Positions 1 through 64,000 of a stretch of 64,000 nt of DNA are shown piece by piece. Source of the stretch: Acanthochlamys bracteata (lineage: Eukaryota; Streptophyta; Magnoliopsida; Pandanales; Velloziaceae); NCBI GenBank assembly GCA_019914995.1, contig CM034128.1, positions 6,202,501 through 6,266,500 of the forward strand, in the 5' to 3' direction. The notes under the pieces were generated by a model. That model saw only the letters and a program-made list of their open reading frames with translations. It was not told the DNA's origin and ran no database searches. A program made the position numbers and the translations under genes. Positions within the stretch are counted from its first letter, which is position 1. Each line of letters starts with the position of its first letter.

Positions 1-1
1 A

Positions 2-1704
2 GAATAATCAACCTTGAAGCAACATCGACAATATCGTCTTGGATAAAACTAATGATTTGACAAAATACACACTGAAGGTTGATATTACAATTATGATCAC
101 TTTAACTGAGAATAACTAAAGGAATGCATCACTAAAGCATCAGTTAAACGCCAGACAGAATTCGTCACATATCAGTACAAATATTAAATCCTCCATAAAA
201 AGGTCAAACAAGAGTTATTTCCGCATTTCATCTCGTCGTGATCTTTATATAAGACATTTCAAGAAACAATTAATCTACCATCTTCTTATCCATCATTTTT
301 AAAAATACTCTACAAAAACTAATTCCAAAAAACAAATTCGGAACGATAGTACCACATTTGGCTTGAGTTCTGGTGACTGCTAGATATAGAAAATCGTCCA
401 AACCTCACAGTAAGACTGCTTAGAAAATAACCCCACGCAATGTCTTCTCCTTCAATTGGTCTAACGACTGAAGAAAATTATAAATAACATTAGATGAAGC
501 TTCCACCAGTCAATTTCAGTACATAGAGAATACATATGCAATTAGAGAAGTCCCTAGTCACTTTGGCATCACATCCACCTCGTACGAGTTACAAACACAG
601 CAACTACTAGAGTTTCTTTTTTGTCACGGTTGGGTTGAAGCTCAAAACTATGCCTGCAAGGAAAAGATGGGGTCAACAATTTGGTTCATAACACGATCCA
701 TATACTTGGAACGTATCTATCTTTAATAATTCCAAACATGCTCAAACAGGAAACTACCAAACTGGATGCTAAAAGTTCGGCGACCCTTCTCAATATGTTG
801 GAGCTTCTTATCCATTAGTCGTAACTAACACTCGGCAAGAACAATCCTGTAGAAATACTGAGTCGGAAGCCAAACTACGAATAAGCACATAGCGAACTAT
901 AAAAAGCCACAAAGCACCAGCCTCTGCATTATCCCGAATACAACTAATGATTTCATAGCAAACCTATCGGAAGGCAAAATTATAATTTATGAGCATATTA
1001 CTTGAAAAGCACTACCAGATTGAATCATTCAAGCATTGAATAAGTTCCCAGACGGAATTCGTTACAGATCAGAAGACACATACTGCATCCTCTGTAGGCC
1101 AAAAAAGAACCCTTACCGCATCACATCTCGCAATTATCTTAGTAGAAGTTATTTTTGGATATGATTAGCATGGCATACTCTCATCTCTCACTTGGATCAA
1201 TGCTCTACAAAATCTAATGGCAAACAAACAATTAAGAAGTAACAGAAGTAGCTTACCTACACTTCTGGTGAGGGCTAGTATACGAAAATTATCCAATCCT
1301 CACAACAAAAATACATCGAAAATAAGTTCGCGCAACTGCTGCTGCTTCTTTTAGTTCAACTTGGTTAAATTTCCACCCTTTGCCATGTTGAAAAAAAAGA
1401 AGCAACAACTAGAGATAATAACGCCCGTGGCCTCTACAATTCAAACTATTCTAACCATAATAATCCCTGACAGGCTCAAAAAACAATAAATAACTGAGAC
1501 AGGGAGTCAAAAGTTCAGAGACACTCCTCAACATGTTGCAGCTAAATTCGTAGTCCCTCCAACATCCAATCCCCATTAGTAGGAGTTTGCACACCCAAAA
1601 GCATTTTCCAACTTCTTGCCCAGCTGTTGCAACCAAACTTCTGCAAGAACTATACCCGCGATATACTGAAATTGGAGGCCGACCTGCAATGAGAACCAGG
1701 GAAC
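2..1704. repeat. Array unit 1
   Basis: First complete unit. The first half runs about 2–892 and the second about 893–1704. It is very similar by eye to unit 2, with mostly single-base differences. Confidence 0.88.
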
Positions 1705-3394
1705 GAATAATCAACCTTGAAGCAACATCGACAACATCGTCTTGGATAAAACTAATGATTTGACAAAATACACACTGAAGGATGATATTATAATTATGAT
1801 CATTTTAAGTGAGAATAACTAATGCAATGTATCACTAAAGCATTAGTTAAACGCCAGACAGAATTCGTCACATATCAGTACAAATATTAAATCCTCTATA
1901 AAAAGGTCAAACAAGAGTTATTTCCGCATTTCATCTCGCCGTGATCTTTCTAGAAGACATTTCAAGAAACAATTAATCTACCATCTTCTTATCCATCATT
2001 TCGAAAAATACTTTATAAAAACTAATTGCAAAAAACAAATTCGGAACGAAAGTACCACATTTGGCATGACTTCTGGTGACTGCTAGATATAGAAAATCGT
2101 CCAAACCTCACAGTAAGACCGCTTAGAAAATAACCCCACGCAATGTCTTCTCCTTCAATTTGTCTAACACCATAAGAAATTTATAAATAACATTAGATGA
2201 AGCTTCCACCAGTCAATTTCAGTACATAGAGAATACATATGCAATTAGAGAAGTCCCTAGTCACTTTGGCATCACATCCACCTCGTACGAGTTACAAACA
2301 CAGCAACTAACTAGAGTTTCTTTTTAGTCACGGTTGGGTTGAAGCTCAAAACTATGCCTGCAAGGAAAAGATGGGGTCAACAATTTGGTTCATAACACGA
2401 TCCATATACTTGGAACGTATCTATCTTTAATAATTCCAAACATGCTCAAACAGGAAACTACCAAACTGGATGCTAAAGTTCGGCGACCCTTCTCAACATG
2501 TTGGAGCTTCTTATCCAATTGTTGTAACTAACACTCGGCAAGAACAATACTGTAAAAATACTGAGTCAGAAGCCAAACTACGAATAAGCACATAGGGAAC
2601 TAATAAAAAGCCACAAAGCACCAGCCTCTGCATTATCCCGAATACAACTAATGATTTCATAGCATACCTATCGAAAGGCAAAATTATAATTTATGAGCAT
2701 ATTACTTGAAAAACACTAGCAGACTGAATCATTCAAGCATTGAATAAGTTCCCCGACAGAATTCGTTACAGATCAGAAGACACATACTGCATCCTCTGTA
2801 GGCCAAAAAAGAACCCTTACCGCATCACATCTCGCAATGATCTTAGCAGAAGTTATTTTTGGAAACGATTAGCATGGCATACTCTCATCTCTCACTTGGA
2901 TCAATGCTCTATTAAATCTAATGGCAAACAAACAATTAAGAACGAACAGAAGTAGCTTACCTACGCTTCTGGTGAGTGCTAGTATACGAAAATTATCCAA
3001 TCCTCACAACAACAACACATCGAAAATAAGTTCGTGCAACTGCTGCTGCTTCTTTTAGTTCACCTTGGTTAAATTTTCCGAGTTTGCCCTGATCAAAAAA
3101 TAGGAGCAACAATTAGAGTTAATAATGACAGTGGCCCCTACGCTTCAAACTTATCTAATCACTAACATGCTCAAAAAACAGCAAACAAATGAAACAGAGA
3201 TGTTCAGAGACACTCCTCAACATGTTGCAGCTAAATTCGTAGTCACTCCAACATCCCGTCCCCCCATTACTAGGAGTTTGAAAACCCAACAGCATTTGCA
3301 ACTTCTTGTCCAGCTGTTGCAACTAAGCTTCTGCAAGAACTATACCTGCGATATACTGAAATTGGAGGCCGAACTGCAATGAGAACCAGGGAAC
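1705..3394. repeat. Array unit 2
   Basis: Second unit. The second half begins near 2590. It contains the first of three 71-codon open frames at equivalent places (2740–2955), beginning MNKFPDRIRYRSEDTYC. Because the frame is lost in other units, I do not regard it as a gene. Confidence 0.88.
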
Positions 3395-5098
3395 GTATAA
3401 GCAACCTTGAGGCAACATCGACAATATTGTCTTGGATAAAACTAATGATTTGACAACATACACACTGAAGGTTGATATTATAATTATGATCATTTGAACT
3501 GATAATAACTAACGGAATGCATCACTAAAGCATTAGTTAAACGCCAGACAGAATTCGTCACATATAAGTACAAATATTAAATCCTCTATAAAAAGGTCAA
3601 ACAAGAGTTATTTCCGCATTTCATCTCGCCGTGATCTTTCTAGAAGACATTTCAAGAAACAACTAATCTACCATCTTCTTATCCATCATTTCGAAAAATA
3701 CTTTATAAAAACTAATTGCAAAAAACAAATTCGGAACGATAGTACCACATTTGGCATGACTTCTGGTGACTGCTAGATATAGAAAATCGTCCAAACCTCA
3801 CAGTAAGACTGCTTAGAAAATAACCCCACGCAATGTCTTCTCCTTCAATTGGTCTAACACCCGGAGAAATTTATAAATAACATTAGATGAAGCTTCCACC
3901 AGTCAATTTCAGTACATAGAGAATACATATGCAATTAGAGAAGTCCCTAGTCACTTTGGCATCACATCCACCTCGTACGAGTTACAAACACAGCAACTAC
4001 TAGAGTTTCTTTTTTGTCACGGTTGGGTTGAAGCTCAAAACTATGCCTGCAAGGAAAAGATGGGGTCAACAGTTTGGTTCATAACACGATCCATATACTT
4101 GGAACGTATCTATCTTTAATAATTCCCAACATGCTCAAACGGGAAACTACGAAACTGGATCCTAAAAGTTCAGTGACCCTTCTCAACATGTTTGAGCATC
4201 TTATCCATTAGCTGTAAGTAACACTCGGCAAGAACAATACTGTGGAAATACTGAGTTGCAAACCAAACTGCGAATAAGCACAAAGGGAACTCATCAAAAG
4301 CCACAAAGAACCAGCCTCTGCATTATCCCGGATACAACAAATAATTTCATAGCATACCTATCGAAAGACAAAATTATAATTTATGAGCATATTACCTGAA
4401 AAACACTAGCAGATTGAATCATTCAAGCATTGGATAAGTTCCCTGACGGAATTCCATACAGATCAGAAGACACATACTGCATCCTCTATAGGCCACCAAA
4501 TAACCCTTACCGCATCACATCTCGCAATGATCTTAGCGGAAGGTATTTTTGGAAACGATTAGCATGCCATACTCTCATCTCTCACTTGGATCCATGCTCT
4601 ACAAAATCTAATGGCAAACAAACAATTAAGAAGGAACAGAAGTAGCATACCTACACTTCTGGTGAGTGCTAGTATACGAAAAATATCCAATCCTCACAAC
4701 AAGAATACATCGAAAGTAACTCCCCGCAACAACTTATGCTTCATTTTGGTCACCTTGCTTAAATTTCCAAACTTTGCCCTGATGGAAAAAAAGAAGCAAC
4801 AATTAGAGTTAATAACGCCTCTGGCCTCTAAGCTTCAAACTATTCCAACCACAATAATCCTTGACTGGCACAAAATACAGCAAACAACTGAGAAAGTGAG
4901 TCAAAAGTTCAGAGACACTCCTCAACATGTTGCACCTAAATTCGTAGTCACTCCAGCATCCGAACCCCATTAGTAGGAGTTAGCAAACCCAACAGCATTT
5001 TGCAACTTCTTGTCCAGCTGTTGCAACTAAGCTTCTGCAAGAACTATACCCGTGATATACTGAAATTGGAGGCCGACCTGCAATGAGAACCAGGGAAC
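3395..5098. repeat. Array unit 3
   Basis: Third unit. The second half starts near 4280. It shares several variants with units 4 and 5, for example 'aagaatacatcgaaagtaac' and 'gcttcattttg/ggt', that units 1 and 2 lack. Units 3–5 therefore form a subgroup. Confidence 0.88.
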
Positions 5099-6751
5099 GA
5101 ATAATAAACATGAAGCAACATCGACAACATTGTCTTGGATAAAACTAATGATTTGACAACATACACACTGAAGGTTGATATTATAATTATGATCATTTTA
5201 ACTGAGAATAACTAACGGAATGTATCACTAAAGCATTAGTTAAACGCCAGACAGAATACGTCACATATCAGTACAAATATTAAATCCTCTATAAAAAGGT
5301 CAAACAAGAGTTATTTCCGCATTTCATCTCGCCGTGATCTTTCTAGAAAACATTTCAAGAAACAATTAATCTACCATCTTCTTATCCATCATTTCGAAAA
5401 GTACTTTATAAAAACTAATTGCAAAAAACAAATTCGGAACGAAAGTACCACATTTGGCATGACTTCTGGTGACTGCTAGATATAGAAAATCGTCCAAACC
5501 TCACAGTAAGACTGCTTAGAAAATAACCCCACGCAATGTCTTCTCCTTCAATTGGTCTAAAACCTGGAGAAATTTATAAATAACATTAGATGAAGCTTCC
5601 ACCAGTCAATTTCAGTACATAGAGAATACATATGCAATTAGAGAAGTCCCTAGTCACTTTGGCATCACATCCACATCGTACGAGTTACAAACACAGCAAC
5701 TAGTAGAGTTTCTTTTTGGTCACGGTTGGGTTGAAGCTCAAACCTATGCCTGCAAGGAAAAGATGGGGTCAACAATTTGGTTCATAACACGTTCCATATA
5801 CTTGGAACGTATCTATCTTTAATAATTCCAAACATGCTCAACCAGGAAACTACGAAACTGGATGCTGAAAGATCAGCGCCCTTCTCAACATGTTGTAGCT
5901 TCTTATCCAACAGTTGTAACTAACACTCTGCAAGAACAATACTGTAGAAATACTGAGTTGGAAGCCAAACTGCGAATAAGTACAAAGGGAACTAATAAAA
6001 AGCCACAAAACACCAGCCTCTGCATTATCCCGGATACAACTAATGATTTCATAGCATACCTATCGAAAGACAAAATTATAATTTAAGAGCATATTACCTG
6101 AAAAACACTAGCAGATTGAATCACTCAAGCATTGGATAAGTTCCCTGACGGAATTCGTTACAGATCAGATGACATATACTGCATCCTCTATAGGCCACAA
6201 AAGAACCCTTACCGCATCACATCTCGCAATGATCTTAGCGGAAGGTATTTTTGGAAACGATTAGCATGCCATACTCTCATCTCTCACTTGGATCCATGCT
6301 CTATAAAATCTAATGGCAAACAAACAATTAAGAAAGGACAGAAGTAGCATACCTACACTTCTGGTGAGTGCTAGTATACGACAAATATCAGATCCTCACA
6401 ACAAGAATACATCGAAAGTAACTCCCCGCAACAACTTCTGCTTCATTTTGTTCACCTTCCTTAAATTTCCAAACTTTGCCCTGATGGAAAAAAAGAAGTA
6501 ACAATTAGAGTTAAAAACGCCTCTGGCCTCTAAGCTTCAAACAATTCCAACCATAATAATCCTTGACGGGCTCAAAAAACAGCAAACAACTGAGAAAGGG
6601 AGTCAAAAGTTCAGAGACACTCCTCAACATGTTGCAGCTAAATTCGTAGTCACTCCAGAATCCGAACCCCATTAGTAGGAGTTAGCTTCTGCAAGAATAT
6701 ACCCGCGATATATTGAAATTGGAGGCCGAATTGCAATGAGAACCAGGGAAC
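5099..6751. repeat. Array unit 4
   Basis: Fourth unit, shorter because about 48 bp near 6685 that other units have ('aacccaacagcattttgcaa' and the following bases) are missing. Confidence 0.88.
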
Positions 6752-8429
6752 TAATAATCAACCTTGAAGCAACATCGACAATATCGTCTTGGATAAAATT
6801 AATGATTTGACAACATACACACTGAAGGTTGATATTATAATTATGATCATTTTAACTGAGAATAACTAACGGAATGCATCACTAAAGCATCACTTCAACG
6901 CCAGACAGAATTCGTCACATATCAGTACAAATATGAGTTATTTCCGCATTTCATCTCGCTGTGATCTTTGTAGAAGATATTTCAAGAAACAATTAATCTA
7001 GCATCTTCTTATCCATCATTTTGAAAAATACTCGATAAAAACTAATTGCAAAAAACAAATTCGGAACGAAAGTACCACATTTGGCTTGACTTCTGGTGAC
7101 TGCTAGATTTAGAAAATCGTCCAAACCTCACAGTAAGACTGCTTAGAAAATAACCCCATGCAATGTCTTCTCCTTCAATTGGTCTAACACCCGGAGAAAT
7201 TTATAAATAACATTAGATGAAGCTTCTACCTGTCAATTTCAGTGCATAGACAATACATATGCAATAAGAGAAGTCCCTAGTCACTTTGGCATCACATCAA
7301 CGTCGTACGAGTTACAAACACAGCAACTACTAGAGTTTCTTTTTGTCACGGTTGGGTTGAAGCTCAAAACTATGCCTGCAAGGAAAAAATGGGGTCAACA
7401 ATTTGGTTCATAACACGATCCATATACTTGGAACGTATCTATCTTTAATAATTCCCAACATGCTCAAACAGGAAACTACGAAACTGGATGCTAAAAAAAG
7501 TTCAGTGACCCTTCTCAACATGTTTGAGCATCTTATCCAATAGTTGTAACTAACACTCGGTAAGAACAATACTGTGGAAATACTGAGTTGCAAGCCAAAC
7601 TGCGAATAAGCACAAAGGGAACTCATCAAAAGCCACAAAGAACCAGTCTCTGCATTATCCCGGATACAACAAATAATTTCATAGCATACCTATCGAAAGA
7701 CAAAATTATAATTTATGAGCATATTACCTGAAAAACACTAGCAGATTGAATCATTCAAGCATTGGATAAGTTCCCTGACGGAATTCGATACAGATCAGAA
7801 GACACATACTGCATCCTCTATAGGCCACAAAAGAACCCTTACCGCATCACATCTCGCAATGATCTTAGCGGAAGGTATTTTTGGAAATGATTAGCATGCC
7901 ATACTCTCATCTCTCACTTGGATCCATGCTCTACAAAACCTAATGGCAAACAAACAATTAAGAAGGAACAGAAGTAGCATACCTACACTTCTGGTTAGTG
8001 CTAGTATACGAAAAATATCCGATCCTCACAACAAGAATACATCGAAAGTAACTCCCCGCAACAACTTCTGCTTCATTTTGTTCACCTTGCTTAAATTTCC
8101 AAACTTTGCCCTGATGGAAAAAAGAAGCAACAATTAGAGTTAATAACGCCTCTGGCCTCTAAGCTTCAGGCTATTCGAACCACAATAATCCTTGACTGGC
8201 TCAAAATACAGCAAACAATTGAGAAAGGGAGTCAAAAGTTCAGAGACACTCCTCAACATGTTGCAGCTAAATTCGTAGTCACTCCAGCATCCGAACCCCA
8301 TTAGTAGGAGTTAGCAAACCCAACAGCATTTTGCAACTTCTTGTCCAGCTGTTGCAACTAAGCTTCTGCAAGAACTATACCCGCGATATACTGAAATTGG
8401 AGGCCGACCTGCAATAAGAACCAGGGAAC
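6752..8429. repeat. Array unit 5
   Basis: Fifth and last regular unit. It lacks about 29 bp near 6931 that other units contain ('taaatcctctataaaaaggt' and following). Confidence 0.88.
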
Positions 8430-11400
8430 GAATAATCAACCTTGACGCAACATCGACAATATCGTCTTGGATAAAACTAATGATTTTGACAACATACACA
8501 CTGAAGGTTGATATTATAATTATGATCATTTTAGCTGAGAATAACTAACGGAATGCATCACTAAAGCATCACTTCAACGCCAGACAGAATTCGTCAAATA
8601 TCAGTACAAATATTAAATCCTCTATAAAAAGGTTAAACAAGAGTTATTTCCGCATTTCATCTCGCCGTGTTCTTTCTAGAAGATATTCAAGAACCCATTC
8701 ATCTAGCATCTTCTTATCCCTCATTTCAAAAAATACTCTATAAAAACTAATTGCAAAAGACAAATTCGGAACGGAAGTACCACATTTGGCTTGACTTCTG
8801 GTGACTGCTAGATTTAGAAAATGGTCCAAACCCCACAGTAAGACCGCTTAGAAAATAACCCCAGGCAATGTCTTCTCCTTCAATTGGTCTAACACCTGAA
8901 GAAATTTATAAATAACATTAGATGAAGCTTCCACCAGTCAATTTCAGTACATAGAGAATACATATGCAATTAGAGAAGTCCCTAGTCACTTTGGCATCAC
9001 ATCCACGTCGTACGAGTTACAAACACAGCAACTACTAAAGTTTTTTTTTTTTTGTAACAGTTGGGTTGAAGCTCAAAACTTTGCCTGCAAGGAAAAGATG
9101 GGGTCAACAATTTGGTTCATAACACGATCCATATACTTGGAACATATCTATCTTTAATAATTCCCAACATACTCAAACAGGAAACTACGAAACTGGATGC
9201 TAAAAGTTCAGTGACCCTTCTCAACATGTTGGAGCTTCCTGTCCAACAGTTGTACCTAAGCTTCTACAAGAATGATTATCCGCGATATACTAAAATTATA
9301 GGCCAAACAGCAATAAGCACCACGAACTAAGTAGCAACCGCAACAGAGCTTCGCCAATATCGTTATGGATAAAACTAATGATTTGACAACATACCTACGA
9401 ACTGATAATATTATAATTATGATCATGTTACCTGATAATAAGAACAGATTGCATCATTAATTCATCAGTCAAGCACCCAGACAGAATCCATCATTAAATC
9501 CTAGAAAGGTCAAACGGGAGTTATTTCTGCATCTCATCTCGACGTGATTTTTCTAAAAGATATCTCAGGAAACAATTAATATAGCATCTTCTTATCTCTC
9601 ATTTGAAAAAATGCTCTATAAAAATGAATTGCAAACAACAAATTCCAAAGGAATGTACCTAACTTTGCTAGACCTCTGGGCATTTCTAGATTTAGAAAAT
9701 CGTCCAAACCTCACAGTATGACTGCTTAGAAAATAACTCCATGCATCGTCTTCCCTATCACTTGATCTAACATCTGAAGAATTTGAAAACTAACATTAGA
9801 TCAACCTTCAACCAGTCAATTTCAAAACAAAGAGAATACATATGAAATTTGAGAAGTCCCTAGTCACTTTGGCATCACATCCACATCGTAGGAGATTCAA
9901 ATTCCCAGCAACTACTGGAGTTCCTTTTATGACGCGGTTGGGTTAGAGCTCCAAACTATGCCTGCAAGGAAAAAATGGGGTCAACAATTTGGTCCAAACA
10001 TTCCATCCACATCAGTAGGAGTTTGCAAACCCAACAACATTTTGCAGCTTCTTGTACAACAGTTGTACCTAAGCTTCTGCAAGAACGATACTAGCAATAT
10101 ACTGAAGTTGGAGGCCAATCTGCAGAAAGCACCAGGGAACTAATAAGCAAAAGCGATGCAGCATCGCCAATATCGTTTTGGATAAATCTAATGATTTGAC
10201 AACATACCTACAGACTGATAATATTATAATTATGATCAGGTTACCTTAGAATAAGTAACAGATTGCATCATTTAAGCATCAGATAAGCTCCCAGACAGAA
10301 TCCGTTACAGATTAGTTGAAATTTTAAATGCTCTACATCATCCTTCTAGAAGATATTTTCGGAAATAATTAATATAGCATCTTCTTATCTCTCATTTAAA
10401 AAAATGCTCTACAAAAATGTATTGCAAACAACAAAATCCAAAGGAATGTACCTAACTTTGCTAGACGTTTTCGGATTTCTAGTTTTAGAAAATTGGCCAA
10501 ACCTCACAGTAAAATTGATTTGAAAATAACTCCATGCATCCTCTTCCCCATCACATGATCTAAGAATTTTAAAACTAACATTAGATCAAGCTTCGAGCAG
10601 TCAATTTCAAAACAAAGATAATACATATGAAATTAGAATAGTCCCTAGTCACTTTGGCATTACATACACATTGTAGGAGTTTCAAAAACCGGAGTTTCAT
10701 TTATGTCACAGTTGGGTTCAAGCTCGAAGCTATGTCTGCAAGGAAACGATGGGGTCAACAATTTAGTTTATAACACAGCATATACTTGGAACTTATCTAT
10801 CTTTACTAATTACAAACATGCTCAAACAGTAAACTACGAAAGTGGATGCAAAAAGTTCAGTGACCCTTCTCAGCATGTTGCAGTCACTTATCCAATAGTT
10901 TAAAGTAACACTCGACAAGAACAATACTGTAGATATACCGAGTTGGAGGCCAAGCTACGAATAAGCACAAAGGTAAACAGAAGTAGCTTACCTACACTTC
11001 GGGTGAGCGCTAGAATACGAAAATTATCCAATCCTCACAACAAGAATACATCGAAAGTTCGCGCAACAGCTGCTACTTATATAGTTCACCTTCGTTAAAT
11101 TTCCATACTTTACCCTGATAAAAAAATAGGAACAACAATTAGAGATAATAACGAAAGTGGTCCCTACGCTTCAAATTTATCTGACCATAATAATCACTAA
11201 CATGCTCAAAAAGCATTAAACAACTGAAAAGGATAGTTAGAAGTTCAGAGACACTCCTCAACATGTTGCAACTAAATCCGTAGTCACTCCAAACATCCAT
11301 CCACATCAGTAGCAGCTCGCAAACCCAACAAAATTTTGCAGCTTCTTGTCCAGCAGTTGTAACTAAGTTTCTGCAAGAACTATGCCTGCAATATACTGAA

Positions 11401-14400
11401 ATTGTGGGCTGAACTGCAATGAGCACCAGGGAACAAATAAGTAACCTTGATGCAACATCGACAATATCGTCTAGGATAAAACTAATGATTTGACAAGATA
11501 CATACTGAAAGATGATATTATAATTATGATCATTTTAACTGAGAATAACTAACAAATTGCATCATTAAAGCATCAGTTAACCTCCCAGACAGAATCTGTA
11601 ACAAATCAGTAGAAATATTAAATCGTCTATAGGTCAAACAAGACTTATTGCACATCTCATCTCGCCGTGATCTTTCTAGAAGATATTTCAGGAAACAATT
11701 AATCTAGCATCTTCTTATCTCTCATTTCAAAAAATGCTCTATAAAAACGAATCAAACAACAAATTCCGAACTAAAGTACCACATTTGGCTTGACTTCTGG
11801 TGACTGCTAGATAGAAAATCGTCCAAACCTCCCAGTAAGACTGCTTCGAAAATAACCCCATATGCAATGTCTTCTCCTTCAATTGGTCTAACACCTGAGC
11901 AATTTTATAAATAACGTTAGATCAACCTTCAAGCAGTCAATTTCAATACATAGAGAATACATACGAAATTAAAGAAGTCCCTAGTCACTTTGGCAAACAG
12001 CAAACCACTAGACATGATGCTAAAAGTTCAGAGACCCTTCTCAACATGTTGCAGCTTCTTATCCAAAAGTTGTTACCAACTCTCGACAAAAAGGCACAAT
12101 GCACCGAACTCAACAATATCTCCGATAGAACTAATTATTTCGTAGCACACCTATCAAAAGACAAAATGATAGTTTATAAACATATTCCTTGAAAATCACT
12201 AGCAGATTGAATCATTCAAGCATTAGATAAGTTCCCAGAAAAAATCCGTTACAGATCAGAAGACACATACTGCATCCTCTATAAGCCAAAACACACCCTT
12301 ACCCCATCTCATCTCGCAATGATATTAGCAGAAGGTATTTTTGGAAACAATTAGCTTGGCATACTCTTATGTCTCACTTGGATCCATGCTCTATAAAATC
12401 TAATGGCAAACAAACAATTAAGAAAGAACAGAAGTAGCTTACCAACATCCAAAGAATTTCAAAACTAACACTACATCCAGCTATAATCCGTCTATTTCAA
12501 AACACAGAAAATAAATATGAATCTGAGAAATCCCTAGTCATTGCGGCATCATATCACACTAGTAGCTACTAATGCTTCTTTTTTAAGTGACCATTGGGTG
12601 TTAGCTCCAAGCTATGCCCTGCAAGGAAAATACATGGTCAACAGTTAGCATTCATAACGCTGGTCCGAGCGTGCTCAAACAGTAAACTACAAAATATGGA
12701 TGTTAAATGTTCAGAGACCCTCCACGATATGTTGCTTCTTAGCCAATAGTTGTAACTAAAACTTGGCAAGAATAATACCATAGATATAACGAGTTGGAGG
12801 CCAACACTGCAAATAAGCACCAAAGGAACTAACTAAAGACCACAATGCAACATCCTCGACATTGTCCCGAATAGAACTAATGATTTCACAGCATACCTAC
12901 CAATGGACAATGATAATTATGCACATATTACTTGGAAATTGTTAATAGATTGCATCATTGAAGTATTAAATAAGTTCCTAGACGGAATTCGATAAAGACC
13001 AGAAAACATACTACATCCTTATAGGCCAAAGCAGAGCCATTGCCGCACATCATCTCGTTATGATCTTCCCAAAAGGTATTTTAGTAAAATTATAATTGCA
13101 TATTCTTCTCTCACTTGGATCAATGCTCTAGACTTCTGATGAGTGCTAGAATATAAAATTCATCCAAAGCTCACAATAAGACTACATCGTAGATAACTAC
13201 ACGCAGTGTCCTCCCCTTGCATTATTTTAGATACAACAATCAATCGGCCAATTTCAAACCAGAGAAATACCTATGTATCTGAAATATCCCTAGTCACTAT
13301 AACATCTCATCCACGTCAGTAGCAGTTTCAGAAACCCAGCAACTTTTATTGCTTCTTTGTAGGTCACCATTGGTTACATTTCCATGTTATGCACTGCAAG
13401 GGAAAAAGGGAGCAACTATAGAGTTCACAATGCCGGTGGTCACTATACTCGCAACTTATCTAACCATAATAATCCCCCACAAGCTCAAGCAGTAAACAAC
13501 TGAAAAAGGGAGTCAAAAGTTCAGAGACACTCCCCACATGTTGCAGCTAAATCCTTAGTCACTCACATCTCATGCACATAAGTAGGAGTTTCAACACTAA
13601 GCAACAGCTTGCAGCTCCTTATCCAACAGTTATAACTAAGCTTCTGTAAGAACAACACAGAGTTGGACGCCAAACTGCAATAAGCACCCAGCCAATTGAT
13701 AAGAAAACCACAATGCAACATCCTTAAAATCGTCTTGGATAAAATTAATGGTTTGATACATACCTACTGAAAGAAAGTATTATAATTATGTAGATATTAC
13801 CTGAAAATAACTAACACACGGCATCATTAAAGAGCTAGGTAATTTCCCAGGTAAGCTACTGGGTAAGCTCAGGAAATACTGCATCAATGATTAGTAGACA
13901 TTTTAAATCCTCTATAGGCCTAAAAAGAGTTAGTGCCGCATCTCATCTAGCATCATATAACCAGAAGATATTTCAGAAAACAATTACATCGCATATTCTT
14001 GTCCCACATTTGGAAAGATGCTCTATAAAAACGAACGAAAAACAACAAATTCAGAAAGAACATACATTACATGGTTAGACTTCTGATGACCGGTAGATTT
14101 AGAAAATCACAGTAAGACTGTTAGAAAATAACTCTATGCAACGTCTTACCCTTCAATTGATCAAGCATCTGAAGAATTTTGAAAATAACATTAGATCTAG
14201 CTTTATCAGCCAATTCCAAAAAAATAAAAATAAATATGAAATTGCGAAATTCCTAGTCACTGCAGCATCACATCCACATCAGTAGGAGTTTAAAATACCA
14301 GCAACTACTGGTGTTTCTTTTAAGACACGATCGGATTTAAGCTCCAAGCTATGCCCTGCAAGGAAAAGATTGGGTCAATAATTAGAGTTCATAACGCTGG

Positions 14401-15230
14401 TCGATATCCTTGGAACTTATCTATTTTTAATAATTTCCAACATGCTTAAACAGTAAACTATCAACAAATGGATGTTAAAAGGGTCGAAGTCTCGCCTCAA
14501 CATGTTGCAGCTTCTTATCCTATCCTTGTAATTAAGCCTCAAACAATCCCACATATATACTCAGTTGAAGGCCGAACTGCAAATAAGCACCAAAGGAACT
14601 AATAAAAAATCACAATGCGACATCCTCAACATTGTCTCGGATGGAAATAATGATTTCACAGCATACCTATAGAATGACTTAATGACAATTATGAATATTA
14701 CCTGAAAATCACTAACAGATTGCATCATTAAAGCATTAGATAAGCTCCCAAACGTTGTCCATTACAGAACAGAAGACATATTACATCCTTTATAGGACCA
14801 AACAGAGCCATTGCCGCATCTCGTCTCGCTATGATCTTCCCAGAAGGTAATTTGCGAAAAATTAGATTCTCATATTATTATCTCTAACTTGGATCGATGC
14901 TCCAAAAAACTAATGGCAAAGAAAATATCCAGACGAAACAGAAGTAGCTTACCTAGACTTCTAGTGAGTGCTAGAATACGAAATCATCCAATCCTCACAA
15001 CAAGAGTACATCCAAAATAACTCCACACAACATCCTCCCCATCGGTTGATCTAACAGTAGAAGAATTTTAAAATTATATTAGATCCAGATATCAATTAGT
15101 CAATTTCAAAACACTATAGTTGAGAAATCCCTAGCCACTGCAACACTTAGACAGCAGCAGCAGCAGTTTGAAAAACACAGCAGCTATAGCTGCATCCTTT
15201 AGCTCAATATTGGTAGCAAGCAAAAAATTG
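8430..15230. repeat. Degenerate, register-shifted edge of the array
   Basis: Array sequence continues, but the regular dimer is lost. 8430–9330 is a first-half unit fused directly to the tail of a second half. Similar ~800-bp half-units follow at about 9331–10141 and 10142–10960, then partial second- and first-half pieces up to about 15230. Divergence rises to the right; the pieces at 12.8–15.2 kb are recognisable only by anchors such as 'acttctNgtgagtgctaga' and 'caacatgttgcagcttctta'. This pattern is typical of an array edge out of reach of homogenisation. A short CAG run lies at about 15152–15166. Confidence 0.85.
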
Positions 15231-15519
15231 TATACCAACTATCAGAGTTTGCAACGTGGTGATCCTTATGCTTGCAACTTAGAGAACAGTAGTGAAGGTT
15301 CAGATTAGCGGAAACTATACTAAAGTATATATGACCATAAAAGTATCGATCAGGGAAAGATTTGTCATAACCAGAAGAAAAAAAAGGTATTGTTGACATC
15401 AATCATCGAATCCACAACAAATTAGCGGAAAATCTACAAGCAATATTTGAAAAAAAAGAATTTTAAATAAAAATAAAAAAGGCATATAAAAGAACATAGA
15501 CTGCACACAAACCGTACCT

Positions 15520-15657
15520 TACCTAGCCCTCCTAGCAATCAACTTTGAATCCTCCATAACAAATCCCAAAATTCCCAACAAAAAATGAAATGTAACACGA
15601 AAACAAATTCAGATACAACCTGCTGATAATCTAGAAAATAACGAATGCCCACAAAAC
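15520..15657 (-). repeat. Third, diverged copy of the first-exon block
   Basis: On the minus strand this repeats the end of the 526-bp blocks to its right: a 'ctgataatc' acceptor-like site, the 'gttgggaatttNgggattt' stretch, and a terminal 'AGGTAAGGTAC' donor-like site. It differs at many positions, so it is older than the other two copies and only its downstream part is present. Confidence 0.65.
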
Positions 15658-16183
15658 GTACCTTACCTTGCCCCATCTTCCAACGAATCTTGAGTCCTCC
15701 AATAAAAATCCTGAAATTCCCAACAAAAATAAAAATATAACGTAGGAAGAAATTTGGATACGAACCTTCTGATAATCAAGAACGCCGACTGCATCAACTA
15801 TCGTGCAACGTTTCCCAATAATCAACCAATTTTCTCAAACATCTTGCTAGTTGCAACGACTCCTCGGTGTTTCACTTTATGGTGATGAGAACTTGAAAAA
15901 ATAATAATGAAAAGAATTTTCAAAATCAAATAGTAACAGTCCACCAAAATCACCCGAAATCAAATTAACGTAAACCATGATCGAGCTCTCCAAACAATCT
16001 CCCTCTCCAATCGAAAACCTAAACCCTACCTGACTTTAGAAGAACACTCGCAAGATTTTTGAAGATACTCAACACAGGCAGACAGACAGAAATATTAACA
16101 CAAACAAATATTCGAGAAAGTACACTCTGCTGATAGGAAAGAGAGAAATCCGGCGGTTGATACTTATAATTATCACATTAGAA
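15658..16183 (-). repeat. Promoter/first-exon duplication, downstream copy
   Basis: 526-bp block nearly identical to 16184–16707. Read on the minus strand it has a leader ending 'cttctaaagtcag' with a GTAGGG donor (exon end 16030), an intron-like stretch, a 'gattatcag' acceptor region, and a second segment with ATGGGGCAAG (ATG at 15676–15674) running into a GTAAGG donor after 15667. The encoded start would be Met-Gly-Gln plus a split codon beginning with G. The protein cannot be named from this. Confidence 0.72.
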
Positions 16184-16707
16184 GTACCTTACCTTGCCCC
16201 ATTTTCCAACGAATCTTGAGTCCTCCAGTAAAAATCCTGAAATTCCCAACTAAAAGTGAAATATAACGTAGAAAGAAATTTGGATACGAACCTGCTGATA
16301 ATCAAGAACGCCGACTTCTTCAATTATCCTGCAACATTTCCCAATAATCAACCAGTTTTCTCAAACATTTTGCAAGTAGCAACGACTCCTCGGTGTTTCA
16401 CTTGATGGTGATGAGAACTTGAAAAAATAATAATGAAAACAATTTTAAAAATCAAATAGTAACAGTCCACCAAAATCACCCGAAACCAAATTATCGTAAA
16501 CCATGATCGAGCTCTCCAAACAATCTCCCTCTCCAATCGAAAACCTAAACCCTACCTGACTTTAGAAGAACACTCGCAAGATTTTTGAAGATACTCAACA
16601 GAGGCAGACAGACAGAAATATTAACACAAACAAATATTCGAGAAAGTACACTCTGCTGATAGGAAAGAGAGAAATCCGGCTGTTGATAGTTATAATTATA
16701 ACATTAG
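16184..16707 (-). repeat. Promoter/first-exon duplication, upstream copy
   Basis: Second block, about 95% like its neighbour by eye. On the minus strand it has 'ttataattata' (TATA-like) at its upstream end, a leader ending at 16556 before GTAGGG, the intron motif 'gtagggtttaggttttcg' common in plant 5' leaders, and ATGGGGCAAG (ATG at 16202–16200) followed by GTAAGG after 16193. Because the block includes the promoter-like segment, each copy could start transcription. Confidence 0.72.
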
Positions 16708-17775
16708 TAAATGCGAACGGTACGGATTTGTATCCGTTGGAAATTGGACAACGCTGTCATTATTGTTAAAATTCTAAATAGTTTACAGCTATAGTTATTA
16801 TAGTTTATGAAAAAAGCCTTGCTTTATAGGCGAACCGTTTTTTTTTCAGCTTTGTTTCATTTTGCATGATTAGTATAATATAAAAAATTATGTTACATTA
16901 GAAGTGACTATACCAAGCATAAAACTAATTCTAAATATATATAATATAAATATCTATAAAAAGTGTTCAAATATTTATTCAAAATTAATTTGCATAATTT
17001 ATTATTTAATTTATAAATATTAATATAAAAAAGTATTTATACAATTATTACAAAATAATACATAAAAAATTTAAAAACTTAATAATATATTAATTATTAT
17101 ATATTTAAAAATATTAATTATTTTATATTTTATTTAGAAATAAATATAATTTAGTTAAACCTTAAAACTGCTTTCGCACCATAAAATATCTTTATTGTAA
17201 GAGCTTAAAAGTTTTTGGTACTTTCAAACAGAGCCTTCATGCTCTCATTAAAAATCTAGCGTGTAAAGCAAGCCAAATAACCAATCTCCGCAAGTTTCTT
17301 AATATATAAACAGTAAAATAAACTAAATTAGTTTTATTTATGAATTATTTTCTATTCATTACATATTTGGGTTATTGTTACATTCATCATGCAACTGAAT
17401 TTCCTCTTAACCCGTTTATGAACCTTGTAACTAGCTTGTATGAATAAAGGGTGCGTTTTAGAATCAAGATGGAAGATTATTTCAGGGAAGACTGCATGGC
17501 TAAGGCCTAACGAAGAAGAAGGCTATTTCGTTAAGTGCTGGATGGAGAAGAAGTATTCAGGTAAAACTTATCTAATTGAGCTCATTAGACATTAATTGGG
17601 AATGATGCACCTTGTAGAATGCAAGAATTTAAAATATAAGATGTAGAATTGTAATTATGAAAGCCTAACATTAACCAAAATTTGTTTATCAATAATATGG
17701 TAGAGATAATAAACTTGTTTAATATACAATCAGCCCAGCAATACAGTCCAATAACTGCCAGCTTTTTGTAGCTTA
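16708..17775. other. AT-rich intergenic DNA
   Basis: Upstream side of the minus-strand first-exon blocks. Very AT-rich from about 16860 to 17170, with no open frame of substance. No gene or clear transposon end was recognised. Confidence 0.6.
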
Positions 17776-17778
17776 TTA

Positions 17779-18459
17779 GGATATGTTTGAATTATGGGTA
17801 GACATAAAAAATAATAGTAATAGTAAAATATTTTTTCATGTCTACTTATATTTGATAATATATCATTAAAGAAAAAGATAAAAACTATTTCTCATTTTTT
17901 TCACTATTCTGTAGTTAAATATATACCGATCAGATTGGTATGTACACAGTGATAAGAAAAAAAACAAATTTACTTTCTCTTTTGTTTTTTTATTTTTTTA
18001 ATATTTATTTATAATTTAATATTTTTAAATTAAGACATGTTATTTTTTATTATAATAATTTAAAAATTTTTTTAATTTAATTAACTTTAATTGGTAGAAA
18101 AAATAATAAAATTATATGTTTAGTTTACATATTTAATAATTGATATAATTTTAGATTAATATAAAAAATTAATCTAAAAGTTATATTAATAAAGTTTATT
18201 TAAATTATATTAATAAATTAGTTAAAGTAATATAATAAAAGTAATATTAATATAAATAAAAAAATATTTGAGTTTTTTATGAAAAATTTATTTCTATTAC
18301 TTATTCATTTACCGATCTACTAAATATAGTTAATTTATTACCCTTATTATATATTCAAATATCGTAAAATTAATTAACTATTATTTATTATCCGTTCTCT
18401 TATAATTTTCTTATCCGTTTTTTTATTCTTATTTTTTATATTTAAATCCAAACATATCC
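17779..18459. mobile_element. Harbinger/Tourist-type MITE, 681 bp
   Basis: The ends are inverted: left GGATATGTTTGAATT, right (reverse complement) GGATATGTTTGGATT. The element is flanked on both sides by TTA (17776–17778 and 18460–18462), the usual target duplication of PIF/Harbinger elements. The interior is extremely AT-rich and non-coding. A related but incomplete copy lies near 39.15–39.69 kb. Confidence 0.78.
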
Positions 18460-18505
18460 TTAGAGTAATTTTTTTGGAGCACTCCCTTACCATCGGCTAT
18501 CTTTA

Positions 18506-18747
18506 GGGCGTTTGGAACGCGTTCTGGGCGCGTTCGCAGAATGCACACCTTAGCGCTCACCCAAAAATTTTTGTTGAGCTTGAATTTTATTTAAAAATTA
18601 GAAAGATATTAACACATTGACATTAAAAAATTATTATATATTTATTTTTTAAAATATAATAAAAATTGGCAAGTTTGCTTTTTAAAAAGAATCACAAAAT
18701 GTTCTTTTTCTTCAAAAGCGTCTTTATAAAGCAATTCTGAACAACCC
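18506..18747. mobile_element. Small TIR element, 242 bp
   Basis: Left end GGGCGTTTGGAAC; right end in reverse complement GGGTTGTTCAGAATTGC. CTTTA flanks both sides (18501–18505 and 18748–18752), with TTA inside it. It shares its right half with the 232-bp element at 43551–43782 ('gttctttttcttcaaaagcg'), so the two belong to one family. Confidence 0.65.
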
Positions 18748-18874
18748 CTTTATCCCTCCTCTGGCATTTTCATCCTGCCACTCGGTGGACCTTTCATGCT
18801 GCCGGACACAAACGAATTTATCGTCCTCTCTGCAGCCTCTATCATGGCACCCTCCTACATGAATCAATAATTAG

Positions 18875-19600
18875 TAGTGTCCAATTTAACCTTATTTTCT
18901 ACTTCTTATTGTTTGATGGCGAACTTATCTTGAGGCAAAGAAAGAAATATGCCTCTTGTCTTGGTGTTAATACCCTGACTGTTCCAGTGCAGTCAAACAG
19001 CTTCTCGCTACTATTCTCTTAGTTTCTCACTTGGAAGCTTCCAATGAATCTTCCCTCGCTTTTTACTAATTCCTCGATGGCATCTTATCAAGTCCTCCTT
19101 AAATATCAATTACAATGATGATTTCATCTCTCTTAATTGTATTACAGAAGAATTGCATCTTCTGCCGCTTGTGCTGCTTCATTGACAAGCGCGATGGCTT
19201 CAGCAATAGCAGTTTGAATTACGGAGTTCTCCTATACTCCGTATGGTTCTTGTTTCAGCATTATGTTTGTGAAGGAAGCGTTTAGTAATACTTATCAAAT
19301 AGAATTTTTCTACAATAAAAAAAATATTTTGAAAATATTTTCAGAAAGGAATTTTATTATTTTTATTTAAAATATTTTAAAAATTAGTAACAAAATTTAT
19401 ACAATATATAATTTTTTTATATTTTTAAAATTTTTAAATAAATATTATATAATATTGGACTAGTAGCGAGAATCTGTTTGACTGAATTGGAGCAGTCAGG
19501 GTATTAACACGAAGACAAGAGTAAAAACTTTGCCTCAAGGTAAGTCCCACATCAAACAATTACAAGAAGCAGAAAATAGGGTTCAATTAGAATATTATAG
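18875..19600. mobile_element. Fold-back element with ~140-bp inverted arms
   Basis: 18875–19014 is the reverse complement of 19455–19600 with some mismatches. Both arms contain the block 'gtgttaataccctgactg' and the block 'ttgaggcaaag'. The ~440-bp loop is not AT-only. On its minus strand about 26 codons (near 19225–19150) read as an alanine-rich amphipathic peptide, VIQTAIAEAIALVNEAAQAA, and stop soon after. This could be a captured gene fragment. I do not recognise a superfamily, and no target duplication is clear. Confidence 0.65.
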
Positions 19601-20322
19601 AAAATTTATTTAAAAATATAAAGTAAAAAATTGGTAGGAGAAGTAGTTGAAGCAATACCAAATGTCCTGCTATTTGCTCAAGAGTTTGGCAGGCAAAGAA
19701 GAATAACGAATTTGCTCAGTGGAGCAGCATATGAGTGCATCTACTGAGCTGTTCAAGGAACACGCACGCATTGCAATTTTCTGAAGGTAAAAAGTGTAGC
19801 TAAACCAAACACTGTTTCTTTTGGTGGTGTATGGTATGAGAATATCAATCTTATTCAGTAATGAGATATTTTTCGCTTGGGATAATGAACTATTTTGTCC
19901 TGCTATTTCGGAGAAGATCAGGAATATACTTTCGTAATTCAGTTTCAAAACTACATAAAGCTTATCAATATCTAGCGTAAAGCGTCTCTATTGTGTTAGT
20001 CATTCCAATTGGTAATCTCAACTTTCAACAAACTGACAAATAATCTACTTCAAAAATAATCCTGTCTAATTATTCACCTATATGACATTCAAAATGACGG
20101 TTATCCAAGATCCGAGACATTTGTAATTGGTGGATACTTCAATCAAGAATTAAATAACCACTTCGTGGTGATACCATTTCCATTTGTTTTTTCTATGTAC
20201 ATTCAATCATCAATGATGCTTCATTTGGTGCATCAGTTTTGGCGCATGCTTACATAATAGTTCCAAAGCACACACCCTTTAAGCATCAACTCTTACCACA
20301 TGAGTACCTAACGATATAAGAT
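19601..20322. other. Unassigned DNA downstream of the LFR-like pseudogene
   Basis: Contains a 92-codon minus-strand frame (19948–19670) with an acceptor-like 'ttttaccttcag' near 19790, but no recognisable family. On the minus strand it would lie 3' of the LFR-like remnant and could be its old 3' end. Confidence 0.35.
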
Positions 20323-22086
20323 TTACATACCCAAAACAGCTTTACCACTATATATTTTGTTGTTCGACCTTAACTCGAAAAGTATGAGGGCAAAGATGTC
20401 CGAATCTTTTCCATCACAGAGAAATATCTCTATAAATGTGCTCTCGTCATGAACCATCAGAAGATTTTTGTTTCGCGGCCTAGAAGCCAGGTTCTCCAAA
20501 ATCATTAACGCTTTCCTGCCCACCTCTGGGATAGGATGTGGACACCACAAAGCAGGAGCCTATCAACAGCCCTACCCAAGTTAAGAGAACTAAGTTAAAT
20601 TTTCAATTTAGGAGGTGCTTCCTTCAAACTCTTCTAGCGACACCAACAGAAGGAACTCACTGGGTCAAGAATTATAGTTCTCACCATTTCTCACCGGCAA
20701 GCTTTAACCTATAATCCACATTTACTTCAGAGAGGTTATAATTAAGTGCCCCAACTGCTGCAACATGTGCATCAATCACTTGAAGGCACCAAAGATCAAC
20801 TAGTCATTTGAATATATACAAGAATCGAGAATCTTTCAGGGCATGCAGATTATTTTCCATAGTTAAGTAGATAACAAGAAATAGAACTGCCATGAATACC
20901 GATTTACAGCAATGTATATAAATGCTACTGTAGCCATTTGTTTTCTGGGACTTTCTTCATAGACTGATTAATCAGAAAAAATATCTTACTCATATAACCA
21001 ATGTATTTTTAAATGTAAAGCATGTTGAGGCCCCAATAGGTGTTGAACGGTTGGTTCTTACAAATCGTTCCTTGTATTATTTTATTTCTACATTCTTCTA
21101 CGTTTTTCTTTTTTCTTTAGGTTAGTGACTCATTCTTAGCGGCCACTTATGCTATCCTGAAGGTGCATGTTCAGCAACATAACAGGATAGGATTTTGAAG
21201 ATTAACTAGTATAATGTCATTAATGTTGCACAGGAGACAAGTATGAATTTACTATCTTTGTATATTGTAATATGACCAAAACGAACGAGAAAGTAATCGA
21301 AAGATAAATTGAGAGAAATTGCAGTTTAATTTTTTTCTCCTTTGATTAGGATTGAAAGAAAATCTGAAGAGAGGAAGGAAAGAAGTAAAAACTCTTCCTT
21401 GTCCCTTCGTCCTTTTGACTGTTCATAAGTAAAACATAACCCGACCAACTCATGTTCATCCACAGGCTAAAAAGTTTCAATTAATCTACTGGTAGAAAAT
21501 GCATAAACACATGACAACTTTGCAGCCTGGATATGTTGCTGCTGAAGTTAGAAATTCAAATAAATCATGGCAGTATTTAATGCATCTCCACCGAAGACAC
21601 AATTTTACGTGACTAAACCTACTAAGTAAATGATTATTAATTGATTTCACCAACTGTGGAAAAGAAGGGAGTTAAAAGGCTCATTGTTAGGATTTACGAT
21701 GAGGCGTTCAAGCAATTTGGCAGATGCACAGTGCCATGTTTTCACTGAACGCCCCTGCATTCTATGAATTCCTTCAACTGCATGTTTCTCGCTGATCGTA
21801 ATTCGCAAAATAATAGATTTTAGAACGTAACCCACACAAACCAGTAAATTAATTTCTCAGACACACGTTAGTTTAATAAAAGATGGCGATGATGAGATGA
21901 ATATTCGAAGATCAAGCTTGGAGCTAAGTTGACAATCGCCTCAAGCGCATTGGTGACAAGTTCTTCATCTTCTGTGCAATCAAATATCTTTCTAAAATTC
22001 ATATTAATGTCGTTTGATAGAGTCAAATTTTCCCAGCACTTCTTGAAACAAAATTCTATAAGACAAGCGAGTAAATAAACGAACAA
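20323..22086 (-). pseudogene. LFR-like armadillo-repeat gene, broken C-terminal half
   Basis: LFR (LEAF AND FLOWER RELATED) is a plant ARM-repeat subunit of SWI/SNF chromatin remodelling complexes. Four minus-strand pieces match its C-terminal half in order. About 22037–21868 has TEDEELVTNALEAIVNLAP. 21835–21647 has ISEKHAVEGIHRMQG and WHCASAKLLERLIVNPNNEP. About 20815–20700 has LVDLWCLQVIDAHVAAVGAL then EVNVDYRLKLAGEKW. About 20560–20323 has HPIPEVGRKALMILENLAS and ends in the family's C-terminal ILFELRS region. An in-frame stop follows EKW, and the frame shifts between the third and fourth pieces. The N-terminal half was not found. An intron or insertion of ~830 bp separates pieces two and three. 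The remnant spread over introns suggests a decayed duplicate rather than a retrocopy. Confidence 0.8.
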
Positions 22087-22334
22087 CTAATACAAAGGAA
22101 AGATAGATAATCTAGTAGATGAGACAACACAATCCTCTCTAGTTCCAGGCTGACAATACACCAATATGATATCAGATCAAGCTCTTAGTAACAAAAACTG
22201 GAGCAACTTGTACATATAAGACATGTGCTAGAATGAGTAAACTCATCAGTTTCTTTGCCACATGGTAATATTTTATCTCACTGAGGATTACGTGTTAATA
22301 GTATGAACATCTTAGAGTGATCCAGAAACTCTAG

Positions 22335-22883
22335 TGTACGATCAATTCTCCAAACTAAAATGATTGATCAACTAGTAAGATTAGTATTTTCTACATATAA
22401 GCACATGTACATTCTCATATCTAGCTAATATAAAATTATTAAAAAATATGATGAGTTATTAAGCCTACTAAATTAGAATTATTTCAAGTTAGTTATTCTA
22501 TTTTTTACTTGGCACTATTTTTACACCCCTCCACTACTAATCCGAATCTAGTCCAACTTGGAGGGCCAACAATCTCCTTATAGCAACACGCCACGTGGTT
22601 TGACCTCATCGAATTTTGATATCAATTGTAGGATCGGATTCCCGATATAAAATGATTGGCCAACCCCTCAAATGTTAGCATATACTCATTCCAACACTCA
22701 GCCAAGACAGGACTATTAAGAATTGTGGGTTGTTAAACTTACTAAATCAGAGCTCACTTAGCTCTGTCTAGAGCGAGTTGCTATCCCACCTCGAACTTGG
22801 TTAGTCTTTTTTTTTTTCACTTGAGCATGATTTCTAAACCCCTCCGCTACTAACTCAAATTTAGCCAAATTGGAGGCCCAATA
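22335..22883 (-). mobile_element. TRIM retroelement (fossil), minus orientation
   Basis: Miniature LTR element without coding sequence. On the minus strand the upstream LTR runs about 22883–22628, a primer-binding-like region (resembling TGGTATCAGAGC) lies near 22624–22612, and the second LTR runs about 22571–22335. The short internal region resembles that of the copy at 43.5–44.4 kb ('cgtgttg…aaggagattg'). Flanks are TCTAG and TCTAT, a near-perfect 5-bp target duplication. The LTRs differ at many sites, so the insertion is old. Confidence 0.75.
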
Positions 22884-23499
22884 TCTATGCAAACATATAA
22901 CTTAAACTTTTAGATTTCAGTCATAACGATTCATGGTGTTCTAACAGTAACATTCTAAATTGCCACTTAGTAAAGCCATTGAGAACATACAAAGGACTCT
23001 GCAGTATACTATAAACCTAATTAACTGGTTAACCTTAAATCTTCTTGAGAGCTTGCTCTCAGGCACCTGAATGCATGCAGTGCATAACTTGTTCAATCCT
23101 CAAATTATTAACTAAACTTATGCCAAAGAAATGAGGTGCAGCATTCCGTCACATGTGATATTCGAGGAATGCTTATGTTGGGAGATGATAACCTCATTAT
23201 CTAGCATGAAAGTAAGTTATGTGTGATATTTGAAATAGCCACAACACACTGTTGCCTTTCTAATACTCCATCATCGATGTTGAACAAGTCATCTTCTTGA
23301 ATCCACTAATATGAGGAATACTGCTTTATGACCAGTCCAGTTTTTAGCACCATCGTCAACACGTAGAGATTAGAGGTACCTAAACCATCCACCTACAATA
23401 GTGTCTGTAATGCCACTTTAGCGAAAAACTTATTTTTTTGCATGAAGTACTTCAATGCTATGGCTGTACATAACGAAACTATCAAGGTAAATACCATCC
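22884..23499. other. Intergenic DNA, nothing recognised
   Basis: Moderately AT-rich. No gene, no clear terminal repeats. The beginning of the gypsy fossil may extend into its right end. Confidence 0.5.
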
Positions 23500-24759
23500 G
23501 CTTTTATCTTCAAAGTTGCATTCTAATTATGGTGGTGTCACAAGTATGAAGAAATGGGTAAATGCATCTGCACCATCGAGAGGACTTCAAGGGGAACTCC
23601 GGAGGTATTTCTTTAGGAATAACGAAGAAAAAGAAGCCCGTGGACACCCACACTTACTTAGCAAACGTGATCGATTTGCAAGTACATCAAGGAATTCACC
23701 ACCCTTATATTAGAAATAGATGACATATCCTACAAAGACTCCCTCTTCTACTTCCTGGATGGCCTCAGAGATTGAGCAAGGGTAGAACTAGAGAAGTGTG
23801 GTGTGCAAAATTTAAACACCGCCATTGTGGAAGCCGAATCCCTCAACGATTATTCTTCTCAATCTAAGAAAAAGAGGTGCAATCATGATAAAAAAGCATA
23901 CGACATAGTCAAGGCCTCAACAACAGAGGACCTGAAAATTTCATGATGATAAGGATAAACATGATAAGCCAAGTAAAAGTGGTGCATCGAAATCTCAAAA
24001 TTCATTATTTGCGATAGATTGCATTATGTAAGAGATTGCCAAAAGTATAAGGCTCTCAACGCCTACCCTCCTAGTACGAGGAGTCATCACTTAAGGAGTT
24101 GTCGGTAGGTTTGGGCTCCCTCCAAAGGCTTGGAGCGCTTAAACACCACGACTCGCCACTTGTGCCGCCAGGCAAAGAAAGGCTTATGTTGAAGGCTGCC
24201 ACCATAAATGATAAGACAACTTATGCTTTACTTGACATAAGAATACCCCATAATTTTGTCCCTAAGAAGAGGCCAAGAGGTTAAGTCTCAATGCAATAAA
24301 AGATGGTGGGGTGTGCAAGCAATGAACTCATCTGCCAAGCAAATTATCGACATCGCTCAATCTGTCTCATCAAACTTAGAGTATGGAGTAGGATACTTGA
24401 CTCTCCATTATTCCCATGGATGACTTTCAAGTGGTCTTACGTATAAAGTTTTTTTACCAAGCTCATGGCTACCCTTAGCCAGCAATTAACTCTCTCTTTT
24501 GAGTGGGAGCCAAACATTCATACTCCAGATAGAACGCACAGCCAAATAATAGACAAAAGTACTATCCGCCATGCAATTTAAGAAGAGCCGAAAGAACTTA
24601 GGGAGGACACCGTTACATCTAAGGATCCCATACCTACTGCCATACAAGCTGTTCTTAAGGACATAAAGACGTGATCCCTGCAAAACTTCGAAAAATATTA
24701 TCTCTGTCTGATTAAAATAATACTACCATCCATTAGAGAGATGAGATGCTATGAATAGG
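23500..24759 (+). mobile_element. Ty3/gypsy fossil: gag–protease region
   Basis: Plus-strand remnant of a Ty3/gypsy polyprotein. A gag segment near 23740–23870 resembles the family pattern 'DGL…A…EL…GV…A…AES', followed by a zinc-knuckle-like part near 24010 and a protease-like part near 24180–24480 (LLD…HNFV, then MDDFQVVL). The linker before reverse transcriptase lies near 24560–24700. The element is broken many times and lacks most of pol. It ends next to LTR-like sequence that resumes at 28074 beyond a younger insertion. Age: old. Confidence 0.75.
24755..24759. repeat. Target duplication ATAGG, left
   Basis: Perfect 5-bp match to 28069–28073, flanking the 3.3-kb LTR-like element. Confidence 0.85.
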
Positions 24760-27700
24760 TGTCACGACCTAACATGGGCATGACCGGCACTAGACTAAAA
24801 TAAGCTTAAGTAAAACCCAAGCTCGGCCCAGCCTAGCAAGTCTAACACAAAATCGACTCAAAACATCACAATCCAAATTTTAAGAAAATTTTGGCAGAAC
24901 TTTCCTTAAAATTTAAAGAGAGTAACTTAATAATTAAACCAAAACAACAATATCACAAACTCGTAACAACAACACGAAAAATAAATCACAACAAAAATTT
25001 ATAACTTATACAACTGTTACCTGCAGTAATACATCTCAACAAAGAAGAAAATAAATAAATCAACAACTGGCTATCAAGCCGATAAGTTACAAACAATAAT
25101 AAGAATGAAACAGTCCCTCGAGTGTTACAGAGCCAATTAAATTAATTATAAAACACGGAAACGTACCCTTATAGCGCCACTTCGATCCACGGTAGCGAGA
25201 ATCCACTAATTTCCAGCTAAATCCTGTATTATCTGGGAGAGGCCAAAAAGAAAGAAGGCTGAGCCCAGTCTCAGTGAGGTCATAAATCAAGGATGCACCG
25301 TTTAAAATTTCTAATGCATTATCCTATTATTATTATTCTATATATCTATATGAAAGAAATGTAACGATAGATCAGATTGTGCCTTATCTAATCCTAAGCC
25401 ATCCCATACCGGCCTAGTTCTAATAAAGACGGATAAGAAAAGTATGACATGCAACACAAAAACCCTTTTCTCGTAACAAATAATTGTGTTATAGGAGTTA
25501 TCAATTCTTATATTTTCATATTCATACACGTATAGTAAATATATAAACATTAATTCTGATGTTATCTACATGCATGCATATGTCTATCAATACGAATAAT
25601 ATAGATATAGTTCATCACTCGAGCTTACTAAATACAATGTGCGTCAGGCATCCAGTAGTCAAAGTCATATAATCAAGTGATAAAGTGGGATCGTGTCTCC
25701 AACTCGCATTATAATGCTATCAACATATACACATGCAAGCAAGAGAGAATATAAGCTAGATATATTGTATGCCTCAATTAAAGCTTTATGCATTTGCCTT
25801 TACGTTTCTCATGTTGCAAGTTATCCAAAAATAGACATACGTAATTACATGTAATATATATCAAGCATATCAATATTATTTGTATGTATGATTATGTAAG
25901 TATAAATATCTATATCTATAATCTATTATTTGCCAACAATCGAGATGGAGTAAAATGCCAATGCATGTCTATAACATCTACATATGTCATCGTGCATACA
26001 CATGCATCTATCTACATGACGTGACACTGATCAGAAAATCAAGATAATAATAATAAAACAAAGATCGAGATCCAGTCTCCAGCTCAACCTACCAACCAGA
26101 CTACTCCTGCCCCGGCGAGGTATAACCACCCCGGGTAATCGAACCGGATGAGCCGTGGTATCGCCCCCATGCACATGAGCCTAACAATACTATAACCATA
26201 GTTGGGTGCCCGCCCCACACCCACTGGGGTCGTAATCTCAGTTCCTAACTCGCCTGCCTCGTGTAGCGCGAGTATCTATACATAATCGGTCAATCAAATC
26301 TAAGCCCCTACAAGCATTAGTCATAGGTTATATACATATTCACGTAGTGAACTAGGCTTAAAAGCCTCTATTGGATTTCAATCACAATCAATGCCCATAC
26401 ACGTGTAGGTATACAAATGTTACATGCTCTATGCTTGGAATTCATATGCAAACAATATGTGAAATCACTCTCACATATCTAAAATTACTACGCATTATGA
26501 TTACAATAATCACCATTCTTGATCAGCATGCTTTACAAGTGAAAAATGCATTCAATGCAGAACCCCATATGGCATACGTAATGGTGCATGCAATTTAATT
26601 CTATCACTTATCTGCAAAATCATTCGAGTACGTATAAACTAATTAAGCATGCTAAGCCATTTACTAATGACATATTGATATACTTGTGATATGATTATTA
26701 TGCACATATGTCACTCTAAGCATGCTAATATGTTAGACGTAAGACTTCTAGTAGCTTAGCATATCTAACTTGATATAGAGTTAAAAATATCTTTATCTAG
26801 CCACTTTAATAGCATAACACCATTGTCAAGTTTACATGCTATCCAATATAGACGACATCCTATAGATCTCATATACTTGCATATCACAAATTTTAGATTA
26901 TAACATGCAAATATGATATTTTCATCAATCATACAACCTACTTTATTTCTAGCATGTCCTTATAATTTCTATCGTTAGCATGACCTTATACAATTATACA
27001 TGCACAAGCACTGTATGGCATAAACGATCAATCATATTATGTACTGAAGGTGGCAAGTCATGCCGGAAATTTCAATTCTGATGTTATCCGTGCCAAAATA
27101 CGTAAAAGATAATTTAGAAAGAAGGTGGCACGATAACACTCACCTGAAGGTCCTTACAAAACCTCTTATATATGGCTATCACCAATTCGGTTCATCCGAC
27201 AAATTTTGCTTTTAATCCTATTACCAATATAAAACCACGCAAACGCAATAAGCAATCTAAAATAATTCTCCAACAATAACTCGTAATTCAAACCCAACAA
27301 CTAATACCAAGGCTAGCGATTAAGAAGGCTTACCGAATCAAACAAGTCGGACTCAGAACCGACCTCGCGTTGTAGAGACAAACTCGCCGATTATCGATCC
27401 ACTGGACACCTAAGGAAACGGGTTATTCACATGCTTAAAGTCAAGTTCAACCAACACAAGTGTATATATAACAACTCACCTTAAGCACGTGTTTTGCCGG
27501 CTCGCCGAATTCTAGCGAAGTCTAGGTTTCCCGTGAACTCCAGCCAAGGGATTTTCAGGTGGTTAAAAGATGTAGCTATGAAAGCGAGCTTAAGAAGGAA
27601 AACGATGAAACTCGAATCAAGTATCAACGGCCGGAATAAATCGATTGACGGCGGCTGACGAACTCATTTTTTGACTCCGAAGCTAAGATATCGACAAATT

Positions 27701-28068
27701 GATAGAGGGAATAGCGTCAACACGGTAAAGAAAAAAAGAACTGCTGCTCGGAGTGGTGGAATTGCCGACGAAGAGATCCCGGCAAGTTTAGAATTTTGCC
27801 GTCAGGTCTCAATTCACAAAATAGTCATCCAATTTATAATCAAGAGGTCAACAAGAGTGAAGGGGTGCTGGAGAAGGTCTGGAGGCTGAACTCCCGACAG
27901 CCGGCAGCGGGGGAAGGCCAGATTACGCACCGGCAGAAGGGCTATCAGCCACGGGAGAAGAAAGGGAGAAAAATAAAAAATAAGGTGTTAAGGAGAGATA
28001 AATAAATATAAGTGATTTAGGCCTTACACTTGTTTTAGTGGGCTTGGGTTTAGATTTGGGATGTTATA
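24760..28068 (+). mobile_element. LTR-like element copy 1, 3.3 kb (probable solo LTR, fossil)
   Basis: Starts TGTCACGACCTAACATGG and ends GGATGTTATA. It is flanked by a perfect 5-bp duplication ATAGG. Non-coding. The ends are close to TG…CA and no internal domain or second LTR is present, which fits a solo LTR. It shares the order of short conserved blocks with 46432–49155: 'tctgggagaNgccaaa', then 'ctcagtgaggt', 'atgccgga', 'gaaagaagNtggcac' and 'cacgNtaac…cacct'. It sits inside the LTR-like end of the gypsy fossil, so it is the younger of the two. Confidence 0.8.
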
Positions 28069-28073
28069 ATAGG
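28069..28073. repeat. Target duplication ATAGG, right
   Basis: Pairs with 24755–24759. Confidence 0.85.
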
Positions 28074-28340
28074 GGTATAAACTCCCCATTTTGAAACCAT
28101 TGGAAATCATTGCAAACATAAAGCTCTTGTAAACCCTCCAGTAATTATAGTGAAAATTTCCTTTTATCCATAAATCTAACTTCTCCTTCACTCGAGTCCC
28201 TTAGTATTCTTTCAGAATCCAAAAAGGCTTACTTAGCAACTTAGGACAAAAGCTACCTAAGCACTGCCTCATGGATACTGTTGAAACTCTATCTCGTGAC
28301 GGTAAATATTTCACTTACCTTATTTGTGAGGGCCAAATGA
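28074..28340 (+). mobile_element. Continuation of the gypsy fossil's LTR-like end
   Basis: Joined across the insertion, the sequence has the look of an LTR promoter and leader: 'gctatgaatagg' then 'ggtataaactcccc', followed by 'taaaccctccagtaattata'. The right limit is approximate. Confidence 0.5.
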
Positions 28341-29248
28341 GCAGTGGCTAAATTTATTCATAACTATGTAGGAACAATGTATTGTAGTCCTACTCGAATT
28401 TAGGATAATCATAAGCAAGCTATCATAATCTTCCTAAATACTAGATTTGGAATAGAGCTACTTGCTAATCATATTATAAGATAGCATCAATAATATAATG
28501 CTAATTCAATCCAACATAAAACATGCAACTACTTCCAGGCAAACATCTAAACATCTATGCAGCCCTACATATGACAAATAAATTAGATTAAATAAAAATC
28601 ACATCTAACTTAAATTGAGTTGATGTAAAACCACTTCATCTCAAATTCAAAGTTTGACCTTCAAAGATTAAACTTTAATGTGTGGTCTCTACATAAATAC
28701 AAATGCACGTAGACAGAAAAAGCATCAATGTGAAAGTAATATATATCCACACTATGCTTTAAGTAATTCACTTTTCTTGACGGCTGCAGTGCTAGCACGA
28801 ACAAGGATAGGGTGATTTATGAGCTCATAAAGAAGGAGAACACGAAAGTACATTCCAAAACACAATTAGAATTTGGGCAAGAAGTGGGGCGCGGTGGAGA
28901 CATTTTTGGAACCCTATATACCTGATAAGTGAAAAAGAGGAAAAAGGAAAGACAAAGAAAAACCTAGATAGAATAAAACATGTTATCATTATCGGATTGC
29001 ATATTGGATTCACTTCATGCCCAATAAAAAAGTCGAGACTCCCTTTCAAGGCAAGCTGCTTACTCTGGTAGACCAATAAGCAGACTTAATTGGACATGTG
29101 ATCGTGTCATCATGATTTTTAGTTTGCAAGTTACGTGAAATAAGACTAAACTGTTTTCTAAAATTTTAGTAGAACAACATTTTAAGAACCTGTAGTTCTA
29201 ACTAAAAGCCCATGACCAATTCCTTATAACTTTTATGTTTCCAAAAAC
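28341..29248. other. Intergenic DNA with an unassigned minus-strand frame
   Basis: An 83-codon minus-strand frame (29076–28825) begins near a VYQSKQLALKGSLDF stretch. No family is recognised and its composition gives no coding support. Otherwise nothing seen. Confidence 0.4.
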
Positions 29249-29256
29249 ATCATATC

Positions 29257-29790
29257 AAGAGGTGGCAATTCGAATTCCTAGATCGATCTATATAATAGTC
29301 AAAATTGTTCAATTCTAACCTGACCCATTTATTTATATGGCTCAAAATTATCAACTCTAATCCAACCTATTTAATAACCGAGTTAAATTCGAATTGACCC
29401 ATTTAATAATTAAAGTTATTAAAATAAAAATTATAAATATTAATTTCTAATAATAATATATATAGATTATTAATTATGATATATCTAAAAGAAAAATATT
29501 AATTTTGATAAAATTTATAAATTAAGTAAAAATTAGTTAAATTAAGATATGTTAAGAAATATATATACACAAATTAAATTCAAATTTTTTGCTATTATTT
29601 TTCTAATTATTATGTAATATATACTATATAAATAATTAAATAAGTCAATTTCGGACCAATTCGAATCCAACTTCGAACGCGTTTAAATTTTCAGATCGAC
29701 TCGAATCCGACTAAAGCTTGACCAGAATTTGACTTTTTCGGATCGATTCCGAATCGAATTCACGGATCAGATCGAAAATTATCACTCCTA
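29257..29790. mobile_element. hAT-type MITE, 534 bp
   Basis: Left end AAGAGGTGGCAATTCG, right end in reverse complement TAGGAGTGATAATTTTCG. The 8-bp flanks ATCATATC (29249–29256) and ATTATATC (29791–29798) match at 7 of 8 positions, as expected for hAT insertion. The interior is AT-rich with 'aattcgaatccaac'-type subterminal motifs on both sides. Confidence 0.78.
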
Positions 29791-29798
29791 ATTATATC

Positions 29799-31235
29799 GT
29801 ACATTTTTCCCACCATTTAGTAAAAAATGCGAACTCTTACGCCAGTTATAGATAATGCTAGAAGTTGATCGTTTTGCACCACCAAGATCTTGTGTTCAAG
29901 TTGGTTAGGCTTGAGAAGAGGAAGATCAACTATCCTTTCACTTCTGTACCAAATACCAACATCAAAAAGTGCAAAACGAAAGAGCAAAAGTTAGAATTTC
30001 AATGCATGTGCTAAGAAACATTAGCATTTCAAGTATTAAGACAGAAAAAACTGGCTAGAAGAGCTAAATTTAATAACTTTTAAGAAAATAACAAATACCT
30101 AGATAAAATCGTATCAGCTACTACAATAAAAGGTACAAGTGGAAATGCAGATAAATATTTTTAGTCAAAACATTAAATTATTTCTTTAGCTTTAGAAGAT
30201 AAAGGTGATAATAACTGTACATGAAATAAAGGACAATTGCATTACGCAAGAGCCTCGTGGTGTGATTGTTAAATCTCACCCTCCCAACTGAAAAGCATAG
30301 CTAGATTGGATTAAAATTTAGCATTTACATTCTTCTCTAGATAGAACTATTGTTATTAAAAAATGTTATGATAAACAACATACTTCAAGCTCCCACTTCA
30401 CAATATACTGCAACAAATTGGACGTCTATAAAAACTTATGATCAAAGGAAACAATATATCATAGGGAACACAGTCTGTATTGCAAAAAAGTTGTCCCGTA
30501 AACAGCACTCTATTGGTTCTTATAACTTTATAAAAAACAAATGAAGTAAAAACAACACTATCCAAGAAAATTGAACAAGGAGCAAGAGAAGGATCCAGAG
30601 AGCAGGCAACTTTAGCTTAGCAAAGAAGCGTCTGCTTGATAGATTATCTTCTTTTGAAAAAATTGACACTCCAACCAGCACTCAGTTAAATCTTTTAAAC
30701 CTAAAACGATGAGGAAGCCAGTAAGAATAATCAATATGCAAGAGAACATAACAAGTCCTTGCACCAAGAAAATAATTCACAAAAAAAAAGTGACTTAGCT
30801 AAGGAATTAACTGCTTGATCGATTGTCTGCTTTGTAAAAAGTTGACACCCCAACCAGACTTTATTGTTTGTGATAACCTGAAACAAAACCAGAGATATGA
30901 CAAACAATTAGCAAGAAGACAAGGTGAGCAAGTTAAGCTGTAAGAAAAGGATTATTTAAAAGATTAGGTGACTTAGTTAAGTAAGAAAACAACATCCTAG
31001 ATTGAAAAAAAAAGGTTGAAACTCCAACCAGCACTTACTGTAGCTATAAGGAATTATGTGTTATGTCTACTCAATTCTGTTTTACCAAATAAAGTAATAA
31101 CTAATACTCTCCTAAAGATAGGCAATTCAAAGTTCTTACAAATCAAAAGCACTTAAATGAAAACAAAATGGTTAGAAGAAATATTTGTTTAAGTACACTA
31201 GCGAAAACAAGAATAGCTAGTGCCCAGTCCTACAC
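29799..31235. other. Decayed short tandem-like repeats, non-coding
   Basis: The motif 'gacactccaaccagcactNa' with a preceding 'tgcttgatNgattNtctNcttt' recurs near 30665, 30845, 31025 and, more weakly, 34400. This suggests an old ~170–190-bp repeat. The plus strand is A-rich and the minus strand intron-like. No gene recognised. Confidence 0.5.
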
Positions 31236-31333
31236 CTTCTCAAGTACCGCGTACAAACTCCTATTTCCTAAGAGTGTCATTCTAACACCAACGTGAGCCC
31301 GATTCAAATGCTGAATTAAGCTATCTCCACCAC
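31236..31333 (-). CDS. Unassigned exon-like segment, 98 nt
   Basis: On the minus strand an acceptor 'ctggctcttgcag' is followed by 98 open nucleotides (2 nt completing a codon, then 32 codons) and a donor GTGTAGG. The peptide is GGDSLIQHLNRAHVGVRM followed by TLLGNRSLYAVLEK. Pyrimidine-rich acceptor, balanced residue composition and correct phase at both ends make it look like a real exon or a well-preserved relic. I cannot name the family. Partner exons were not found within several kb on the same strand, so it may be an isolated remnant or part of a gene with very long introns. Confidence 0.45.
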
Positions 31334-32279
31334 CTGCAAGAGCCAGAAACCAAATCAAGGAGACAATATCAAGCAAACTCATGCTTGATTCGTACATGGT
31401 ACATAAAATTGGTCTCACCTCAGGAATACTTAGAGAACTGGTTATATCTAACTCTTACCCACCTTTAGAATCAAACCCTTCTTTGTATTGTCTGTGAAAA
31501 CCAAAGCCTTCCTAGCATTCACTTGTCAGAAATGTTTAATTATGCGATCGAACAAGCATATATTCATGCATTCCTACAAGTGTCTCCATCATGAAACTGT
31601 TAGTTGATGTAATACTGGAATTTGAGATGAAACATGTGCTATGTTTTTGTAAACATTATGCTCGCTCCAGTGGAAGGAAGGAGATGCACTCCAAAAAGAA
31701 TGCAACGGCAGTTGAAATCTAGTCATCAATTAATGAGACTACTGCTATAGAGGGGACGAATAAACAGGCAGGGTGTACGTGTGTACTTACCAGCTGTCCT
31801 AGATTTTAAATTAATAAGGGAAAGATTATATAGGCAGGCTATATCTATTAATGATTAAGCAACTGTGTCAATAATAATAGATGCCACACATTAGGAATCG
31901 AGTTTAATTGATAAACAGGTACCATATTTGAAGGACAACCTTTCCTCTAGTACTACAACTGGCTGAAGCCTTAACGACAATAACTAACAAACTACATCCA
32001 AAAGCAATTAAATGAAGAAGTATCTATAAAGAAATTCAAAGAAGCATCAACAAACCTCCAAAAAAACCATGTAGCCCTCCAACTATTTTTCTGAAAACTG
32101 AAGCCATCAACTATTTTACCTTAAAAGGAAGAGGAAGTTAACGAAAATATTAGCATGCAAGAAAAGTAAGAAATTAAGCAGCAACAAACAACTCAGAGAA
32201 GCATACAACTTAGATAAGGTCCTGAAGGAATGCTTGATCTTTTGCCTGCACCGAAGAAACATTACCCTCTAACAACTAA
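31334..32279. other. Non-coding DNA, nothing recognised
   Basis: AT-rich, scattered A-runs, no ORF with support and no terminal repeats seen. Confidence 0.5.
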
Positions 32280-32670
32280 TATTCATCCAACTTTTTGCTA
32301 GTAACTTGAGACACTTCTTCTCGCATTCGTCAAGCCTAAAAGCAAGCTGTGTAAGGGATGCTATTAGCACATCGACTAAATATTTACTGGACCACACAAA
32401 ATTCTAGAAATTTATCACATTAAGAACAAAACAACAAGATAAATCATGAACTTAAGCTGAGACAAAGTTCATAACTACTATCATTCTCCAATTTATCTCA
32501 AGCAATAGCAGAAATAAAAAATTGGCTGAAGGCAAAAAAGTAAAAACTATATAGAATGAAAAGCTCAGATGCTCTTTGTTCAATGAAAAAGCTAGGCAAA
32601 ATCCTCTGACATCTATATACTGCAAAATAATTCCAAGGCATAGATATACCGCAGAACTATATGCACATTT
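32280..32670. repeat. Diverged large duplication, left copy
   Basis: Matches 33790–34225 in the same orientation: 'agtaacttgagacNcttctt', then 'catgaacttaag', 'actatcattctccaat', 'agatgctctttgtt' and 'aattccaaggNata' in the same order. Spacing is about 1.55 kb. Identity is perhaps 75% by eye, so the duplication is old. Confidence 0.75.
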
Positions 32671-33789
32671 AGGACTTAGTCAAATGAATACATGTAACAA
32701 AAAGAATTTTTAAGAGGAAAGACTGAACCTTTTGAAACCATGCAACTTCTACATTAATTTTGCCATAAAACTCGTGCGTGACTGTAACTTCAAAAAAAAA
32801 AAAAAGAAACAGTTATGAAGTTAAGAGATGTTTGAAGAGAACTAGTGATGCAGAGAACAGGTGATGCATGTCTCAACAGCAACTAAGCTCATAAAGTGGA
32901 TAAACAACAAGAAGAACATAAGAACGCAATGACATCCTGAAAACCACATCCAAGGTCTTCTAACTTCTAAAAATATATGATATAAATGAACCACCAATGA
33001 AGAACCAAATTGCTGTGACACCAGTTCACAACTTCAGACGCTAATCCAATAAACCAAAAAGCGAGAAGGTAAGACAAACCGTACCACCAAACTAAATCCA
33101 TGAACTGAGAATCAAAGCAAATGACTTATGAAATCCACGTAAACGACTTCAAATAACGACACTAGCATGTGAGCTTAGGCTTTGACCTGGCACAAGCAGC
33201 AAAAGAATTCCCAAGATAGGTCAAAATGTAAACCATACATAGGCAAAAGCAGTTGCATTGAATTCATTTCTGACATGTGAATTCAAACTTCTTTACGCTG
33301 TTGTAATGCTTCCGCGTTCTTTTCTGTCTCATATACAACCAATGTAAGTCAATATCAAATAAAGTATATGAAGGAACCCAAAAGGGGAAAAAAAACCATT
33401 CCCAAAGAATCCAATATTCTTAACATGAAACCCAATGCAACTAATCCCTCAGCACGCAACTAAAAGCCTACCTTCTATATCAGGATATGGCATATAGTAG
33501 CAACCAAGCCTTAAAGCAATTAAAAATATAAGATACAATTAAACTAAAACGGAATGCTAAAATAATTTCTTACTGCCAATGCCTATCAAACTGCAACTTA
33601 AAACGAAGCTGATCTTCTTGATCAAAAGACACCACTAAAACAATCTCACAAAAAAGGGTACATTACCATGAGCCTAGAAATTGTATCCAAGATCTCGCAA
33701 CTTAATGGAAACCCTCTATCAGAGAGCCCATACTGCTCTGGCACCACTTCACAACAATGGACACTATTCCAACAAACCTACAAGGCCAA
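32671..33789. other. Spacer of the diverged duplication
   Basis: AT-rich, an A-run near 32790, no gene recognised. Confidence 0.45.
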
Positions 33790-34225
33790 GGTACAATTTT
33801 GTTACACCAGTAACTTGAGACCCTTCTTTCCGGACAACTAAGTATTCTATATAGAATCATGCCAGCTGCACACTTCAAGCCCAAAAACAAGTAGGACAAG
33901 GACCATTATTAGTCCATCAATTAAATGATTCCTAGACTGCTCATAAACTACGAAAATATATCACAATAAGAACATATTAACAAGCTAGTCCATGAACTTA
34001 AGATGAGACAACGTTCTTAGTCCAAAGTACTATCATTCTCCAATCCATCTTAAGTAATAGCAGAAAAAAAACACATTGGCGGAGGAAAAACATAATGCAA
34101 AACAATACAGACTGAAAAGCTTAGATGCTCTTTGTTGATAGAAAAAGCTATGCAAAATCCTCTCACACTATATATTGCAAAACAATTCCAAGGTATAATA
34201 CATGACAAACTGCAGAAATTTCAAT
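33790..34225. repeat. Diverged large duplication, right copy
   Basis: Partner of 32280–32670. If the repeat unit includes the spacer, this is a two-copy tandem repeat with a ~1.55-kb period. Confidence 0.75.
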
Positions 34226-34584
34226 ATCGATGAATCTCCTAGGCAACTAGAGCAAATAGATTTCAATGAGCTTAACCCAAAATAACACAATAAAAACATT
34301 CTGTGCGCAAGAAAATCTCAATAAATTAAGCAGCAATAAAATGAATCAAAGAAGCAGGAAGTATAGCCAAGCAAGGGAGAGACTAGATCTATTGTCTAGG
34401 TACAAAATTTTAGCCACTCCAACAAGCATTTTGTTGTGTTTTAACCCAAAATGTAGGCACTCCAAAGGGAACAAATGCCAAGCAAAGTATATCCAGAAAA
34501 CAGAGAATCACAAGAAAATTGACAATCTTTATGAATTCAATATTCTTGCAATCTAGTCCAATGCAACCTTACATGAACTCCTTC

Positions 34585-34590
34585 TAATCT
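34585..34590. repeat. TAATCT flank, left of CACTA-ended element
   Basis: Perfect 6-bp match to 37844–37849, directly abutting the CACTA end. Confidence 0.7.
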
Positions 34591-34895
34591 CACTACTACA
34601 AATATGGCCTTTACTGACAGAATATTTCAGTCAGTATTAGAAAGTTATCAATTGGTAACCCCACTCACCCACTGAAATTACAGTAATTGTCATTAGTCGG
34701 CAACAACTCATCATTAAACCACTTTGACGAATAAAAATGAAATTTAGTCTGCTCAATACAATAACTTACGTACTAAACAGTAATAGTTGGTAACTTACAG
34801 TCTGAACTGAAGATATTGGTAAATTAGCAATTATCAAAACAAGCTTGTATTTTTAAATTAGCAATTACAAAAATAATTAGCAATTATCAGGACCA

Positions 34896-34952
34896 TTAAA
34901 GAACGAAGTGAATGAAACAAGCTCGGTGAACATGTCAATCAGCTTCTCGTGA
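34896..34952. repeat. Internal duplicated segment (copy 1)
   Basis: 'gtgaatgaaacaagctcg' and 'gaacatgtcaatcagcttct' repeat at about 35548–35600 in the same orientation. On the minus strand both encode a version of EKLIDMFxELVSFT. A short block 'gaactcgtgatgagaaatat' is also doubled just after it. Confidence 0.75.
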
Positions 34953-35264
34953 TGAGAAATATAACAACGGAACTCGTGATGAGAAATATAACACTTTCTT
35001 GTCCTCTCAATGACGAGCTTGTCATTACTACCAAGTTTGTGGATGAAGCTATCAGTGAGGCTAGACGAGCCAGAATCATCTTGCTGAAATTTTGTTTCAA
35101 TTAGCAGCTCATATAGCTCCCATCTTCTAAGTTTCCAATATGCTATTCTTCTACCTGAGCATCATCTTTTTGGAAATGTAACATCTCCTCCAGGAGTTCC
35201 GTTTCTTCAGCAAACATATCCGAACTTTTGAAACCAAACCATCCTTCACACGTGGCATGATCAA

Positions 35265-35606
35265 TTAACAGATCAAGTAATGGGCACCTCTTGCAGCCAA
35301 TCTGATCTTATTAAGCTTCTGAGCTTTCAACTGCTCAACATCAGAGCTGAACATCACTGCAAAGAGCTCAAAAACACAATCAGAAAGTAATTGATAACAT
35401 GGATCACATGCATAACGCTCAACATCCCGTTTGGCGAGCTCAAAGTGCTTCTGGCGCCTGAACGATGCAACATTCGCAATCTTCACCTGATCAAGCCTAG
35501 TGGAGATCCTCTCTTCCTGTAAGGGCTTCTTCTTAAATTCAGCGCCAATAACGAACAAAGTGAATGAAACAAGCTCGATGAACATGTCAATCAGCTTCTC
35601 AGGCAA
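35265..35606 (-). pseudogene. DUF2828-like gene fragment inside the CACTA element
   Basis: 113-codon frame. Residues about 50–105 read RRQKHFELAKRDVERYACDP, then CYQLLSD, ELFAVMF, SDVEQLKAQ and LNKIRLAA. This follows the DUF2828 (plant T31B5-30-type) pattern 'AxxALxRYxxDPxYxxLxDxVxxLFA…LNKIxLAAKWCPS'. The family proteins are several hundred residues long and of uncertain function; only this central stretch is here, and the conserved WCPS segment that should follow is replaced. It is most simply a captured fragment carried by the element, not a working gene. Confidence 0.6.
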
Positions 35607-35872
35607 AGACTTTCTTTAACCCATCCTATCAATTCAAGCTGCTGTAACAATATTTCCAACAAACCTTGCTTCTCCTTGGCCGTCGCAATTTCTTTGGCCT
35701 GAGCGCATGTCACGGCTGACAGTTCCAGGTGTTGGGGATCGATGACAAGCAGCACTCCAGGATCAATTGAGAACGAAGAGGCCATCAGCAGGTGATTTTG
35801 GGGGCCGGATCTACGCCGATCAAGGGGCCGTGGGTCAAACCTCCTCAAATCTTCATTGCCCGCCGGAAACAA
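35591..35872 (-). pseudogene. Unassigned coding-like frame in the CACTA element
   Basis: 93 codons overlapping the DUF2828-like frame by 16 nt. It contains a helix-prone stretch AQAKEIATAKEKQGLLEILL. No family recognised. It is probably part of the same captured or element-derived coding block. Confidence 0.35.
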
Positions 35873-35950
35873 ATTTGAGCTTTTGCTGGCAGAACCTGAG
35901 AGCGTGTTCCAACGTGAGAGACCAAGGTCGTCGTGAGGGGTGGAGCTTTT

Positions 35951-36460
35951 TTAGATCACCAGCATTGAAATCGGTTCCTGACGTGTGATCTCGAAGTTCG
36001 CCAGAGAAATCCCGTGAAATTCTTTCTCCTTAGGTTGTTTTGTTGAAATTCCCTCAGAGATCGAGTTGGCGTACTCCATTTCTTTCGGCTTCATTGGAGG
36101 TTCGAATTCGATGCTTGGCGGCGGTGCTGGCGGTTTGGAGGCTTCGAATTCAAGATTTCCCGAAGCGGCGCCGGTTCGTTGCATCCCGAAGACAACTTCG
36201 GTGAGTTGGTTGAGTTTCTCCGTCAAGCTGTCAAGCTTCTTTAAGGAGCTTGACTTTCTTGTTGGCGATGAAGCTTTGGGTTCGGTGGAGGTGGCGGTAA
36301 AGGCTTTAGTTAGAGGGAAGTCGGTGATTAACGGAAGGGGTGGTGGTAGATCATCTAAAACGAAGGTTTGTGAAGAAAGGTGTGTGATTTGTGTGCTTGT
36401 TGGGTTTGAGATTAGTAGATTTGGGTCGGGTCCTGGATTTGATGAATGTGGTGGGTTCAA
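35951..36460 (-). pseudogene. Pro/Ser-rich frame with a short coiled coil, in the CACTA element
   Basis: 169 codons. It is Pro/Ser/Thr-rich at residues 1–75, has a leucine-patterned helix KKLDSLTEKLNQLTEVVFGM near residues 75–95, then a Pro/Glu-rich tail. Upstream minus-strand sequence (36.5–36.95 kb) continues as Tyr/Pro-rich coding-like DNA. This composition would suit either a host protein's disordered N-terminus or the leader of an LTR element's gag; the PBS-like site at 37155–37166 on the same strand makes the second possible. Plus-strand frames here are shadows. Confidence 0.4.
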
Positions 36461-37154
36461 TAGTGGGGCATTTTGAGTGAGCTGATGGCTAGTAGTTATG
36501 ATAGGTTGTTGATGATTATAGATGCTAGCTTAGTACAGGAACGGATTCTCCAGGGGGCTCTATATTGCGGTGATGGGAATTAGGAGTAAGATTATTCATG
36601 TATGATTGGAAGGAATCGAAAGTTGGTGTTTGGTAGGTTATAGGTGCAGGCATAGAGTAATATAGTGCCACTGTAGGGATATTAGGATGCTACTATACGG
36701 GTGATGAAGTATTATCGTATGTAGGGTTGGTGTTATAATCAGGATGGTCATGATATCAAGTGTTTGAATACATAAAACTGGTATTATAATAAGATGGATC
36801 ATGATAAAGAGGTGGCGACGAAAAGTGAGAGTACCTGTAAGGTTCTGACATCGAAGCTGAATATCATTCGTGCGACGGTGGTGGTGCTGGCCACTGCTGG
36901 TGCTGAGGAATGAGTGTGTATAAATGATAGTGGTAATATAAATGCTTTTCAGTTTGAGGATAATATTGACAAAAATTTTGATTTCTAATTGTGATTGGCA
37001 TGATTATTCAGAAATTAAAATTGCCGAAAATTTTGGTAGAAATCATCAATGACTAGCCGTTATGATTGTTCGATAATGATCTATCATATGAGTGTCTTGC
37101 AAATAAGGGCTAAGATATAGATCAACATAAGCCGAATTTATCATATAATCGACC

Positions 37155-37560
37155 GCTCTGATACCAATTTATATGATTCGTGATCACACGAAACGCGAAA
37201 CTATGCTAATGCTAGATAACTAGAAACTAATGATAAAATTAGAATAAAATAACTAATTCAATTCTTCTTTCATATTATTTAATGAGAATAAGAAATTCTA
37301 TTAAATAGCTACAACTTTTTTCTTATGAATAAAATTCTAACTCTACTATAATTCTACTAAAGTTAGGACTTTAACCTAACTTGGAAACTAATGCTAGTCT
37401 TCTAATGAAACTCATGTACTACTAAATTCTAATGAGATTCAAACCCTAAACTCCTTCAATGCAACCATGCGCGTTGGTAGGACAACCCGTAGCCCATGTC
37501 CAATGCACTTGGCTCAAGTCCTCGATCTCATATCATAACAAAATCATCCAACCAAATTAT
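37155..37560 (-). mobile_element. LTR-end and primer-binding-like stretch (fossil) inside the CACTA element
   Basis: On the minus strand TGGTATCAGAGC (37166–37155), the initiator-tRNA-type primer-binding site of many plant LTR elements, follows 'gtgatcacgaatcatataaa', which looks like an LTR end. No matching second LTR was found in the element. Probably a nested, old, broken LTR retroelement. The outer limit is a guess. Confidence 0.5.
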
Positions 37561-37843
37561 ATACAAGACGTTAATAATACCAACTAGCGAAACATTTAGT
37601 CGATAAATATACTAACTGATCATTATTTATATCAGTATCTTTTACACTACCCACTGAAGTATATGTTATCGGTATATTTACCTAATTGTTATACTTTTAG
37701 TGAGAACTTCAGCCAACTATTGATTGTAACAGACTATAGTCCGTAAATTTGTTCAAATTACCGACATAATAACCTTTTCACCGGTAGATTGATAAATTAC
37801 CGACTGAATCCTTCGGTTGATAAAATCTTGTTTTGTTGTAGTG

Positions 37844-37849
37844 TAATCT
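37844..37849. repeat. TAATCT flank, right of CACTA-ended element
   Basis: Pairs with 34585–34590. Confidence 0.7.
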
Positions 37850-39149
37850 CTGCACTACACAAAATGCAGACGTTGAGAAATAAAAAAAAAACTAAACAAT
37901 TTTTCTTGACCTTTCCTATTCAAATTAAGCGAGCAAAAGAGAAGAAAAGCTAATCTTACAATTTGACCAAACCACACAAACATATATAAAAGAACAATCC
38001 ATGTTTAATTATGTTCACAAAATTGTTTCTCTATACAAAAGTTGCCGTAGAGACATCTAAGAGTATTATTTTAACACCAAATCAAGGTAGTTCACTGCAC
38101 CATGGGCAACATCCCTAAACCGCATCAAGAGAGTGTATCAACAAAAATCCTTATTTCATTTGTATATGGTACCTACACATGTTACCTAATGTGCTTAAAT
38201 ATGTACATAATATCATGCACTCTTGCATAGTATATGCTTATTTTTATATAGAGAAACTAATAAAAAAAGAACCTTAATTCTTTGTTTTTCTTAATTTTTA
38301 GCAATTTCGTGCAGTCTGAGAGTTTTTTATGAAAATTTGACTTTTCTGTGAAGATTTTGTGAACGACCATCTGGGATTAAAAGCCAAGACATTCAAATTG
38401 GTCCATGAATTATTTCAGAATTTTATGAGCAACCATTTGATATGTATTCACAGAAGAAGTTGAGATACGATGCAGACCCGAAACATGTGCGCGGTTTCTG
38501 AAACGAGTACACTTGATGGCCTTTCCGATTTTTAAATGATATGTGTGATATATGGTTGGAAACATAAGGCATTGATTTTAATTTTAAATATTTTAATTTA
38601 TTTTTCTGAAGCCAGATAGATCCCAAAATTGTGCAGATAAAATGGGTGGACAGAGAGTTCGGATTGCTTGGACTGCACCAATCTAATTTTGGAAAGAAAA
38701 ACCCTATGATTTTTAAATACCCAATCTTCGAATTTCCAAAGAGGAGGAGAGATAGTAGGAAGTGGCGGCTCATCTAGGGTTTATTTTTCTGGGGTTCTTG
38801 TTGCTGGAACGGGGAGAAAGAAGGACGAAAGCACGGAGCAAAGAAAAGAGACGGCAGTTCGCTCGTCACCACTCTTTGTTCAGGGTTTTTTTGTTCTATC
38901 TTTCATGTTTCTCTTTGTTTTGTTAGATCTGAAAACTATGAGCTAAATTTTTTCTTGTTGGGGCTATGATGTAGCACTATGATGATTTAATTCTTAATTT
39001 TATGCTATTCGAAGTTTTATAATTGTTTATTGAGTATTCATTACCGTGCTTAATGCTTTTGAATATCTGATCAATATTCAATCGATTTAAGATTCGTATT
39101 GAGACAGAGATGTGATGTATGAATTAGTCTTTGAGATTCATTACCGTGC
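37850..39149. other. Intergenic DNA with a promoter/leader-like stretch
   Basis: 38750–38960 on the plus strand looks like a plant 5' leader: it has a telo-box-like 'ctagggttt' near 38774, then purine-rich 'gggagaaagaaggacgaaag' and 'ctttgttcaggg'. No coding exon could be attached. A 116-codon minus-strand frame (38773–38423) overlaps it without family resemblance. The rest is AT-rich. Confidence 0.4.
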
Positions 39150-39690
39150 AAATTTGCTTTCCCTTTTGTCCTTTTCTATTTATTATAATTAATATTTATT
39201 TTTAATTATAGTTATTTTAATTTTTAATTTAATTTAATATTTAAAAAAATTAATATGTATTACCTTTTATTATAATAATTATATTTTTATATTTATTTAA
39301 TTTTACTTAATTTTAATTGGTAGAAAAAATAGTAAAATTATATGATCAGTTTTTTTTATATTTAAAAATTGATGTATTCTAAAGTTAAGTAATATAAAAA
39401 ACTGTCTAAAATTACATTAATAAAATTGGTTTAAAGTTATATTAGTAAAATTTAGATTAATATAAATAAAAAAGTATATTTGAATTTTTTATAAAAAATT
39501 TATTTCTATTACCCATTCAATTTATCCATCTATTCAAATATAATTAATTTATTATCTATACTATATATATCCAAATATTATAAAATTAAATAACGATAAT
39601 ATTTTATCCGTTATTTTATTATTTTTCCTTTTATTCACTTATTTTTATTTATAACTATGCATCCAAAAATACGATAACTAGCCTTAAGAA
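39150..39690. mobile_element. Partial copy of the 681-bp MITE
   Basis: Shares long AT-rich blocks with 17950–18459 in the same order: 'ttttaattggtagaaaaaat', then 'tttttNataaaaaatttatt' and 'ctattacNcatt'. The left ~170 bp is absent and the right end has diverged. Confidence 0.7.
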
Positions 39691-40327
39691 TTGGAGGAAG
39701 ATAAATTTAAGTAGGTCACTACCTTGTTCCTTTATATATCTGTATAATATGATTATGTGGATATTTTGGCTAAATTTATAATCTCTTTTTCACTATAATT
39801 TTTTATTTTATGTTTTATAATAAAGTTTTTTAAATATTTTATAAAATTTATAAAAAATTTGGAATGTATATTCCTTAGCAGAAACTTTGAGTATGTGCAA
39901 TACGTCATTGATCCTTGAAGTTTAAGCCCCAAGGGATCTGAAAAGGTGGTGATCCAGCCGCACCTTCAGGTCTCAATGTATAAATCAATTCAATTGATCG
40001 AAGTGAACGATTTAGGGCAGCGTGTTTTATTTTTAACATAAAATGAACTTAACATAATTAAAATAAAATATTATTACTATTTATTATTATTATTTTTTAT
40101 AATAAAGAAAATAAGGCTTATTTTAAAAAAGTTTCAAAAAATATATTTATTTCTAAAAAAAACTGTGAATAAATACTTCTAAATATCTCTTAGATTATAA
40201 AAGAATATTAGTACTATGCTAACCAGAAATCAATTATATCGCTCCGGTCTGAAACCTAGTTCTTCGTTTCTTCTCCGTCTTCAATCTTGGGTGAAACTGA
40301 AACGAAATTGAAAGAAAGGAATCCGAT
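39691..40327. promoter_or_regulatory. POT1 upstream region and start of leader
   Basis: AT-rich up to about 40215, then a change to C/T-rich leader sequence ('gttcttcgtttcttctccgt'), typical of a plant 5' UTR start. No confident TATA box chosen. Confidence 0.45.
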
Positions 40328-40345
40328 ATGTTCGAAATTCACTAG
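40328..40345 (+). promoter_or_regulatory. Five-codon upstream ORF in the POT1 leader
   Basis: ATG TTC GAA ATT CAC TAG (Met-Phe-Glu-Ile-His) ends 38 nt before the POT1 start. It would dampen translation if transcription starts upstream of it. 'ttttattctagcag' just before the start codon could instead be a leader-intron acceptor, which would remove it. Confidence 0.5.
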
Positions 40346-40350
40346 GGTTT
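40343..40350 (+). promoter_or_regulatory. Telo-box-like motif TAGGGTTT
   Basis: One permuted plant telomere repeat (AAACCCTA on the other strand), common near the starts of plant housekeeping and cell-cycle genes and bound by TRB/telobox factors. Here it lies in the leader of a telomere-protein gene. Confidence 0.55.
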
Positions 40351-40383
40351 GGTTTTATTCTAGCAGGCAATCTGATTCCAGAG

Positions 40384-40498
40384 ATGGCAGAGTACGTTTA
40401 CCTCCCATTGGAAGACGCACGGAAGTCAGTCGGCATGAAAGTGAATGTTTTCGGATTAGTCATCGAGCACCGCTCCGGCAAGCGCACCAAAGGATCCG
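40384..40498 (+). CDS. POT1: POT1 exon 1
   Basis: Residues 1–38 plus 1 nt: MAEYVYLPLEDARKSVGMKV and VFGLVIEHRSGKRTKGS. The donor is G|GTCCGT, weaker than consensus. Low-complexity TTC/T runs follow at once. Confidence 0.88.
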
Positions 40499-43400
40499 GT
40501 CCGTTTCTCAGTTCTTCTTCTTCTTTTTTCTTCTTTTTTTTCTTGTATTTTTTCTCGTTCCCCTTGAATTCTTAATTAATGCATTTACTTTGCTTGGTTT
40601 ATGTTCCTTTCCTTTCTTCATTGCTTGATATTTTTTCCAGCTTTTAATGGGTTTTTAGGTTGATATGTATGGGCTTTTTTCCGGAAGTACTGATTGGTGA
40701 TAATGACTAAATTTAAATTTGAATTCCGTGGCTGAAAATTTAGTGTAGACTGAGAGAAAACTTTTTTGTGATGAATTTTGAAACTTAAGTTTTCAATAGG
40801 TTTATTTTGAATTATATAAACTGTGCTCTAGCTATATAATGCCTAAACTTATTTTGACTTCTATTTATTCTATTTCTTTCTACCATTACTTGGTTGATCT
40901 TAACTATTTTTTTTTTCTGGGTTGTTGATAAGATGCTGGTATTAACTATGTTTGTCAGAGACTTTTTGACTTGTGAGCAGCTGATCCCTATCCGTACTCT
41001 CATTAACTATGTTGATAAGCAGTTTATGGGACGTGCGTAGACAAACTAGTTCAATACAATCCTATATCAACGTGAATCACCTCTTAACGCCCCTCTGGTC
41101 TTCCTGTTATCTTCTCATTCATCTAGGCTGATTGCCCGTGTCAGACACAAATCATGAATTGTGTGGTACTGGCACGGGGGATTGTGCCATTTTAACTTGG
41201 GTACTCCTTGGAAAATGGTGAGTTCAAGTAGCTCAGCTCGTAAATGTATGAGCAAGTCCCCTTTTTGCAATCTTATGGTGATGCATCATTGCAAACCACT
41301 TCATTTTCTAGAAACAAAGAGATAGGAATGTTGATGTTCCGATTTGTGTAGTATGGCAGGATGAGCTATAGAAGTTTTATGTATTGAAAAATTTGATGAC
41401 TTTGGTAGTGTGCTGCTTGAAGTGAATTAAATAAATGAAGATAAAACAAGATGAGAGAAGCATGGGGAACCTTCATTTGACATTTCTTTGTCTTCTGAAT
41501 TAAAACTTCAACCTTGTTACGAAACTAGATGCTAATAAACATTAGAATGAGTAATACAAAGATTTAAGTCTATCGACTGGTAGGTTATTAGATTAGACAA
41601 GAAAGTATGATTATGCTTTGACAAAATCCACATTCTAAAGAGTTGTGACCTTTATCTAAGCAATAAACAAGTCAAGTCTTACCCCTCAATGGATCAAACC
41701 CCCTAATGGTGGTTATGGTTAATATATGTTATAATAGATGGTTAAATGTACATTTGTATATAATGGAAAATTTGATGTTGAAACTTCACAGAATCTGCAT
41801 CTCTCATGCAAACATCTAGTAGGAGACTTTGTTGCAAACATCTAGGACCGTAAAACATGATTGTGATTGTCATCCATTTCAAGAATTATTATATAAAAAA
41901 ATGAACCTAAGAGCAGAGAATATTGACTTGTAAGTGCTTTTTGAATTTTTGATTGTCTATTCCTTTGAGAAGGTACACTTTCCAATTTTAAGAGAGGTCT
42001 CTATTCCAGTTCTTACTGCATTTGCTTGTGAGATTTTTTTCCCCTGTTGCCTTTGTAAGTGTTTTCTTATTTTGTTGGCAATGATGAAGAAAAGGCCGGA
42101 CATACCACTACCCTGATATTTGAATTTCGGTTGGCAGTACGATGGTGACTCGAATTGTAAGGTTCTGCCTGAGCCAATTGGATATCCTGTTTCTTCTATT
42201 AATTTTCTAATTTTCTACTTTTGCTGTAGATCCAGTATAATGATTCTTGTTATGGTGAAATTTTGTTCATCATCTTCTATAATTATGCTAAAAAAGATAT
42301 TTTTGTTCAAGATGTTGTGAAAAGTCCATTGCTTGTAAACTTTGATGGTGTTGTCTTATTCTAGCTAATGCTATTTTGATGACCAATAGGAGAATATGAT
42401 CAGCGATTTTATCTAATGTATTTCTCTCCAATTATGACCATAGGGAGCTCTCTACGTAGCATGGAAGTAGGAGCTGGAATAGTATAAATTGCAAAACCTT
42501 TTGTGCTATCTTCCTAGATGATAGTATTTAGATGTTTGGAACGAAGTGCTTTATGGTTTCTTCTATAGGAACTCATAAGTCCTATGCAATTTATATATCT
42601 AAACGTTTTGATGTTTCTTGATCTTTTCCTAGAGGCTAGTTCCTTAATGTTTCATACTCTTTGAAATGATTAGCACTTTTGTATTTATCCTTTCCGGAAG
42701 GTCTAAATACATTGCTGAAAAGATTGTATCCTTAAATCTGTTCCCTTAACTATAAAATTAATAATGGTGTAAGGAAGAGAAATACCATCCTCCAACACAA
42801 GGTCAACCTGGGTGGTTTAAAATATTAGCATGATTGTTAGAATTCCTTTGAAACATAGCTTGAGAAGAGGGGGGAGGGGAGCAGCCAATGAGTTGAGTGC
42901 TATCATTAACTTTTTTTTTTTTTTTCAATTTTAGGGAAAACAATTGAATGTTTTGCTGTTATAAATTGCACAGAGAGATTATTAGCGAAATTTGAGTAAA
43001 TCAAGCAATCAATCCAGAGGAGCCACAGAACTTCACCGTAGTTCAGCAACCCCAATCTACATTCATGACATCTTGAAAACTCACTAGAGAATTTATCATA
43101 AAAGTCAATAATTTTTTTTTTCAATTTTAGGTAAAACAATTGAATGTCTTGCTGTTATAAATTGCACAGAAAGATTGTTAGCGAAATTTGAGCAAATCAA
43201 GCAATCAATCCAGAGGAGCCACAGAACTTCACCGTAGTTCAGCAACCCCAATCTACATTCATGACATCTTGAAAACTCACTAAAGAATTTACACTAACTT
43301 TCATGAAGTTACAAATCGAGGCTTGATGTTGCACCCAAACACTTTCGTCTCAACTAGGGTTTCCTTAGTAGGCAAACTTTAAGCTAGCCTCTCAGACTTT

Positions 43401-46400
43401 ACCCAAGTCATCTAGGCTAAACCAGGACTAAACCTAACCTAAAACCTCATACAGTCCAACCCCAAGAACATTTTACAACAAAATGTAGATTCTAAACACT
43501 TTATATATAGTGATTTTTATGGCTATCTGTTGGGCCTCCAAGTTAGATTAGGGCCATGTTTGAGGCTGCGTTTCCAAACCCACCCCTTTTTTTCTCCCTC
43601 AATTTTTTTTAAAGTGCTTTAGAAATTTTTTTGAATTTAAAAGTTAGGTGAATTGTACGCTGTAAATCATTATATATATAAATTTTTTAAAATAAGAAAA
43701 AAAGGCAAGCTCCCATTCTGAAAAAATTAAAAAGTTCTTTTTCTCCAAAAGCACTACTTTTTGAGCAACTCCGAACATACCCTTACGTCGAGCAAGTAGC
43801 GTTAAGGGCCGAGTGGAGCCCGAGCAAAAGACGGGTTAAGTAAGTGGGTTAGGGCTGAGTTGGTAGCAGAGATGTATAGGGATGGTGTTCAAGTGAAAAA
43901 AGATGGGCTAACTTCGTAGATGAGCTAGCTACTCGCCTTATGCGGGCTAAAGTAGGCCATGATATGGTGGATTTAACAACTCAAGTCTCTTAGTAGTCCC
44001 ACATTGACTGAATATTATAAATGGCATATGTTTATATGTGGGAGATACTATTCTATAAGTGATTGGCCAATTATTTTAATATAGGAACTCGATCTTACTT
44101 GTGGTATCAGAGCTCGGTGAGACCATCCGACGTGTTGTTAGAAGGAGATTGTTAGGTCTTTAAGTTAGGCTAAGCCCGTGCTAGTTAGATGGGTTAGATT
44201 CGAGTTAGGAGCAGAGTAGTTTGGGGATGGCGTTCAAAGAAAAAGTGGGCTAGCTAACTCTGTAAGTGGGACAACAACTGTTTTGGCTGGCCAAGTGAGT
44301 TATAGTTTGGTAGGCTTAACAATCTATGTTTTTTAATAGTCCTTCATTGACCGAGTGTTGGAAAGGCATGCGCTTATATGTGGGAAAATGTTGACACCTA
44401 AACGGTGTCAAATTATTTTAGTATGGGAATCCGATCGTACACTTACTATTCCCAAATTTTAGCGCACTAATCGCTCTCTATTAAAATATAAAAATCTAAT
44501 AGAATACAAAAGAGAAGATCAACAAATAAATCTAAAAATTGTATATTGTTCGTAGAAGAAGAAACTTCATGAATGTTCTGATTACTTTTTGTTCTCTTTG
44601 TCAAATTGTATATTACTCTCTAGTTGATTTCTCTTCTCTAATTGATGCTACTTATAGCTCTTGAGTTTTCTTTTGATTCTAACTTTGATCTGCATCACTG
44701 AATTGGTTTGATTAAACGGTGTAATGAATCTGACACAATTTTAGAATTTCCAAATAATGGACTATTTCAGATATTATTTTCTTCTTTACTGAGCTGTTTC
44801 TTATGAAAATTTTTATTATTCTAGAAGAATTCTAATATGTAAATAACTCCTTCGTGTTCTAATATGATTTGAACTCCTGAATTTGGTATCAACCATCGCA
44901 ATCACACACAATCAATAATTGGAAAACAATCAGCAACACAATGCTTCTTCGCTTATTGTTGTTAAAATCACCTAATCACTTATCAAATAAAGGCAAATGC
45001 ATTCAAATCATAACTATAATATCATCAAAATCACTTAGACACATCAATAACCTCTCCTTTTTGATGATGACCAAAAAATTTAAGAATTATTAGTTTATCA
45101 CTTGATGAGTCTAGCTAGATACTAATCATTATTTATTAATGCAATTTCAACTCCCCGTGAACTTATTAGCAATTTCTATCCCTTTGTCCAAGCATAGGCT
45201 TTTGCAGCATTCTCCCCTTCTGTTTACACCTATAACTAATAAATCCATATTTTTTGTCCTTTTTTTTCATCATAAAAAGAGTAACAGGAAAAGCATAAAG
45301 ATGGAGCAATTGTTATATCAACAAGCATACCAATTGTTGTGTCAATTACAACACATAATATGTATTAATAGTGAAGCTTGCATAACGCAACATATTAATG
45401 ACATGCATGACTACATTATCAAATCCACTAGTACGTAATGCTGGTCGTATTGTCTTAGGAGATCGAAGCTTGAATATTGAATGTTTAAACTGTCATTCTC
45501 GAGATAACATTATTTGCTAACTCTTTTATATGTTGTGTAATTTATCGAAATGCTATTAGGGTAAGGCCATGTTTTAGTTACATCACGAATTTTCAAACAC
45601 TGGTTGAATAATTTTTGCATGGCAACTAAAAACTTTGTTTTATTGTTTGGAATGACGTAATATTGAGTTAAATAGCATACACACAAAGCAGGTACCAAGT
45701 GCTTTTGCGTCTTGCATAGTATGGCAATTGCTGCCATATAACATGGAGGAGTTTATTTTGAGTTGTCCTTTATTGTCTTAGTAGAAGCTAGGGTCACATT
45801 AGTGATAACATCGACTTACTATGTCGATGGTTGTAGCTTCACATTGCTAGATTGAGGGAGGATGCCAAGATGTTAAGTCAATAGTTCTTAGCGGCAGCAT
45901 ATAGTATGGTTCTTACCTGTAAGTTAAATGCTTCTGATGTAATGTGTTGATGCAGTATGCTATACACGCCAAGCAACTAATCCCTAACTGTGTTAGTCAA
46001 GAGGCCAGTAAGCCATGCTAAGTTGTACAATAATGTACCGTTCAGGAGATCATTCTACATTATTAGCAGCAACGATTGGAAGTTGTTCTTTTCTTTTCTT
46101 CTCAAACTTTTACGTATGAGCCTTCGAGAAACTAACTAAAACAGCTTGGGAGTCGCTTAAAAGATGATGTGAACACCCTGTGAGTTAAGAAGATGAACTA
46201 AGCAAGTTACTAGATGTTAATTAAATGCTTCAATAATATGCTTTTTTACTACTGATTTTGTACATGATAGGTTCTCTGATAGTTCAAGCCAGTCACTCAG
46301 GTAAGTAACACATGTTGACATGTTATATAGGTCTTTGCTGGGAGCCCAGGACAAATAGCTGCATATCTTATGAAAAATTCAGTCTATGGAACTTTTATCC

Positions 46401-49400
46401 TCTTAATCTTGTACATCTCGTACTTTGTTCTTATCACACTCCGCTCCCCGACCGTGACAGGCACTGATCCAAACCAAATCCAGGTCATATCCGAACTCGG
46501 CTCAGCCAGTAAGCCTTAACTAAAACACCACTTCTACTCTACACGTGTCGAAAATTTTAAAAATTTTCGACAGAACGTCCCCTAAAAACTTGAGGGAAAA
46601 AACTTAAACGATTTACACAATAGCAATAACTAATCACCATTAGAACACCCAGTAATAATGATAGACATTCATCTTTAATTAGGTAAATATAACACTAGTT
46701 GTCTCCAAGGCAAACACATTGAACACCATACCATAACACTTAATTATATAACTTATTACATATACAATCTCTCGAAGTTACAAAACCAATTATGTAAAAA
46801 GAAATAAACATGCAGACTACCCTTAACTCACTGATTGGCTAGCGTCACACTAATAGCTTCACTCAACTCATCTTTATCATATCTGGGAGATGCCAAAGAA
46901 AAAGAAAGAATGAGCCTAATCTCAGTGAGGTGAAATAGCAGATTCCTAATGTATTACTTAATTTTTGCTTCCTATCTTTCTATATGTACAAAAATGTATG
47001 GATTGGACGAGAATCATTCCTACTAAGTTCTGAATTGTCCTATACGACAGGTTCGGCTATATGCAATGCATATGCATCAAACAAACATCGTACGACCGAA
47101 ACCAAGTTAATATGCTTTATGTATTATATAAATGCATTACTAAACATCTCATGGAATATGTATATTGAAACAAGTAACGAACAATACTAAATCATAAATA
47201 CATAGTCAAATACCACATATTAAATCGTAACATTAGCAAATAAATAACGATATATAAATAATTTAATATATAATAAAATAATGATTGTCATATAAAAAAC
47301 TAATCAATAAGTCAATCAAGTTTTCATAACAAATCAGCATTCAATACCAATTAATAATTCACAACAATCACACCAGTTAGGGAGTCAGGATAAATACTAA
47401 GGATCGAGCGAGACCGCGTTTCCAACTCGTCTATATATTCATATAATCTAACTCGATTACTGTGGTTTTGCCCCGACGCACATGGGCCCACCTAATCTAC
47501 AAACGAAAGAAAGGAGAGATGAGATTCTGAACTCAGCTCTTGATTGTCGTATGCCGTAATGCAGCGAGCATCTAAGCATTTCAAAATCCACAATTACATC
47601 AATAAATAATTTAGTTAAAACTCATAAAAATCATCAAACATTCATTAGCATCTCAAATGAAAGCATAATAACATCGTATCAAGTTGTTCACAATTCATAT
47701 ATATAAAACCTATAAATTTCATTATACATCAATTCACCAATTAGACGAAAACATAATATAAGCTTATCAAATCATTCTTAATCATATACATAATATTTAT
47801 CTTTCAAATTCCCAAATAAGGTTCAAATTATACATAACCGCATAATAATAATCAAAATTGCTGTTCATGCTGTCATAATACTTATCATCCTTCAAGAAAA
47901 TATGCATCACATACAATTATGCATAATGAGGGATAAATCATATATGCAGTGAAATGGTAAGATATGCCGGAGGGTCAAAGTCGGATGTTACATGTGTCCA
48001 AAATCTAACTTTAGTTTAGAAAGAAAGTGGCACGGTAACCCTCACCTATTGTCAATGCTTCTTTCCGGATCCACAACTAACTCCAAGCCGAACTATTCAC
48101 CTAGCACACTCGATCGTTTTACATGTACGAGTACAGCTACCTTGCATATGCATGCCTCATAGCTAACTTTAGTAATACTATTACTTTCACTAACCTACGA
48201 TTAAACGATTCGAACATATACGATTTAAGGTGAAATTTAGTAATACTACTATGACATTCACTTTGATGCGCCATAATTCAAGAAATAGTACATTTGCCTA
48301 ATGCTAAGACGCATTCAAAATCAAGATTAATCGTTAACCATTGAATCTTCGTAAATCAACTATAAAACTAAACTAGCTAAAAGCAAGACTTTACGGAAGC
48401 TTATCGAACCAAAGAGATAAACCACGTTTAAAATGGCGTCATAATTCAACGAAGAGTTTGCCGATTATTAATCCGAACAACACCTGGGGTAAGATGGATT
48501 ACACAAAGCTTAAAGACAAGTTTGAAAAGTACAAAACATATATCACAAAATACCTCGGATTTGCGACCCATCGGCTTGTCGGATTCGGTGAACTTTCTGG
48601 CCAGTTAGGAAAGTAACGGCAAAAATACCAATTGAGTCAGCAGAGCTTACCAGAAAAACGGCGAAGCCAGAATGGCCGGCGGTGGCCGGAATTGGCCGAT
48701 TGACTGCAAGCCGCGGTGATCTAGCTCATCCCTTCGTTGATAATTACTAAAATGAGAAAGAGGAGAGCTAAAGAGGCTAAGAAGAAGGATTATAACAGGT
48801 CAGCGACAATAGAACGTCGGTGAATTGATGGACAACCAAATTAGGTCTTTTGCTCGGCGGTGAATAAAGCTCGATCCAATGAAATTGAAGCAAGTAGAGC
48901 ATGAGGAGGTTGAGGAGATGATCACCGGAGGAAGAAATAAGAAAAATCAGCGTTGTAGGAAACGATCACCTGCCGAAGAAGGGGGAGCGAATGGGGCTGG
49001 CGGGAGGAGAATGAAGCGAAAGAAAACAAAAAGAAGGAAGAGAATTCTAGAAGAAGGAAGAAAGAAGGGGAAGGAAAATATTGAGGTTAGGCCCATTGAA
49101 TTTAGGTATGGCTAGTTAGGGTCCCTGCAGCCCTAACCAAAAGTTGGGTATTACAGTTCTCATTTTGTATAGCATGTAATAGAAAATCAGCTTTTTATTA
49201 CTTTGGAATTTTTTGTTTCTTATTTAATAGTCTCGTGGGTTGACAGATTATGTTTCAACATTGAAGATAGTGGACCAGTCATACCAAGCTTCTGGGTTTT
49301 TGGTCAACTTTTTTGCGGAGAATGCAGTGAAGCTACCCCATGTTAGGTCAACTGGAGATATTGTTAGTCTTCATCGTGTTATGGTATTACTCTGTTTACA

Positions 49401-52400
49401 TTGATTGACTGATGTTTCCATGCTCTAGTATACTTGCACTATCTTTTACAGTTAAGTTCTCCCCTAAGGATCTGTTTGGATAAGGAACTTTCAAATACAT
49501 GGATTTCCAAATCTTGCCTTGGCTGAGTTGGCTCTGAAGTTTCTTTGTTTTGGATCAGAAAAATTTTCTACTATGAAATTTTCCAAAATGAGTTTCAAAT
49601 TATTTTCATAATTAATTAGAAATTTGCTTTAGCACAGTCAATTGCTTATGGAAGTGCTTTTTGAGGAGCTGCTTTCGTATAAGTGCCTTTCGACCAGCAT
49701 TTTTATAAAAAATAGTGTTTTTGAATAAGCAATTTTGTAAAGGGTGCTTTTTGGATAATAAGTTTTGGAAACAATTATTTAGATAAATAGTTCTGCAGAA
49801 AATAAAAAAGAAAGGCGTTCTAGGTTATTGTCAAATGTGTTTCTGGAAAAATATTTTGAAATAATAGTCTTGCAGAAGTGACTTTGTTGAAGTGTTACTT
49901 CAAATATATTTATCAATAAGAAGTGAACTTAAGAAAGAAAATGTACTAGAGAACAACAATTAGATTATAATAGTCTGATCTTTGCAAATAACATCTATTT
50001 AGCAGTGATTTGTAAAGTATATTTTGAAGGGCTTAAATACACTCTACAATTCCTTGGGATTTTGCATGTCATTCATTCAAACTTTTATACTATCCAAAAC
50101 TGGTATTTTTTAAGGAATTTGTAAATACCTCTTAGAAATAATTTACACTCTTGAAGTGTACTATGCAGATGGGCTTGAAGTACTTATATTTGTATTGTGA
50201 TTCATTGTTTCCTTATACATGGTTATGGAACTTATACAATTTATGAACATATCCCTTCTGCAAGCCCATCAATATGGGAGTTAACTTTATTAGTTCTGTC
50301 CCAGGGAAACCATCTATTCACATGCTCACATACGTCCCCACCCTTTAGTTGGCATGACCCACTAAATCAAGGTGTATTGAACATTTTATGTTCCTACTAA
50401 TTTCTTTCTGTATTGCTCAGTTCATCACAAATATCCTTTTAGTAATTCAACTTGAGCCTACTGTTTGTTGACGGCCTACCAGTGTTATTTATAATGCTTA
50501 AAGCAATATTCCTGTTGGGAAGAGAATTGCTATCCCTGAAACATAATTGAATTGTCTATGTGAAAACTTATCGAGTTTAGGTTAGTGTAGGAGTATGCAA
50601 AACCTGATACTCGAATTTTTATATTCTGGGAAAAGTTCTTTGAAAAAATCACAAATATAATAACATGCTAAGCTTATATAGAATGAAAGTAATTGAACTG
50701 GACATAGTGTGTAGACTGCGTAGGAGCATAATATTTAACTTTAATGTCAAACTTATAAGGGTAAGTATAACATTCCAATGACATAGTAGGGTTATAGATT
50801 ACAGCAAACTTTGAGTCTGTCATCATCCTCTTGGAACTTGTGTAGTTCACATGTGTGTAGAAGTATTGCTTATTATCAAAAACCTAGATGGCCTTATTTC
50901 TAATGCTGCTGATGCTTTTACTGAAGCTAGACAGTGAAGCATCTTAGTGTGGCTTCCATATAGTAAATTGCAATTTGGATCTTTTTCAGGTGAGAGTTCA
51001 TAATGGAGAGTCTTATCTAATGTATAATAAAAGATTCTCTTCATTTGCTTTATATGGGGGGAAGTTCACTGGTGATTTTCATCCTTATCAAGCTTCCACA
51101 AAGTATCAAACAACCAAATATGATGAAGAACTTCTGCTCCAGCTAAGGTCTTGGTTACCCAATCATCAAGTAAGCATACGTTTTCTTTATTCTAGAACCA
51201 TGTATTCTGGTAATTGTTTCTTATCTTTCATGTGCAGGGTTATTTCACAAATGTATTCTTGTCTTTGTTTTTGAAATTGAAATTTACATATAATCAAATA
51301 ATTATGTCTTAGTGTTCTAAAAATTAGTAGTTAAGCTTTTCCAAATTTCAAATAAGAAATATCATAGGAAATGTCAGTTTCTTATTCATATTTCACAATA
51401 TATATATATTCTTTGATGAAACGTTAATAGTAGATAATTGTGTTCTTTTCTAAAGGAAATTAGAAAATGAGGTAATATCTTCTACCTATTACCATTATCA
51501 GTCCATCATTGTGAGGTATTTCTGAAGTTTACTATATGCATTTTGACATGCGGTTTTTATTCCGTCTAAAATTTTCTTCAACAAATTATAAGATGGATGC
51601 AATTGGCCTTCTAAATGTCTCTGACTTATATTCCATAAAAGAGACAATCTCCTAAAATCTAAGTCTAGAAGCTAGTTTTGGATGATCAGCTATTCCTTTT
51701 ATCTTAAAGTACTGTTGAAGCCTTATAAGTTGTAAGTTCCTATTTCTTTTGTAAATTAAATCCTTAGTTAGATAGTATTTTATGAATCCTAGCTATTGGA
51801 GAGGAGTTATATGCCTTTTCTCAGCTCACTTGATCAGTGAGATCAACAATCTAGTTCTCGCATGAATTTGTTGTTTACTTTGGTATTCTTAATATGTGAT
51901 TTTTAGTTCCCTTGTAATAATTCCTTGAACTTGCCCTAGCTGGTTGGATGCTTATGCGCTTTTGTGATCATATTGTGTGCAGACACGCATATTGGTGGAT
52001 TCATAGGCTCATGCTCATGTAGGCTACAAAGCTTTTGTAAAATCTTTACATTGAATTTTAATGGTTACTTTCAAAAGTCAAAGTTGAAATGGAAATTATA
52101 AAGGTTGAAGTTGATCTACAACATTTAAGATGTGTACTAATGGATTTCACGACTATTTATCATGTTTTGATCATCAATGATAAGATTTGATAAATGGATG
52201 CATACAGAGCTTGAAGGCTAAAACTGTTGCGCTAAAAGAAGTGTGTTTATAGATCTTGACTTTTTAAAACTCGATTGTTGGTCGACATACGAGTCCTCGA
52301 CTTTATCTGTCCTGATCTCGTTTGTCTTCTCCTTTGCTATAATCGCATGTTGCCATTATGAGGACAAATGGTCACAATCTCCTCTTCCATTAATTATCAC

Positions 52401-55400
52401 ACTATGCCCTCTTTCTCCAAGTTCTTTTAACTATTGCAACTCCCACCTAGGACACCAGCATAGTCTTGCCATGGTCTGACCGTAGGAATCGCATCTCCCA
52501 ACATCACCTTCTCCTCTAGTTGTAGCCGTGTCGAAGTCCATGATCTCTTGTATCCACTAACTTCTTAACTATGTACATCTCCGCTCCACTCTCTAATTCT
52601 TAATCGATGTGTTCAGCAACATCTCAACCTTATTATTTGTAATCCAAATATGCGATTACCATTCTGAGTATTGCTGTCTACTTGCATATGGTTGTAGTCA
52701 GAATTGACATGAGAACATTATAGCACCCAAATAGCTTGATAGCTTCATAAACATCTACTTTTATTTCCCGTAGGATGTGTATATATCATAAATGCATTCC
52801 AAAAAATTGGAACATCTCTTTCCATTTACCCAATGAGGTCTTAATGATTTGATGATAAGTATACGTAAGCTAGGTGCACGACCATCATCTTTAGAAATTG
52901 CTGCAGATTACTAAATTGTGAAAATCAGTTTGACTTGATCATACAAATAGCTATTTTGATAGAGCAAAAGTTTTTTTTCCCCTCACTATGTTTCGGATCT
53001 TGTCATAGGACTCCTAGCATACTATATAGTATTATTTTGATGAATATTTGCTCATTCAAATCATAGGTAGATATATGAAACTTGCTTACAATATATTTCC
53101 CCTTTCTTTCTTCTGTTTTGTTTCCTCTGGTGATTATGCTGTTCTAATATCTCCTCATGTAGGGCATGAAACTAATAAGGAGCATGATGAGTGGAGTCAC
53201 CATTGATTTAATATGCAAGGTAGGTTCGGTCAAAATATTCTATTTTTTATGATATGATCTCCTACATTTTCTTGGAGATTCGCAATGACTCATAGTAATA
53301 TATAATGTTGTTTTTGAAATTAAGGTTTTGCATGTGCATCACACGTCTGGGAATGAGCAAATATTGTTTGTGTGGGATGGCACAGATGCTCCACCTTTGA
53401 AATTTGAAACATCGTAAGTCATTAGTTTTATGTGGCTTCCGCTTTTTTGAATTACGTAGATTTTATGTGATGGTATCATGTGTTGGCAACATTGATGTAA
53501 ACGAGACATACTAACACAATTGGCCAAATTGTAAAAAGTCATGTATATTTAAATATTCACATACAATTTGTTGGATAACATAGACGAATTGGTCATGCTG
53601 TAATTCTGTGATTCATGTTTAATCATTAAATTTGTGAATTTATGAGTATTACAAGAAATTTTTTTTAGCTCCAATTCATTACAAACTAGGTTTTACTTAA
53701 TATGCTTACTTTGAGCATGAAGCGCATCAAGAAAACTCCCAACTCACACCTTCCTGAACCAGATGACCTAATCATATGTAGATGCACATTAATGTGTGCT
53801 TCTTGAATAATTTTCAACATTAATTGGATAAATTATATTATTAAATTGCTAGGCATTCATGCAATACACAAATACAATCATCATCTTATTTTAATATGTT
53901 AAATACTTTCCATTAATTTGTTATTTTGAAGGTTCTTTAAGCTTCACAAAATCTTGAATTTATTGCTTCGGGAACTATTGGTGTATGCCAGCATAATGAT
54001 TACGGTCCAAAATAGAAAATATAAGAGACTAGAGGAAAAGAAAAAGGAGAAAAATCAAAGAAATAAAGTTTTAAAAATACTCTCATTTATACTAGCAATC
54101 AAAGAATTTATTGGATCAATTTGTTTCAACTGTGTGAAGCATGATTTTAGGGTCATTTGACAAGAGTTTCTAATGATATATGCATTCCAAAAATGTCACA
54201 ATCATCGATACGCATTGCCATGTTTGGCATTGGCATCCTTACCATGTCCTAGTGTAGTTCGGACAATGTCTAAATTTTGTTTAAGTTTTCACTTTAATTG
54301 GACTCATCTTACTTTTTTGTCATTATAAGTGATAATGGTGTATTGCAATCAATGGGAATTAGCCAGATAGCTTATCTTTAGACCCTCCGTGGATTGAGTT
54401 GTTGTAGGGCTTAACATATAGTAACTGTTAGAATGTGCATCACGTATTTGATAAGTTAATTTCTTCCAACTTCAATGCATCATATTATGACTACTCATTG
54501 CACCATGGCTGAATATGAAGCAATTTCTACTGTATGTCTTGACATAGTGTAGCACACTAATGGCCTCTTGCTGCTTCTTCCTTTGGAATTGTCCGACTAT
54601 CATTGCGCAAACTCATGAAACACCTGAATTAAGACTCTCTGATATGGTAACTTATTAACTTGTGAGGTTGTATATGAAGCTTCTAATTCACACCAAGTGC
54701 TTTCATCTTTTCGCAGAGTTTGGGACCCATGTGCTGAATATTTATGTTGTCAATGCTACCATAAATATTTTTTTGAAGTTGGTTCCATTGAAAGTTGCTC
54801 CGTAATTTGTAATCTAATCAGTTCTTAGATTTTGCAAAAGTTGAGATTCATGAATTGCTACACAACAATTGTTGTTATCAACTTGCATAATTTGAGGAGA
54901 ACTCTGCATGTGCAAATTCACCACTACAAGTTAACTGTAAGCCTTGCTATCATTATTGTTCACAACCAATGGCTTCCCATTCTGCAAACTTTTGGACAGT
55001 CTATATTGATGGCTCACGCATCATGTTGAAGTGAACTTCGTTCCTTTAAGATTTGCATTCATCTATTCCTATCATACTTACAATTTGCTTAAATCCATGT
55101 TCTTTCTTAGAAATGGTGCTGCTAGATCACCCGAAGTTTCCTTGTATTTTGCCATTTGAGTTAGATTGTTGTACCAAAATTGATATGGAGGAAGGGTCCA
55201 GGGTGACTTTTATGTGGGAGGGTGAGAGAGAGAGAGAGAGAGAGAGCATGATTTCCTAAAAACAGATCTTCATCCACAGAATTTGAAATATGTTCTAAAC
55301 TAATTCTACTAGCTTTTATCATGTTTTGGCTCTTTGATGAATTCGAAGGTAAAACATGATCAAGACTAGGGAAATTTAGTTCAAGTGTTTCAAGTAGCAC

Positions 55401-58400
55401 AGGCCAATGATGGTCTTAAAACTTAAATGTCAGGACTTCTTCCCTAGTCTAATAAGGAGTTAGAAATTCAGGTGCCATTGCTTGTGCCCTAATATTAATT
55501 TTCTATGATATATACTATTTTGGTGCTTGTTTTGATGACTTTGTACATCCGAAATTATCATGTAATATATACGGACAATCGAATGTGAGAACTACACAGA
55601 TTGTACTAACACAAGTAGAAATCTAAATTCGACAACTGCTTGTTAGTTTTAAATCAATGATAATTCATGTTGAAGTTCAAGTGTTTACTAAATTTTCACT
55701 TTTCTGGTAAATTGCACATTACTAGCAAGGAGTTTTGTTCTCCATAGTAAGGAATAGAAGAGCTTGTAACAATATGCGGAGCTGCATTTATTTACATGGG
55801 ATGTATCCTTTAGAAGAAAAAATAAAAATAATTTGCCTTTTTATAATTAACAAATGAGGTGGTCGTTATTTTTGGAATAATGAAGCTTCACTAGCTTGTT
55901 GATAATAAATTACTTAAATATAGTTAAAGAGTTAATTGTTCATTTTGTTGCGTATGCAGTTTAAATGATGAAGAGAATCTTACGGCCATAAATTCTGAAG
56001 CATTCTCTTTATCCCAGGAGGTCTTGGAAACATTTCCAGTTGTTGGAACTGTTCTGAGAATTAGCTCTCCAAAAGTTGATGAGGAATTCAAACGTCTTCA
56101 AGATGGTTCACGTTGGGTCAAAATTTGCAATATGATTTGCAAGGTAGAATCAGGCATGTGGAAAGGCTTGTTGCAGTCTTCCAGTAAGATCATTCTTTTA
56201 TCCCATGACAATGAGAATGTGGTATCTCTTGAAGGGTATTTTCTTCCTTTCTTCAGAACTATGTGCTTTAGTTGACTTGCCTTTGAGGTGAAGTAGCTAA
56301 CATGATGACTTATGACATTAGGAAATTTGCTAAACGGTTGGAAATGAACTTTCTGTGTCAACCAATGGAAAGTTTTCCCAGGCCTTCTCATATTACAGGT
56401 GTCAAACTTCTACTTAATTATTTATCTCTTTTAGGAATCAAGTTAAACTTTTGTTGATGTGTTGAACAAAATGCTTCTTGGTATATGTTTTCTTTAAGTT
56501 CTCGTTGTATGATGTCTTGTTATTGATGACGATTGGCTTTTCTCTTTCTTAACAACCCCTGTGCAGATCGTCTGAAGTTCCCTTTCGCAAATAGTACATA
56601 AGTTGTGATAGCCATAGGACTTGTCGATGTTCTAAAAGGCACTGTACTGTAGGCATACACTCAATCAGTATAGAGCATATAAGGTACAAAGACAATATAT
56701 GAGATATTATATGAGTCAGCTAGCACTTTTATACTTACAAATCAGGAAGGACTAGAATTTTCTAGGGGTTACAAAGCTTCCCTATGCTTTAAAAGGAGGA
56801 AGTTATTGTTGAAAAGAGATAATGATTTCATGGGTTTATAAGGTCAAATCTATTACAGATTCAAGCTTGCATGCTCAACACAAACTGTCCGATGTAATCT
56901 ACATAGCTTGTTACTAGATCCTGATGTAAGTTGCCAACATTTTTTAAGATGCAAAAGCGATGTGGTGTACTAAGTTAAATGAGCAAGGATTAATGTCAAT
57001 TTGCTATGTAACCCGATATTTTCCAGTTTAGTGTTATTGGAAAGAATTTAATTGGCTAAGAGAATGATGTATATGTTTTCAGTTCAGTGATGTAGTTGCG
57101 AAACTGGTTTTGATGCAGTTCGTGTTGTGCATCATTCATGTTTCTGGTTGTGAACAAATTGTCAATCTCATGCTACTCTTCCTACATGTGGTTCTAAATT
57201 TGGTTATTGAAGCAAATTATGAATACATAAAACTTGTTTTTTTCTTTGCTCATATTTTTGGTAGTAATATACTCACGAAAGCAACCATTGAGAATGCTGT
57301 TTTTTAGAAACATTCTATATGATACTTGATTATAAATTTTCTTGTCCTACCATTAGGTTTCATTCTTGAGGAATAACTTTTACAGATACAGATTATGAGA
57401 GTCCTCCAAGCTCCACGTTGTTGAAGTCCCTCGTGCATAAGGAGGTCTTGCTTCTTGCTTTTGAAAGTTCCTTTTAATCCTGAGAAATATTGCAATATAT
57501 TCCTTAGTATCTAGTTACTCTCATGTCATGCTTAGAGACTTCAGTAAGTTTCCCTTATCCAGCGTGTGCTCATTCAAACTGATGTTCTTTTGCATTTACT
57601 ATTCAAACAGATCTCCAGATCCCTTAAGTCTTCAAGATATATTACTCGAATAAGGAAAGTTGAGATCTACTCTTTCGTTGAAGATCTTTTTTCCTTGTAA
57701 AGGTAGTAGTGATATGATGTGATCGAGTACAATGAGTGTAATACAAAAAAAAAAAAAAAAAAAAATATAAAATAACATATGATAGTCAAACTGCAACCAT
57801 ATTGCTTAAAGTTCTATAAGTGTTTCGATATGTTTCAAAGATTGAGAGGCCCTTCTGTACAGCTCACACTAGGTTTAGCAGTAGTGAATACCTCAATTAT
57901 GGAAGTAAAATAACCTAGCTTGAGTGACATACAATTGACTCCAGATTCTCTTATCGGCTAACTTTTACATTAGAGTAAATTCTTTTTACCCACCTTACTT
58001 TTTAGGTATTACTCCGTCAATCACCGTTACCCACCTATACCTCTTTCTATGTTATCTTTTTAACGGAGATGTCTTTTACTTTTTAAGTTTTATTCTTGGG
58101 GAAAGATTTCTTTCATTGAGAGAGATTGAGAAAGAAAGTCTATAAAAGGTTATCATTCTTGTGATCTTACAAGTAATGCTCTCATACTTTAACCACCCAA
58201 AACCTGCATCCTTAGTTTTCATAAAACAGAATATTCATGTTGGGGTTGTCTGTCTGAATATCTTTGAGTTCATAGTTCCTTCGTCAAGCTTTAGATGTTC
58301 TTTTAAGTAGATTTCATTGATGTTTCATTCCAATAGGATTATAAAAAATTAAACATCAATATATATATCTCTGTGATCACATTGGCAATGAGCAATATAA

Positions 58401-61400
58401 TCATGGTTACTGCATCAATTTAAATAAACTCTAATAAAAATGAGAAAAAAAAATTACATCAAGATAACAGTGACAACAACAGAACATATTTCATAGTAGA
58501 GAGGGAAAGAGAAAAGAGAACAAAAAAAAAAAAAACACAAAGAACCTTCACCAATCTAATTAATCAAAAAATAATTCTCTAGCGCTTAAGCTTCTCAACC
58601 TGATCAGAAGGCTTTTTGTAAGCATTGAACAAGTAATATAAGATGGTAAAGCAACAATGTATTTGGTGGCACAAGGGCTGAAAAGTATCACGGGCAATCA
58701 TGTAAATGAAAGATAACGGAGAGAAAGGTATAACTGGGTTACAATGATTAATGGATTACTCTCTATTTTATACGAAGTAACTGTCAATAATTTTTCTATT
58801 AGGTTGGATTTTTTTTATGGTTCTCCTCTTTCAGAAATTAAATGTGATGATATCTAAGGATGATCCGCTTATGTTCTGTATTGTAAATCCATGTTGATTG
58901 AAGTTTGGTTTTGTGTTAAAATATTAAAGGGTTCCTTTCTGATGTCTAAGGATAAGACCTTTGTAGAGAACAAATCAAAAGAACTTGAAAGGTATTCCAT
59001 AGCCTTCCCTCTTTTGATAGTCCAGCCTACATGCTATTCGATCCTAACATTGTAGTGTTCTTCTACATGAAAAGAAAGTATGTTCTAAAATTTTGAATTG
59101 GTTGCCCATCTTTTACATGTAGTTGCTTCATAATTTCGTTTAGCTAAAGGCTCACTTGTCAGTATACTTGCCCATAAAAGTCTCCATATAAAGCATTAAT
59201 GCAAATTTGTATTAGAAGTTTCCGTATCCATATCATGCTAACTCCTCGTGTCCTGGTCTTATACCTATTCACTTTATGAATTTCTTGCATAAAGAGTGCC
59301 TCCCTCAAAGTGGTTCTCAAGCGAATTTCCTGCTTATCATCCTTCCTTCTAGAAACTCTGTAAAGTTTGAGCAACAAGTTTAGGGAAAAATAATGCCCCC
59401 AAAGGTTAAGGTACCAAGACTGATCCTCATGCAGCAAGGACAAGACCCTAAGCCCTTGTGAAATAGAAGCACTATTAAAGCATATAGGTCTTCTAGTAAA
59501 GGGAAAATCACTTACTCACCAGGTCACTAGCGATACAGTTCGTACATTTTTTATAACATATTTGAAACCATTCTCAATAAGTTTTCTAGCTTTTGGAAGA
59601 GCTTTGACAATAAGAGGTGGTTTAATAGTAGTAGCTTGGCATTTAAAATAGCCCAGTGGGATCAAATATTTTTCATGTAAGATTTGATAGCATAACGTTT
59701 TTGCATTCATAACTAGCTTTGCAGTGACCTTCACATTAAGGCATTCACTCCATACCCTCATTTGTGGAAGACACAAACCACCTTCACTGTTGTACGATAG
59801 AGAAATCTGATGGATCTTCTTAGTAGTTGGTTTATGGTCTGTACACAGCTTCTTGTTTCTTTCTCCAACCAAGATGTAACATTTAGGAACAATTGTATTA
59901 GTAAAAATAAAAAAACATGAACACCTAAGAACCATCCTTAAATTTTTTTGGAACTTTTTAATTTGACTTATTCAAATCCTCATTTCTATTCATTGCTGTT
60001 TGATACAAGAGATTGTGGGTCGAGTCAATTTTTCCCACCCATATATTTAACCACTTAACTAATTTTATTTAGTCTCATCAACATTTATGGTGTTCAAAAT
60101 CTAACCAATCTGAACAATCTAATCCAGAGCAATTTGACCGAAATGTTGGAGTAATTCAAGTCAGTTCACTTCTAATTTCTTCCAAACCAATCTTTTGGGG
60201 TTTTAGGTCGTATTGTTAAAAATCTAACAAGATCTTACCTGACTGAATCATTTTTTAAGAGAGAATGTTTGCAAAAGTATGCTATTCTCGCTGGTCTAGC
60301 CCACTCCTCCAGCGCTCTCCATCTTGTTCTTCTCACGTTCCTCTCTACCATGCCTCATTTATCTATTTCTGTTTTTCACTTCTTGTTTTTATGTATGTGA
60401 TCTTTCTAATTTTTCCCCTTCTCTTTTCTATTTTTTGCAACTTCACTTTTCTACTTCTGATTATTTTCATGCATCTACCACATTATGAGTGCGGGAACAA
60501 GAGATTGGGTCCATTCAGATTAATTTAAATGTTTGTGTCTGTTCTAGTCAACTAGATGAACTTCTGTGGACAATCTTATTCGGTCATATCTAGGTCTAGA
60601 TTGAATCCGAATTGACGCACTAATGAATTAGCACCCTATTGACATAAGCAAGTTCGGTTAAGTCAATTTTTAGTTGACTGAAAGATCAACATAGCTACAC
60701 TAAGGTACATATTTCAATCAATAATCCAATAATTTATACCAACATCAACATTAACAAGAGCTAGATATAGTAATTTGGAAAATCATTAGAAGCTTAACTA
60801 TATTTTTTGTTATCATCAAAATCAACTAGGGTCAACTAGCGTCAAAATAGGTAATAGCCTTAATTGTTGTTATGAGATTCCCTTATATACTTTGTTATTA
60901 AATCTGAGGTTCTGAGATTCCCACTTTGAAATCTGTTTATACTAGTCATTCATAATATATTACAAGCAAATACTGATACACTGAATATTCCGTAGTTTGC
61001 ACTATTACTTTCTTTCTTTTTCATTATGTTTCCATATATATTAGTATACTGCCAGAAACAATGTAGATGTTAATAACGCAGCATGGGGCGTAAATACAAG
61101 CTGTAGTTGCCACCTTGCAGCTATTCAACTGCTGTAAATATGTACATTCAGTATCTAGCAGTGACTTTTGCAGTCCTGTAAAATAGTCTTCTAACAGTCT
61201 CATAGTGAGTGCATTTTAGTTTAACATGAGATAGAGTGGAGGAATGGCTCATCCATTAGTTAAAGTAGTCAGTAGAGAAGGTTCTATTTAGTTAGGATTC
61301 ATGTTTAATAAGTTCTATATAGTTTAGAGTCCTATTTGGCTTAAATGTGTCAATTACAGTAGGGTAGGGGTGGCAATGTGACCCGACTTGCGAGCCCAAT

Positions 61401-62925
61401 CTGAAACTAACCCACTTAAACCAGGTTCGAATTTAGTCTTACACGGATTTGGATCAATTTCAGATCAACTCGAAACAAATCCGAACTTGACCCAGCTAAT
61501 CCAAACAATAAGCTTGTTATTCATTATTATATATTAAACTTTGAGATTTTTTAAAAATTAGTAATAGTCTAAGTGGTTAGGATATTAATCTCTTGTCTAA
61601 AGACCTAAGTTCAGATCTCTGTAAAGGAATTTATATTAAGATTTTTTTAGTTTACAACTACTACACTTACCTCTTAGGACCACTCCTTAAGGGGTGGATA
61701 TGTGCTCCAAATGGAATTGAGATGTGGTCGAAATGTGACTTGAAATGGGCTCAGAATGTAGTCAAAATGGGGTTATAAGTTTAAAATATGGCCGAAATGT
61801 GGGTCGAAATAGGCTCGGAAGGTTGAAATGTGATTGGCTATAAGGTTGAAATGGAGTCCATATGTTGTCAAAATAGGATCGTAAGATCTAGAAGGGATTG
61901 AAAGCGTATTGAAAGATTGGGATCGTAAGGTCGAGATGGGATTAAAAGTGGTATTGAAAGATGAATTAGTAATTTTGATCATTAAATGAGGTAATCCGAA
62001 TTTAATCTAATTATTAAATCGTTAGATTAGGATTAACAATTTTGATCTATATAAATATATTGGATGGGTTAGGATTGAGCGATTTTGGTCGGATATTAAA
62101 TTGGATTGACCAGAACACGATCTGTCAACCTAAATTGCCACCTCTACAGAAGGATTAGAAGTTTTATTGTCTTAGGATTTCTTAGATGTCAAGGTATTTC
62201 CTAATTTATGACGGCTAATTTTATTGGGGGAACCTGTCCAAATGGTTGCACTAATTTTGTAAGTTTTAGTTTTTTATGTTTATGTTTGATGCACCAAGTT
62301 TACTACGGAATGTCTTGAACCTATTCATGCTGCAGGTGACTCACAAGTTCAAGACTGTTGTGCGCTTTATAGCAGTATATCCAGTGCATCCTGAGCAATT
62401 TCGCTGTCCAGAAGGATATTATCGACTTCGAGTGACTTTGGAAGATCCAACTGCAAGAATTAATGCATACATTTACAAAGAAGAAGGGGTAACTCTTACT
62501 CTGTATTCACTTTATCCTTTCCCTCTTAATTTCTTTGTTAAATCAATAGTCAACTTTGGATTGCTCCACAACACAACCGTAGTCTTTTGCAGTACAGCAA
62601 TTACTTAAATAATCTTGAGAACATGTTTTGGAAGCAAGCATTTTTTTCCTCTTTGTATTTTTAACCCTTGATTTTATAAGTTTAACAAAACATTTTTATG
62701 AATTTTGTGGTCTCATAGGTGAAATTTTTTGGCGGTTATCCATCAGCCGAGGAAGTAGCTTGCAAGATGAGTTTGCTGCTTGGGATAACTGATGTTCGAG
62801 GAGAGAGAATGCCTGATAGAAACCCACCATGGGTTTATTGCTGTCTGAAATCAGTTTATGCGGACAAGAATGACCCTTGGGGAAGTAGGGTATACCGAAT
62901 CTTTGGCACCTCCTTGGTTGGTTGA
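40384..62925 (+). CDS. POT1: POT1, protection of telomeres protein (complete, 10 exons, 449 aa)
   Basis: POT1 binds single-stranded telomeric DNA or telomerase through OB folds and supports chromosome-end protection or telomerase action in the nucleus. Exons 40384–40498, 49247–49383, 50990–51169, 53163–53219, 53325–53413, 55960–56235, 56322–56398, 57386–57444, 62336–62488 and 62719–62925 join in frame to 1350 nt (449 residues plus stop), about the plant family length. The N-terminal OB fold spans roughly residues 10–160 (YVSTLKIVDQSY, FLVNFFAENAVKLP, FSSFALYGG). A second covers about 165–310 (FVWDGTDAPPL, GTVLRISSP). The C-terminal domain has TVVRFIAVYPVHPEQF, YRLRVTLEDPTARINAYIY and DKNDPWGSRVYRIFGT. 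The start is the first ATG giving the expected OB strand. Introns hold several transposons but no exon is damaged. Which plant POT1 paralogue it is cannot be told. Confidence 0.93.
42926..43303. repeat. 196-bp tandem duplication in POT1 intron 1
   Basis: 42926–43121 and 43122–43303 are nearly identical ('agaggagccacagaacttca' in both); only a handful of differences are visible. The T-run plus 'caattttagg' starts each copy. Recent event. Confidence 0.92.
43528..44441 (+). mobile_element. TRIM retroelement (fossil) in POT1 intron 1
   Basis: LTR1 is about 43528–44099 (including a 232-bp MITE), the primer-binding-like TGGTATCAGAGC is 44102–44113, a ~36-bp internal segment follows, and LTR2 is about 44150–44441. 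Both LTRs start TGTTRGG and share blocks such as 'cttatatgtggga' and 'aattattttaNtatNggaa'. LTR divergence (perhaps 30%) marks an old insertion. Flanks do not give a clean duplication. Confidence 0.8.
43551..43782. mobile_element. Harbinger-type MITE, 232 bp, inside TRIM LTR1
   Basis: Left end GGGCCATGTTTGAGGCTGC, right end in reverse complement GGGTATGTTCGGAGTTGC, with TTA on both sides (43548–43550 and 43783–43785). Same family as 18506–18747. It interrupts the first TRIM LTR only, so it inserted later. Confidence 0.8.
44442..46426. other. POT1 intron 1, middle part
   Basis: No exon. The stretch 44.95–45.45 kb ('cctctcctttttgatgatga', 'cattctccccttctgtttac') resembles leader DNA near some plant Ty1/copia elements, but no domain supports it. 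A 99-codon frame at 45139–45438 has no family resemblance. Confidence 0.4.
46427..46431. repeat. Target duplication GTTCT, left
   Basis: Perfect 5-bp match to 49156–49160. Confidence 0.85.
46432..49155 (+). mobile_element. LTR-like element copy 2, 2.7 kb (probable solo LTR, fossil) in POT1 intron 1
   Basis: Same family and orientation as 24760–28068; ends TATTACA; perfect 5-bp flanks GTTCT. Non-coding: the 78-codon Lys/Arg-rich frame at 48879–49115 lies in a purine-rich stretch also seen near the end of copy 1. Its right end is only 91 bp from POT1 exon 2, yet the exon's acceptor is intact. Confidence 0.82.
49156..49160. repeat. Target duplication GTTCT, right
   Basis: Pairs with 46427–46431. 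Confidence 0.85.
49247..49383 (+). CDS. POT1: POT1 exon 2
   Basis: Residues 39–84: DYVSTLKIVDQSYQASG through SLHRVM. Acceptor 'gggttgacag', donor GTATTA, ending in phase 0. This is the core of the first OB fold. Confidence 0.9.
49384..50989. other. POT1 intron 2
   Basis: 1606 bp, AT-rich. 'aaggatctgtttggataagg' near 49468 looks like a MITE end but no matching right end was confirmed. Confidence 0.5.
50990..51169 (+). CDS. POT1: POT1 exon 3
   Basis: Residues 85–144: VRVHNGESYLMYNKRFSSFA through LLLQLRSWLPNHQ. Acceptor 'ctttttcag', donor GTAAGC; 60 codons, phase 0 at both ends. The FSSFAL strand is typical of POT1 OB1. Confidence 0.92.
51170..53162. other. POT1 intron 3
   Basis: 1993 bp, AT-rich, no exon or clear transposon recognised. 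Confidence 0.5.
53163..53219 (+). CDS. POT1: POT1 exon 4
   Basis: 19 codons, residues 145–163: GMKLIRSMMSGVTIDLICK. Donor GTAGGT. Phase 0 at both ends. Confidence 0.88.
53325..53413 (+). CDS. POT1: POT1 exon 5
   Basis: Residues 164–193 (last codon split): VLHVHHTSGNEQILFVWDGT then DAPPLKFETS. The FVWDGT motif is characteristic of POT1. Donor GTAAGT; intron 4 is only 105 bp. Confidence 0.92.
53414..55959. other. POT1 intron 5
   Basis: 2546 bp. Holds a (GA)n microsatellite at about 55223–55247. Near 54.5 kb a short frame ('AEYEAIST') resembles copia RNase H weakly, not enough for a call. Confidence 0.5.
55223..55247. repeat. (GA)n microsatellite
   Basis: About twelve GA units in POT1 intron 5. 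Confidence 0.9.
55960..56235 (+). CDS. POT1: POT1 exon 6
   Basis: Residues 193–285, the longest exon: FPVVGTVLRISSPKVDEEF, WVKICNMICKVESGMWKGLL, then SKIILLSHDNENVVSLEG. Acceptor 'gcgtatgcag', donor GTATTT. Covers most of the second OB fold. Confidence 0.92.
56322..56398 (+). CDS. POT1: POT1 exon 7
   Basis: Residues 285–311: KFAKRLEMNFLCQPMES then FPRPSHIT. Intron 6 is only 86 bp. Donor G|GTGTCA leaves phase 1. Confidence 0.87.
57386..57444 (+). CDS. POT1: POT1 exon 8
   Basis: 59 nt, residues 311–330: DTDYESPPSSTLLKSLVHKE. I placed it because exon 7 (phase 1) and exon 9 (phase 0) cannot join directly and the family has a short linker here. Acceptor 'acttttacag' is good; donor GAG|GTCTTG is weak. 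Confidence 0.75.
57742..57768. repeat. Poly(A) run
   Basis: About 21 A's after 'gtgtaataca', possibly the tail of an old retrotransposed sequence; no head was identified. Confidence 0.6.
57969..58802. mobile_element. Long-TIR DNA element, ~830 bp, in POT1 intron 8
   Basis: Left arm 57969–58056 is inverted at 58712–58802. Shared blocks include 'attagagtaa' against 'ctaatagaaa', 'gtaacccaNttatacctNtc' and 'gttatc'. TIRs of ~90 bp suggest a Mutator-like or unclassified non-autonomous element. The interior has A-runs and no ORF. No clean target duplication found. Confidence 0.6.
59159..59935 (-). mobile_element. L1 LINE fragment (reverse-transcriptase C-terminal part), antisense in POT1 intron 8
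   Basis: Two minus-strand frames (59935–59516 and 59443–59159). The first has KIHQISLSYNSEGGLCLPQM and LCYQILHEKYL, then ARKLIENGFKYVI, matching the L1 pattern 'W…C.PK..GGLG…LW..IL..KY…GR.L…G…'. The second has LLHEDQSWYLNLWGHYF and the KLYRVSRRKDDK stretch typical of the region before the zf-RVT domain. A 5'-truncated and mutated fragment with frame breaks between the pieces. Confidence 0.78.
61565..61625 (+). mobile_element. tRNA-like SINE head inside the hAT MITE
   Basis: 'aagtggttaggat' resembles a pol III A box and 'agttcagatctct' a B box, about 35 bp apart, as in plant SINE heads. The 3' limit is unclear. Confidence 0.45.
61700..61970. repeat. Decayed minisatellite inside the hAT MITE
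   Basis: Loose ~18–22-bp repeats of the type 'gtNgaaatgNgNtcg' (gaaatgtgac, gaaatgggct, gaaatgtggg, gaaataggct, gaaatgtgat, and so on). Confidence 0.65.
62336..62488 (+). CDS. POT1: POT1 exon 9
   Basis: 51 codons, residues 331–381: VTHKFKTVVRFIAVYPVHPE through YRLRVTLEDPTARINAYIYK. Acceptor 'tcatgctgcag', donor GTAACT. Starts the C-terminal domain. Confidence 0.93.
62719..62925 (+). CDS. POT1: POT1 exon 10 (stop)
   Basis: Residues 382–449 and TGA: VKFFGGYPSAEEVACKMSLL, then NPPWVYCCLKSVY and DKNDPWGSRVYRIFGT. The C-terminal RIFGT is a plant POT1 hallmark. Confidence 0.93.
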   Translation: MKFFGGYPSAEEVACKMSLLLGITDVRGERMPDRNPPWVYCCLKSVYADKNDPWGSRVYRIFGTSLVG

Positions 62926-64000
62926 AGACTTTGCAGCTCTTCGTTCGTCTTTTATCAAGAGAGAATTGTATCTATGATCAGATTGTAAGTAATGATGTCA
63001 GGATATCATATTGAAAGACGGTTCAAGTTTCATGGTTAATTTCTTTCAGACATTTAGTTTCTTTTTATGTTGTACAGAGAATTTATATCGCATTCTTGCC
63101 TTGAACGGTGCATAACGATTCCCATTTCAAATTTATTAAATTTATTCAAATTTCAATGAATAGTTGAAGTACCATAAAATTATATCGCCCTGCTGACTGT
63201 TATGGACATTCTTGCCTTGAACGGTGCATACCAATTCCCATTTCAAATATTTAATCAACTCTTTTACAAATCGAAGGTCGATTGTGATCTGCGCATTATT
63301 TTGCGCATTATTGGTCAGTAAAGATTATATCAAGTAGGAGTTATTATTTCAGGCAAGGGATATTCATAGTAAAGTTAAGCATATTTACTGTGCATTATTC
63401 GTCAGTAATGATGCTGAATTTTACTACGAATACTTGTGGCCAAAAATAACCACTCACACTTGAACTCATATAAACAACATCAGGCCTCATATGTTTCAAG
63501 ATTTGTGTTTGTTGTGAATATACAAGGGCAGCCGTACTAGTGCAACACATTCGATGATGAGTAGAAACTGCATATATTGACTTGGGCTATCGGGGAATGA
63601 TTGTAGATCTTCAAAGGTCATATCATCGTACACATGTTGGCCCCTTATTTGCAACCCCTTGTTGGTTTGGTCACAGGAGTCTCTATTAGAGGAGACAAGC
63701 CCGTGCTTTGTTGTGGCTATGTTCTTTTTCTTCTTTTTACCTCAAAATTAAAAGAACAAAATTGTATAAGAAAAAAGTTATTTGTACATATTTCTACCGT
63801 TTAATACAATTGGTTATGGCCCTTGATTTATGTGCATGGAAGGCATCGCGGCGGAGATTGTTTGATTGCTCATTCTTGTATTGTTCCAGTGCCGCCTTGG
63901 AAGATCAACTCATTGAATTCAAACACTTGCACTAATTATTTCCTCCCAAGGCCGAAATCAAGATGGTGACTTGAGTCTGAGAAGGATGTTTTTCCGTTTG
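62926..64000. other. POT1 3' flank and intergenic DNA
   Basis: No canonical AATAAA soon after the stop. A 36-bp block ('cattcttgccttgaacggtg' and following) occurs at 63091 and 63207. The 75-codon frame at 63708–63935 has no family resemblance. The next gene is not visible. Confidence 0.5.
63091..63242. repeat. Two-copy 116-bp-spaced repeat in the POT1 3' flank
   Basis: 'cattcttgccttgaacggtg' plus 'attcccatttcaaat' at 63091 and 63207. Confidence 0.85.

Follow-up and report, generated by a model that had tools for sequence, protein, structure and literature searches.

A two-level 1.7-kb tandem array with a decayed edge in plant-like DNA, probably a local higher-order satellite

Higher-order repeats have mostly been studied in megabase-scale centromere arrays, which are hard to assemble, and in alpha satellite arrays diverged monomers lie at the edge. 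In most flowering plants, centromeric units are roughly nucleosome-sized, according to the accessible portion of one account (PMC8122249). Higher-order patterns are also described for the Lathyrus sativus satellite FabTR-2, whose multimers are built from a 49-bp unit (PMC7004042, in the part of the text available). In FIRRE, local repeats of 67 to 804 bp are multiplied within one locus; in the available part of the report, they mostly overlap introns in mouse and are defined as being separated by nonrepeating sequence (PMC4820808).

The locus considered here lies in a window of 64 kb (the whole stretch of DNA that was analyzed), of which bases 1 to 15282, at the very start, form a single tandem array. 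Like the L. sativus satellites, including the Ogre-derived ones in the available text of PMC7004042, this is a plant tandem array, and like FabTR-2 it has a higher-order pattern. Its half-units of 0.72 to 0.97 kb are unlike the 49-bp base unit of FabTR-2 (same source and extent) and, for an array known from sequence alone, unlike the plant centromeric units of about nucleosome length described in the consulted part of PMC8122249. A literature search returned no description of this repeat that we recognized, which is weak evidence, as subscription literature lay mostly beyond its scope, and a scan of bacterial and archaeal contigs for 30-mers gave zero matches, a result uninformative about plants.

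By its predicted content, the window is eukaryotic and plant-like. Pfam matched 4 of 10 window open reading frames (ORFs) at E values up to 0.1, including an OB_POT1A domain at 62270-62608 (plus strand; E = 4e-22) and a POT1 domain at 50948-51274 (plus strand; E = 2.3e-5, below the cut-off); pieces of a POT1-like telomere-protein gene extend over 50948-62608 on the plus strand. A DUF2828 (PF11443) ORF lies on the minus strand at 35265-35615 (E = 2.7e-07; 30.3 bits versus a cut-off of 29), and a DUF4764 match (E = 0.031) fell below its cut-off. From its ORFs and from general knowledge, we take the region at 20-36.5 kb to be a minus-strand gene. Rfam identified a snoR113 C/D-box snoRNA at 42076-42177 (62.3 bits versus a cut-off of 47), which, together with the POT1 domains, we presume to be plant-type. 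TRF reported a 196-bp tandem duplication in two copies (42916-43291; 96% matches).

The 1.7-kb tandem array proposed by the sequence-only reading proved to be real. Spacings between 12-mers in 1-17000 had their top peak at 1691 bp (score, 3077). Its multiples were also seen near 3374, 5033, and 6735, along with a weak maximum at 794; a further peak near 524 comes from a 526-bp duplication at 15658-16707, outside the array. Self-BLAST aligned 2-9335 with 1705-10987 at 87% identity, and inside the edge (offsets of <2600) it returned only pieces of ∼63 to 83% identity at irregular offsets. A half-unit profile tiled the array over 3-15282 on the plus strand and had zero matches elsewhere in the 64-kb window; with filters off, the array's own tail was its sole match in 15201-64000. 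TRF was limited to a period of 500, and the array is absent from its list. The array is cut by the window start, making 15,282 bp a lower bound on its length. As for the extent originally given, 1-15230, the array is indeed there, with its end at 15282 and regular dimers in 1-9219 only.

That young, regular part (1-9219), delimited by dimer identity and the half-unit alignment, consists of a cut A half (1-788) before the first complete dimer and five complete B+A dimers, which start at 789, 2492, 4182, 5884, and 7514 and measure 1703, 1690, 1702, 1630, and 1706 bp, respectively. The decayed edge (9220-15282), recognized by own-type identity, the tree, and profile tiling, holds eight half-units of both types, starting at 9220 (A), 10033 (A), 10869 (B; 388 bp, deleted), 11257 (A), 12040 (B), 12711 (B), 13532 (A), and 14496 (B). 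Half-unit boundaries were set at the CTCAACATGTTG block, which occurs 17 times versus 0.22 expected. Two boundaries were placed by hand, namely 12711 as a start and 15249, which is 33 bp before the profile end, as the end of the last half-unit.

The two half-unit types differ in length and sequence. B halves measure 724 to 739 bp and are without about 150 bp found in A, and complete young A halves measure 891 to 968 bp, including a leader of ∼72 bp. In an alignment of 19 half-units, young A halves are 94 to 96% identical to one another and young B halves 88 to 97%, and A-B identity is only 63 to 67% there, or 63 to 68% overall. The five complete dimers are 91.8 to 95.6% identical in pairwise comparisons (neighbors average 94.0%; the most distant pair, 91.9%), so that dimers resemble each other more closely than do the halves within a dimer. 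A maximum-likelihood tree of the 19 half-units (856 columns) separated 10 A-type from 9 B-type sequences as distinct clades with 100% ultrafast bootstrap support, and this split included the eight decayed half-units. Within the B type, the halves at 4182, 5884, and 7514 were grouped (99%) and those at 789 and 2492 were grouped weakly (55%). The two halves of a unit are therefore not nearest relatives; first and second half types cluster separately, as expected under the proposed two levels of diverged halves and conserved dimers. Given the fully supported split and the low A-B identity, we conclude that the 1.7-kb units are a true higher-order structure.

A third level of 0.25 to 0.3 kb had also been hinted at, based on the caacatgttgcagc block, and here the initial interpretation did not hold: the block recurs about once per half-unit. 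It has 17 matches at ≤3 mismatches (0.22 expected), spaced 724 to 968 bp apart except for one interval of 388 bp (the deleted half-unit) and one of 1492 bp (a diverged copy was missed). When the B and edge consensus sequences were divided into halves and thirds, internal similarity was at the level of chance in simulation. The A consensus scored 25 versus simulated means of 14 to 16.5, a signal that comes from one block of ∼57 to 60 bp doubled ∼0.7 kb apart, as the leader and a later copy. A profile found the doubled block at seven junctions (five with E ≤0.016 and two with E values of 0.27 and 0.88), and the edge contains a single pair spaced by 265 bp (13286-13343 and 13551-13605; 79%). We regard the ∼57-bp doubling in A as a junction duplication and reject a third tandem level. 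The earlier interpretation as a whole is thus borne out for the dimer with diverged halves and not for the inner repeats.

The array is layered. Compared with the young consensus of their own type, A halves in 1-9219 are 96.0 to 97.2% identical and B halves 90.6 to 92.7%; in order along the edge, the values are 80.7, 82.0, 89.1, and 76.2% for A halves and 83.2, 82.0, 77.8, and 77.6% for B halves. Own-type identity falls with position (Spearman coefficient of −0.84 for 10 A halves and −0.68 for 9 B halves), with most of the drop occurring in one step at 9.2 kb. This pattern is like that of alpha satellite, in that diverged monomers sit at the array edge. We take the gene-like right edge to be the oldest part of the array and the copies farther from it to be the youngest, a layering that unequal crossing-over would leave. 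The gradient is uneven: the A half at 11257 (89.1%) is nearer to the young copies than are those at 9220 (80.7%) and 10033 (82.0%), which sit between it and the young array. These two A halves break the simple order, so some rearrangement is needed. In the tree, the half-unit at 10869 groups within the clade of young B halves (100% for that clade) and the young A halves have the one at 11257 as their sister (100%), making the adjacent B+A pair at 10869-12039 the nearest to the amplified dimer. Based on this placement, a dimer resembling 10869-12039 was probably the founder of the young array. Heavy decay by methylation was considered and rejected, as no strong signature was seen in singletons (77 transitions versus 93 transversions), in C-to-T changes (9 of 42 at CG sites on both strands, counted manually and without a formal test), or in CpG observed/expected ratios (young, 0.68; old, 0.55; leader, 0.97; rest, 0.60).

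We favor the reading that the array is a noncoding higher-order satellite, probably local, that would have grown by unequal exchange between misaligned copies, and we give this a probability of about 0.78. In this reading, an ancestral unit of <1 kb was duplicated long ago and gave rise to types A and B, whose present identity is ∼65%. The diverged half-units of both types at the right edge may be the remains of an older mixed array, from which a B+A pair, with its nearest relative in the window at 10869-12039, would have been amplified as a 1.7-kb block. Repeated exchange could then have kept the amplified blocks similar, and the edge copies, which carry substitutions and deletions, would have decayed after escaping homogenization. 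Amplification of a multimer as a block would be like that of centromeric higher-order repeats, both primate alpha satellite and plant centromere arrays. On these sequence criteria, the array qualifies as a higher-order satellite, and it is clearly a new example of an already known mode of repeat growth.

Such a satellite could instead derive from a transposable element, for example from tandem repeats in the 3′ untranslated region of an LTR retrotransposon, and be here by chance. The majority of L. sativus satellites have been reported to have such an origin, in the available part of PMC7004042. This array is unlike the Ogre-derived members of that set (same source) in having no retrotransposon sequence, within Pfam's limits: no transposon domain was found among the Pfam matches of 50 ORFs and four of six stop-masked consensus frames. 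The unit is also absent elsewhere in the 64-kb window, and we consider a transposon origin improbable.

The local satellite reading leaves the unit's content to be explained, and here we favor neutral, noncoding DNA. Decayed protein-coding exons would account for the similar open stretches that recur between copies, such as those of 117 and 131 amino acids on the minus strand. The longest open frame in the array, 136 amino acids, is at the chance level (125 ± 21 in 200 simulations), substitutions show no 3-base periodicity, and every frame of the consensus halves contains stops; thus, neither the conserved frame nor the codon periodicity of protein-coding tandem exons was found. Pfam searches of 50 ORFs (47 of the 52 touching the array plus 3 from the flank) gave no credible match. 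Twelve families matched weakly, with one ORF each and a best E value of 0.001; three of these, COG5_N, SPT_ssu-like, and LysM3_LYK4_5 (E = 0.001 to 0.003; flank ORFs among those scanned), might be taken to favor exons, but no family was matched by more than one copy, and the four stop-masked frames, of six from one consensus, gave nothing below an E value of 0.24. We therefore regard coding exons as very improbable.

Two other candidates for function were rejected. For structured RNA, Rfam had no match in 1-17500 at E values up to 1, and the consensus fold of 9 of the 19 half-units was weak: across 1017 columns it reached −8.1 kcal/mol, and its covariation term was unfavorable, although 6 of 41 pairs had two-sided changes in at least one sequence. 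For a conserved protein-binding box, the palindrome CAACATGTTG was the candidate, but the lowest-entropy block lies elsewhere in the unit and its 20-column mean entropy (0.278) is not below the permuted mean minimum (0.274); no 20-column block of the unit is conserved beyond permutation. No sequence-specific function of the array is supported.

The array was also said to abut gene-like DNA. In favor of this, the flank at 15.5-16.7 kb resembles the 5′ region of a gene; the nearest Pfam-supported pieces are ∼20 kb (DUF2828) and ∼36 kb (POT1) away. A tandem duplication with 526-bp spacing (15658-16181 and 16184-16707, minus strand; 95% identity) has the appearance of a minus-strand gene's promoter and leader. 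The duplication carries a AAACCCTA box of presumed significance. On the same strand, a 90-bp block that appears exon-like is present in three copies (15527-15616, 15672-15761, and 16198-16287; 71 to 72% identity), of which 15527-15616 is an older copy, and AG|GTAAGG donor-like sites lie beside the blocks at 15524, 15668, and 16194.

Based on these features, transcription might run through the array, which would then be intron-like sequence within a minus-strand unit that begins near 16.1-16.7 kb, a possibility we hold only tentatively. The minus strand of the array contains 16 copies of the donor motif AG|GTAWG (2.0 ± 1.5 expected) and the plus strand one (1.1 expected); three more lie on the minus strand of 15283-16800 (0.16 expected). 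The 16 array sites fall in two alignment columns (9 and 7 of 19 half-units), indicating that they were inherited rather than independent. A raw acceptor count of 30 was inflated by overlapping matches and reduces to one minus-strand column (11 of 19 half-units). The array is A- and C-rich on the plus strand (GC skew, −0.174; AT skew, +0.159), in the same sense as the flank at 15283-16800 (AT, +0.247; GC, −0.200) and the region at 20-36.5 kb (AT, +0.122; GC, −0.079) and opposite to the POT1 region (AT, −0.042; GC, +0.016). Because the copies share ancestry, the repeated sites and the skew amount to roughly single observations. The gene regions of the window show no enrichment of this donor motif (20-36.5 kb, minus strand, 2 versus 1.9 expected; POT1 region, plus strand, 2 versus 2.3 expected), and the motif's failure to mark them weakens the hint of transcription.

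If transcribed, the array would possibly be like FIRRE in having repeats multiplied within one locus (PMC4820808, in the text available). One layout of this kind would be a tandem exon-intron cassette of a minus-strand long noncoding RNA, with a leader near 16.1-16.7 kb and repeated exons spliced from the array. The two donor columns, the acceptor column, the three flanking donor-like sites, and the repeated 90-bp blocks are all consistent with it. Each splice-like site, however, is found in just 7 to 11 of 19 half-units, and the sites are not unusually invariant: only one of the three is low in variation at all (16% of windows vary as little), with 83 and 47% for the others. Conservation of the span from acceptor to donor does not exceed that of the remaining sequence (0.281 versus 0.270), and B halves are without about 150 bp of it. 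Together with the lack of any acceptor-like match in the leader flank (0) and of donor enrichment in gene regions, this makes such a cassette unlikely. As far as its sequence can tell, the array is moreover unlike FIRRE, as the available part of PMC4820808 presents it, in being head-to-tail and without a conserved exon-like repeat. It is quite unlikely that the locus is the plant equivalent of a transcribed macrosatellite, in which the array would lie inside a minus-strand noncoding unit, promoter-proximal exons and body would both be tandemly multiplied, and the repeat would supply splice sites.

The edge, an older decayed layer, the copy most closely related to the founder pair, and a young homogenized layer all lie within 15 kb. 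The array is thus a readable record of how higher-order structure arises, and it could show whether unequal exchange works alike outside centromeres.
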